Under the pieces are notes generated by a model. The model saw only the letters and a program-made list of their open reading frames with translations. It did not search any database and was not told the DNA's origin. A program made the position numbers and the translations under genes. DNA of 64,000 bases from Zanthoxylum bungeanum (lineage: Eukaryota; Streptophyta; Magnoliopsida; Sapindales; Rutaceae), in NCBI GenBank assembly GCA_019454045.1, contig SKCR01035609.1:62001-126000 (forward strand), written 5' to 3'. Shown in pieces: positions 1 through 64,000 of this stretch (its first letter is position 1; each line of letters starts with the position of its first letter).

Positions 1-1270
1 AGCCTGTTATATCTGGTAAGCTTTTAAAAGATCATAAAAATGTGCTGACGAAGCCAAAAATGTTCAAAGAATAAAGTTCTGAAAATTTTGATAGAATTTT
101 GAAAATTTTAAAAAAGAAGAAGCTAAGATCTAAAATAAAAAGATAAAAACCCAAGAAGAATCATGAAAATAGGAAAAAATTTCTAAATGTAATTTGAGAC
201 ATGAAAAAGAGATATTTGGGGATAATCAGTTAAGCCAAACCGACATAACTGGTCAGCACCGCATGTATCTTTTCGTTAACTTTGAATTGGTATATTATGA
301 GCTCAAACAGACATGTATAGCCTAAATTATGACGTTTAAGGATAGAAATGTCAGGGCATTCAGAATTATATTATGTGACTATTATTGCAGGAGTTGCTGT
401 GGGAGGAGGTTGGCAAGGTTTGGTTGCTTATATAAACTTGTTCTGTTACTATGTTGTTGGCCTCCCTTTTGGGTTCCTTCTAGGTTACAAGTTGAAATTT
501 GGAGTGCAGGTAAAGATTTTGATCCACTTATATCCACTGGCTTTTGCTTTATTTGATCTCCAATGACATGCATTCTTGTTACAGGGAATTTGGATTGGTA
601 TGATTTCTGGGACTTTTCTGCAGACATTGATCCTCTTGTACATAGTTTATAAAACAAATTGGAACAAGGAGGTGAGTACGTATAGCGGTGACCCTGAGAT
701 TTATGAGGTCCTAAACGAATTTTTAAAATGTGGTTTAAAAAAAATTATTTTGGCAATTTTATTATAATGGTTATTAAATTTTCTTAGATGTAAACTCTAA
801 TTTTGGTTTTTAGTGATTTTATAAAAAAAAAACTCATATATTGGTATAAAATTTTAGTCTATGCATCTAATTTTTTTGATTTTTATTTAATTTGGAGTTG
901 GCCAAATCCCCAGGGCCGACCCGAGGTGAGTACCATATTAAACAACAAATACATATCCCAAATTAAGTTTGTGATGAGTATTGGTTTAAAAGTTATGAGA
1001 TAAATGAGACACATGTTATACCCATATTAGTTAAAACTTGATAACTGATTCAGTGTTCGACACAAATTTAGTTCGGTACTGAATCATTATCATTATTACT
1101 TAGCTCGGTATTGAATCATGATCATTATTATTCCCCTTTAATTATCATTAGAATCACTTTTTTTTTTGCAGGTAGAACAAGCATCTGAAAGGATGCGGAA
1201 GTGGGGAGCTGGGCAAGACCATGATCTGATACAACATAATACCCTTCGATCTCCAAAAATTTTGACTTGA
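1..1270 (+). CDS. 3' end of a MATE/DETOXIFICATION efflux transporter (four exon pieces, partial)
   Basis: Exons read as 1-15, 391-509, 585-671 and 1172-1270, each bounded by GT and AG; the phases join without a break and end at TGA 1268-1270. The 15 bases at the window edge encode the end of a QPVxSG motif that continues into VAVGGGWQ in the next exon. The peptide matches the last two transmembrane helices and tail of plant MATE proteins: GGGWQ, LVAYINL, CYYVVGLPFGFLLGY, then GVQGIWIGM, TLILLYIVYKTNW and VEQASERMRKWG. MATE proteins are H+- or Na+-coupled antiporters that export organic compounds across plasma or vacuolar membranes; the substrate cannot be told from this part. The tail after the conserved RKWG is about 20 residues and poorly conserved. 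The first exons lie outside the window. No break is seen, so the gene looks functional. Confidence 0.93.
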
Positions 1271-1639
1271 AAGAAAATGCATATATGTATATGGCTAATA
1301 GCCTAATAGCTTGGCCACTCAATACATTGGAATATAAATTATTTTCATATCAAATCACTTTCTTGTTGATCTAGTTTGATATTTCATTTTCAAAATAAAA
1401 TCAAAAAATTTATGTAACCTATCAAGTTGGGAGGGAAATTTCCGAAATGGATGATAAAATATTTCTAGGAGTACAAGCAATAAACATCTTAAATTCGTTT
1501 TAGTTTAGCACAAACATCTGTACATGTTGGCTCATACTTAGATGTACTATTTGAATTTTTTTTCCTTCTTTTGACATATTATTTGATTGTGTCAAGGGGG
1601 GAAATAATAAAAGTCGTACTCAGTCTATAAGACTCTCAT
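1271..1639. other. 3' flank of the MATE gene
   Basis: AT-rich sequence holding the likely 3' UTR and downstream spacer. I see no coding sequence, RNA gene or clear repeat in it. Confidence 0.5.
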
Positions 1640-1862
1640 TATAATTAAAATTTAGAAATATCAAAATATATGTAATCTTATTTTTCACAAAAAGATTGCT
1701 TTTACGCTTTGAATATGTAGTGAATCCGAGAGAAGATATTGATGTACGTAGTCTTATCATTATTTTTTTCAAAAAGAAACTGTTTCTAAAATTTGAACCC
1801 GTAACTAATCGGATAATAAATTATTATTTGACCATCTAGTGTCCCAAAAAAATTCAAAAATA
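1640..1862 (-). repeat. Degenerate tRNA-derived SINE (Au-like)
   Basis: Read on the minus strand, a decayed internal promoter box (GGTTCAAAT, complement of 1791-1799) is followed by GAAACAGTTTCTT, then TAAGACTACGTACA. That order resembles the body of plant Au-type SINEs, where a similar GAAACAGCC...AAGACTGCGTACA stretch follows box B. SINEs are non-coding retroposons moved by LINE enzymes. The ends are approximate and no clean target duplication was found, so this is an old copy and the family call is from memory of the consensus. Confidence 0.45.
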
Positions 1863-2127
1863 AAATGTGTGCCATCACCATGATTTCTATTCTAGTTATG
1901 ATTCTCTAATTGCCAACATGTTTCATTTCATGTTTTACTTTGTTTACACGTTCAAAATGAATTAAAATAATAAAATTTCATTCGTCAATGACTAAAATGT
2001 CAAATCATTTATATGAGTGGAAAAGTTGTGAATTTTGCCTGTTATATACATTTGCATATGGAACTCTCTAGCCATGCTCTAGTATATAATTAAGTTATGA
2101 TTAATTTTTTATAATATTTTATTACAT

Positions 2128-2305
2128 TTTATTGCATTTTTTTTTTTGAAATCCTTGGAAATCCCGTCGTCAAACCACCGCTTCCGAACTTAAGCGTAGT
2201 AGGTAAAACCCTCGGACCCTTACAAGAAACACACTCTCTGGATTCGAACCCAGGACCTCAAGGTGAGATTATGAACCTTATACCACCAAACCACGCCTCT
2301 TGGGG
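2128..2305 (-). mobile_element. tRNA-derived SINE with a perfect 17-bp target-site duplication
   Basis: On the minus strand the element starts near 2305 and contains an A-box-like TGGTTTGGTGG (complement of 2283-2293) and a perfect RNA polymerase III B box, GGTTCGAATCC (complement of 2240-2250), 33 bp apart. It ends in an A-rich tail at 2138-2148. The 17-base ATAATATTTTATTACAT occurs at 2111-2127 and again at 2306-2322, exactly flanking the element. That is the signature of target-primed reverse transcription. The length of about 178 bp is normal for plant SINEs. The family is not identified. Confidence 0.88.
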
Positions 2306-2322
2306 ATAATATTTTATTACAT

Positions 2323-5300
2323 ATACATTAATAATAATGAATGATTAAAATTTTATTATATATAAATTCTTATTCAGTTATTATCAATTACAATATAAAA
2401 TTTAGTTAATCATCGAATTCAAATCATTTATTGACATGGGTGATGGGCCTTCGTTTTGAACGTTATACGCCCAACGTTCTGATATCTTAATCTTACATTA
2501 CAAACCCAAATTTATCTAATTTTTTTATTACACATCGGACATGACCTATATCTTTTGATAATTACTTCTAACTCTATGATAATTACACTATAATCCTTAA
2601 ATTAAAATTATTTGCATTAATTCCATAATTTCATGAACAATCAACTCTCTTGAAGATCGATCATGCTCTTGGCACATGGCCATTGCCATTTGCCAATCAA
2701 ATTTTCAAATCATGTTCTTTCATATTTGAAGTATGAAAGATTCTTCATATTGTTCCAAGTGTTATTGATTTACCGATGTTTGGTAGTGGAGAAATATAAC
2801 ATCCTCTCTTAGATACACTATCGGTAGGCGACAAGTCATCCTATTATCATCACAATGACATAATAATTACTAAGTTCGACTTATCTTTTATTAAAACTGT
2901 TTATTTCTCAATTTTTAACTTCCCATAACATCAACCATCTAGATCATTCTTTGTCATGACCTATGTATGATTCTTGCTAGTTAGGTATCGTGCCAATTTT
3001 CCTTTCTTCTGTTATCCTATCTTCATCTTCTGTAATACCAAGTCTTAATGACCTTTGTTTCCCTGACTTTGAGCATACCTCAGGTTCTTCACCTTTTGTT
3101 GTAATGCAGTCTCTTTAATGATCTCTCTAGCAAATAACGTTGTATGCATTCAGTTAATGGCTAAGGTTTCTCTACTATTTTGTTTGAATATACTGCTCAA
3201 ATTTCGGTATTAGTTATAAACCTCAATTATAGGAGAAACTATTGCATTACTAACTCCCTCAGAAGACTGTGTTACTTAAAATAGTATCATTGAGTCGCGC
3301 TCTACCATGCATAATCCTTAACTTATTTTACTTTAATCTTGGTTTCTAGTATCACGTTACTTCTACTTGTAAGCGTTAGCTTCTTTTCCTTCTTTGTCAT
3401 TAATAACTTCTAATTTTCCACCTACAATATCGTCATCAATCAACTCGCTCATATTCAATCATTGTTTCCTTTTATACTATCTCATTACCTTAGAGATTAA
3501 ACACATTTTTCTCTTTGAAATCACATGCCCACCGTTTTTACTTATGACACTTAAAACTTACCCTTGAAGCGTGTTTGTTATAAGAACTTAGTAAGGTATT
3601 AATGGCGATTATCCTTACATGCGACCCTCGAAAGATTTGATTATATTATTATTCTTATTCACGTAAACTATGGGCATCTTCCTTCTTAGTCTGTGAAGAT
3701 CCCTCTACCAAAATCTATTGTGGTCTCATCCTCCTTCCATATGAGAATATCTACCTTTGAAGCCTCTCTGTCGATGTTTAATATTCTTTTATCACTTGTC
3801 AACAAATAATTCACTTCATTACTTATTCTGCAATAAACTCACTCGGGGGTATTATACCATGTTCACTCTAGGGTTTTGATATGTTGTTATCACGAATTTA
3901 GCTGAGAGGGAAATACGATGTCTGGGAAAACCTGTTAACTGAATTTTAAGTAAAATCTTACTCCTTTGCTCATTGGTAAACTATCGTAACGTATACGGTT
4001 ACCTTTTCTGGCATACAACCTAAAATATCCGAGCTCTGAAGTGCCCATATGGTTCTTTTACTGTTCTATCTTGATTCATTATCTGGTAAAACATCTAGAT
4101 ACCTAGTTGCCCTTGTCTTTATTCGTGTTATGATGCTAGTGAATTATTTCGAGTCATATTTTATCTTATTCCTACCTGGGTGCATCATGTGAGGAAGCAC
4201 CCATGTAGGAAACAATTACCTTGGACCAGCTATTAGATGCCATAACTTTTATTGTTTTAATACTTATGGCATGGCATTTATAATTTTTAGATGATTATGA
4301 CTCTAGCAATTTCATAATTTTATCAAAATGTTTATTAAGAGAAGCATTAAACCATGGCATGTCATCTGAATTAGTGTGCTATTAATTTCAGTGTTCTTTG
4401 GGGACATACTCACTGTTTTCATCATTTTTAATTATGTTTACCGAACATGTATTATTATTTTCATATTTAAAATATATGATACAGAAAAATGATACCTTAC
4501 GCATGTTCAAATCTAAGATACATGAATATAAAAGTATTGGATTGTATTACTTCATCATTGTCATACTCTCTATAATTCTTCTCATATTACGCTTCTTCTT
4601 CATTCCCTAAATGGAAAAGTCTGGTACTCTAACGTCTTTAGTCATGCCTAACGATTGCAAGCTAGATTCGTACAAAGGCATGTACTGCCGCTGAATCTAA
4701 AATTGAAAATATATTTTATTGCTCATATACTTTTGTCACTATTTAACTAGTATTTTCTTATTCGTTGTATCCCCTCCACATTTCCACTTCTACCTTATTG
4801 TCTAGAGTCTCTCTCATTTCTTATGTTTTGTGTTGTACATGAGGCCCTCATGATTTATGAGCTTCAAATACCTTATCCTAAGGGTAACGCCTTCGTTCTT
4901 TGGGACAAAATGAATTGTTTGTGCCTTAAAAGTATTACACTACATCTTGAGTCTACTTGTTCATGAGAACATCATCAGGACGGGTACTGTGGTCCATCGC
5001 TACTAGGCTATCTAATTAGGGTTGGGAAAAGGTCGAGTAAGTTAAGTCTATTTCAGGTTATCACGCACAAGTACTAATGCTAAAGGGCCACTTGAATGTA
5101 ATGCCTAGTCTCTCTTCTAGTTCGGCCATTTACTAGTACTCCCACTATCCTTTACTGGGAATTCTCTAAAATATAAACTTACTCCAAGTCTTACTGTCCT
5201 CTCTTGGTTACCTATTTCTGGATAGTTCCATCTTATTCCTCTTCTTAGTTTCCCTTTTTGGCCCGTCGGAAAGGTCTCGAAAAATACACATTTCACTCTT

Positions 5301-5425
5301 ATAAATGTTATATGCTCTACCTTCTTCAAGTAATCGAATTCTGTGAGTCCTTACTTCTTTGAACGATTAGGTTTTGTAACAGACTAAGATAACTTTACTA
5401 AATTTGGGTAAATTTAAGATCCATC
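2323..5425. other. Unassigned AT-rich region
   Basis: About 3.1 kb with no convincing reading frame on either strand, no LTR ends and no RNA gene. It holds a strong inverted repeat at 4169-4211 and a smaller one at about 4238-4272. It probably joins the sequence after 60214, because the large nest between them is an insertion. It may be an old decayed element, but nothing shows which. Confidence 0.5.
4169..4211. repeat. Inverted repeat, 15-bp arms
   Basis: TTCCTACCTGGGTGC at 4169-4183 pairs with GCACCCATGTAGGAA at 4197-4211 at 14 of 15 positions, leaving a 13-base loop. The stem is too short for a typical plant microRNA precursor. Function unknown. Confidence 0.6.
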
Positions 5426-5539
5426 TGTTGGGGCCGATGTGGGACCCCTAGGGTCGGATCGGTATCCCACGCAGCGGAAGTGAGTCTAACCTGTGGATAT
5501 CTAGCATGCGTGTATTTTTAAATATTTTAATGAAATATA
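5426..5539 (-). repeat. Element H left LTR, first piece
   Basis: The 114 bp from TGTTGGGGCC to the insertion point of element O. The matching part is missing from the right LTR of H, so the assignment rests on the TG start, the near target duplication, and the total LTR length (about 2.5 kb) agreeing with the right copy once its truncation is allowed for. Confidence 0.6.
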
Positions 5540-7485
5540 TGTTGGGGTGAACGTAGCGGAAGCCCGCAGTGGAAGGCGAAAATAATTTTTAAACATTTTA
5601 AAAATTTTCCGAGCGAATTATAAATATCAAATATTTTTAATTCACCCAAATAAGTTTAAATATATTATTTATTAACATTTAATAACATAATATATTTCGA
5701 ATCACGACGAATTATTTTACGAAAATATTTTTCGACAAATAATACACGTAACGGGAAAACAATCAAATCGGTTGAACATCAGCCGAGCCGGGGCAACCCG
5801 GTCACTCGGACAGTGTGCGGTCAGCCCTTGAGCTGCCCGAATAGTTCCCAGTTCGCTGGGTTCACAACCGGCACGCGTTGAGCCCGTTTCCACGCATATC
5901 TCACGTTTTCGCCCTGAAACAATTTTCGAAATTTATCCACCACCCAATACACATCCAAAATCATCCAAATAACATATTTTTACATGAAAAATATTATGTT
6001 TTAAGGTTCAAAACCAGATCTGATCCAGAATTAATTTTCTCCATTTTTCATACCAAAATTCAATTTATTCACAAAATTAATCCAATTAATTTACACAAAA
6101 TTTATCACCACAATACAAAGTTCCAAGAACAATTCTAGGCAATATTAGAGTGGTAACATCACTCTAGAATGACAATTTTAAATTTTAGATTAATTCTCTA
6201 ATTAATCATTTACACATGCTAAATAAAGAAAACAATTAAGGTTACCTAATCGATCAACACCAAGTTTTTGCTTCAAACACATATCCAAGATACATATATA
6301 GTCAAGACATGCAAAATACATATCCAATATATATTTTTCATGCTCAAGAAACAAAAAAAAGAAAAATAGAAATTGGAAATTCAATATTACCTTAATTTTG
6401 GTTTCGAATTCCTTCAATTTATCTCTTTTGGTGTTGATTAATTTTGGAACCCTAATCCTCTTTTTTCTTTATGTTCTCAACACATGAGAAAGTGGTTAAA
6501 ACCTTGTAAAATGAAACAAGTTTCATTTTTATACAAAATTTAACCCTTAGCCGAAAATTGGGTATATTTTCAAGAAAATAATAATTTTTTTGGCCTACAA
6601 TTTTACACCAAATTTATCTTATCCAAAATAAGATTTTATTTTGATTTTTGTTAATTAAAATCCATGTGTCCAAATTACATGGTTTGGAAAATCAAATTTT
6701 GCCAAAGATTAAGAATATTCCATGTAATATTCTTAATTAAAAATAAATAAATTAACAAATTAATCAATTTATTTAATAATTAACAAAAGATAAAATAAAC
6801 ACATGGAAAAATATTCCAAGAATATTCTTCCATTTTATTATTATTTTTATTAATTAATTAATTAATAATAATAACAAAACAAGTGTCATAATCGAATTGG
6901 TTAATAATGTGTATCTAATCTAAATTATGTATCGTATATAAATATACAATATTTAATACGCATGTGTAAATTATGAATAATCTGAATTATCCATAATTAA
7001 TTGCTCAAGTACTCAACGAGTACACTTTATATTGTGTGACTCTCTAGGTTCAAGTTTATCTGTCACGGAAACCATTTCCATGTCCGTAATTTATCCACTC
7101 ATAAATTACGACGACCACAGATAATCGAGTTAAACCATCCAAGTCGAAATCATTGTATATATATAATCTCTCTGTCATAGGTTATCCGAATTATTCCGGA
7201 GATATATATTAGACGTCAAATCTCCACTATGAACAATTCATGTGTGTCGCGACATAATTATGATTCTTCAATAAAAATTCGGAACTCATTCTGAATCATA
7301 CATCGGCCAAAGATTCAAAGAATCACAAATTGGACACCTGAATCTTATACACGGGACTGGCAAATCCTCTCTGGATACATCATAGGATATCGTGAGTATC
7401 GGTTCATACCCGACGAACATGCGGAGGTCTGATCTTAAAAGATCGTTGACATGACTGTCATCAAAGTACGAATGATATCTCACAT

Positions 7486-8079
7486 TGTTTGGGCCAAATT
7501 TGGTCCAGGGGTAGTTTCGTCATTTTACTTCAGGTTCAATACTGGACGCACCCCTGAAGCCTCCTAATTAAACCCCAAAGACATAATGTCGGCCCAGGCC
7601 CGATGAGCACCAACACCCATAACCGAAGGACTATCCAGAGGCCGGCCCACGTAACTCCTAAGTTCATAAACACAATACATAAATTCGACAGTTTCCAGCC
7701 TACAACGGCAAATGCAGTGAATATCCCTCATAAAGCCGACCGTTACCAAGACTCAACAGACGATAATCAAGTGCAGACCCTCAGATAGGTATATAAGAAA
7801 GAAGGCTCCATGAGGACGGGGGAGGGTCTCCAGAATTCATGTAATCACCATCCTACCACCCTCACGGCATCACATGGGGATCAAGGTAGTCTCTAGCCTT
7901 GCTATTCCATTACTTACAGCTCACTTCCACTACTGACTTGAGCGTCGGAGTGCCCCCGGCACCCACCACACCGGTGGGTAGTCTGCTCCCGCTCACTCTA
8001 CCATCTTTGTTTTGAAGGATCGCCAGTGCCCCTATACTAAATCTCAATTGTGGACCTCGGGCGAAAACCAGCGTCTACA
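7486..8079 (+). repeat. L1 5' LTR
   Basis: 594 bp, TG...CA ends, nearly identical to 12205-12798. A TATATAA at about 7791 is a likely promoter TATA box. Confidence 0.9.
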
Positions 8080-8082
8080 ATT

Positions 8083-8100
8083 TGGCGCCCACCGTGGGGC
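8083..8100 (+). other. L1 primer-binding site
   Basis: TGGCGCCCACCGTGGGGC starts three bases after the LTR. TGG pairs with a tRNA CCA end. The exact tRNA was not determined. This type of site is usual for some plant Gypsy lineages. Confidence 0.75.
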
Positions 8101-10820
8101 CTTGGCGATTCATAGCGTGCAAAGACCTCTCCATTTATGATCCTTCCAAACATCCCTACTAATATGGCGTCGACAGCAGGAGCAAACGCCAAATATGAGT
8201 ACCATCATTTGAACTATTCTGCACACTTCCTCCACTCGACATGGGATACCCTCATAATCCCCGGCATACCCAATCAACCAAGAAATATTCTCCATAATTG
8301 ACATATATTCAAGACTCCTTGAGGCGGTTACTATCTACTCCAGATAGCATAGATAGAATTTCATTACCTTTAGTCTTTGTGAATGGATTGTCATCACTTC
8401 CAGACTACTTGAAAGAGGTTTTAACTTCTTCAGACGACATTAAGAGGATATTGTTCCACTCGACATCATATCCTCCAGACTACATGATAGACTTGGCATG
8501 GATATTTTAGTCAGCATTATCAGGCGACAAGAAACATGTTCTCTTGCAAGTCGTGTGGCATATTGCCTGAGCCAATTGATATCCTGCACACGAAAGTCAA
8601 TAAAAAGGTGGCGTACCATCAAATTTCTCCTGCGCGTGAAGTATGCCCAGTCTTCACTCGCGAATCACAAAGAAAACAACCGGCCATGTGTAGTCCGTAA
8701 TCATGCATCGCTGCCATCACTAAAGATATTATCCATCAAGCTTCTCGTGGATGCAACCACTCGACAAAATGAACCTCAAGAGCAATCAAAAGTCTGAAAG
8801 TTGAAGACGGGTGCAGCTTATTGGGCCCAATGGCAAAAGTTGCACGACCAACACTACATGTTCGTTCGATCTTTGATCACCAACCTGTGCAGATGTAACA
8901 GAATCAAACTCGTCATAACTGATGAAGGAATGCTGACCATATAATTTCAGATTTGACGACACTCTTCATTGCTGGATGTTATTATTTGGTTTGAATGATC
9001 CAACTGACGTATGAATTTTGGATTAGCATGTGTGCCATGAATAGGTCGAGGAGACTCAGGCGCTCACCGAGAATTAATATTTGATGGTTGTTTGTTAACT
9101 TGAGAAAGAGACGGCAGTACTGCTCCAATCCTCAAGAGGACTGAATGTAGAAGAACTGTTGACCAAGTCCCAAAGAGGTGTCGCAGAGAACTTTTCATCA
9201 CAGGATGTGCTTGCTTGAATGCTTCATAGAAAACCTCAGACACCAGAGAGTGAAGTGCTATAGTTTTGGGCACTTAGTAGCTTGGATCAGTCGACATATA
9301 CCGAAGAACAGCACCCACAAGCGATCTATGTCAACTTAAACCTGCGCCTATTTATATAGAGAGAGACGAGCCATACAACGTATATGCGCCCAGCCAAAGT
9401 GCATACTTCTAGCCAACATGTTTGAATTGAGCAACGTGAGTATCCTGCAACCGATATGCGTGCGTCCTGAAATGTGAACCCCTTCCAGTCGACCTGCCTC
9501 AACCCAATAACGTGGATACCTCCAACAAATGAGCATGAGAATGTCCTTCAGTCGACGAACGTGATTCCAGAAACTTTCAATAGTTCCAGCCGACAAACAC
9601 GCCTCCATAAACGCATCAATACAAGCACAATACATCTTGGCTTTCATAGGATGAATTCACTGAAGCTCCATAAAGTGGCTGCATAATACATCTTGCGTGT
9701 AGACTGGCCTGTAGCTACCTTGCTAGTGTCGAATGAAGGCAGCACACTGTGATAAGTTGCCGTTTATTTCTCTTATTCCTGAGCTGCATGGCTTTGTTTG
9801 AGTGTTTTCTTGTTCGATGTAGGACACACTTCGACATTGGTTGTTTTGTTTACTGGTTGCTGGACGATTTGGTCTTCGGCCAAAGTTGTTTGGGGTGTAG
9901 GTTGAGGCAGCTTTGTTTCTCTCTTAGTGTGTGAGGGTTTTCATAATGTGTTGGCTTGTGCTCAGTTCACCACAATCGATGTGGGACTTAAGAAGATTTT
10001 GGGCTTTGATGTCGCTTTGATGTTGTTGGGCTCTTCTTTTGGGCCGCTTGTTTGGTTCTGCCATTTTATGTCACTCGACAAGACAAAAGTGAAAGTCTGG
10101 CTCCAGGAGAAGGCTAATAAGCAAGCGAAGCATTAGACATGTCCGCCACACAGTAGGACACTAATAAAGGCTAGGCACTAGGGTGGATGGCTATCGACCC
10201 AGGGTACATAATGAAGTTTCCATCTCTTCCTCAGAGGACATGAAAGGTTAGTCATCTTTTATGTACTACGTTGATTTAATATTACCAATTCTAGACTACA
10301 TAAGGAATTTTTTTAGAATGAAAGGTCATTAGAAACCTACGTCAGGTTCAATCGAACTACCTTCATCTAGTTAGTAGAGTGAAAATTATTTTGGACCTTC
10401 ATGATGTCTATTCGACCTTAGACCCTTACCGACCTTTGTTGGGTCTTGTAGAGTAAGGCTGGTAGCATGAGGAATAAAGACCCTCATTAGTATTTAGCAG
10501 GTATCAGGAGTGAAACTCTCTTCAACTTTTCTTAGGTCTAGTAAAGTCAGGAATGATGACCTTGGACTTCCATCTAGTCCATTAGTCAAGTTCATACAAC
10601 AGGTCCATTCAACCGTAGTCTAATGGACCTTCATCAAATTTAGGCGAGTGAATGATGACCCATTTGGACCTTCATCAGGTCTGTTCGACAATTTCATTTC
10701 GACAGTAGTCTCATGGAATATAGATGACTTTGATAGCTTTCATCAAGTTTATCAATAGTAGTATCATGGGCAATCTACAGGTCTAGTATATAATGAGTAA
10801 TGACTTTTTTGAACTTTCAT
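8101..10820 (+). other. L1 non-coding interior
   Basis: Only short reading frames without recognisable domains occur on either strand. I see no retroviral motif (zinc knuckle, DTG/DSG, YxDD or DDE). It probably serves as RNA packaging and replication sequence only. Confidence 0.6.
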
Positions 10821-12000
10821 CAAGTCCAGTCGACCGGGGACATCCCCCATAGACTCATGTCGAGTCAATTTATAGACATGGATCACACATGTCGTATGAA
10901 TTATACATCCCTGGACTCATCAAGTCCAGTCGACCGGGGACATCCCCCATAGACTCATGTCGAGTCAATTTATAGACATGGATCACACATGTCGTATGAA
11001 TTATACATCCCTGGACTCATCAAGTCCAGTCGACCGGGGACATCCCCCATAGACTCATGTCGAGTCAATTTATAGACATGGATTACACATGTCGTATGAA
11101 TTATACATCCCTGGACTCATCAAGTCCAGTCGACCGGGGACATCCCCCATAGACTCATGTCGAGTCAATTTATAGACATGGATTACACATGTCGTATGAA
11201 CTATACATCCCTGGACTCATCAAGTCCAGTCGACCGGGGACATCCCCCATAGACTCATGTCGAGTCAATTTATAGACATGGATTACACATGTCGTATGAA
11301 TTATACATCCCTGGACTCATCAAGTCCAGTCGACCGGGGATATCCCCCATAGACTCATGTCGAGTCAATTTATAGACATGGATTACACATGTCGTATGAA
11401 TTATACATCCCTGGACTCATCAAGTCCAGTCGACCGGGGACATCCCCCATAGACTCATGACGAGTCAATTTATAGACATGGATCACACATGTCGTATGAA
11501 TTATACATCCCTGGACTCATCAAGTCCAGTCGACCGGGGACATCCCCCATAGACTCATGTCGAGTCAATTTATAGACATGGATTACACATGTCGTATGAA
11601 TTATACATCCCTGGACTCATCAAGTCCAGTCGACCGGGGACATCCCCCATAGACTCATGTCGAGTCAATTTATAGACATGGATCACACATGTCGTATGAA
11701 TTATACATCCCTGGACTCATCAAGTCCAGTCGACCGGGGACATCCCCCATAGACTCATGTCGAGTCAATTTATAGACATGGATTACACATGTCGTATGAA
11801 TTATACCTTCCTGGACTCATCAAGTCCAGTCGACCGGGGACATCCCCCATAGACTCATGTCGAGTCAATTTATAGACATGGATTACACATGTCGTATGAT
11901 GATTATCTACCTGGCCTCGTCAAGTCCAGTCGACCGGGGACATCCCCCATTGACTCATGTTAAGTCAATTTGTAGACGTGGAATTACATGTTGTATGGCT
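10821..12000 (+). repeat. 100-bp tandem satellite array inside L1 (about 12 copies)
   Basis: The block beginning CAAGTCCAGTCGACCGGGGA recurs exactly every 100 bp at 10821, 10921, 11021 and so on to 11921. Most copies are nearly identical (for example GATCACAC against GATTACAC); the last copy is more diverged. Each unit has three short dyads: CTGGACT/AGTCCAG around a 5-base loop, GGGG/CCCC around ACAT, and GACTC/GAGTC around ATGTC. Confidence 0.97.
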
Positions 12001-12182
12001 TATATCTTGACCTTCATCTGGTTCAATCGATTTGGTACTTCCCTAATGGCTCTTGTAGACTCAAGTTGATAACTTAACATTCGTTTGGTTCAATTAGTAG
12101 GCAGCATCAATGCACAGCTACATAATATGGCCTCGTCCCAGGTGACACATGCGTCAAGTACTCTCCAAGCCAATGACTCTTG

Positions 12183-12204
12183 ACTTAGAGAGTAGGGGAC
12201 AAAC
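12183..12204 (+). other. L1 polypurine tract
   Basis: The purine-rich run AGAGAGTAGGGGACAAA lies directly before the right LTR and is the expected primer site for plus-strand DNA synthesis. Confidence 0.7.
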
Positions 12205-12798
12205 TGTTTGGGCCAAATTTGGTCCAGGGGTAGTTTCGTCATTTTACTTCAGGTTCAATACTGGACGCACCCCTGAAGCCTCCTAATTAAACCCCAAAGA
12301 CATAATGTCGGCCCAGGCCCGATGAGCACCAACACCCATAACCGAAGGACTATCCAGAGGCCGGCCCACGTAACTCCTAAGTTCATAAACACAATACATA
12401 AATTCGACAGTTTCCAGCCTACAACGGGCAAATGCAGTGAATATCCCTCATAAAGCCGACCGTTACCAAGACTCAACAGACGAGTAATCAAGTGCAGACC
12501 CTCAGATAGGTATATAGAAAGAAGGCTCCATGAGGACGGGGGAGGGTCTCCAGAATTCATGTAATCACCATCCTACCGCCCTCACGGCATCACATGGGGA
12601 TCAAGGTAGTCTCTAGCCTTGCTATTCCATTACTTACAGCTCACTTCCACTACTGACTTGAGCGTCGGAGTGCCCCCGGCACCCACCACACCGGTGGGTA
12701 GTCTGCTCCCGCTCACTTTACCATCTTGTTTTGAAGGATCGCCAGTGCCCCTATACTAAATCTCAATTGTGGACCTCGGGCGAAAACCAGCGTCTACA
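12205..12798 (+). repeat. L1 3' LTR
   Basis: 594 bp, nearly identical to 7486-8079, followed by the target duplication CACAT. Confidence 0.9.
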
Positions 12799-13276
12799 CA
12801 CATATCCACAGTGGTATCACAAATCAAAGGAGCTAATATGTTATTCGACTCGTAAAGATTCCTATTGATGTTGGTGTACCATCTATCAGGAATCTTTGAA
12901 TGAGTCGTTCAGTATTTATCCAATAAATACCTACGTGTCTATATGAGTCTCCCAAGACTCATGATTTACTGAGACAAACCATTAGAACAATTCTAATATA
13001 CGACACGTACCAATCTCACAGGTTTACTAACCGACCAGATATCTAAACCTTGACTAGGAATATTTTAAGAATGAATCATATTGTGACATTTTTCAGCAAC
13101 AATTCTGACGCTTTTGCAATTATGTCACAATAATTCATTCTAAGGTCTTTTACACCTTTACCATATAATAGAATATATTGATGAAAATTACTTAATTTTA
13201 TTCATAATAAAATAAAATATCATCGTATTTATAATAAATACAATAAAATTTGGCGCGTCGAACACCAACTCCAACA

Positions 13277-13548
13277 ATATCATATTCCATTACGAGTGTT
13301 TAGGGAAAAAATGGAGTTCGAAAAAACCAAAACGGGAGAAAAATCGAAAAAAACACACCTCGACATGGACTAGCAGGCTATTTGCGCAGCCAACATGCTA
13401 CGCAGAGCACAGCATGCTGCGCTGCAACGCAGCACGCATATAGCAATGTTGTGTGCTTGTTATTTTATTTTATTTTTTTTTTAATTTTAAAATCCCCCAA
13501 AATAATTTTAATTTCAAAACCAAACAAAACACATGTTATACAAAAAAC

Positions 13549-13582
<34 letters not shown>

Positions 13583-14678
13583 ATTTCTTTAAATCAAAAT
13601 ACAAACCAAAATAGAATCCTACAATGAAATGACTCATGAACAATTTTAGGTCACTCAAAGGTGGTCAAGTGATTCTAGAATGATAGCCTTAACTCTAAGC
13701 TATTATCTAGAGTTCCAAACTCTAATTTTATATCTATGTCTAATATAAATATTTTGACTCAATCACAAGAAAATTGTGTTTATACTTCCAAAGTATCCAT
13801 TCATAATTAATTAGCCTAATTTCAACAACAAACTATGTTATTATGTATCTAATACATAATTCATCACTATTGTCTCATTAATGATAACTCACTAATGAAA
13901 AAGATAGCTTTGGAAAAGATCATACTTACCTAACAAGGTTGATTCACAGATCCAATCTACTTCTCCTTGTTGAAATGTTGTGGATAACTTCCAAAGTTTG
14001 CAAGCTTGACTCCAAGATCCAATCTTGATTCCAATGCTAGCAAGCTTCACTCCAAGATCCAATCTTGATTTCTCATAATTGAAATGTTGTAAAGAACTTC
14101 CAAAATTTCTCTAGACACTTCTCTAACTTAGGGTAATTTCTATAACTCTTGCTTATTTTTAGCTTTCAGAAGCTCAATTAAAACATTACTCATGCTTTCT
14201 ATTTATAGCAAAACTTATACAAGTTTTAATTAATAAAAGTCATAATCGAATATTATGTAGGCTTTATTCAATATATAAAATTAGGTATTACTAAGTACTA
14301 ACCATATTTGTCTACCATTTTGATTTAATCCAATTAAATCAAGACAAAATTTAAAGGATTTGTTCAATGTTTTCCACTTTGATTTAATCTAATTAAATCA
14401 AGCCAAATACACCTATCATTATACTTTTGTAATTATTAAAATATCCTCCAATGTTAGAGATATTTATGAAATAACAACAAAACCCTTGTGTGATTTTTAG
14501 ATTAATTCAATTAATCCAATTAGGTTAAAATAAATAATCAATGTTATAAAATAATATTTAACTATCTTAGTTGATAATTATAATATCGAATATTATTTAT
14601 TATAAAAAAATTTATCGACTACCCAAGTGCTCAACGAGTACACTTTATATTGTAGGGACTCTCTAAGTTCAGACATGT
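13277..14678 (-). repeat. Element H left LTR, second piece
   Basis: From about 13427 it aligns with the right LTR of H from 57988 onward, including the block near 13990-14075 where GATTGGATCTTGGAGT is repeated. The piece stops at the G2 insertion, with target duplication CATGT at 14674-14678. The sequence before 13427 has no counterpart in the truncated right LTR. On the minus strand, AG followed by GTAAGTAT near 13930 is a likely 5' splice site. Confidence 0.8.
13548..13582. repeat. Microsatellite (AT)n(GT)n
   Basis: About eleven AT units followed by six GT units inside the left LTR of H. The right LTR has a shorter interrupted AT tract at the same place (about 58128-58152). Confidence 0.9.
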
Positions 14679-14763
14679 TGACCGGTGCATAATCACACGC
14701 GTATAACGCAAGCGCACGTATCGTTCAAGTAGTATAAAAAGTATCGATCCCACGAGGACTTAA
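14679..14763 (-). repeat. G2 3' LTR, outer piece
   Basis: 85 bp matching the start of the other G2 LTR (44343 onward), cut by C1 at CTTAA. The LTR resumes at 24867. Confidence 0.92.
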
Positions 14764-16729
14764 TGTTGGACAGTTATGACCCATAGAGTCACCGTTTGTA
14801 AAAAGACATTATGTTTTTGTACAAAATTAACTATGTTGTAATGAAATTGCCTTTTACCGTTTTGTAATTTATTTACTTTGATATATAAATGGTAAAAGTC
14901 CTTATGATTAATTCCGGATTGAGATGATATGAGACAATATTAATCCATAAAGGTTTAATCATTAAATATCCCTAGTCGTAGTATTATCGAGATTGGACAT
15001 CGATAATGCGGAGTAGACTAGTATTGCACTTGTGCACTTTATGAGGGCATAACGACATAGTTCTCGTATATTTAAGTATTGGATACTTATGCAAGTATGA
15101 TATGAGGTTGTGTTTTACCGATGGTACGGAAAACAGCTTCGCTCTAGATAGACCCCGCGGAATCCCATTGGTAGGATGTATATGTGTCTATGGGAGTCCG
15201 CTTCAGGGTAGGTGTATTTGGTCTTAACCTGAGACTTGCATCGCTAGTACTTGCGACAATCGGTAAACTTTGGTTTTGGTCGTCCAGGGCTTTAACAGGT
15301 TCTGTGTACGCCTCTTCTGGGTTTATTGAGAATCGTAGTATATTAGATGTGATGTCAAGACGGAAGTATCACTTCAGACATATGGAGATGATGATCACGC
15401 AGGGATTCAGAACTTGTTCTCTATTGTGTTGCAAACATCGGGATAATATGACAAGGTCATGATTATCCGATTCAAATAGACTAGTTGCTTGATATCCGAT
15501 ATGTGCTTCGTACGGGGCAGACACTATTCCAGCCCCAGGCCTTGCACTTGACATCCGATACTGGATCGCAATACATAATACCACGGTATACTACGCCTGA
15601 CATAGATTGTATATTCCAGTAAGAATATTTCTGGAGAATTGGGTAGGCATGACACTTTACTAGAATCCAACCTTGTCTCGTAAATCGGTAAAAACGTAGT
15701 ACGAGGTACGTACGTGTTCGGATAGTCCGACGACCGTATTTACTGCCAAATATCCAGGGATCTCTTGGGTCGCTTCCCGAAGATTCACCGATGACGTATT
15801 ATTCGAGCATAATTAATCTGGGATTAATTACGGAGAAACTTTATCTTGGATAAAGTACTATTTGAATAGAGAGAAAGATTAATTTGGAATTAATCGACAA
15901 AATAATATATTCGATATATTAAACGAAATTGGATTTTGACGCAAAATTAAAATTAGATTTTAATTTAGGCAAACGAGTTAATTTAGAATTAATTCGTTAG
16001 CGACGTGAATAGTAATTTCGCTAGGCATAATTATTTAATTACATTGCGACGGAAGTTCGTTAATTTGGAATTAGCGAAACCGATTCCGGAAGTGTTTACG
16101 GGGCCACTCGCATTTTGAATCAAGTGGGGCCCACAAGTCACATCGCGAATCACATCACTTGTCATTTAAAGGTGATAGATGTCAAAGTCACTTTTTGTGA
16201 GTGACATGTTGTCACTATTCCTGATGCAAGTTGTTGAGATCATTTATTACAATTTTGGAGCCAAAATTGGCTTTGACTTTTTGTAAGCCATTTACCAAAA
16301 TTTGTAATTGTTTTTCATATACGTTTTTTTTTTTAAAAACAAAGATTGAAAAAATAGAACTCTCTCTCTCTCCAATTTTTCTTGACCGAAACCAGTGAGC
16401 TTTTTCCATCTCTGTTTTTTCTTTCATCTTCACTGAATTTGGAAGGGAAAAACTTGAAGGATTTTGTTGCAAAATCTTTCATAGAGCTAGCACTCTTCAA
16501 GGATCATCAAGAGGTGATAGGGAAACCTAATCAAGAGCTTGGAAAGACAAAACAAAGCTTGGAGCTTTTGATTTCATCTTGGCTGAATTCTTGGAAAGCT
16601 TGGAGGAGAAATTTTGTTGAGCATCACATCCAATCCGTTCAATGTAAGTGTGTTTCCGCCATATTTCTTTATTGTATTCATTCTATTTCGTGGCTTAAAA
16701 TGATATTGGGACATCAATAGAAACCAACA
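14764..16729 (+). repeat. C1 5' LTR
   Basis: 1966 bp, TG...CA ends, very similar to 22851-24861. It contains a splice-donor-like AAT/GTAAGT at 16641-16649 near its 3' end. A reading frame before that donor (16382-16720) recurs in the 3' LTR but is probably not a gene. Confidence 0.93.
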
Positions 16730-16730
16730 A

Positions 16731-16745
16731 TGGTATCAATGAGCC
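16731..16745 (+). other. C1 primer-binding site
   Basis: TGGTATCAATGAGCC lies one base after the LTR. It is the initiator-Met-tRNA type site (as in C2, TGGTATCAGAGCC) with small changes. Confidence 0.85.
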
Positions 16746-18875
16746 TTGTTTAAGCATGAAATATTTTAGGGTAAATTTTGGGTAAATTGATTTTGAGCAT
16801 GTTTTGAATAAATTACTTGTTTGAGCATGCTTATGGATGGATGACTTTGAGTTGTTTATGATCAATTTTGTGAAAAACTAATTGGATGAATTTTTCCCCA
16901 AAAATGAGGCATGGCCGAATCTTGTAATTACCCTATAGTCATGGTAATTTTTGTTTTGATGATCATTGGATGACTTGAAACGAATTGGAAATGTCGATTT
17001 GTAATTCGATCGGATTGAAAAATGAAATCGGACTAAAATCCTTACATTGGCCGATAACTAATTAGCATGTATGGACTTGATTTTTGATTCAAGAATGTTG
17101 GACATTAGTTGAACAAATAGGATACATAATTAATTGGTTAATTGTATTTTGGAAATATTGATTTAGTTAATTAATTGATGTATTACACTTTAATTAATTA
17201 GTTATAAAATTTGGTGAATTGGGCTTGAAAATGTTATATTTGGGCATATGGGCTTGGGGGGCCAAGTTGGTTTAGGCCAATTGGATTGGATCCAGATTGG
17301 GCCTAAATCATTCCATTAAGTCCAAATGTATAAATGGGCTTTAAAAGTTTAATTGGGCCTTATTGGCTAAAATTGGTTTTTTGGCATATGAGGGTGATTC
17401 CTCAATTGGGTTTGGTAATTTGGTTTGACCCATATTGACCAAAGCCCATGCCTTATAAAATCAATTGAAAGCCCATCGAACTTTAATTAAACGAACATTG
17501 GATGTTAGTTGGACTTTGAGACCCGATTAGATTAGATTTGGAATCTTAGTCGTTAAAGCGCATTAAAAGGTGTAGTTATTTAATTTGGAATTAAATTGAA
17601 TTAGTATTGAATACGAATTAAATTAGATTTAAAGAGTAGTTCGATATAATTCAAGAATTCATACTTTAAGTACTTATTCTCAAACGAGTTGGACTCGCGC
17701 AAATCAAATCATTGTTTGAACATTGGATGATCACTAATATTCAAAGATAATTAATTTGATTAGTTTGTTTGAATAACATACTTGAATGAATACATGGATG
17801 TGATGTATGAATAGCGTATATCAGATGGATATTAGAAGGGAAATGGCAATTTTAGAAATTGTTGTAAATTCGAAATTTATAAATTGGACCTGCGTGTCCA
17901 GCCTTCTCTCTCATTATTTCTTTGTATTCTCTTCTCACCTAATTCCCCTAAATGTTAATGAGGTTTCTATTATTGTATTATGTAATTGGGTAGAAGTAGA
18001 ATAGTGCTAGCCGGGGAGAGGAAAGTGAGTAATTTGTTCTAGGAACAATCTGTTTAAATATCCATCCGCATATCGTTATTAGTTTACTTTCCGCACCTTA
18101 TTATGCTTTTAGAATGCATGCTTAACGGTGTATGATGCGACCTTAACAAAGATAATAAATTGGTTGCCAATTTACGTAAGAACCCTCAAACTCCGTTGAG
18201 TGATTCTTACTTAAGATCCAAAATTGGCATTGGTTTGTTGGCCAAAGTCAAGACCTTTGTCAATTGCGGATGTGTTTGAATCATGAGAGTTTTGTTCCAT
18301 ATCGGTGTCTTGTCCAAGTCGTGATTTGTTGGCCAAAGTCAAGATCACTTATTGTCCATCAACATTGATTACGAAGCTTTCCATGTCAATGGGTCTCGCT
18401 TAACTGGAATCATTAAGCTTGTTGTGCCAAAGCCAAGGCTTAGTTGATTCAGAGGAAAAATGTTAGGCAAATATATTGGATATATTGGCATATGCATTGT
18501 ACATATGTTTCGGACTTGGATGTCCACCTACCGGATCTAGGAATTGGATTAGATCCAATTGATCTTCGAGATCTACCTAGTTAAATATCATACAGCTTGT
18601 TGGCCAAAGTCAAGGTTGTGTGTTATTTAACGGGATCCTAGCCCACTAGGAAACTGGGTTTCCCGAGTACTCGACAGAGGGTTAGAGGCTCGCCGAAAAA
18701 TAGTGGGAGGCTAGTATTGAATTTGCAATTTCATTCAGATACTTAGCTTTACGCGCTTTCATACTATTTCGTCAAAATTATTTTATTAGTTGGACTAATA
18801 TAATGTTATTTTTCTTGTAACAGTTAGACTGTACCCATATATCATTGATTAGATAGTTAGACTATCGTAATCAAG
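16746..18875 (+). other. C1 long untranslated leader, probable intron
   Basis: No coding sequence. Four copies of a TTGTTGGCCAAAGTCAAG-type motif occur at 18235, 18326, 18419 and 18597. A pyrimidine-rich run ending TTGTAACAG at 18823 looks like a splice acceptor. Paired with the LTR donor at 16644 it would remove most of the leader (16644-18823) and put gag near the mRNA 5' end. C2 has the same layout. Confidence 0.6.
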
Positions 18876-21800
18876 ATGACATGAAAGGGAAATGTTCGAG
18901 ACATTATCATGGGCGAAAATGTCTTCAAGGGCATGAACTTTGCCGATTGGGAAATGAATATGAGGATAGTCCTTGGAGCCGAGAGGCTGCTATATACTAT
19001 ACAGAGACCTCTTGGGCCTAAGCCCAAACCTGATGAGCTACTTGAGCTGGAGCTTTGAAGACTCACAGCGATGATTGTGAAACTGCTCAGTCAATTATGC
19101 TTGCTGCTATGACTCAGCATTTCCGTCGACAAAACAGGGACTTGGATCCCTATAACATGTGGCGAGGTTGCACGATCTTCATCGATCTAACCGAAGGTCG
19201 CAGAGATATGAGTTAGTAAAGAAGCTCTTCCGTTCACGTATGTCAGAAGACATGTCTGTTGAGTCCTATGTGACACAGATTATTGCTGACATAGATGAGC
19301 TAGCTAAGATGGGGATAGTCTTAGAGGCTGAGATTACTATAGATATGATCTTGCAATCTCTCCCCGACACTTGGAAACAGTTCATCATAAGCTATAACCT
19401 GATGAACACTGATGATACTCTTGGAGAGTTGTTGTCAATTCTGAATGAAGTTGAAAAGGAGCTGCTTATGGGCAACAAGCGCGAGGCGCACTTTGCTTCG
19501 ACGTCTCGAACACCGAGGGCTGGGCCTAAGGCGACTGTAGGTGTGAAGAAGAATAAGCATAAAAGAAAGGGCAAGGCCAAATCGTCAAAGGCTTCTGGGA
19601 AGCCTAAGGATAAATCTCATGATGTTCGCCTCCAGTGCGGCAAGCGGGGTCATTGGAAGCGTGACTGTCGCGAGTACAAGGCGCTCCAGAATGAGATTAA
19701 AGCGGGCAAGACACCGGCTTCAGGTATGTTTGTTATTGAAATAAACATGACTATTTCTAATTTTAAAAATTGGATTTTTGATTCTGGTTGTGGTACTCAC
19801 ATATATACTGATGTGCATGATCTGCGGATTAGCAGGAGACTGGCCTCATGGGAGATTGATCTACTCGTCGGAAATGGGACACCAGTCGCCGTTTTGGCCG
19901 TTGGCACTTTTGTTTTAGAACTGCCCTCGGGGCATGTACTTGAACTTAATGACTGTTATTATGTACCTAGTTTGACTAGGAATATTATTTCTGTATCTAT
20001 GTTAACCCAATGTGGGTATACTTTTGTATTCAGGAACACCGTGTGTTTTGTGTATAAAAATGATGTAGAAATTTGCACTGCTGTTGCAAATAATGGTCTT
20101 TATATTTTGAATATAAATCAATCTCAAACATATAATATAACAAACAAAAGGCTTAAAATGAGTAATAAAGATGAAACTTACATGTGGCACTGTCGTCTGG
20201 GACACATAAATAAGACTCGCATATCCACACTTTCGAAGAGTGGGTACTTGGACGAATTTGATCCAAATTCATATGACGTCTGCGAATCTTGCTTATTAGG
20301 CAAAATACCTAAATCACCTTTTAGCGGTAAGGGTGAACGCGCCACCGAACTGTTATCCCTCGTTCATAGTGACGTATGTGGGCCCATGTCTAACCAGGCT
20401 AGAGGTGGATATGAATACTTCATAACCTTTACGGATGATGCATCACGTTATGGTTATGTGTATCTTATGAGACACAAGTCAGAAACTTTTGAGAAATTCA
20501 AAGAGTTTCGACACGAAGTTGAAAAACAAACTGGCAAAAGTATAAAGACATTACGGTCAGACCGTGGTGGCGAATACTTGAGCAATGAGTTTCTAGATTA
20601 CTTGAAAGAATATGGTATTTTTTCATAGTGGACTCCTCCTAGAACAACGCAATTAAACGGTGTGTCCGAACGGAGAAACCGAACTTTGTTGGACATGGTT
20701 AGGTCTATGATGAGTCGCACTGAGCTACCTATTTCCTTCTGGGGATATGCATTAAACAGTGCAGTTCTTATTTTGAATAAGGTTCCGTCAAAGTCTGTAC
20801 AACAGACACCATATGAGATATGGACAGGAAAGAAACCGGGTTTCTCATTCCTGAAGATTTGCGGATGTTGGGCATACGTCAAACGTTTGGAAGGTACCAA
20901 ACTTGAACCCAAATCGGATAAATGCCTATTCGTAGGATATCATAGGGAAACCAAAGGATATTACTTCTATCACCCACGAGAGAACAAAGTATTTGTTGCT
21001 CTACATGCAGTTTTCCTTGAGAATGAATTCCTAAATGCAGTGGTTAGTGGGAGGAAAGTAGAACTCGATGAAAAATGGAGTGATACTATTCCTGGCATAG
21101 GATCCTCAACGGAACAAGAACAGTCCATCCGGGATGAGACTGTACCACAATCTTCTATTACACAAGGACCGCGTAGATTGGAGAGAGTCAGGAAACAACC
21201 TGAGAGGTATGTGTTTCTGATCTCACCTCATGTAGATATTAATCTCATTAAGGATAATGAACTGGCTACGTATGAGGAAGCGATACAAGATATCGATTCC
21301 GCTTTATGGCAAGAAGCCATGAAGTCCGAAATGGATTCCATGTACACCAACCATGTTTGGACACTGGTTGATGCATCAGAAGGCGTAAAGCCTATTGGAT
21401 GCAAATGGGTCTTCAAGAAGAAGACCGACATGAATGGCAACGTACAAACGTACAAAGCTAGGCTTGTAGCGAAGAGGTATCATCAACGACATGGTGTCGA
21501 TTACGACGAAACTTTCTCACCCGTTGCCATGATTAAATCCATTCGGATAATGCTTGCAATTACTGCATATTTAGATTACGAGATATGTCAGATGGACGTT
21601 AAAACCGCTTTCCTTAACAGAAACCTTTTGGAGGATGTTTATATGCAACAGCCTGGCGGTTTTATCGTGCCTAGACTTGCAAACAAGGTTTGTAAGTTAA
21701 ATCGGTCCATTTATGGACTGAAGCAAGCATCACGGTTATGGAACCAACGTTTTGATGAGATCATAAAAGAATATGATTTCATTAAAAACGAAGATGATCC

Positions 21801-22836
21801 TTGTTTATATAAGAAGTTTAGTGGGAGAGCACTAACTTTTATTGTCCTTTATGTTGACGATGTATTGCTTGTAGGCAATGACATTCCCATGCTAACGTCG
21901 GTGAAAGCTTGGCTTTCATTGAAATTCTCCATGAAAGATCTGGGAGAAGCAGCCTTTATTCTTGGAATAAAGATCTACCGGGATAGATCTAGAAAGCTGC
22001 TTGGACTCTCCCAGAGTACATATATTGACAAAGTGTTGAAGAGATTCAACATGGATCAGTCCAAAAGGGGACTGTTGCCAGTGTCACATGGTGTCTATCT
22101 ATCTAAGAACATGTGTCCTAAAACTCAAGATGAGAGAGACAACATGAGTCGAATACCATTCGCATCGGCAGTCGGATCGATCATGTATGCCATGATATGT
22201 ACGCGACCTGATGTCTCCTATGCTTTGAGCATGTGTAGTCGATATCAGGCCGATCCAAGTGAAGGTCACTGGATGGCGGTTAAGAATATCCTTAAGTATC
22301 TTAGACGAACTAAGGATGTTTTCTTAATCTATGGAGATGGAGAACTTGAGGTAACTGGGTATACCGATGCAAGTTTCCAAACCGACAAAGACGACTGCAA
22401 GTCGCAATCCGGGTACATATTTTGTTTGAATAACGGAGCAGTGAGCTGGAAATCTTCCAAGCAAGAGACTGTTGCCGATTCAACAACAGAAGCGGAGTAC
22501 ATTGCTGCAGCTGAAGTAGCAAAGGAAGCAGTTTGGATCCAAAAATTCCTAATTGGATTAGGAGTAGTTCCGTTAACAGCTGAGCCCGTTCCATTGTATT
22601 GTGACAATAACGGGGCTATAACACAGGCTAAGGAACCGCGGTCTCATCAATGATCCAAGTATGTTCTTCGACGTTTCCATCTGATTCGAGAGATCATACA
22701 TCATGGCGATGTGAAGGTCGAGAAAGTCGCATCAGATGACAACATGGTAGATCCGTTGACGAAAGCTATTCCTCAGCAAAAGTTTGAGCGACATGTACAT
22801 AGTTCAGGTATTAGATGCTTGAGTGACTGGCTATAG
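18876..22836 (+). pseudogene. C1 Gag-Pol polyprotein, broken
   Basis: Domains in order: gag (18876 to about 19600); a zinc knuckle whose first cysteine has become arginine (R-L-Q-C...H...C, near 19630); aspartic protease with DSG near 19782; gag-pre-integrase WHCRLGH; integrase with HSDVCGP, SDRGGEY and the NGVSERRN glutamate; reverse transcriptase with KWVFK, LVAK and YVDD near 21850; RNase H with TDASF and ADSTTEAEY. It ends at TAG 22834-22836. Breaks seen: TGA at the third codon (18882-18884), frameshifts near 19056 and 19163, TAG at 20626-20628 and TGA at 22651-22653. Both late stops lie in the same frame and fit C-to-T change. The encoded enzymes would copy and insert the element. Confidence 0.95.
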
Positions 22837-22837
22837 G

Positions 22838-22850
22838 CTAAGTGGGAGAT
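22838..22850 (+). other. C1 polypurine tract
   Basis: The purine-rich AAGTGGGAGA directly before the 3' LTR, in the expected place for plus-strand priming. Confidence 0.8.
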
Positions 22851-24861
22851 TGTTGGACAGTTATGACCCATAGCGTCACTGTTTGTAAAAAGACATTATG
22901 TTTTTGTACAAAATTAACTATGTTGTAATGAAATTGCCTTTTACCGTTTTGTAATTTATTTACTTTGATATATAAATGGTAAAAGTCCTAATGATTAATT
23001 CCGGATTGAGATGATATGAGACAATATCAATCCATAAAGATTTAATCATTAAATATCCCTAGTCGTAGTATTATCGAGATTTGACATCGATAATGCAGAA
23101 TAGACTAGTATTGCACTTGTGCGCGTTGTGAGGGCATAACGATATAGTTCTCATATATTTAAGTATTGGATACTTATGCAAGTGAGATAGGAGGTTGTGT
23201 TTTACCGATGGTACGGAAAACAGCTTCGCTCTGATAGACCCCGCGGAATCCCATTGGTAGTATGTATATGTGTCTATGAGAGTCCGCTTCAGGGTATGTG
23301 TATTTGGTCTTAACATGAGACTTGCATCGCTAGTACTTGCGACAATCGGTAAACTTTGGTTTTGGTCATCCAGGGCTTTAACAGGTTCTGTGTACGCCTC
23401 TTCTGGGTTTATTGAGAATCGTAGTGTATTGGATGTGATGTCAAGACAGAAGTATCACTTCAGACATATGGAGATGATGATCACACATGGATTCAGAACT
23501 TGTTCTCTATTGTGTTGCAACCATCGGGATAATATGATAAGGTCATGATTATTCGATTCAAAGAGACTAGTTGCTTGATATCCGATATGTGCTTCGTACG
23601 GGGCAGACACTATTCCAGCCCCAGGCCTTGCATGTGACATCCGATATTGGATCGCAATACACAATACTATTTCTGGAGAATATATTCCAGTAAGAATATT
23701 TCTTACATCCGATATTGGATTGCATGTGACATAGATCGTATATTCCAGTAAGAATATTTCTGGAGAATTGGGTAGGCATGACACTTTGCTAGAATCCAAC
23801 CTTGTCTTGTAAATCGGTAAAAATGTAGTACGAGGTACGTACGTGTTCGGATAGTCCGACGACCGTATTTACTGCCAACATATCCATGGATCTCTTGGGT
23901 CGCTTCCCAAAGATTCACCGATGACGTATGATTCGAGCATAATTAATCTGAGATTAATTGTGGAGAAACTTTATCTTGGATAAAGTACTATTTGAAGAGA
24001 GAGAAAAATTAATTTGGAATTAATCGACAAAATAATATATTCGATATATTAAACGAAATTGGATTTTGACGCAAAATTAAAATTAGATTTTAATTTAGGC
24101 AAACGAGTTAATTTAGAATTAATTCGTTAGCGACGTGAATAGTAATTTTGCTAGGCATAATTATTTAATTACGTTGCGAAAAAAGTTCGTTAATTTGGAA
24201 TTAGCGAAACCGATTCCGGAAGTGTTTGCGGGGCCACTCGCATTTTGAATCAAGTGGGGCCCACAAGTCACATCACGAATCACATCACTTGTCATTTAAA
24301 GGTGATAGATGTCAAAGTCACTTTTTGTGAGTGACATGTTGTCACTATTCCTGATGCAAGTTGTTGAGATCATTTATTACAATTTTGGAGCCAAAATTGG
24401 CTTTGACTTTTTGTAAGCCATTTACCAAAATTTGTAATTGTTTTTCATATACGTTTTTTTTTTTTGAAAAACAAAGATTGAAAAAATAGAACTCTCTCTC
24501 TCTCCAATTTTTCTTGACCGAAACCAGTGAGCTTTTTCCCTCTCTGTTTTTTCTTTCATCTTCACCGAATTTGGAAGGGAAAAACTTGAAGGATTTTGTT
24601 GCAAAATCTTTCATAGAGCTAGCACTCTTCAAGGATCATCAAGAGGTGATAGGGAAACCTAATCAAGAGCTTGGAAAGACAAAACAAAGCTTGGAGCTTT
24701 TGATTTCATCTTGGCTGAATTCTTGGAAAGCTTGGAGGAGAAATTTTGTTGAGCATCACATCCAATCCGTTTAATGTAAGTGTGTTTCCGCCATATTTCT
24801 TTATTGTATTCATTCTATTTCGTGGCTTAAAATGATCTTGGGACATCAATAGAAACCAACA
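22851..24861 (+). repeat. C1 3' LTR
   Basis: 2011 bp. It differs from the 5' LTR mainly by a local rearrangement at about 23665-23740, where a segment containing ATTCCAGTAAGAATATTTCT is present twice. This accounts for most of the length difference. Confidence 0.93.
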
Positions 24862-24866
24862 CTTAA

Positions 24867-26910
24867 TACCTAATCTATTAATTTTATGAGGTCAAATGAT
24901 TACTAGTATCCAACAAGTTGATTGATTGATTTGAAATGGTGATGATTTTGAATTTAAAAACAAGTAAATAAAATTGCGCGAAAGTAGGTTTAAGAAAATT
25001 CAATATTAGGAAACTATCTAGGGTTGTGAATCTTCCAATATCATTTTAAAGATGAAGTGGTTATTTTATTTTTGTGTAATATATCGGTTTACTAACCTGG
25101 AACACTAAATTATGCGAAAGCCTCTGTCGATGGTCAGACGAAAATACCGAGTATAAACCAATTGAACCATATGTCTATGTAAACCAAATTACCTGGATTC
25201 ATTAAGTTTAAGTTCCAATTATGGCTACCCCCGCCCGACAGATATATGTCTGTCCTGTAAGGAAATCTATTAAAGGGTTATCTATCCTCAAGGAAGATCG
25301 TGAGCTATTAAGTATAAGGCGGAAACCTAAAATTCATTTTTCAAGTTTATTTTAGATTTACCAGATCAATCTTATTAGTGGCTAATTAACAAGACGCATT
25401 AAGCTTAAGACTTAATAAGTAAAATTTTAAATTACCCAAACTATAAAATAACCCCTTATAAACCGGTGATATTAGAATTCATCACAACCCCAGATAACTA
25501 ACTTAGTTACGACACATAACTAGGGCTAGTAAAAACTTAAATAAAATAAAAAACATAAAGTAAAATGCTGAAAAGTAATTTCTGAAAAGTAAATGATGGA
25601 AAGTAAATGCTGAAATTAAATACTGAAAATTAAATGCTGAAAAGTAAATGCTGAAAGTAAATTACTGAAAAGTAAATGCTGAAAGTAAATTGCTGAAAAG
25701 TAAATGCTGAAAGTAAATTGTTGAAAAGTAAATAAAGTAAAAGTACAATAAAAGAAAATGCTGAGGTAAAATGATCCACTTTTATTACTTCTATTTTAGA
25801 TATCTCCCTTAATATAATATATTAACTTTGCATGATAATTACCAACCAGCCATATAGGCGGTATCCAGATTAAGTCAAATTAATAATTAATTACCAACCG
25901 ACCAATCAGGCGGTATCCAGTTTAGTCAGGTTAAAACCAATTTAAATAATTACCAACCGACCAATATGGCGGTATCCTCGTTAAGTCAGGTTTTAACTAG
26001 TTTATATATTATAATTAAGGGAGATTAATCTAAATATTAGTAATAAAAGTTTTACCTTTTACCCCAGCAAATGGGAGTTACCTCCTCATTACTGAAAAGT
26101 AAAAACTGAAAATTAAAGAAAGAAAAGTACTGTGCGTAAAAGTAAATTGTGAAAAGTAAAAACTGAAAAGTAAAGAAAAGAAAGTGCGAAAGCGGAAATT
26201 AATTACTGAAAGCTGTAAATAAACAAACAAGATACAATATTCTTAGTATTCTTAAGGAATTCCTTAGAAGAAAGTATGAATTTACAAATGAAATGACTTG
26301 TTATTTATAGGTAAAATTTTGCCTCCACCAAATCCATTATTAATTGCTCTACTAATTGCTCCACCAAATCCATTATTAATTGATCCACTAATTTCTTGTC
26401 ATGTTTGGTGGTGATTTGATAATTTTTATTTTTTATTTATTAATTTATTTTTTTGCTTTGAAAATGATTGAAAATGACTTTAATAATTACACACAACACA
26501 CTTTTAGATAGTTCATCAATTTTGGGCAAGAAATCTTCATAATTCGAAATTATTTTGTCTTTCAAAGTTGTAGATCTTTGAGTCTTCTTTAATCTGGAAC
26601 CTGAATCAGCTCAATTCGATATCGGAGTAAAAAGTTATGCCCAAAATACGACAGATGCGCAAAATTGGAATTTCCAAAACTGCACTTCGTTAAAACTCCC
26701 TTTCAAGTTTCCAATTTCCAAAATTAATATGTCAAGTCCAATTTTTGATCTTATTTGACCCATATTTCGTCCCAAATGATTTTATTGTGTCCCAATATTA
26801 TTTTATCTGCAAAATAAACTAAAATATATCAAAACGTTCATCAAACCCGAGAAACTAAATAAAATATTAAGTAAAATGGGCGGAAAATATTGATATATTT
26901 CCGCTCATCA
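24867..26910 (-). repeat. G2 3' LTR, main piece
   Basis: Continues the LTR interrupted by C1 and ends CTCATCA at 26910. It matches 44430-46490. It contains a run of GTAAATGCTGAAAA-like repeats (25565-25740) and three copies of the ACC...GGCGGT motif (about 25850-25980). Confidence 0.93.
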
Positions 26911-27505
26911 CACCCTCAAACCTAACATTTTGCTAGTCCTCGAGCAAAATAACAAAATAAAATACAAGAAACGATTAAAATTAAACTAAGCCACTTTCGT
27001 AGGGACCACGATTGCATTTAGCATATGCAACAAGCCTTTAAACCCCTAGGTGTCCCTAGTGGACGAGTTATAGTCTCGTGAGGGCTTACAGCAACGATAC
27101 CCTTAAAAGTTTTACAAAATTAAAAAGATGATAAAACTAATGCACACAAAAGCAAAAAGACAAGAGAAAATAGAATAAAGAAGTTAGTGACTAAACAGAT
27201 GAAACATCTAATCCAAGTCAATAGTTGTTTTGTTTCATTCTAAATTACCGAATAAGTATATTCTCCGATTATTTTTACCATTATCCATATACACAGTCGA
27301 AAAAATATTAATCAACTCATTTTTTCCCACAACAGTCACAAGTGCAGTTGATAAGAGAGTAATATTTTTGTCCTAAAGTTTTATCAGAATTCACATCTTT
27401 TTGCAGCAATGGAATAATTTTTCAGAATTTTTTTCTTTGATTTTTGATTTTTTTTTTTATAGACAATATCTTCCATCTATGTAGCGAGTGTTGGGTCGGT
27501 GGCTC
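26911..27505 (-). other. G2 polypurine tract and 3' untranslated region
   Basis: On the minus strand the G-rich tract (complement of CACCCTCAAACCTAACA, 26911-26927) abuts the 3' LTR. The rest matches the region after the LOG gene in G1 (37290-37866). It ends at the G1 insertion, target duplication GGCTC at 27501-27505, and resumes at 39986. Confidence 0.85.
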
Positions 27506-27764
27506 TGATGAGTGGTAAATCTATCACTATTTCCCACTTATTTAACCTAATATTATGTATAGTTTCTTGAGCTTTGTGAATATTTTGATGTATTTTGTGT
27601 TATTTTGTAGATAAATAAAGTTTCAGGACATTCTGGAGGTGATTTTGAGCAAAACAGTGAAAATTGGGAAAATGGGCATTTTGGTAATTTGTCCGCGTCG
27701 CGACGCCAGGACCCTACGCGTCACGATGCCTAAAGTGCGCCGGAAATGCTAACGTGCACCGTGA

Positions 27765-28031
27765 CACATGTCATCATCATAGAAGATCAGCTAAAATGCG
27801 CCGTCTGCCACGTGTAGAAATCTCATTGGACCAAAGCAAGCGCGTGCCACGTGTCGAGTTTTCATTGGACCGAATCACCGGCGAATCACATGCTGCCGCA
27901 TGTTAATCTCTCATTGGACCAATCCTAAACGCGTGCCACATGTCAGATGTTCATTAGACCGAAAGCTCAGCCAATCACCGTCTGCCACGTGTCGTCTTCT
28001 CATTGCACCACCTTTACCGCGTCACACGTGT
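27765..28031 (+). promoter_or_regulatory. G-box/ABRE-like motif array in the U3 of the G1 5' LTR
   Basis: CACGTGT is intact at 27809, 27848, 27986 and 28025. Three more sites have decayed (CACATG near 27765 and 27937, GCATGT near 27896), mostly by changes at the central CpG. Inverted CCAAT boxes (CATTGGACC) alternate with them. Such motifs bind bZIP and bHLH factors in ABA, light and stress responses. Confidence 0.65.
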
Positions 28032-28122
28032 CATCACCAGATTCTGCCGACAATGCACGTGGTCAAAAGCCGCGTTCACTGAAAACTCGTGCTGGCGTCG
28101 CGCGCTGGACGCAAAAATTTTC

Positions 28123-28129
28123 TATAAAT
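28123..28129 (+). promoter_or_regulatory. G1 5' LTR TATA box
   Basis: TATAAAT follows the U3 motif array. The right LTR has the same box at 38551. Transcription probably starts about 30 bases downstream, defining the U3/R border. Confidence 0.7.
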
Positions 28130-29563
28130 TGAGCTCGAGATTTCAGTTTTAGTGGCACCATTCTCTCTCATTTCTTTGATGTAAATAGAGAGTTTCTCTC
28201 TCTAATTTCTTTTAATTTAAGTTTTGTAATTAATTTTTAATTACATTATGTAATAGTAATTACTTTTTGTAATAGTAATAGTAATTTATCTTGTTTTTAC
28301 TGCTTCAGTTTTACTATTCAACCATGATGAGGCAACTTCTCCTTGCTAAGGTGAAAGGTAATTCTTTTACTGTTTCTATTTAGATTAATCTCCCTTAAAT
28401 ATAATATATTTACTATTTAAAATTTGACTTAATAAGGATACCACCATCTTGGTCGGTTGGCTATTAAATTTAAATTGGTTTAAACCTGACTAATCAAGGA
28501 TACCGCCTATATGGCTGGTTGATAATTAAATTTTCTTACCGCCTATATGGCAGGTTCATGGACAAATCACACCGCCTTTATGGCTGGTCGGACTTAATTT
28601 GAATTAATCAGGTTACCGCCTATATGGCTGGTTGGTAATATTATCACAAGTTTATATATTATTTTATGGGAGATATCTAAAATAGTAAATTGCAAAAGTA
28701 ATTCATTTTACCGTAGCATTTTATTTTATTGTTATTTACTTTTCAGTATTTACTTTACCGCATTTACTATTTCGCATTTTTACTTTATGTTTTTTTCTTT
28801 TAAGTTTTTACTAGCCCTAGCCATGTGTCATAACTAAGTTATTTATCTAGGGTTGTGATGAATTTCAATATCACTGGTTTATAAGGGTTAGATTATAGTT
28901 TGGGTAATATAAAGATTTATTTATTGAGTCTTAATCTTAATACTTTTTATTAACTGGCCATTAATAAAATTTGATTAGGTAAACTTAAAATGAACTAGAC
29001 ATAGGGATTTTAAGTTTGAGACCTTAGATTCAATAGCTCACGATCTTCCTTGAGGATAGATAACCCTTTAATAGATTTCCTTACAGGATAGACATATACC
29101 TGTCAGGCGGGGGTAGCCATAATTGGAACTTAAACTTAATGAATCTAGATAATTTGGTTGACATAGACATATGGTTCAATTGGGTTAAACTGGGTATTTG
29201 TGTCTGACCATCGACATAGGCTTTCACATAATTTAGTGTTCCAGGTTAATAAATCAATATATTACCCAGCTATAGGATAAACACTTCATCTTTAAATAAT
29301 ATTGAAAAGATTCACAACCCTAGATAGTTTTTAATATTGAATTTTCTTAAAATTTACTTTCGAACAATTTTATTTACTTGTCTTTAAATTTAGAATCGTC
29401 GCCATTTCAAATCAATCAAACAACCTGTTAGATACTAGTAATCATTTGACCTCATAAAATTAATAGCTTAGGTATTAAGTCCTCGTGGGATCAATACTTT
29501 TTATACTACTTGAACGATACGTACACTTGCGTTATACGTGTGTGTTTACGCCGGTCAAGTTTT

Positions 29564-29581
29564 TGGCGCCGTTGCCGGGGA
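29564..29581 (+). other. G1 primer-binding site, tRNA-Asp type
   Basis: TGGCGCCGTTGCCGGGGA, six bases after the LTR, is complementary to the 3' end of plant tRNA-Asp as used by Athila elements. Confidence 0.9.
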
Positions 29582-29690
29582 CTTATTTATCTTTCACAAT
29601 TAGTTTTAAGGTTAGATACTGTTACTTGTATCTAATTTTCTTTTTACTTATTGTTTTTATTTTCTTGTGTTTCAGGTTCTCAGAAACTTC

Positions 29691-32600
29691 ATGAGACGAA
29701 CCAGAAGCTTTGAACTTCGACCGCTTGACCCGGAAATTGAAAGAACTATCAGACAGTTGAGAAGGGAACGACGAGAAGGCCAAAAAGCTTTAGTCAACAT
29801 AGAACCTGAACCTTTGAACATTGCACCACCAATTCCCATTCGAGACAGAACCATTCCGGTGGTTGACAGACTCATTTCTTGTATTGTACCTCCTCCCTTA
29901 CCAGCAAATGTGGGTGACATCAAAACATGCATTCAGATGATTCAGCAGTCAGTACAGTTTGAAGGAAATGCAATTGAAGATCCTAATACCCACATCAGCA
30001 ACTTCCTGGAAGTTTGTGGCACTTTCAATTACAACCGAGAAGCTGAAGAAGCAATGAGACTGCGTGTTTTCCCATATTCCTTGAAGGATAGAGCTAAAGC
30101 TTGGCTACATTCACTACCATCAGGTTCCATCATAACTTGGAACATTTAGCCACCAAATTTCTTGCAAAGTACTTTCCACCAGCCAGAACTGGAAAACTGA
30201 GAAATGACATCACATCCTTTGTACAACAAGACTCGGAAACTCTCTACGAAGCTTGGGAAAAGTACAAAGATTTGCTCCGGAAATGTCCTCACCATGAGAT
30301 TCCAAAATGGCTTCAAGTCCAAACTTTCTATAATGGACTTTCTGGAATAATGAGAACCACAATCGATGCTGCTGCTGGAGGAGCCCTGATGGCAAAAGGA
30401 GAAGATCAAGCCTGGGACCTAATCGAAGAAATGGCCAACAACAATTCTTTGTGGCCAACAGAAAGGAGCATGATCCAAAGAATTGCAGGAATTTATGAAA
30501 GTGGAGTCAATACAGCAGTCAATACCAAGTTGGATTAGATATGCAAATTCATGGAGACTTTTACCACTGGATCCACAAGTTCACCATATGTACGAGCACC
30601 GGAACCAAACCAACTTGAAGAGATGGTGAATTATGTCAATAATTTCAACAGACAGGGGAACAATCCATATTCCAAGACCTACAACCCATGGTGGAGGAAT
30701 CATCCTAATTTTTCATGGAGTAACAATTCAGGGCAAAAGAACAATCCACCACCTGGATTCCAACAGAACTATCCACCACCTGGATTTCATCAACAAAAAA
30801 CAAAGGCCAGGAGCAGACAAATGAACCAGGAATAGCAGAAGTGCTGGCTCAGTTAAAAAAGTACGATGCTGTGATTCAGAGCCAATCAGCTTCTATTAAA
30901 GCACTGGAGAATCAAATCGGCCAACTGGCCAATGCTCAGAGTTACAGACCACCAGGAAATCTTCCCAGCAACACAGAACCCAATCCAAGGAACCGAGGAA
31001 ATGAGCAAATTCAAGCCATTACTTTGAAAAGCGGTACTGAGATCAACAAAGATGTAGGGATCAAGCCAACAATTGAGGAAATTCCAAAAGATGCAGTTCC
31101 ACAGATGAATGAAAAAGAAGCAAAGGAAAAAGAAAAATCAGATCATTCCACCTCCACCTTTTCCTCAGCGACTTCAGAAAAACAAACTGGACAAGCAGTT
31201 TGCTCGTTTCTTGGAGGTATTCAAAAAGCTGCATATCAACATTCCATTTGCAGAAGCCTTGGAAGAAATGCCCAGCTTTGTCAAATTCATGAAGATATTC
31301 TTTCACGAAAACGGAGATTGGGAGACTACGAAACAGTAGCATTAACGGAAGAATGCATCGCCATTATTCAGAGGAAACTTCCCCCGAAGTTGAAAGATCC
31401 TGGAAGTTTCACAGTTCCATGCACCATTGGAGAACATTACATCGGTAAGGCGTTATGTGATTTAGGAGCCAGTGTTAACTTGATGTCTTTTTCTATTTAC
31501 AGGAAACTGCAGATTGGAGAAGCAATGCCTACCTCAGTTTCATTGCAACTTGCGGACCGAACACTTGCATTTCCAAGAGGTGTTGTTGAAGATGTGCTGG
31601 TGAAAGTAGACAAACTAATTCTCCCAGCAGATTTCATCATCCTTGACATGGAAGAAGACAAAGAAATACCTATCATTCTTGGGAGACCATTCCTGGCTAC
31701 AGGTAAAACTGTGATTGATGTGCAAAAAGAAGAACTAACCATGAAAGTGCAGGACCAAGAAGTGACCTTTAATGTTTTGAAAGCCATGAAATTCCCGAGT
31801 GATGAAAATGAAGAAGAATGCTTCAGAGTTGATGTTGTTGAAAGTATCGTTCAAAATACTGAGCCAAATTCCACAGATACACTTGAAGCTTGCATCATCA
31901 ACATGACTGACAGTGAGCTAGATGCTGAAATCCTGGAATGTATCAACTACCTTGACAAACCATTCCGATTCAAAGCGACACCACCAGTTGAAAGCTTGAA
32001 CTGCCCAAGAAAGATCGAATCAAGCCTTCGATTGAAGAACCACCATAGCTGGAGCTGAAGTTACTTCCGAGCCATCTCAGGTATGCATTTCTTGGAAACA
32101 CTTCTGAATTACCTGTTATTATTTCTTCTTCACTAACATTGGAGCAGGAAGAAAAGCTACTGAGAGTATTACGAGAACACAAAAAGCCATTGGCTGGACT
32201 ATAGCAGACATTCGAGGCATTAGTCCATCATTTTGCATGCACAAGATTCTGATGAACGATGAGTACAAACCCACAGTGGAGCATCAACGGAGACTTAATC
32301 CAATCATGAAGGAAGTCGTGAAGAAAGAAATAATCAAATGGTTGGATGCTGGCATCATTTACCCAATTTCATATAGTAGTTGGGTGAGTCCTATGCAGTG
32401 TGTACCAAAGAAATGAGGAACTACTGTGGTTACCAATGAAAAGAATGAGCTAATTCCAACAAGAACGGTGACTGGATGGAGAGTGTGCATGGATTACCGA
32501 AAGCTGAACAAAGCCACGAGAAAGGACCATTTTCCGCTACCATTCATTGACCAGATGTTAGACAGATTGGCGGGACATGAATTCTATTGCTTTCTTGACG

Positions 32601-34950
32601 GATATTCAGGATACAATCAGACTGCCATCGCCCCACAAGATCAGGAGAAAACCACATTTACATGTCCTTATGGTACTTTTGCTTTCCGCATGATGCCATT
32701 TGGATTATGTAATGCTCCCACCACTTTTCAGTGTTGCATGATGGCCATATTCTCAGACATGCTGGAGCAGAGTATGGAGGTTTTCATGGATGACTTTTAT
32801 ATGTTTGGAGATTCTTTTGATCATTGTTTGCAAAATTTGGAACATGTGTTACAAATGTGCGAAGATACAAACTTGGTGCTCAATTGGGAGAAATGTCATT
32901 TCATGGTACATGAGGGAATTGTTCTTGGACACCGGATCTCACAAAAGGGGATTGAGGTAGACAAAGCAAAGATAAAGATAATTGAAAAACTACCTCCACC
33001 AACATCTGTCAAAGGGATTCGGAGCTTTCTCGGACATGTAGGTTTTTACAAGAGATTTATCAAAGATTTTTCCAAGATTGCAAAACCTCTTTGCAATCTT
33101 CTGGAGAAGGATGTGTCTTTCAACTTCACCAAAGAATGCCAGGAAGCTTTTGAGATCTTAAAGCAGAAGCTGATTTCTGCCCCCATCATTGTAGCACCAG
33201 ACTGGACCCTTCCATTTGAAGTGATGTACGATGCTAGTGATTTTGCTGTAGGTCCAGTTTTGGGACAACGCAAAGCAAAGACTTTCCACACCATTTACTA
33301 CTCCAGTAGAACTCTGAATGAAGCTCAACTCAACTACACAACCACTAAAAATGAGTTGCTCGCAGTTGTGTACGTTTTTGATAAATTCTGCTCCTATATG
33401 CTGGGTCCCAAAGTGGTAGTCTACACAGATCATTCAGCAATCAAATATCTGATCACAAAGAAAGATGCCAAACCCAGATTGATCTGTTGGATACTTATTC
33501 TGCAAGAATTCGACGTCGAGATCAGAGACAGGAAAGGAACAGAGAATCAGGTGGTAGATCATCTATCGAGGCTCGAGAATGGAGAAACAGCTGACAAAGA
33601 TCTGTCAATCAAAGAAAATTTTCCAGATGAACAGCTGTTTGCCATGAAACAACAGGAAGTCCCTTGGTATGCTGACTATGTCAACTACATTGTGTCAGGA
33701 AAATGGCCGTTAGAATGGACAACTCAACAACGGAAAAAGTTCTTCAAAGAAGTCAAACACTATGTCTGGGATGAACCATACCTTTTCAAACGTTGTGCTG
33801 ATCAATTATTGAGACGGTGTGTTCCATAGGAGGAAATCAACAATGTTTTGCAGCACTGTCATTCATCACCATATGGCGAACACTTCAGCGGAAATAAAAC
33901 TGCAGCAAAAGTTCTTCAATCAGGTTTGTTCTGGCCTACTCTTTTTAAAGATGCTTATTTTTTTGCTTTTCAATGTGACAGGTGCCAGAGAACAGGGAAT
34001 ATTTCGAGGAGAAATGAAGGACCATTGCAAAACATTCTAGAAGTGGAAATATTCGATGTGTGGGGTATTGATTTCATGGGACCCTTTGTTCCATCATTCA
34101 GAAACATGTACATCCTGGTTGCTGTAGACTACATCTCCAAATGGGTCGAAGCAATTGCACTGCCATCCAATGATTCAAAAGTGGTGATCAAATTCCTTAA
34201 AAAGAACATTTTCACTCGATTCGGAACACCTCGTGCAATCATCAGCGATGGTGGCTCACATTTCTGCAACAGATATTTTGATGCACTCCTATCCAAATAC
34301 GGAGTTACTCACAAGGTTGCCACAACTTACCATCCACAGTCAAATGGACAGGTTGAGGTTTCAAACAGGAAATCAAAAGAATCCTAGAAAGAACCGTTGG
34401 ATCAACAAGGAGAGACTGGTCAACAAAACTAGATGATGCATTATGGGCCTACAGAACAGCTTACAAGACACCCATTGGTATGTCTCCATATCGATTGGTG
34501 TTTGGGAAAGCGTGCCATCTGCCAGTTGAGCTTGAGCATAAGGCGTACTGGGCACTGAAGAAGTTGAATTTTGATTCACAAGCCGCAGGAGAGAAAAGAC
34601 TTCACCAACTCAACGAATTGGAGGAATTTCGCCTACAGGCTTATGAGAATGCCAAAGTGTACAAGGAAAAGACCAAGAAATGGCATGACCGAAAAATAGT
34701 TCACAGACAGTTGGAACCAAGGCAGCAGGTGTTGTTGTACAACTCGAGGTTGAAACTTTTTCCTGGAAAGTTGAAATCTAGGTGGTCAGGACCATTTGTG
34801 ATCACTCAGGTTTTACCTTATGGAGCTGTTGAGTTACTGGATCCCAATACCAACAACACATTCAAGGTTAACAGTCAACGTGTCAAACACTACTGGGGAG
34901 AATCATTTGAGCGACAAAAAGAAAGTGTCACACTTTCAGATCCAGCTTAA
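29691..34950 (+). pseudogene. G1 Gag-Pol polyprotein, broken
   Basis: Gag begins at ATG 29691, after an acceptor-like TTGTGTTTCAG (ends 29675). Next come protease (LCDLGAS, near 31460), reverse transcriptase ([30 protein letters not shown] near 32790), RNase H (YDASDFAVG) and integrase ([14 protein letters not shown] zinc site, DFMGPF, SDGGSHF, NGQVE) with a C-terminal part to 34950. Breaks: a frameshift near 30145; TAG at 30536-30538 and 30833-30835; a frame change between about 31110 and 31300 that later corrects; a frameshift near 32030; TGA at 32414-32416; TAG at 33827-33829; and a 1-bp loss near 34368. Reverse transcriptase before integrase makes it Gypsy. Confidence 0.93.
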
Positions 34951-35088
34951 CGTTCGAGAAGTCAAGTCTAGCTGACGACTCTAAACTTAGCGCTCGCAGG
35001 GAGGCAACCCATGCAATTTGTGTATATATTGTGATTTGGTGTGATTTAATTTTGTGTGTTTAGTTTTTACAGATTAAGTCATTTCAAG

Positions 35089-35637
35089 ATGGAAGAAGCT
35101 CTCGCAAATCTTCACAAGCAATTTCCTTCTCTCCCTCAAAAATCTCTGATGAAAGTCTACAAAGCTCGCTTGGAACGGATGAGGTTATTGACAATCCATG
35201 GTATTCCTAATGATATTCGTTGGGTAATTGAAGCACAAGTCCGATTGGCAGGTGAGTCTTCTGACTCTTTTATTTCACTTATGCCTGGTTTTGGAAGAAT
35301 CACTTATGCAAAGAAACGTAGAGATAAGCAAATGGGTGTTTGTTTCAAATGTGCATGATTTAATTGCAACACTCGTTGTCGTTCTTTAGGAATGGTGTCT
35401 GATAATCGCGAAGACAAAATTAAATTCATTAGGGATGGCTTGAGTAAAGAGTCTGTAGATGAAATATCTTCAACTTTTGAGACGCATCCCAGTGGATATG
35501 TTCATATAGCCATTCGCAAATTACATACACAATTTCAAAAAGAAAAACAACAGTTAAGTCTTGGGAATCTGACTCAAAAAGACCCTGTTTGCCAATTTAT
35601 AAGAAAATTGGATGGGAAACTTGTCCCTGACGCATAG
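35089..35637 (+). pseudogene. G1 accessory ORF: small basic cysteine-rich protein, one internal stop
   Basis: A 182-codon frame from ATG 35089 to TAG 35635-35637, interrupted only by TGA at 35356-35358 (codon 90). The N-terminal half is amphipathic (ALANLHKQF, VYKARLERMRLL). A basic patch TYAKKRRDK comes next, then C-x2-C, the stop, and C-x3-C (CNTRC), followed by FIRDGLSKESVDE and FIRKLDGKLVPDA. In G2 the residue at the TGA is arginine. The order of basic patch and cysteine cluster in a small protein suggests nucleic-acid binding. It recalls the cysteine-rich protein of carlaviruses, which is an impression to be tested and not a proven homology. A pyrimidine tract ending TTTTTACAG at 35064-35072 lies just before it. 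Confidence 0.75.
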
Positions 35638-35888
35638 ATTTCAATCAAGCCGTTACTTTTCTTGTAAATATTATATCTCTTTGTCTTTTCTTAATAATTG
35701 TAATTTGTTTTGTTGTATTTTCTCCGATAAGATCCATACCTTTTTGACTATCACGATATTTTTTCGCTACTAATCGTCCTCTGGAAGATACTTGTGCTAT
35801 TTTTATTCACCCTTTTCAGGTACTATAAATTCAGCCCGTCTTTGCACTTTTGAAGGCATCCAAAGTTGAGAAAGAAATATATAAAAAA
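35638..35888 (+). promoter_or_regulatory. Spacer with splice-acceptor-like site before LOG
   Basis: The run TTTTATTCACCCTTTTCAG ends at 35819, 70 bases before the LOG start codon. The same tract occurs in G2 (minus strand, near 41420-41440). It may give a spliced subgenomic mRNA for LOG. An in-frame extension with no ATG precedes the start codon. Confidence 0.5.
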
Positions 35889-36542
35889 ATGGAAGTCACT
35901 TCAAGAAGACGAGTTGAAAACATCTGTGTGTTTTGCGGTAGTAGTGTTGGTACTAAACCACAATACATAGAAGCAGCACAGGAATTGGGTCGAGTCTTAG
36001 CGGCAAGGAATATGCACTTAATATATGGCGGAGGAAATCTAGGACTTATGGGGATCGTTTCAAAGGCTGCACAGGAAGGAGGCAGTCACGTTTTGGGAAT
36101 CATCCCAAAACCCTTGGCAGAGGCAAATCTTATTGAACCATCAAACGGAGAGGAACTGATTGTGCCAGGTATGTCTGAACGACTAGTGGAAATGATTAAC
36201 CGTGCTGATGCTTTTATTGCTTTGCCAGGTGGCTTGGGTACATTGGAGGAAATTTTTATTGTGTTATCTTGGGCGAACCTGAACATACACCAGAAACCAA
36301 TTGGACTGCTCAACGTTGATGAATTTTATGATTTTCTTTGTGTGTTTCTTGATGATGCTCGGAGAAATGGGTTCGTGTCAAAACCTTTGAAAGAACTCCT
36401 CTTTACTGCCAGAACTGCTCCGGATCTAATAGACCAACTCATAGCCTATGAACCACGAGTTGACCATATTCATTCAAAGATAAATTGGTCTGAGGACGAT
36501 CGTGGTAAGAGGCATAGGATTAATCTGGATCTTAACCTTTAA
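35889..36542 (+). CDS. LOG: Retrotransposon-borne LOG-type cytokinin riboside 5'-monophosphate phosphoribohydrolase
   Basis: An intact, intronless 217-codon frame from ATG 35889; G2's copy starts at the same place. LOG enzymes cut ribose 5'-phosphate from cytokinin nucleotides, giving the active free base in one step. Motifs seen: ICVFCGSS (residues 12-19), YGGGNLGLMG (46-55), MSER (95-98) and the family signature PGGLGTLEE (113-121, P-G-G-x-G-T-x-x-E). Full length equals usual LOG length. At the R-K pair common in plant LOGs the arginine (98) is kept but the next residue is leucine. The tail ends in LDLNL, an LxLxL (EAR-like) pattern. Host LOG genes have several introns, so this came from a spliced mRNA. 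It lies after integrase in a broken Athila-like element. Enzyme activity is inferred. Confidence 0.93.
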   Translation: MEVTSRRRVENICVFCGSSVGTKPQYIEAAQELGRVLAARNMHLIYGGGNLGLMGIVSKAAQEGGSHVLGIIPKPLAEANLIEPSNGEELIVPGMSERLVEMINRADAFIALPGGLGTLEEIFIVLSWANLNIHQKPIGLLNVDEFYDFLCVFLDDARRNGFVSKPLKELLFTARTAPDLIDQLIAYEPRVDHIHSKINWSEDDRGKRHRINLDLNL

Positions 36543-37866
36543 TTTCATGTAGAATTTCAGCTAACCAGGTATTATTTTCTAAACTCTTCTTCTACTTTTT
36601 AAGACATTGGGGACAATGTCTCATTTAGGTTTGGGGGAGGGAATTAGTTGATCAGTACCTTATTTTTAGTTTGTGTGTTGTTTTTATTTTTAGTCCAAAA
36701 TTTTTCGAAAAAAAAAAAAATTGAAAAATTTTCAAAAAAATACAAAAATATTTTGCGTTTTTGTGTTTTGACTAAAAATGTGAAATTGGTAAAAGATATC
36801 CGAGTAAGGAGTTTCCACTCCTGAGACGTATCTCAAGCCTATTTTCGAAATAAGTTAATTTTTGTTTATTTCCTTTTAAATTATTTAATTTGTGAATTCT
36901 CCTTAACACTGACTAAAATGGACCTTCATATGCTCAGTTGGCAGGTATTATTAACATACATAGTAACATACAGACATGAGCTAAAATTGAAAAGTTTGTA
37001 ATATTAAGTACTCTAGTTTAATCGGAGGAAGCATCTCAAAAAGTGATGGAGTAAAAAAAAAAAAAATCCGAGATCCGAGTTATTAAGTCTGTAAGGGTGT
37101 TTTAACACCTAGTGCCATAAAACCAACTGGTTTGGGAGTCACTAGCCCAAAGCTCGCTACATGGATAAAAGATGCTGCAAAAATATATATATCTGAAGTC
37201 TGAGTAATTAAGTTTGTAGGGGTGTCTTAACACCTGGTGCCCTAAAGCCAACTGGTTTGGGAGCCACCGACCCAACACTCGTTACATAGATGGAAGATAT
37301 TGTATATAAATAAAAAAAATAGAGAAAAATCAAAGAAAAAAATCAGAAAAATCAGAAAAAAATTATTCCATTGCTACAAAAAGGTGTGAAATCTGATAGA
37401 ACTTTAGGACAAAAATATTACTCTCTTATCAACTGCACTTATGATTGTTGTGGGCAAAAATGAGTTGATTAATATTTTGTTGGCTGTGTATATGGAGAAT
37501 GGTAAATATGATGGGAGAATTTACTTATTCGGTAATTTAGAAAGAAACAAAACAACTAATAATAACTTAGAGTAGAAATTTCACCTAATTAGTCACTAAC
37601 TTCTTTATTCTCTTTTCGCTTGTCTTTTTGCTTTTGTGTGCATTAGTTTTACTACCTTTTTACTTTTGTAAAATGTTTGTGGGTATCATTGCTGTAAACC
37701 CTCACGAGACTACAACTCATCCACTAGGGACACCTAGGGGTTTAAAGGCTTGTTGCATACGCTAAATGCAACCGTGATCTCTACGAAAGTGGCTTAGTTA
37801 AATTTTATTATGTTATTTTATTCTATGTTTTGCTCGGGGACTAGCAAAATGTTAGGTTTGGGGGTG
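36543..37866 (+). other. G1 3' untranslated region with two polypurine-like tracts
   Basis: No coding sequence. A perfect dyad (GACATTG, loop GGGA, CAATGTC; 36603-36620) precedes an internal G-rich tract (AGGTTTGGGGGAGGG, 36626-36640). A duplicated block of about 125 bp with TTTAACACC and AACTGGTTTGGGAG spans about 37080-37310. The terminal polypurine tract, AGGTTTGGGGGTG, ends at 37866. Confidence 0.75.
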
Positions 37867-39980
37867 TGATGAGTGGTAAATCTATCACTATTTCCCACTC
37901 ATTTAACCTAATATTATGTATAGTTTCTTGAGCTTTGTGAATATTTTGATGTGCTTTATGTTATTTTGTAGATAAATAAAGTTTCAGGACATTCTGGAGG
38001 TGATTTGGAGCAAAACAGTGAAAATTAGGAAAATGGCATTTTGGTAATTTGTCCGCGTCGCGACGCCTAAAGTGCACCGGACATGCTAACGTGCGCCGAG
38101 GGACACGTGTCAGAATCTAAGAAATTGGACTTGCTAACGTGTGCCGACCTTGCTAACGTGCGCCGTGACACGTGTCATCATCACAGAAAATCAGCTAAAA
38201 TACGCCGTCTGCCACGTGTAGAAATCTCATTGGACCAAAGCAAGCGCGTGCCACGTGTCGAGTTTTCATTGGACCGAATCACCGGTGAATCACATGCTGC
38301 CACGTGTTAATCTCTCATTGGACCAATCCTAAACGCGTGCCACGTGTCAGATGTTCATTAGACCGAAAGCTCAGCCAATCACCGTCTGCCACGTGTCGTC
38401 TTCTCATTGCACCACCTTTAGCGCGTCACACGTGTCATCACCAGATTCTACCGACAATGCGCGTGGTCAAAAGCCACATTGACTGAAAATGCGTGCTGGC
38501 GTCGCGACGCTGAAACCCTTGGCGTCGCGACGCTGGACGCAAAAATTGTCTATAAATTGAGCTCGAGATTTCAGTTTTAGTGGCATCATTCTCTCTCATT
38601 TCTTTGATGTAAATAGGGAGTTTCTCTCTCTAATTTCTTTTAATTTAAGTTTTGTAATTAATTTTTAATTACATTCTGTAATAGTAATTATTTTTGTAAT
38701 AGTAATAGTAATTTATCTTGTTTTTACTGTTTCAGTTTTACTATTCAACCATGATGAGGTAACTTCTCCTTGCTAAGGTGAAAGTAATTCTTTTACTGTT
38801 ACTATTTAGATTAATCTCCCTTAAATATAATATATTTACTATTTAAAATTTGACTTAATAAGGATACCGCCATATTGGTCGGTGGCTATTAAATTTAAAT
38901 TGGTTTAAACCTGACTAATCAAGGATACCGCCTATATGGCTGGTTGATAATTAATTTTCTTACCGCCTATATGGCAAGTTCATGGACAAATCATACCGCC
39001 TTTATGGCTGGTCGGACTTAATTTGAATTAATCAGGTTACCACCTATATAGCTGGTTGGTAATATTATCACAAGTTTATATATTATTTTATGGGAGATAT
39101 CTAAAATAGTAAATAGCAAAAGTAATTCATTTTACCTTAGCATTTTATTTTATTGTTATTTACTTTTCAGTATTTACTTTACCGCATTTACTATTTCGCA
39201 TTTTTACTTTATGTTTTTTCTTTTAAGTTTTTACTATCCCTAGCCATGTGTCATAACTAAGTTAGTTATCTAGGGTTGTGATGAATTTCAATATCACCGG
39301 TTTATAAGGGTTAGATTATAGTTTGGGTAATATAAAGATTTATTTATTGAGTCTTAATCTTAATGCTTTTTATTAACTGGCCATTAATAAAATTTGATTA
39401 GGTAAACTTAAAATGAACTAGACATAGGGATTTTAAGTTTGAGACCTTAGATTCAATAGCTCACGATCTTCCTTGAGGATAGATAACCCTTTAATAGATT
39501 TCCTTACATGATAGACATATACCTGTCGGGCGGGGGTAGCCATAATTGGAACTTAAACTTAATGAATCCAGATAATTTGGTTGATATAGACATATGGTTC
39601 AATTGGGTTAAACTGGGTATTTGTGTCTGACCATCGACAGAGGCTTTCACATAATTTAGTGTTCCAGGTTAATAAATCAATATATTACCCAGCTATAAGA
39701 TAACCACTTCATCTTTAAATAATATTGAAAAGATTCACAACCCTAGATAGTTTTTAATATTGAATTTTCTTAAAACTTACTTTCGAACAATTTTATTTAC
39801 TTGTCTTTAAATTTAGAATCGTCGCCATTTCAAATCAATCAAACAACCTGTTAGATACTAGTAATCATTTGACCTCATAAAATTAATAGCTTAGGTATTA
39901 AGTCCCCGTGGGATCGATACTTTTTATACTACTTGAACGATACGTACGCTTGCGTTATACGTGTTTGTTTACGCCGGTCA
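37867..39980 (+). repeat. G1 3' LTR
   Basis: 2114 bp, matching 27506-29557. It keeps about 60 bp more of the U3 repeat array than the left copy, and two copies of GCGTCGCGACGC before the TATA box where the left LTR has a deletion between them. Confidence 0.95.
38104..38435 (+). promoter_or_regulatory. Eight CACGTGT motifs in the U3 of the G1 3' LTR
   Basis: CACGTGT occurs at 38104, 38169, 38213, 38252, 38301, 38341, 38390 and 38429, mostly 39-49 bp apart, with CATTGG (inverted CCAAT) boxes between. GCGTCGCGACGC palindromes occur at 38055, 38499 and 38522, and the TATA box at 38551. Confidence 0.75.
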
Positions 39981-39985
39981 GGCTC

Positions 39986-40716
39986 CCAAACCAGTTTTCT
40001 TTAGGACACCAGGTGTTAAGACACCCCTACGGACTTAATTACTCAGACTTTAGATATATATATTTTTGCAACATCTTGATCCATGTAGCGAGCTTTGGGC
40101 CAGTGACTCCCAAACCAGTTGGCTTTAAGGCACTAGGTGTTAAAACACCCTTACAGACTTAATAACTCGTATCTCAGACTTTTATTTATTTATTTATTTT
40201 ACTCCATAACTTTTTGAGATGCTGCCTCCAATTAAACTAGAGCATTGAATATTACAAACTTTTCAATTATAGCTCATGTCTGTATGTTACTATGCTTGTT
40301 GATAATACCTGCTAACTGAGCATATGAAGATCCATTTTAGTCAGTATTATGGAGAATTCACAAATTAAATAATTCAAAAGGAAATAAACAAAAATTAAAT
40401 TGTTCCGAATTAAGTTTGAGATACGTCTCAGGAGTGGAAACTCCTTACTCATCTATCTCTTACCAATTTCACCTTTTTAATCAAAATAAAAACAAAAACG
40501 CAAAATATTTTTGTAATTTTTAAAAAAATTTCATTTTTTTTGAATTTTTCGAAAAAATTTTGGGTTAAAAATAAAAACAACACACAACTAAAAATAAGAC
40601 ACTAATCAACTAATTTCCTCCCCCAAACCTAAATGAGACATTATCCCCAATGTCTTAAACAGTAGAAGAAGAGTTTAGAAGATAGTACCTGGTTAGCTGA
40701 AATTCTACACGAAAAG
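39986..40716 (-). other. G2 3' untranslated region, inner part
   Basis: On the minus strand this matches 36543-37270 of G1, including the G-rich tract (complement near 40618-40632) and the dyad before it. It is separated from 26911-27505 by the G1 insertion. Confidence 0.88.
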
Positions 40717-41369
40717 TTAAAGGTTAAGATCCAGATTAATCCGACGCCTCTTACCATGATCATCCTCGGACCAATTTATCTTTGAAAGGATAGGGTCAAT
40801 TTGTGGTTCATAGGCTAAGATTTGGTCAATTAGATCCGGAGCAGTTCTGGCAGTGAAGAGGAGTTCTTTTAAAGGTTTTGACACGAACCCATTTCTCCGG
40901 GCATCATCAAGAAACACACAAAGAAAATCATAAAATCCTTCAACGTTGTACAATCCAAGCGGTTTCTGGTGTATGTTTAGGTTCGCCCAAGATAACACTG
41001 TAAAAATTTCCTCCAATGTACCCAAGCCACCTGGCAAAGCAATAAAAGCATCAGCACGATTAATCATCTATACCAGTCGTTCAGACATACCTGACACAAT
41101 TAGCTCTTATCCGTTTGATGGTCCAATAAGATTTGCCTCCGCCATGGGTTTTGGATGATTCCCAAAACGTGACTGCCTCCCTCATGTATAGCTTTTGAAA
41201 CGATCCCCATAAGTCCAAGATTGCCTCCGCCATATACTAAGTGCATATTCCTTGCAGCTAAGACTCGACCCAATTCCTGTGCTGCCTCTACGTATTGTGG
41301 CTTAACACCAACACTAGTACCGCAAAACACACAAATGTTTTCAACTCGTCTTCTTGAAATGGCTTCCAT
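40717..41369 (-). pseudogene. LOG: LOG pseudogene of element G2
   Basis: Read from ATG 41367-41369 on the minus strand. It keeps ICVFCGTS, YGGGNLGLMG, PGGLGTLEE and the LDLNL end. One C is lost in a short C-run near 41150, shifting the frame. In the original frame a stop (complement of CTA, 41068-41070) replaces a glutamate codon of G1. It is also intronless, starts at the same codon and sits in the same place relative to the cysteine-rich ORF and polypurine tract as in G1, so the two descend from one capture. The signature region between the breaks is unchanged. Confidence 0.92.
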
Positions 41370-41620
41370 GTTTTACTCTGGATGTCTTCAAAATCGCAAT
41401 GATGAGTTGAATTTATAATACCTGAAAAGGGTGAGTAAAATAATAGCACTAGTACCTGCCAAATGACAATTATTAGTTAAATAGTAAAATAAATCGTGAT
41501 AGTCAAAAAGGTCTAGATCCTATCGGAGAAAATAAAAGAAAACAACAAAACAAATTACAATTATTATGAAAAGACAAAGAGATATAATATGTACAAGAAA
41601 AATAGCGGCTTGATTGACGT

Positions 41621-42079
41621 CTATGCGTCAGGGACAAGTTTCCCATCCAATTTTCTTATAAATTGGCAAACAGGGTCTTTTTGAGTCAAATTCCCGAGAC
41701 TTAAATGTTGTCTTTCTCTTTGAAATTGTGCATATAACACACGAATTTCGTGATACACATACCCACTGGGATGCGTCTAAAGAGTTTTAGATATATCATC
41801 CAAAGACTCCTTACTCAAGCCATCCCTAATGAAATTAATCTTATCTTCGCGGTTATCAGACACCATTCCTAAAGAACGACAACGAGTATCACAAAACATA
41901 CGAGCACATTTATAACAAACACACATTCTTTTGGCTCTTCTCTTTTTAGCATAGGTGCTCCTTCCTAAACCAGACAGATGTGAAATAAAAGAGTCAGAAG
42001 ACTCACCTGCTAATCGGACCCGTGCTTCAATAATCCAACAAATGTCAGTAGGAATACCTTTAATCATCAGTAACCACAT
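41621..42079 (-). pseudogene. Cysteine-rich accessory ORF of G2, 5' truncated
   Basis: Matches G1 35178-35637. It keeps the basic patch TYAKKRRAKRM and an uninterrupted C-x2-C-x3-C-x3-C cluster (CYKCARMFCDTRC). It has a stop near codon 152 of the full frame (complement of CTA at about 41778), where G1 has glutamate. G1 and G2 carry different stops, so the common ancestor was open through both positions. The first third is lost to the deletion that removed reverse transcriptase through integrase, and the frame now abuts protease at about 42079. Confidence 0.82.
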
Positions 42080-44210
42080 TGAATGTTACTTCTTGGTCCT
42101 GTACCCTCATGGTTAGTTCTCATTTTTGTACATCAATAATGGTTCGACCTGTAGCCAAGAATGGTCTCCCGAGGATGATTGGCACATCTGCGTCTTCCTC
42201 TATATCAAAGACAATAAAATTTACTGGGAAAATGAATTTATCAACCTTGACCAGCACATCCGCAACTACGCCTCTTGGAAATACGAGCGTTCTATCAGCA
42301 AGTTGTAGAGAGACTGAAGTTGGCATTGTTTCTCCAATCTACAATTTCCTGAAAATAGAAAAAGGCATCAAATTAACACTCGCACCTAAATCACACAAAG
42401 CCTTACCAAAGTCATGTTCTCCTATGGTGCAAGGAACAGTGAAACTGCCATGATCTTTCAACTTTGGGGGAAGTTTCCTCTGAATGATGGCGTTGCACTC
42501 TTCTGATAATGTTATTGTCTCGTAATCTCCCAATCTCCGCTTTCGTGAAAGAATGTCTTTCATGAATTTGGCATAGCTGGGCATTTGTTCCAATGTTTCT
42601 GCAAATAGAATGTTGATATGAAGCTTTTTGAACACCTCCAAGAATCGAGCAAACTGCTTGTCCAGTTTGTTTTTCTGAAGTCGCTATGGAAAATGTGGAG
42701 GTGGAGTGATCTGATCTTTTTCTTTTTCCTTTGCTTCTTTTCCCCCATCTGTGGCACTACATATTTTGAAATTTCCTCAATTGTTGTCTTGATTCCAACA
42801 TCTTTGTTGATTTCAGTACCGCTTTTCAAGGTGATGGCTTGACATTGCTCATTTCCCATGTTCCTTGGATTTGGCTCTGTGTTGCTAGGAAGGTTACCTG
42901 ACGGTCTGTAACTCTGAGCATTGGCCAGTTGTCCAATTTAATTCTCCGGTGCTTTAATAGAAACAGATTGACTTTGAATTAATGCTGTTTGGGATTGAAA
43001 CATATCATCATATCTTGCTGCTTGAGAGTCGTGTTTTGCATCTATCTTTTTTAAGTGGGTCAACACTTCTGTTATTCATGATTCATTTCTCTACTCTTGG
43101 CCTTTATTCTGTTGTTGGAATCCGGGTGGTGGGTTGTTCATTTGCCCTGAATTGTTGCTCCATGTGAAATTGAGATGATTCCTCCACCATGGGTTATAGG
43201 TGTTTGAATATGGATTGTTCCCCTGTCTGTTGAAATTGTTGACATAATTCACCGTTTCTTTATGTTGGTTGAAAGATTCTGACTCAGGTGCTCCTCCAAA
43301 TGGTGAACTTGTGGATCCACCATTAACCATCATGTTAAGAGTTTCCAGATTTTTGCAAATCTGATCCAGCTTGGAATTCAGTGCTGTGTTAGCTCCAACT
43401 TCATAAATTCATGCAATTCTTTGGATCATGCTCCTTTCTATTGGCCATAAAGAATTATTGTTGGCCATTTCTTCAATTAAGTCCCAGGCTTGATCTTCTC
43501 CTTTTTTCCATCAAAGCTCCTCCAGCAGCAGCATCAATTGTGGTTCTCATTATTCCAGAAAGTCCATTGTAGAAGGTTTGGACTTGTAGCCACTTTGCGA
43601 TCTCATGATGAGGACATTTCCGGAGTAAATCTTTGAATCTTTCTCAAGCTTCGAAAAGGGATTCTGAATCTTGTTGCACGAAGGATGTGATGTCATTTCT
43701 CAACTTTTCAGTTCTGGCTGGTGGAAAGTACTTTGCAAGGAATTTGGTGGCTAGAGTGTTCCAAGTTGTGATGGAACCTGCTGGTAGTGAATGTAGCCAA
43801 GCTTTAGCTCTGTCTTTCAATGAGTATGGAAAAACACGCAGTCTCATTGCTTCTTCAGCTGCTCGGTTGTAATTGAAAGTACCGTAAACTTACAGGAAGT
43901 TGCTGATGTGGGCATTAGGATCTTCAGTTGCATTTCCCCCAAACTGTACTGACTGCTGAATCATCTGGATGCATGTTTTGATGTCACCCGCATTTTCTGG
44001 TAAGGGAGGAAGTACAATACAAGAAATGAGTATGTCAACCACCAGAATGGATCTGTCTTGAATGGGAATTGGTGGTGCAACGTTCAAAGGTTCAGGCTCT
44101 ATGTTAATGATTGCTTCTTGGCCTTCTCGCCTTTCCATTCTCAACTGTCTGATGGTTCTTTCAATTTCTGGGTCAAGCGGTCGGAGTTCAAAGCTTCTGG
44201 TTCGTCTCAT
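42080..44210 (-). pseudogene. G2 Gag-protease, broken
   Basis: From ATG 44208-44210 on the minus strand: MRRTRSFELRPLDPEIERT, then FPYSLKDRAKAWL, FLAKYFPPA, QTFYNGL, a proline-rich glutamine/asparagine region, and protease (LCDLGASVNLM near 42370, LGRPFLATG near 42150). It has several stops, for example after SESLFEA at 43644 and TAG near 42120, and frameshifts near 43500 and 42690. It ends at VQDQEVTFNV, where G1 continues into pol. Gag at 43790 is in frame at the point where G1 has its first frameshift. Confidence 0.9.
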
Positions 44211-44318
44211 GTAGTATCTGAGAACCTGAAACACAAGAAAACAAAAACAATAAGTAAAAAGAAATTAGATACAAGTAAAGGTATCTAACCTCAAAATTAA
44301 TAATGAAAGATAAATAAG

Positions 44319-44336
44319 TCCCCGGCAACGGTGCCA
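44319..44336 (-). other. G2 primer-binding site
   Basis: Complement of TCCCCGGCAACGGTGCCA: the tRNA-Asp type site with one change from G1. Confidence 0.88.
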
Positions 44337-44342
44337 AAAACT

Positions 44343-46490
44343 TGACCGGTGCGTAATCACACGCGTATAACGCAAGCGTACGTATCGTTCAAGTTGTATA
44401 AAAAGTATCGATCCCACGAGGACTTAATACCTAATCTATTAATTTTATGAGGTCAAATGATTACTAGTATCTAACAGGTTGATTAATTGATTTGAAATGG
44501 TGATGATTTTGAATTTAAAAACAAGTAAATAAAATTGCGCGAAAGTAGGTTTAAGAAAATTCAATATTAGGAAACTATCTAGGGTTGTGAATATTCCAAT
44601 ATCATTTTAAAGATGAAGTGGTTATTTTATTTTTGTGTAATATATCAGTTTACTAACCTGGAACACTAAATTATGCGAAAGCCTATATCGATGGTCAGAC
44701 GCAAATACCCAATATAACCCAATTGAACCATATGTCTATGTCAACCAAATTACCTGGATTCATTAAGTTTAAGTTCCAATTATGGCTACCCCCGCCCGAC
44801 AGGTATATGTCTATCCTGTAAGGAAATCTATTAAAGGGTTATCTATCCTCAAGGAAGATCGTGGGCTATTAAGTCTAAGGCGGAAATCTAAAATTCCTTT
44901 GTCAAATTTATTTTAGATTTACCAGATCAATCTTATTAGTGGCTAATTAACAAGACACATTAAGCTTAAGACTTAATAAATAAACCTTTAAATTACCCAA
45001 ACTATAAAATAACCCCTTATAAACCGGTGATATTAGAATTCATCACAACCCCAATAATTAACTTAGTTACGACACATAACTAGGGCTAGTAAAAACTTAA
45101 ATAAAATAAAAGACATAAAGTAAAATGCTGAAAAGTAAATTGCTGAAAAGTAAATAACGGAAAGTAAATGCTGAAATTAAATACTGAAAATTAAATACTG
45201 AAAAGTAAATGCTGAAAGTAAATTACTGAAAAGTAAATGCTGAAAGTAAATTGCTGAAAGTAAATTGCTGAAAAGTAAATGCTGAAAGTAAATTGCTGAA
45301 AAGTAAATGAAGTAAAAGTACAATAAAAGAAAATGCTGAGGTAAAATGATCCACTTTTATTACTTCTATTTTAGATATCTCCCTTAATATAATATATTAA
45401 CTTTGCATGATAATTACCAACCAGCCATATGGGCGGTATCCAGATTAAGTCAAATTAATAATTAATTACCAACACACCAATCAGGCGGTATCCAGTTTAG
45501 TCAGGTTAAAACCAATTTAAATAATTACCAACCGACCAATATGGCGGTATCCTCGTTAAATCAGGTTTTAACTAGTTTATATATTATAATTAAGGGAGAT
45601 TAATCTAAATATTAGTAATAAAAGTTTTACCTTTTACCCCAGCAAAGGGGAGTTACCTCCTCATTACTGAAAAGTAAAAACTGAAAATTAAAGAAAGAAA
45701 AGTACTGTGAGTAAAAGTAAATTGCGGAAATTAAAAACTGAAAAGTAAAGAAAAGAAAGTGCAAAAGCGGAAATTAATTACTGAAAGCTGTAAATAAACA
45801 AACAAGATACAATCTTCTTAGTATTCTTAAGGAATTCTTTAGAAGAAAGTATGAATTTACAAATGAAGTGGTTTGTTATTTATAGGCAAAATTTTGCCTC
45901 CACCAAATTCATTATTAATTGCTCCACTAATTGCTCCACCAAATCCATTATTAATTGCTCCACTAATTTCTTATCATGTTTGGTGGTGATTTGATAAATT
46001 GTATTATTTATTTATTTATTAATTTATTTTTTTTCTTTGAAAATGATTGAAAATGACTTTAATAATTACACACAACACACTTCTGGATGGTTCTTCAATT
46101 TCGGGAATGAAATCTTCATAATTCGAAATTATTTTGTCTTTAAAAGTTGTAGCTCTTTGAGTCTTCTTTAATCTGGAACCTGAATCAGCTTAATCTGATA
46201 TCAGACTAAGAAGTTATGCCCAAAATACAACATATGCGCAAAATTGGAATTTCCAAAACTGCACTTCGTTAAAACGCCCTTTCAAGTTTCCAATCTCCAA
46301 AATTAATATGTCAAGTACAATTTTTGCTCTTATTTGACCCAATTTTCGTCCTAAATGATTTCATTGTGTCCCAATATTATTTTATCTGCAAAATAAACTA
46401 AAACACATCAAAACGTTCATCAAACCCGAGAAACTAAATAAAATATTAAGTAAAAGGGGCGGTAAATATTGATATATTTTCCGCTCATCA
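44343..46490 (-). repeat. G2 5' LTR
   Basis: 2148 bp, matching 14679-14763 plus 24867-26910. Its 3' part (R-U5) matches the G1 LTR, including ACC..GGCGGT repeats (45417-45555). Its U3 (46030-46400) lacks the G-box array of G1 and is unrelated there. The TATA box is probably the complement of TTATTTATAG near 45876-45885. Confidence 0.93.
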
Positions 46491-47474
46491 CATGTTCGTC
46501 ATATAATCCTAGCTTATAAGTACGCAATTCGGCCACCTTCGAATTCGCGAAGAACACGAACGACCTTTCTGAACTATACAAGTCGAGGTCATCACACATA
46601 TTTAACAATCTCTTCGTCGTTGGCTATCCGAGTTGTGGTTTGGAAATATAGATTACACCATCAAGTTTCCAAGGCGCACATCTCATGTCGACATGTCCAC
46701 GATTCCTTACAACTAATCAGAAACCATTTCTGATATATACGATCCACCTAAGTGATCGGTTTTGACCAAAGTCTTAAGAATCGAGACTTACTCACATGGA
46801 TACATAAACCCCTTATGGTACACAAACGGGTCAACAGATCATATCTTGATACGCACTTGATTAACGAGTGCATCGGTCCACACTCAACGAAGATATAAAG
46901 GCCAGACCATGAAAGGTTTCTGGCATACATGGCATCTAAGTGTAGAGGATGTCACACAAAATCATTGTTATCCTATAGTCGAAGGATCACATATGCTACT
47001 TGACTCGAGGAGATTCCTATTTACAGTGGTGTGTACTTCCAACTATTAAGAATCAGTGAATCACATGTGAGTTATTCAATATTCATTCCACGGATACCCA
47101 CACGTCTATACGAGCTTCCAAAGCTCATGGTACATCGGGTTAAACCATTGAAACTCCAATTCCAATATACGACATGTGCTAGTCTTCTGGTTATAGGAAT
47201 TCGACCATATTCCAAAACCAACGACTATGAATATTTACTTTAAGAATAGTTTATAATAGTAATAATATCCTAATATCGGACCACCCAGTTTCCAGTATTA
47301 CTACATGACTATTCTAAGGTCGATATCATTCTTATAATATTTATATATCAATCTATTATGTATAATGACATTACCATTAATAAGGTTTGAAATGAAAATG
47401 TAGTTATTCTATTAATAAATAATAAAATGTACAATACATTATTCGGATTGGCGCTCCAAGCACCAACTCCAACA
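46491..47474 (-). repeat. Element H left LTR, third piece
   Basis: Continues after the G2 target duplication (CATGT, 46491-46495) and ends GCACCAACTCCAACA at 47474. It aligns with 59232-60214. Confidence 0.9.
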
Positions 47475-49315
47475 AACTCCTATTTACTTAGTGCCAATTT
47501 GAATGGTACCGTAGTCCAATCTCCTCCACATGTTTATCGAATAACTTATGAGGTAAGGCATTAGTAAGTGAGTCTGCTATGTTTCTATTCCTTGAACATT
47601 CAAGACCACTATGTCTTTTCATTCAATAATCTCTCTAATCATGCGATATTTTCTTTCCACGTGTTTAGACTTAGAATGCGCCCCCGGCTCCTTATCCTAC
47701 GTAATGGCTCCGTTATTATCACAGTATAATGGGATCGAATCCGCAATACTAGGCACAATGCAAAGTTTTGTGATAAAATTATAATCCAAATAGCTTGTTT
47801 AGCAGCTTCTGAAGTCACTATAAATTCCGCTTCAGTGGTGGAATCAGCTGTTGAGCCTTGCTTTAAACATCGCCAACTAACCGCATCGCCATTAAGGGTA
47901 AATATGTATCCGGATGTAGACTTTCAATCATCTGGATCTTCCTGGAAGTTGGAGTCTGTATAACCCTTAACTTGTAGCTCATATTCTCCATATATGAGAA
48001 ACTTATTCTTAGTACCCTTAAGATATTTCAGGATATGTTTCACGGCTTTTCAATGATCATTACCTGGATCAGATTGATATCAGCTAGTCATACTGACGTC
48101 GAAACTGATGTCAGGTCTCGTAAATAGTATAACATACATAATGCTTCCAAGCATATAGAAAGTTAGACATTCTAACTCTTTCTTCCTCAGACTGAGGTGC
48201 CATTTTCTTTAAAAGATGTATGCCATATCGGAAATGTACATTTACTGTTTTGCAGTTGGTGAAACTATACCTTTCTAATATTTTATCTATGTACGTGGAT
48301 TGTGAAAATCCTATAAGCTTCTTAACTCTATCTCGGTAGAGCCTTATACCCAGTATATAAGAAGCTTCACCCATGTCTTTCATGGAGAAGTTTTTACAAA
48401 GGTAGGCTTTCACACTTTGCATTAATCTTATATCATTCCCAATGATAAGGATATCATATACATACAAAATAAGGAATAATATCATGCTCCCACTAACTTT
48501 CTTATAAACACACGCTTCTTTCTCGTTCTTGATCAATCCCGATAATCTAATTATCTCATCAAAACGATGATTCCAGCTTCGGGATGCCTGTTTAAGTCCA
48601 TAAATAGACTTATGGAGCTTACAAACCAAGTTTGAAAACTCACTAGATACGAAATCCACTGGTTCTTCCATATAGATATCCTCCTCGAGGAATACATTTA
48701 GAAAAAGCGGTTTTCACATCAATCTGCCATATCTCATAATCGTGATATGCAGCAATAGCTAAAAGAATCCTAATAGATTTTAGCATAGCTACTGGTGAAA
48801 AAGTTTCCCCATAGGCAATCCTAGGAAGTTGAGTGTAACCTTTCGCTACCGGTCGGGCTTCAAAGGTTTCCACCTTTCCATCTGGCCCTCGTTTCTTTTT
48901 ATAAATCCATTTACAACCAATAGGTTTAACTCATTCAGGAAGTTCAACTAAGTCCCAAACTTGATTGTAATGCATAGAATCCATTTCAGATTTCATGGCT
49001 TCCTGCCATTTTACTGAATCAATATCCAATATCGTATGTTTATACGTTATCAGATATGTTTCCTCTAACAGGAGAACATCAAGGCTCACATCAGATTTTA
49101 AAAACATTCTATCAGGAGACCTTGATATTCTATTCGACTTACGTAGATACTGTGTTGTAGATCATCACCTAGTTGGATCTCTGGTTCCATCTCAGGTTCC
49201 TCACTGTTGGGATCAAACCCATCGAGTTCAATATTTCTACAATTCCCACTTTCTCTCAAAAATTCATTTTCAAGAAAAGTGACAAAACAAATAAAAAATA
49301 TATTTCGTTGCTCGG
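47475..49315 (-). pseudogene. H pol part 2: reverse transcriptase and RNase H, broken
   Basis: On the minus strand: the linker after integrase (FLENEFL), reverse transcriptase (PVAKGYTQ, YGETFSPVA, DVKTAFS, LHKSIYGLKQASRSW, YVYD where YVDD is expected, FSMKDMGEASYILG) and RNase H (ADSTTEAEF, CDNNGAIT) to near 47490. The change of the first catalytic aspartate of YVDD to tyrosine would inactivate the enzyme. There are further frameshifts near 48660 and 48110, and stops in the RNase H part. Joins 55165 across the C2 insertion. Confidence 0.9.
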
Positions 49316-51189
49316 TGTTGGACAATTATGACCCATAGCATCACTATTTGTAAAAAACATGGTGTTTTTGTACAAATTAACTATGTGACAAAGGAAATTG
49401 CTCTTTTATCATTTTGTAATTTGATTACTTGGATATATAAATGATAAAAGTCCATATGATTAGTACCAGATTAATAAGATATGAGACAATATTAATCCAC
49501 GAAAGATTTAATCATTAAATATCCCTAGTCGTAGTATTATCGAGACTGGACATCGATAATGTGGAATAAACTAGTATTACAGTTGTGCGCGTTATGGAAG
49601 CTTAACGGCATAATTCTCATATATTTAAGTATTGGATACTTATGCAAGTGTGATAGAAGGTTTTATTTGCCGTTGAATCGGGAACAGCTTTGCTCTGGAT
49701 AAACCCCGCAGAATCCCATATGTAGTATGACTATGTGTCTATGGGAATTCGAATCAAGGTAGGTGTATGTGGTCTTAACCTGAGACTTGCATCGCTAATA
49801 CTTGTGACAATCAGTACGCTTTGGTTTTGGTCGTCCGGGGCTTTAACATGTTCTGTGTATGCCTCTTCTGGGTTTATTGAGAATCGTAGTGTATTGGGTG
49901 TGATGTCAAGATGGAAGTATCACTTTAGTCATATGGAGAAGATGATCACGCAGGGACACATAACTAGTACTCTCATATGCTTCAACTATCGGGATAGTAT
50001 GACTAGGTCATGATTATCCGATTAAATAGACTAGTTGCTAGTAATCCGATATATGCTTCGTACGGGGCAGACACAATTCCAGCCCCAGGCCTAGCATGTG
50101 ACATCCAATACTGGATCGTAATACGCAATACAATATATACTACGCCTGATACAGATTATATATTCCTCGTTGAATATTTTTGGAGAATTGGGTAGGCACA
50201 GTGCTTTGCTAGAAGCCAACCATGTCTAGTAAATCGGTAAGAATGTGGTACCGGGTACGCACGTGTTCGGATAGTCTAATAACCAGATTTACTACCAACA
50301 TATCCAGGGATCTCTTGGGTCGCTTCCCAAAGATTCACCGATGACACTTGACTCGAACAGAATTAATCTAGGATTAATTATGAGAGAGAGAAAATAATCT
50401 GGGATTAATTACGGTAAGAATTTATCTAGGATAAAATTCAAATAGAAGAGAGAATGCGATTAATTTGGAATTAATCGATTAAATAATATATTGGATATAT
50501 TATTTGAAATTGGATTTCAAAGCGGAATTAAAATTAGATTTTAATTCGGGCGAACGAATTAATTTGGAATTAATTCGTAAGCGACTTTCGTAATAATTTT
50601 GCTGGGCATTGTTATTTAATTAAATTAGATTTAATTACATAGCAACAGAAAATTCGTTCAATCGGATTAAACGAACCCAAGCCCGATGTGTGTGTTGAGC
50701 AAGCCCACTTGAATTTTGAATTTAAATGGTAGGGCCCACCAACTTACATCAAATGTCTACATGAGTGATGGAAGTGGTTGGGAGCATTTAATGCCTTTTT
50801 CCCTCCAATATATTTTGCCTTTTGTTTAGCTTTTTGGAAAAGCATATACACCTTTTTGGAAAAGTCAACTTGTGTAATTGTTTTCAGAAAACAAAATACA
50901 AAACACAAAATTCTCTATTTCCTCTTCCTATTTCCGTGAGCATGCTCTTCCATTCTCCATTGATTTTGCTTCAAAATCTTCAAAGCTAGCACTTAAAGAG
51001 TCTTGTGAAGGTGATAGGGAAACTCACCATTGGGTTGGTAAGATTCAACAAAGCTTGGAGCTTCATCTACATACAAAGATTTTTGAAATCCAACATCCGT
51101 TCAATGTAAGTTTTTTTCGAAAACTTTCTTATATTATTCACACTAGAATCATGTTTAGGATCCTTGGGCAAGTCTTAGAGACACTAACA
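49316..51189 (+). repeat. C2 5' LTR
   Basis: 1874 bp, similar to the C1 LTRs in its first 1.1 kb and in the end region. It has the same splice-donor-like CAATGTAAGT (donor at 51106) near its 3' end. Confidence 0.92.
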
Positions 51190-51190
51190 A

Positions 51191-51203
51191 TGGTATCAGA
51201 GCC
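51191..51203 (+). other. C2 primer-binding site
   Basis: TGGTATCAGAGCC, the initiator-Met-tRNA type site, one base after the LTR. Confidence 0.92.
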
Positions 51204-53406
51204 ACCTAGACTTGATTTCAAAATCTAGGGTTTATGGACTTTAATTTGAGATTTTTTGCTTGGAGCTTGATTTACCTAAATTGGTTGTGTTGTTGTGTTT
51301 ATATGATGACGAATTGGATTTGTGCATCATTGGATTTGAGAAAAATTGATTGGATCAAAAATCCCCAATTCAGCATGGCCGAATGTGACCCTAGTATGCT
51401 CATGGTGATTTTTTGAAAAATTAGACAATTAGATGTGTTGTAAGCATGCAATGAATATTGATTATTGATTTAATTAGATTAAAATCAAAATTGGATATTA
51501 TTTATGCCCATTGCCGTGAGCTATATCATGTTGGAATGGATTGATTTTGCATCAATTTTTGTTGGACATGAATTGGATTATTAAAGCATGATTAATTAGA
51601 TTAATTGATATTTTGAAAATATTGTATTAATTAATTAATTGTGGTAATTACAATTTAAGTTGAATTAATGTAAATTTAGAATATTATGTTAATTTAATTT
51701 GTTGTAATTGGGCTAATGGGCTTGGTTGGGCCAAGTTTAGTTTTGGTCAATTGGATTGGATCCAATTGGGCCTAAAACTATTTCCATAAAGTCCAAATAT
51801 GACTATTGGGCCTTTAAAAATTTAATTGGGCCTAATGGGCCAAAATTGATTTTTGGGCAAAGAGTGATTCCTAATTGGGCTTTGGCTTTTGGGTTGGATC
51901 CATAATGGCCAAAGCCCACGCCTAAAGAATTAATTGAAAGCTCATTGGACTTTAATTGAATAGTATTGGATACTAATTGGGCTTTGAGACCCAATAAGAT
52001 TGGATTTGGAATCCAAGTCTAAAAGGCACCATTAAAAGTGTAATTATTTAATTTGGAATTAAAAATGAATTAGTATTGGATATAATTTAAATTGGATTTA
52101 AAATTGTAGTTCGATATAATTCAAGAATACGTACTTTGAGTATTTATTCTTAAACGAGTTGGACTCGCGCAAATCAAATCGTTGTTTGAACATTGGATAG
52201 TCATTAATCAAAGATTAATTAATTGGATTAGATTGATTGACATCATGCTTTGTGTGAATACTTGGATGTATTTGTATGAATAATGAATATCTGATGGATA
52301 TTAGAAGGGTGGGGGCAATTTTGGAAATTGTTGGAATTTATTAAATTAGACATGCGTGTTCAGCCTATTATCTCTTTACTCTTTGTATTTCTCTTCTCAC
52401 CAATTCCCCTCAATGTAAATGTGGTTTCTTTAATGTATTATGTAATTGGGTAGAAGTATGTAAAGTGCTAGCGGGAGAGGCGGAAATGGAGAGATTTTTT
52501 CTAGGAACAAATTGTTATATATCCATCCGTATATCATTATTAATTTTATTCGCGCCTTATTATGCTTTTAGAATGCATGTTTAAGGGTGTATGATGAGAC
52601 CTAATCAAAGATAATAAATTGGTTGCCAATTTATGCGAAAAACCTTCACTTTAATATTAAACGATTTCCTTCCATTGAGTGGTTCTCTCTCAAGATCCAA
52701 GATTGACATTGGTTTGTTGGCCAAAGTCAAGATCATTGTCCATCACATATGTGTTTGAACCACGAAATCTTTGTTACATATCGCATGTCTTGGACAGTTG
52801 TGATTTGTTGGCCAAAGTCAAGGTCACTTCTGTACATCGACGTGGATTACGAAGCTTTCCCACTGTCAATGGGTCACGCTTAACTGTAATCATTAAGCTT
52901 GTTGAGCCAAAGCCAAGGCTTAGTTGATTCAGAGGAGAAGGTTAGGAAATATATATTGGATATCTATCTCAGACTTGTAGGTCCACCTACCGGATCTAGG
53001 AATTGGATGGGATCCAATTGATCTTAGAGATCTACCTAGTTAAGTTTCATACAGCTTATTGGCAAAAGTCAAGGTTGTGTGTTATTTAACGGGATCCTAG
53101 CCTACTAGGAAACTAGGTTTCCCGAGTACTCCACAGAGGGTTAGAGGCTCGACGAAAAATAGTGGGAGGCCAGTATTAAATTTACAATTTCGTTTAATAC
53201 TTGCTTACACGCGCTCTTTTATTTTATTTATCGTCGTTATAAATATATATTAGTTGGACTAATATTGAATATTGCTTTCTTTGAACAGTTAGACTGTACA
53301 AGACACTACTCCACTTGTAGTTGGTTATATAGTTGGACTATAGTAACCATTACTTTTTGAGTGTACCCGATATCGTTGATTGAATAGTTGGACTATTGCA
53401 ATCGAG
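51204..53406 (+). other. C2 long leader, probable intron
   Basis: Same layout as in C1: four TTGTTGGCCAAAGTCAAG-type motifs at 52714, 52805, 52899 and 53056, and an acceptor-like TTCTTTGAACAG ending at 53288 before the gag ATG. No coding sequence. Confidence 0.6.
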
Positions 53407-53720
53407 ATGGCTGGAAAGATTAGCATTAGGGACATCGTCATAGGCGATAATGTCTTTAACGGCTCTAATTTTCCAGATTGGGAGATGAACCTCAGGATAG
53501 TTCTGGGGGCTGAGAAGTTACTCTATGTTATAGAGAAACCTCTCGGGCCTGAGCTCGGAGTTGAGCAACTAGTAGAGCATGAACTTTGGAAGACTCATCA
53601 TGATGATAACTTTAGTGCTCAATCCGTCATGCTTGCCGCAATGACTCATCAGTTTCATCGTCAGAACAAAGGATTGGATCCTTATAGTATGATGTTGAAA
53701 TTGAAGGATCTTCACAGATC
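53407..53720 (+). pseudogene. C2 gag, N-terminal fragment
   Basis: From ATG 53407: MAGKISIRDIVIGDNVF, NFPDWEMNLRIVLGAEK, LWKTHHDD and LKDLHRSN. It is open up to the deletion junction near 53721, where LTR sequence (AATCCCATTGGTAG) begins. It shows that the same region of C1, which has a stop and frameshifts, was once open. Confidence 0.88.
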
Positions 53721-55164
53721 GAATCCCATTGGTAGTATGACTATATGTCTATGGGAATCCGAATCAGGGTAGGTGTATGTGGTCTTAACCTGAGACTCGC
53801 ATCGCTAATACTTGCGACAATCAGTACGCTTTGGTTTTGGTTGTTCGGGGCTTTAACAGGTTATGTGTATGCCTCTTCTGGGTTTACTGAGAATCGTAGT
53901 GTATTGGGTGTGATGTCAAGATGGAAGTATCACTTCAGTCATATAGAGAAGATGATCACGCAGGGATACAGAACTGGTACTCTCATATGCTGCAGCTATC
54001 GGGATAGTATGACTAGGTCATGATTATCCGATTAAATAGACTAGTTGCTAGTGATCTGATATATACTTTATACGGGGCAGACACAATTCCAGCCCCAGGC
54101 CTAACATGTGACATCCGATACTGGATCGTAATATGCAATACATTGTATACTACGCCTAATACAAATTATATATTCCTCGTTGAATATTTTTGGAGAATTG
54201 GGTAGGCACGGTGTTTTGCTAGAAGCCAACCATGTCTTGTAAATCGGTAAGAATGTGGTACCGGGTATGCACATGTTCGGATAGTCCGATAACCGGATTT
54301 ACTGCCAACATATCCAGGGATCTCTTGGGTCGCTTCCCAAAGATTCACGGATGACACTTGACTCGAACAGAATTAATCTAGGATTAACTATGAGAGAGAG
54401 AAAATTAATCTGGGATAAAATTCAAATAGAAGAGAGAACGCGATTAATTTGGAATTAATCGATTAAATAATATATTCGATATATTAATTGAAATTGGATT
54501 TCAAAGTGGAATTAAAATTGGAATTTAATTCAGGCGAACGAATTAATTTGGAATTAATTCGAAAGCGACTTTCGTAATAATTTTGTTGGGCAGTATTATT
54601 TAATTAAATTAGATTTAATTACGTCGCAACGGAAAATTCGTTCAATCAGATTAAACGAACATGAGCTCGAAGTGTGTTGAGCAAGCCCACTTGAATTTAA
54701 ATAGTGGGGCCCACCAACTTACATCAAATGTCTACATGAATGATGGAAGTGGTTGTGAGCATTTAATGCCTTTTACCCTCCAACACACTTTTCCTTTTGT
54801 TTAGCTTTTTGGAAAATCATATACACCTTTTTGGAAAAGTCAACTTGTGTAATTGTTTTTAGAAAACAAAATACAAAACATAAAATTCTCTCTTTCCTCT
54901 TCCTATTGTCGTGAGCATGCTCTTCCCTTCTCCATTGATTTTGCTTCAAAATCTTCAAAGGTAGCACTTAGAGAGTCTTGTGAAGGTGATAGGGAAACTC
55001 ACCCTTGGGTTGGAAAGATTCAACAAAGCTTGGAGCTTCATCTACATACAAAGATTTTTGAAATCCAACATCCGTTCAATGTAAGTTCTTTCCACAAACT
55101 TTCTTATATTATTCACACTAGAATCATGTTTAGGATCCTTGGGCAAGTCTTAGAGACACTAACA
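53721..55164 (+). repeat. C2 3' LTR, 5' truncated
   Basis: Matches 49709-51189 of the left LTR. About 390 bp of its start were lost with the interior. Confidence 0.9.
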
Positions 55165-57255
55165 CTCAGAATCGTAGAATTGATATCCCAAAGAATTTTC
55201 AGGAAATCCAACAAACCTATATTTATACCTATTGGGTGCTAGTTTATCCCGCTGCACAACTCTAACCTATGTAGGACAACCCCAAATCTTTAAATATTTA
55301 AGACTTGGATTTCCACTTAACCATATCTGATATGCGATCATGGAAATAACTTTTGATGAAACTCTATTAAGTATGTGGGCAGTAGTAAGCAAAGCATAAC
55401 CCCAAAAGTAATATGGAAGATCTGTATAGCTCATCATGAAACGTACCATATCCAATAAAGTGTGATTTCTTCGCTCAGACACACCATTGTGTTGAGGAGT
55501 TCCCGGTGGACTATATTGGGTGAGAACCCAATTCTCTCTTAAATAACTTCTGAATTCGTCACTCATGTATTCACCGCCTCGATTTGATCGAAGGCACTTG
55601 ATGAATTTACCGGTTTATTTTCTATTTCTTTTCAAAATATTTTGAACTTGTCAAATATTTTCGATTTATGTCTTATCAAATAGACATATCCATATATTGA
55701 CTTATCATCCGTGAAAGTCACAAAGTATGTTGAACCATCCTGAGCGATATGATTTAATGGACCACACACATCACTATGTATTAGCTCCAATAAATCTTTA
55801 GCACGGTGTCCAACACCAAGAAATAGGGCCTTTGATATTTTCACTTGGATACATGACTCACAAATTAGATAAGGATCTAATGTAAGATCTTCAATCAAAC
55901 CATCCTTAACCAATTTTGATAGACGTCTAACACCTATGTGGCCCAATCTCATATGTCATAATTTAGTATTATTTAATTCAGATCTTTTACTTGTATTTTC
56001 CTCTACATTAAAGACAGCTCTATATATTTCCAAAACACAATGACCGTTAGATAAAGAACATTCACATATCAAATAGTTGTCTTTATCATATAAACATAAA
56101 ACATTATCTTTAATGTTTATTTTATATCCCTCTCTATCCAATATCGGTAATGATATTATTTGTCTGATAAGAGATGGTAAATAATAAAATTCATGTAAAA
56201 TTAATTTAAATTTATTATAGAGATTTAGAACAATTGTTCCTATGGCCTTGACATCCAATGTCTCGCCATTGCCAACTCTAAGCTGGATCTCCCATTTGTT
56301 CAGCCTTCTTTTAACCCTCATAACCTGCATGGAGTTGCAAATACGAGTGGGATTGTTGGTATATAACACCCATAAACTATTTGAATCTAAGGCTAATGAG
56401 ATGTCAATAATAGGAAAAATACAAAGCGTACATGAGGGTCCTGCCTTTCATTTCAGATCTGGACAATCTTTCTTCATGTGTCTAGACTTTTTACAGTGTA
56501 GACATTCATCACGAGCTACATGCGGTCTTTCAACTTTGCGCTTCTTGGAGTTTTTCTTTGATATCTTATTCTTTCCCATTTTGATTTTCTTAGACTTCCT
56601 AGAAGTCTTTGAAAAGCTTGCTCCACCATAGAGGTACAAAGTGGGATTTCCTTTCCTTAAATCATGCTCAGCCATGAGTAACATGTTATGAAGTTCTTCA
56701 TAACTGGCTTGCATCGAATGCATATGAAATTTTAACACAAAGCCAACATAAGTACCAGACAAAGAAGACTGAATCAAATTCCGTTCTAGCCGTTCATCAA
56801 TTATAATGGCCTATCGTTCCAAATATCCGATCTGATCGATCATGTTCAAAACATGAATACTTATTGCCCATCCATCCTTGAGCGTAGCATGGAACAATTC
56901 CTTTAGATCTCCGATATATTTCAATTTCTTGATTTACTTCGAACAACTCCTTAAATGTTCTCATAATGCTCCAAGCATCTGGTACATCTATATATTGTCT
57001 GAGCAAATTTGGAACCATCGATCCTAAAATATAGGATTTCACCCTTACGTTATGATCCTTTCATTTTTCAAAAGTTTCTTGCTCTTCATGAATGGAATCA
57101 GGACCGATTTCAACAGGCAATGGATTGATCGTCACATAGCTCAACTTTTCGAACTCCAAGACAAGGAAGATGTTCATTTCCCATTCAAAATAGTTCTTAG
57201 CTCTTTTCTATTTATTAGAATCCAAAAGTCACAGTAATGGATTTGCGGCAGCCAT
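55165..57255 (-). pseudogene. H pol part 1: gag, protease and integrase, broken
   Basis: On the minus strand from ATG 57253-57255 (MAAANP): gag (SYILGSMV, WSIMRTFKELF), a CCHC zinc knuckle (CLHCKKSRHMKKDC near 56480), protease/pre-integrase (ICNSMQVMRV, WEIQLRVGNGE), gag-pre-integrase (RLGHIGVRRL, CESC), integrase (HSDVCGPL, TFTDD, QHNGVSERRN) and the post-integrase linker up to YDSE at the C2 insertion. Many stops and frameshifts, for example near 56790, 56370, 55955 and 55600. It is the older, inactive partner of 47475-49315. Confidence 0.9.
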
Positions 57256-57987
57256 CTACAAAATGCAATTAAACACTAGCAGAACATTTTTCATTTCAAT
57301 ATAAAAATACTAATACGATTATGGAATTTTAAATCAATTAGTGCCCCCACTACTTTACGTAATTCCGTAATCTCCCTTAATCGAAAAATAGAAATTTAAC
57401 TATCAAAATTTCATAGCGGAAAGTGGATCCTATGACATTTACTCCAGCCTCACATTATCGACGGTCTTGGCCTTTATAAACTTATTAGGTAGACCTCCAA
57501 GGTCAATCACATTCATGTGACTCCAAGTTTGGTCTTGGACTGTTTCTTATCCTCATAATAATGACGGTACTGGATTAAGACGTATTCCAGGTGTATACTT
57601 ATCAAAGTGAACTAATGAGCTTCGTAAGTACACCCTCATAATAATGATGGTATTGAGTGACTACGTTAACTCATTACGCTATATCTAATGTTTTACCGGT
57701 GCGACCTAAGTTACAAGCACTTATATATCATCACACTATCGACGGTCTTGGACATAAGTAGTAAGAACGCATTCATCTCTGTATTGATAAGACAGACCAT
57801 CTAATAATTCTCCAACATTATTAATATCATTACGTAATTAAAGCAATCACCTAATCATGAGAGATTTATGACAATCAAATCATTAACATAATTGGGTCAA
57901 AATAAAAACTTTAATTTAAAACATACAATACATATCCAATATGACTTATGCATAATTAAATTAAAATACAGAGACATAGATTCAAAT
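57256..57987 (-). other. H leader region, primer site lost
   Basis: About 730 bp between gag and the truncated right LTR. On the minus strand an acceptor-like TTTTGTAG directly precedes the gag ATG, as expected for a spliced leader. Two short repeated blocks occur (CGACGGTCTTGG near 57460 and 57740; CCTCATAATAATGA near 57552 and 57636). No primer site is found: the deletion that removed the inner end of the LTR took it. Confidence 0.65.
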
Positions 57988-60214
57988 ACGCAGCACGCAT
58001 ATAACAGTGTTGTGTGCTTGTTGTTTTATATTTTTTTTTTAAAATTTTAAAAATCCTTAAACACATTTTAAAATCCCCCCAAATAATTTTAATTTCAAAA
58101 CCAAACACAACACATGTTATACAACAAACATATATATTCTAAATATATATATGTATTTCTTTAAATCAAAATACAAACCAAAATAGAATCCTATAATGAA
58201 ATGACTCATGAACAATTTTAGATCACCCAAAGGTGGTCAAGTGATTGTAGAATGGTAGCCTTAGCTCCAAGCTATTATTTAGAGTTCCAAACTCTAATTT
58301 TATGTCTATGTCTAACATAAACATTTTAACCCAATCACAAGCAAATTGTGTTTATTCTTTTAAAGTATCCATACGCAATTAATTAGTCTAATTTCAACAA
58401 CAAGCTATGTTATTATTTATCTAATATATAATTCATCACTATATGTCGCACTAATAATAACTCACTAATGAAAAACATAGCTTTGGGGAAGGTCAAACTT
58501 ACCTAGTAAGGTTGATTCAAAGATTCAATCTACTTCTCATTGTTGAAATATTGTGGAGAACTTCCAAAGTTAGCAAGCTTGACTCCAAGATCCAATCTTG
58601 ATTCCAATGCTATCAAGCTTCACTCCAAGATCCAATCTTGATTTCTCCTAGTTGAAATATTGTAGAGAACTTCCAAAGCTTCTCTAAACACTTCTCTAAC
58701 TTAGACTAATTTCTATAAATCTTGCTTATTTTTAGCTTTCACAAGCTTAATTAAAACCTTGCTCAAGCTTGCTATTTATAGCACCAATTATGTGATTTTT
58801 AATTAATAAAAATCATAATCAAATATTAGGTAGGCTTTATTCAATATGTAAAATTAGTTATTACTAATCACACTTATCTACCACTTTGATTTAATCAAAT
58901 TAAATCAAGACAAATTTTAATGGATTAGTTCAATGTTTTCCACTTTGATTTAATCCAATTAAATCAAGTCAAACACACTTATCACTATATTTTTGTAATT
59001 ACTAAAATATCCTCCAATGGTAGAGATATTCATGAAATTACAACAAAGCCCTTGTGTGATTTTTGGATTAATCCAATTAATCCAGTAAGGTCAAAGTAAA
59101 TAATCAATATTATCCAATAATATTTAATTATCTCAGTTGATAATTATAATACCAAATATTATTTATTATCAAAACTTATCGGCTACCCAAGTGCTCAACG
59201 AGTACATTTCATATTGTGGGACTCTCTAAGTTGAGACACGTTCGTCATATAAGCCTAGCTTATATGTACGTAATTCGGCCACCTCCAAATTCACGAAGAA
59301 CACAAACGACCTTTCTGAACTATTCAAGTTGAGGTCATCACATATGTTTAACAATCTCTCTGTCATAGGCTATCCCAGTTGTGCTTAGGAAATATAGATT
59401 ACACCGTCAAGTTTCCAATGCGCACATCTCATGTCGACATATCCATGATTCTTTACAAGTAATCAGAAACCATTTCTGATATATGCGATCCACCCTAGGT
59501 GACCGGCTTTGGCCACAGTCTTAAGAATCGTGACTTACTCACATTGATACCTAAACCCCTTATGGTACACAAACGGGCCGATGGATCATATCTTGATACG
59601 CACTTGATTAACAAGTATATCGGTCCACACCCAATGAAAATCTAGGGGCAAGACAATGAAAGGTTTCTGACATACATGGCATCTAAATGTGGAGTATCTC
59701 ACATAAAATTATGTGCTATCTTATAGTCAAATGATCACATATGTTACTCAACTCGAGGAGATTCCTATTGACGGTGGTTGAACTTCCAGCTATTAGGAAT
59801 CACTTATGAGTCATTCAGTATTCGCTCCAACGGATACCCACACGTCTATACGAGTTTCCAAAGCTCATGGTACATTAGGTTAATTCATTGGAACTCTAAT
59901 TCTAATATACGACATGTGCTAGTCTTATAGGTTATAGAAATTCGATTGTATTCCAAAATCAACGACTAGAAATATTTACTTAAGAATAGTTTATAATAAT
60001 AATACTATCCCAATGTCGGACCACCCAATGTCCAGTATTACTACGTGACTATTCTAAGGTCGATGTCATTCTTATCATATTTATATATTAATCTAATATG
60101 CATAATGACATTACCATTAATAAGGTTTGAAATGAAAATGTAGTTATTTTATTAATAAATAATAAAATATACAATACATTATTCGGATTGGCACTCTAAG
60201 CACCAACTCCAACA
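57988..60214 (-). repeat. Element H right LTR, truncated at its inner end
   Basis: Aligns with the left LTR from about 13427, across the G2 site, to 47474, and ends CACCAACTCCAACA. About 250 bp of the inner end are missing. On the minus strand a splice-donor-like AG/GTAAGTT (complement of 58497-58504) sits where the left LTR has its donor. Confidence 0.88.
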
Positions 60215-61330
60215 ACATCTGAAACATTTCCACTCTTCAAGAAATGTAAACTTACATGTCTTATCAAGATTCTCATATACTCAACTGATCTGGCTATGGT
60301 GTTGTCAAACACTGTATATGTTCTGTTGGGTTACTAAATTTGATCATTCGGGGCTATACTGAATTCCGTATTCATAAGGCAGATATGCGTATCTTATAGA
60401 GATATGGGGGAAAATGATTTTGCTACTACTTGTCGAGATTCTACTGTAGTCTAGGTGAATGTCTAAATACTTATTGAGGTTGGTACTATAGTAGGGAAAT
60501 TTTTCATATATAGTAGGGTCTCTTTAAAGTTTTCTATTTGTATTTTGTGGTATATTGCAATGGATACTGGGTCTTCTTACAAATACTTTTATCTATTCTG
60601 GTCAATAAAGTCTGAATGTCAAACGGTGTTCAAAACTTTTGTACCGGTTTCATTTATCGATTGCCCTGACTTTATCCATTACCTATTTTAGAATAGGTAT
60701 GAGATGAACTCTATTAGGACGTTTTCTTATCCATTACCTCTACGGGGTCGGGCAATGGTCAAGTTATGGTTTCACCTACTTTAGACTCCTTAGCTAATAT
60801 AACTAATTTTCTCATTCTTATGATATCGGTCTTACTTAGTCTTGATTCTAAACTAGGATTTCTGAAATCATTACGTTCTTCTAGATATCTCAAGCCTATT
60901 GGGAATTTTCACAACTAGATCAGATTTCTTGCTTCTTTTATTTTTTTCTATCTACCTTCCGCCCCTCGGAAAGCTTGCTAAGTATATATGGATCTCGAAA
61001 GTTACTGGATCTACTTTATGGGATTTTCTGAGGAGGGAAGAAATCTTACTTGAGTCTATATGTCATACTTATATTTATTTCTGCTCATTTTATTATCTTT
61101 ACCGCTACAAGCTCGTGCAATTTCTTTAATATCAATTTTGTTTCCATCCAATATATTATCTCGGCTTATATTCTAATTGTAAACATTTTCTTTACTTTAT
61201 AGTTCTGTACTTTCTTCTAGCTTTCTCTCTTTTTAAAGCTTCAGATATATGTTGTCGAAAACTTCACTAGTTGTTCTTATAACTTGTCATTTCTAAACTT
61301 CGGGTGTCATATACGAATGGTTAAAGAAGG
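60215..61330. other. Unassigned region after the nest
   Basis: Probably once continuous with the sequence before 5426. No coding sequence, LTR end or RNA gene recognised. The purine run AAAGAAGG just before 61331 could be a polypurine tract, in which case this would be the 3' end of an old Gypsy interior. Confidence 0.45.
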
Positions 61331-62520
61331 TGATAAGTGCATGAAAATATACTTTTAAACATCGCTAACTCAGCATAATTATCATATGTTTAATATTAAT
61401 TAGAGTTTATTTTGTGTTTTGTTGTTAGGAAGAAATGAAACATGAAGATTGGATCAATTACACATGTTTCGGGACCTTACGAACACATCGGAAGCACACG
61501 GGAAGAGCTGAATCGCAGAATCATAGAAACCAGAAAATTGGCCACGCGTCGCGATGTGCAAAAGTCGACGCATCGCGACACGGACTCGTATTCCATGGTT
61601 TAGCTTTTTGTGCATTTTTTTGCAATTCAAGCCGCCAGGACTTCTCTATATAAACCCAACTTCGTCCAAAACCCTAGGAAGGAAAAAAAGAGGAGAAAGA
61701 CAGAAGAGAAACACAAATCAAAGAGCCAAAAACACAAAATCAAGGGAGGATAACGAAGAACTTCAAGGAAACCATGATGTCTCTCCGATCTATCAAGGCT
61801 TATCTCTTTCTTCTACAGAGAGCTAATCTCCTAGACAAAGCTAATGATGAACTTTTGTATTTAAATTCTTATTTTCATGTTGTTGATTCTTAAAGAACCT
61901 TTTAATGTTTAATACAATTGATGGTTATTGTTCTTTATTATCTTTCGCTTTATAATCCATAAACTTATTTTGTCAACTCCCATATAGATCCGGTCATGCT
62001 TCTTTTATGTGTGATTTGTGAAACCAGTTGTGACTGGTAAAGTTATTTTATGTGTTGGTCTTCTGCTGCAGTATTGCCTGAGGGTATATTATCGATGTTA
62101 GATAGCTCGTAATGATAACTTTTGTGTGCTGTTAACATAGAGAAAATAATCATTGATTACCTTAGAATTTAATATGCGTAGAATTGAATATCTTCCAATT
62201 GTTGATTTGGGATATGAAACCTTCAATTGCGTAATGAAAAGAATCAATAATTGAATATAGGAGTTTGATACAAGAGGAATTCCTGATGCTTTGGTGTTTA
62301 TCTCTATTGATATTTCCTGCATATTTTCCATAGTTTTTATTTTACTTTATCTTAAATTATCAATCCATTCATTTTCTTTATTTAAGGTACTATTATCGTT
62401 TCTGTTTGACTAAATTAGTTCATGTAACCATCTCTCTGACAAATCGACACCCCAGCTATACTGCGATAACCATAAGTTATTTTTTGGGGTAATCAAACAC
62501 AAAGCGGTAAATTCGTTTCT
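61331..62520 (+). repeat. Gypsy-type LTR (solo or remnant)
   Basis: Begins TGATAAGTGCATG. It has paired GCGTCGCGATG and GCATCGCGAC blocks (61546-61578), like those in the G1 LTR, then CTATATAAACCC (TATA at 61647), then a GAGCTAATCTCCTAGA stretch usual in LTR U5 regions. The right end is not clear, no primer site follows, and the frames inside are not genes. Confidence 0.55.
61647..61653 (+). promoter_or_regulatory. TATA box of the 61331 LTR
   Basis: TATATAA, about 70 bases after the paired GC-rich blocks. Same layout as in the G1 LTR. Confidence 0.55.
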
Positions 62521-62731
62521 TTTTTTTTAATTGTTAGTTTATTTTTTATCTTGATTTTTAATTGATTATTTTTATTTTTATTTCTAGTCATCTGTTTATT
62601 TATTTATTTATTTTATTTCAGTTTATGTTTTAGTTTAGATTTTGATTTTTAGTTTATCTATTTATTTTATTTTATTTTTCTCTTTTAATCTTGTTTCCCG
62701 TATCATTTGAGCTTTAATTGCATGTCTAGAC
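62521..62731. other. T-rich spacer
   Basis: Very T-rich, with repeated TTTATTTA-type runs and no gene. It may be decayed leader sequence of the preceding Gypsy element. Confidence 0.4.
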
Positions 62732-64000
62732 TGTAGGAAATTATTTCCTTTTGCGCGGCGGAAGTTGCTTGTGGTGGCACTGAGTCCGGTATGGATCTTT
62801 AAAATTTTCTTTGCCTTCTCCCTTTGTTGTAGTAGCCAAGATCAATCATTTGGTGTCCAACGCTTGGATCAACCACTCGATCTTTCGAACTATGACTCGA
62901 AACCAACAAAACAGAAGTGTGGGCTTCACTCACAAAGATCAAACCTCTAAAAAATTTAGAGAATTAAAATGTCACAATGGTGTTTGGATTTTTAGAATTT
63001 CAAACACTCTCACAACACTTGTGAATGTTTAAACACTCTTTTTTTTCTCTCAAATTCTTTCTCACAACAACTGTGTGAATGAATGCAAAGTGTTAACCTT
63101 AGGAAGTGAGAGAAATGGTAGGGATTATATTCTCTTACACAAGCCAACTAACCTTGTCATTAAGCATCTAATTCTTTCTTGCAATGGCCAACACAAAAAT
63201 GTGAATGACATACCAAAACATAAGAAATGTTAAGGTAAAGACAATGGCTTTGTCATTAAGCATTCAATGCTTTTTTTCAATGGAAAACATATAAATGTGG
63301 AGGCCATACCAAAGCATATAATGCATTAGCTAATGACAAATATATTAGGTGTATACATGCCACATAATAGACATAATTGCTTGGATGACATGGTAAGCCA
63401 TATGGCTTTGTCTCCATTGGTAAATAAAAATCAATATCTTAATAATGATTTATTTACCTTCAATTTGTTGGAATTATCTAAGGTCCCAAGGATCAATTAT
63501 CAAGCAAGAAACACATGTGAATACATTCAAGGGAGTTGTGGAATACTCACATCGATCGGTTGAGCGACGCGAAGACGAACAAAAATCTGGTTTCTGCCCA
63601 CTGTCACAGCTCACGGCAGTCCACCTTTTGTTCTCCTCCAAATTCGACTTTGGATCATCTTCAAGGCAAGCTCCAAGCTTGTGTTGATTCCAAGCTCATG
63701 GGTGGACTTCCCTATCACCTTCGCATGTCTCTCGGAGTGCTAGCTCTTGATGATTTTTCCGCAAAATCACCATAATTTTGCTTCCCTTAGCTCACGACAG
63801 TGAGCAAACCAGATGAGAGAAAATGGCAGCCCCTTGGGCGTGAAAGAGAGGGAGAGAAAGAGAAAGGGAGAGTTGTGTGATGGTTGGCCAAAAATGTGTA
63901 TCTAATACCACTTTTTATTTTCCAAAAAATCAATTAATTGATTTACAAAATCAAAAAATAAATACCAAACATTTAAATATATTAAATGTCTATCATGCCA
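62732..64000 (-). repeat. Copia-type LTR related to C1/C2, cut by the window end
   Basis: Begins TGTAGGAAATTATTTCC, then GCGGCGGAAG, similar to the starts of the O and H LTRs. On the minus strand, 63560-63790 aligns with the leader end of the C1/C2 LTRs (GAGCTAGCACT, GAAGGTGATAGGGAA, AAGCTTGGAGCTT). It runs past the window, so its partner LTR, interior and target duplication are unknown. Confidence 0.65.

Follow-up and report, generated by a model that had tools for sequence, protein, structure and literature searches.

Why should a retrotransposon carry a gene of the LOG family, whose working members release active cytokinin? We analysed a 64,000-nucleotide stretch of the Zanthoxylum bungeanum genome (contig SKCR01035609.1, positions 62,001 to 126,000; hereafter the window), in which an open LOG-derived frame lies inside an LTR retrotransposon that we call G1. 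The original prediction took this frame to be an intact cytokinin-activating gene that the element had captured from a spliced host mRNA. Our preferred reading, held tentatively and at somewhat less than even weight, is that LOG and a neighbouring frame, ORF X, form an old accessory module in an amplified Ty3/gypsy family, the LOG-derived product being host-interacting or re-specified and not cytokinin-making.

The elements in the window and their copies across the genome

G1 has the reverse transcriptase, RNase H and integrase order of a Ty3/gypsy element between two LTRs with a target duplication, and we presume it to be Athila-like, the label originally given to it, from features of the reverse transcriptase and primer site. 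Both LTRs start with TGATGAG and end with CGGTCA, and the K2P distance between them is 0.040 with the 17 extra bases at each LTR start included. The features of G1 are as follows:

27501..27505, + strand: left copy of the perfect 5-bp target duplication GGCTC
27506..29557, + strand: 5' LTR, from LTR comparison
29564..29581, + strand: primer binding site TGGCGCCGTTGCCGGGGA, which we take to correspond to the tRNA-Asp 3' end
29616..30538, + strand: gag frames, with a frame change near 30,100
30724..32058, + strand: frame with a weak protease match (RVP_2, 19.7 bits, under the cut-off of 20.3)
32417..33829, + strand: reverse transcriptase and RNase H (Pfam)
33830..34950, + strand: integrase in two overlapping frames (Pfam for 33830-34387)
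35089..35637, + strand: ORF X, between integrase and LOG, Viral_NABP/Carla_C4-related, with an in-frame stop at 35356
35889..36542, + strand: LOG-derived gene of 217 aa (P0001) with a C-terminal KRHRINLDLNL tail (open frame, Pfam, structure model)
37851..37866, + strand: polypurine-rich tract, directly 5' of the 3' LTR
37867..39980, + strand: 3' LTR, from LTR comparison
39981..39985, + strand: right copy of the perfect 5-bp target duplication GGCTC

The gag-pol region of G1 is not intact, being divided among frames at 29616-30149, 30098-30538, 30724-32058, 32417-33829, 33830-34387 and 34357-34950, and 34366-34785 matches the integrase of a Citrus gene model discussed below. The sequence TTTCAG stands directly before the gag start, and the LTRs hold short tandem repeats with CCACGTGTC-type boxes (27801-28010 and 38205-38414), which are possibly promoter elements. 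The matched LTRs and perfect target duplication around the LOG frame were as originally described, and so was the placement of a LOG gene without introns at the position of env, after integrase and before the 3' polypurine-rich tract. No Athila-named Pfam family was found among the G1 and G2 frames scanned; ORF X and LOG fill the env position.

The 217-codon open frame with its PGGxGTxxE motif belongs to the LOG family. P0001 matches Pfam PF03641 (2.8e-36) and the Arabidopsis proteins At2g37210 (PDB 2a33, 1.6e-58; we take it to be AtLOG3) and At5g11950 (1ydh, 2.2e-50; presumably AtLOG8), and its TIGR00730 score is above the cut-off. Against the NCBIfam equivalog NF058542 (cut-off 300) it reached 117.7 bits, and P0033, a relative with a canonical pocket, only 137.9. 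The AlphaFold model of P0001 (pLDDT 86.3; below 50 for residues 204-217, the tail) superposes on 2a33 chain B with a TM score of 0.95, normalised to the target; it shows the LOG fold and lies near LOG structures determined in the presence of AMP, and the protein keeps PGGLGTLEE together with the proposed catalytic residues R98 and E121.

G1 is itself inserted within a second element on the opposite strand, G2, which has its own perfect target duplication, ACATG:

44343..46490, - strand: 5' LTR of G2
41627..42079, - strand: ORF X remnant of G2
40717..41369, - strand: G2 LOG gene, interrupted by two in-frame stops and a single-base deletion
24862..26910, - strand: main part of the G2 3' LTR (remainder at 14679-14764, on the far side of an inserted copia element)

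The copia element nested in the G2 3' LTR (14764-24861) has long open pol frames. Elsewhere in the window, a tandem array at 10817-11988 (100-base unit, 11.7 copies, 97% matches) is flanked by two repeats of ~595 bases that are 99% alike (7486-8079 and 12205-12798).

The genome carrying the window (3.96 Gb, 51,709 contigs) was scanned with a 35-base pattern from LOG. With three mismatches allowed at most, this gave 22,569 matches (11,297 + 11,272), against 0 + 0 for the reversed control. An integrase pattern gave 5,941 matches against the 22,569 for LOG, two counts that are not comparable because the stretches differ in conservation and both were taken from G1. In a protein search with LOG, 150 of 70,264 candidates were scored, being best hits and not a random sample; the best genomic matches listed cover at least residues 2-216 at no less than 93% identity, and 16 of those listed have one internal stop. 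A search of this genome with host LOG3, again with 150 scored, was swamped by element copies at 47-51% identity.

We read 60 stretches, namely the 20 best protein-search hits and the first 40 places listed for the 35-mer, all of the latter matching it without mismatch. Integrase end, ORF X and LOG occur in one order and on one strand (type A) in 19 of the 20 best-hit loci and 27 of the 40 pattern loci, making 46 loci; L024, from the best-hit set, has an internal deletion. The other 13 pattern loci (type B: L032, L036, L037, L040, L045, L049, L050, L054, L055, L060, L063, L064 and L066) have LOG with the same 3' region as type A, and in all 13 no integrase or ORF X match was found within 1.75 kb upstream of LOG. 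Twelve of them have ~1.7 kb of upstream sequence in common; in L040 the likeness is confined to roughly the final 0.42 kb. The four type B loci read for it (L036, L054, L060 and L063) contain an acidic gag-like frame, largely unbroken in L054 and fragmented elsewhere; the L054 frame matched no Pfam family, and a CCHC-type stretch is the sole ground for calling it gag-like. A tree built from LOG plus its 3' flank did not unite type B in one clade (6 changes against a shuffled mean of 11.7), and the well-supported branches are compatible with a single origin. LOG was fully open in 15 of the 20 best hits and 12 of the 40 pattern loci (8/27 type A, 4/13 type B).

The original prediction had looked to further copies beside element genes as its check, and these were found: integrase, ORF X and LOG stand in that order in 46 of the 60 loci read. 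As G2 holds a broken LOG copy and the pattern recurs genome-wide, the LOG gene is neither a one-off capture nor an artefact. Two candidate explanations, a host LOG locus hit by G1 and an assembly artefact, were rejected on the ground that LOG recurs at many places with the element's own neighbours.

ORF X and the splice-like signals

The ORF X piece of G1 falls below both Pfam cut-offs (18.9 and 14.6 bits). The naturally open ORF X of L015 scores 29.5 bits with Viral_NABP (PF05515; 8.8e-7, cut-off 23) and 24.2 bits with Carla_C4 (PF01623; 3.4e-5, cut-off 20.9), and the G2 piece at 41783-42079 is likewise above cut-off, at 31.2 (2.8e-7) and 29.9 respectively. By a pattern-based definition ORF X is open in 13 of the 46 type A loci, and all 13 of these copies match Viral_NABP at E <=0.01 and 12 match Carla_C4. 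The structure model of ORF X was weak (pLDDT 49.5), a PDB profile search with ORF X found nothing, and IMG/VR scans for relatives of LOG and of ORF X confirmed none. ORF X is thus related to a nucleic-acid-binding protein family of plant flexiviruses. Like the cysteine-rich nucleic-acid-binding proteins (CRP/NABP) of carla-, allexi- and mandariviruses, ORF X passes the PF05515 and PF01623 cut-offs, in the open copy and the G2 piece; unlike them, it resides in an LTR retrotransposon and has extra sequence on both sides. According to the available part of PMC12172455, these viral CRPs suppress RNA silencing and determine pathogenicity. In the open-licence literature we found no paper bringing together carlavirus, nucleic acid-binding protein and retrotransposon.

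Splice-like sites around these frames were aligned over the 46 type A loci with G1 and G2, and the mean dinucleotide agreement with G1 over the splice-site region was 0.83:

35071..35072, + strand: AG of a splice-acceptor-like site before ORF X (AG in 45/47 rows)
35252..35253, + strand: GT of a splice-donor-like site (CAG/GTGAGT, the slash marking the cut) in ORF X (GT in 47/48 rows)
35818..35819, + strand: AG of the acceptor-like site CCTTTTCAG, 69 bases 5' of the LOG start codon (AG in 47/48 rows)

A like acceptor site, TTTTCAGG, precedes LOG in 13 of 13 type B loci. In G1, ORF X cannot be joined in frame to LOG through the acceptor at 35819, because a stop precedes the point, 35829, from which the LOG frame is open. 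We infer from these signals that the ORF X and LOG RNAs would be spliced. Retroviral env is translated from a spliced sub-genomic RNA, and in our preferred reading the ORF X and LOG proteins would be made in the same env-like manner. The extra ORFs of G1 share with the env-like ORFs of other plant LTR retrotransposons a sense orientation between pol and the 3' LTR, and splicing is mentioned for Bagy2, but the extra ORFs of G1 are related to LOG and NABP (PMC7264820, in the part available).

It is possible, if on balance unlikely, that the two genes constitute a virus-like module, in which a gene of the plant-flexivirus CRP/NABP family and a captured LOG turned nuclear co-repressor-binder would be expressed from spliced RNAs and would blunt host silencing of the element, with LOG kept by the integrase-less passengers.

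Substrate pocket, C-terminal tail and selection

The available part of PMC4979012 proposes Arg99 and Glu122 of CgLOG as catalytic residues, gives Met96, Lys100 and Glu121 as adenine contacts, and describes a likely prenyl pocket of Met96, His97, Lys100, Glu125 and Trp129, said to be identical (M-H-K-E-W) in AtLOG3, OsLOG and CpLOG. Alanine mutants of the AMP contacts of CgLOG were almost without activity, S19A excepted, Lys100 itself not being confirmed among them (PMC4979012). The P0001 equivalents are R98/E121 for catalysis, M95/L99/E120 for adenine and M95/S96/L99/I124/W128 for the prenyl group; three of the five prenyl-pocket residues are changed (His96Ser, Lys99Leu and Glu124Ile by position), and M and W are kept.

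The relatives compared came largely from the best 120 listed of 7,844 hits, most of these on short contigs in which element context is not visible. They amounted to 128 proteins including P0001, with four Citrus models trimmed to their LOG part. Once six models (multi-domain or duplicated) and the 14 rows with lengths beyond the range 185-335 aa had been removed, 108 rows including P0001 remained, which are not independent, many being near-copies. Lys99 was lost (to L, I or M) in 98 of the 108, the same 98 had lost Glu124, and the other 10 keep both. Host-side LOGs, from the best 120 listed, have the pocket Lys and the pocket Glu in 113/113 each, a uniformity that is partly a matter of choice since the host query held canonical sequences. 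The 61 genomic rows (G1 and the 60 loci) all have Leu at position 99, and at position 124 they carry Ile (49 rows) or Thr (12 rows). R98 is present in 57, the others having three stops and one Gln; W128 is present in 55 and E121 in all 61, although for 40 of these it lies inside the sampled 35-mer. With the prenyl pocket altered in this way and 98 of 108 rows without the pocket Lys and Glu, the description of the gene as cytokinin-activating is doubtful: the pocket for the hormone precursor is altered, so that the LOG relative of G1 probably no longer does the ordinary LOG job.

Some hydrolase activity may remain, since most pocket-derived rows keep the catalytic pair (R98 and E121 together in 85 of 98). 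An enzyme that cuts the N-glycosidic bond of another nucleotide, for example shaping nucleotide pools in reverse transcription, would account for a catalytic pair outlasting the specificity residues, and the closeness of the fold to AMP-bound structures would suit it; we nevertheless hold it to be unlikely, if still worth weighing, as some sister rows without the catalytic residues, P0124 for example, keep full-length frames and tail, which argues that catalysis can sometimes be dispensed with. Gln or Cys replaces the catalytic Arg in nine rows (P0107, and P0010 with its kin), and four Citrus rows (P0122-P0125), unlike G1, have Ala at the proposed catalytic Glu, with P0122 and P0124 keeping the LxLxL tail. 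These losses, the changed adenine- and prenyl-contact residues and the near-inactivity of the CgLOG alanine mutants other than S19A (PMC4979012) make it unlikely that G1 carries a selfish hormone gene, a working LOG whose active cytokinin would favour dividing cells in which the element can spread, even though the LOG fold and PGGLGTLEE are intact, the catalytic Arg and Glu are present in G1 and most copies, LOG is under purifying selection (see below) and ten related rows keep the canonical pocket. A poison subunit that pairs with host LOG, the pocket spanning the dimer, and lowers host cytokinin activation would fit with Glu125 and Trp129 of CgLOG coming from the neighbouring subunit (PMC4979012, in part) and with the loss of the Glu while W128 is kept in 97/98 pocket-derived rows, but is very improbable, as ~47-51% identity to host LOG3 may not allow mixed dimers.

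P0001 ends in LDLNL, which after a basic stretch forms an LxLxL (EAR-like) motif by the definition of the EAR motif in the available part of PMC9956375; LxLxL is short and common. It occurs within the last 12 residues of 82/98 pocket-derived rows against 0/113 host-side LOGs, and a basic pair within the last 16 residues of 92/98 against 5/113. A looser end rule (alternate positions hydrophobic right up to the C-terminus, with R or P also accepted in the final one) fits 91/98 pocket-derived rows and also 14/113 host LOGs. Of the 61 genomic rows, 60 retain the tail leucine at position 213, all 61 that at 215 and 56 that at 217. The G1 family shares with the host plant LOGs 2a33 and 1ydh the fold, PGGxGTxxE and the proposed catalytic Arg and Glu, but differs from them in its pocket Lys and Glu and its LxLxL tail. 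P0046 combines a canonical pocket with the tail, and P0033-like and Xanthoceras rows have a canonical pocket and end in the basic stretch only, which suggests the order basic end, then LxLxL, then pocket loss. The Xanthoceras LOG-like clusters P0103, P0108 and kin (35 and 39 member sequences) have a canonical pocket and a KKRRLA end, and are perhaps an earlier stage of the same capture.

Selection was assessed by a frequency split, not a codon model, in which variants private to one copy were taken mostly as post-insertion decay and those shared by four or more copies mostly as passed through active elements. The LOG test used 61 rows (60 loci, 20 of them picked for likeness to G1, and G1 itself), with codons around the 35-mer excluded. 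Private variants numbered 55 silent, 138 changing and 8 stops (omega 0.92), and shared variants 63 silent, 40 changing and 1 stop (omega 0.23; Fisher p 6e-8 against private). Omega was 0.84 private and 0.27 shared when C>T/G>A changes were removed (p 0.0012), 0.70 and 0.22 in type A alone, and 0.73 and 0.19 in the 13 type B rows by themselves, where a variant counted as shared from three copies upwards (p 0.0014). The integrase end (26 rows) gave 0.83 private and 0.08 shared, and ORF X (47 rows) 1.35 and 0.38 for its first piece and 1.14 and 0.33 for its second. Two stretches beside LOG, read in a pseudo-frame, showed no significant drop (1.51 to 1.0, p 0.32; 2.34 to 1.17, p 0.36). The comparison of element copies by Ka/Ks proposed at the outset gave a LOG dN/dS of 0.29 between G1 and G2 (bootstrap 0.15-0.53, 214 codons). 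With shared variants mostly silent and private ones near neutral, the LOG gene has been kept under selection in the element family. A functionless passenger in a successful family, looking intact because many copies are young, might be suspected from only 12 of 40 copies being intact in the less selected sample, but hardly comes into consideration given the fall in omega in LOG and not significantly in the two neighbouring stretches, and given that the gene is open in relatives of ~50-87% identity.

Descent and meaning

The Citrus sinensis gene model P0125 repeats the G1 order of integrase, ORF X and LOG, and models P0122 and P0124 consist of integrase-LOG and ORF X-LOG respectively. Identity between Citrus and both G1 and G2 is ~48-54% over the ORF X pieces and ~63-65% at the integrase end, and the cysteine part of ORF X is absent from the P0125 model. 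A tree of 59 selected rows places all 35 pocket-derived ones in one clade (98/93), with the canonical-pocket rows outside it, and joins Citrus, whose branch is long, to the window family (99/91). The N-terminal extensions of P0010 and P0011 match the element's leader on both sides of the LOG acceptor, with values of 47 and 59 where shuffled sequences reached at most 30 and 36, and that of Xanthoceras does so marginally (33 against 31), in a comparison that somewhat favours the observed values, these being maxima over seven loci and the 100 shuffles covering two. Of the proposed capture of a host mRNA, what stands is that the gene is LOG-derived, intronless and part of the element; a recent capture from this plant is not supported, and the event looks older because Citrus P0125 has the same integrase, ORF X and LOG order.

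The statement that no LOG-bearing retrotransposon had been described was wrong. The available part of PMC9289625 reports that Gypsy consensus sequences from C. sinensis and C. clementina contain a YgdH/LOG domain, as do those of Populus trichocarpa when that study's count filter is not applied, and calls the finding 'in line with' Steinbauerova et al. 2011. These elements resemble G1 in having a LOG-type domain in a plant Gypsy element, and P0125 has the G1 order. LOG-bearing Gypsy elements are therefore already known, and what is new here relative to PMC9289625, which in the part available gives domain presence and nothing on these points, is the pocket, the tail, selection, the splice-like sites, the integrase-less subfamily (type B) and ORF X. 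The same source, as far as available, describes a Phalaenopsis Gypsy element with an AlkB m6A demethylase, which is comparable in that a host-type enzyme gene became fixed as an extra ORF, but that enzyme is unrelated and is reported to be active in vitro (PMC9289625).

In our preferred reading of an old accessory module, ORF X would be a small cysteine-rich nucleic-acid-binding gene of viral type, and a plant LOG transcript would have been captured before the Citrus and window families parted, and would have gained the basic-LxLxL tail; the gene would then have lost its cytokinin-precursor contacts, with the fold and usually the proposed catalytic Arg and Glu retained. The LOG-derived protein may benefit the element by interacting with the host through its EAR-like tail, with TOPLESS-type co-repressors as one example of what the tail might bind; alternatively, within the same module, it may act as a nucleotide hydrolase of changed specificity. 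The LOG-derived gene of G1 is a real, selected accessory gene and apparently old, and its sequence makes ordinary LOG activity doubtful.

On a practical level, users of plant genome annotations should be aware that element copies can be annotated as LOG genes, which could inflate cytokinin-gene counts, and some Populus hits named LOGL10 may be element copies. The system also makes it possible to ask directly whether retrotransposons make use of genes from a family of viral silencing suppressors. If our preferred reading is true, it would show how a transposon domesticates a host hormone enzyme, which has been selected, multiplied thousands-fold, changed in its pocket and given a new tail.
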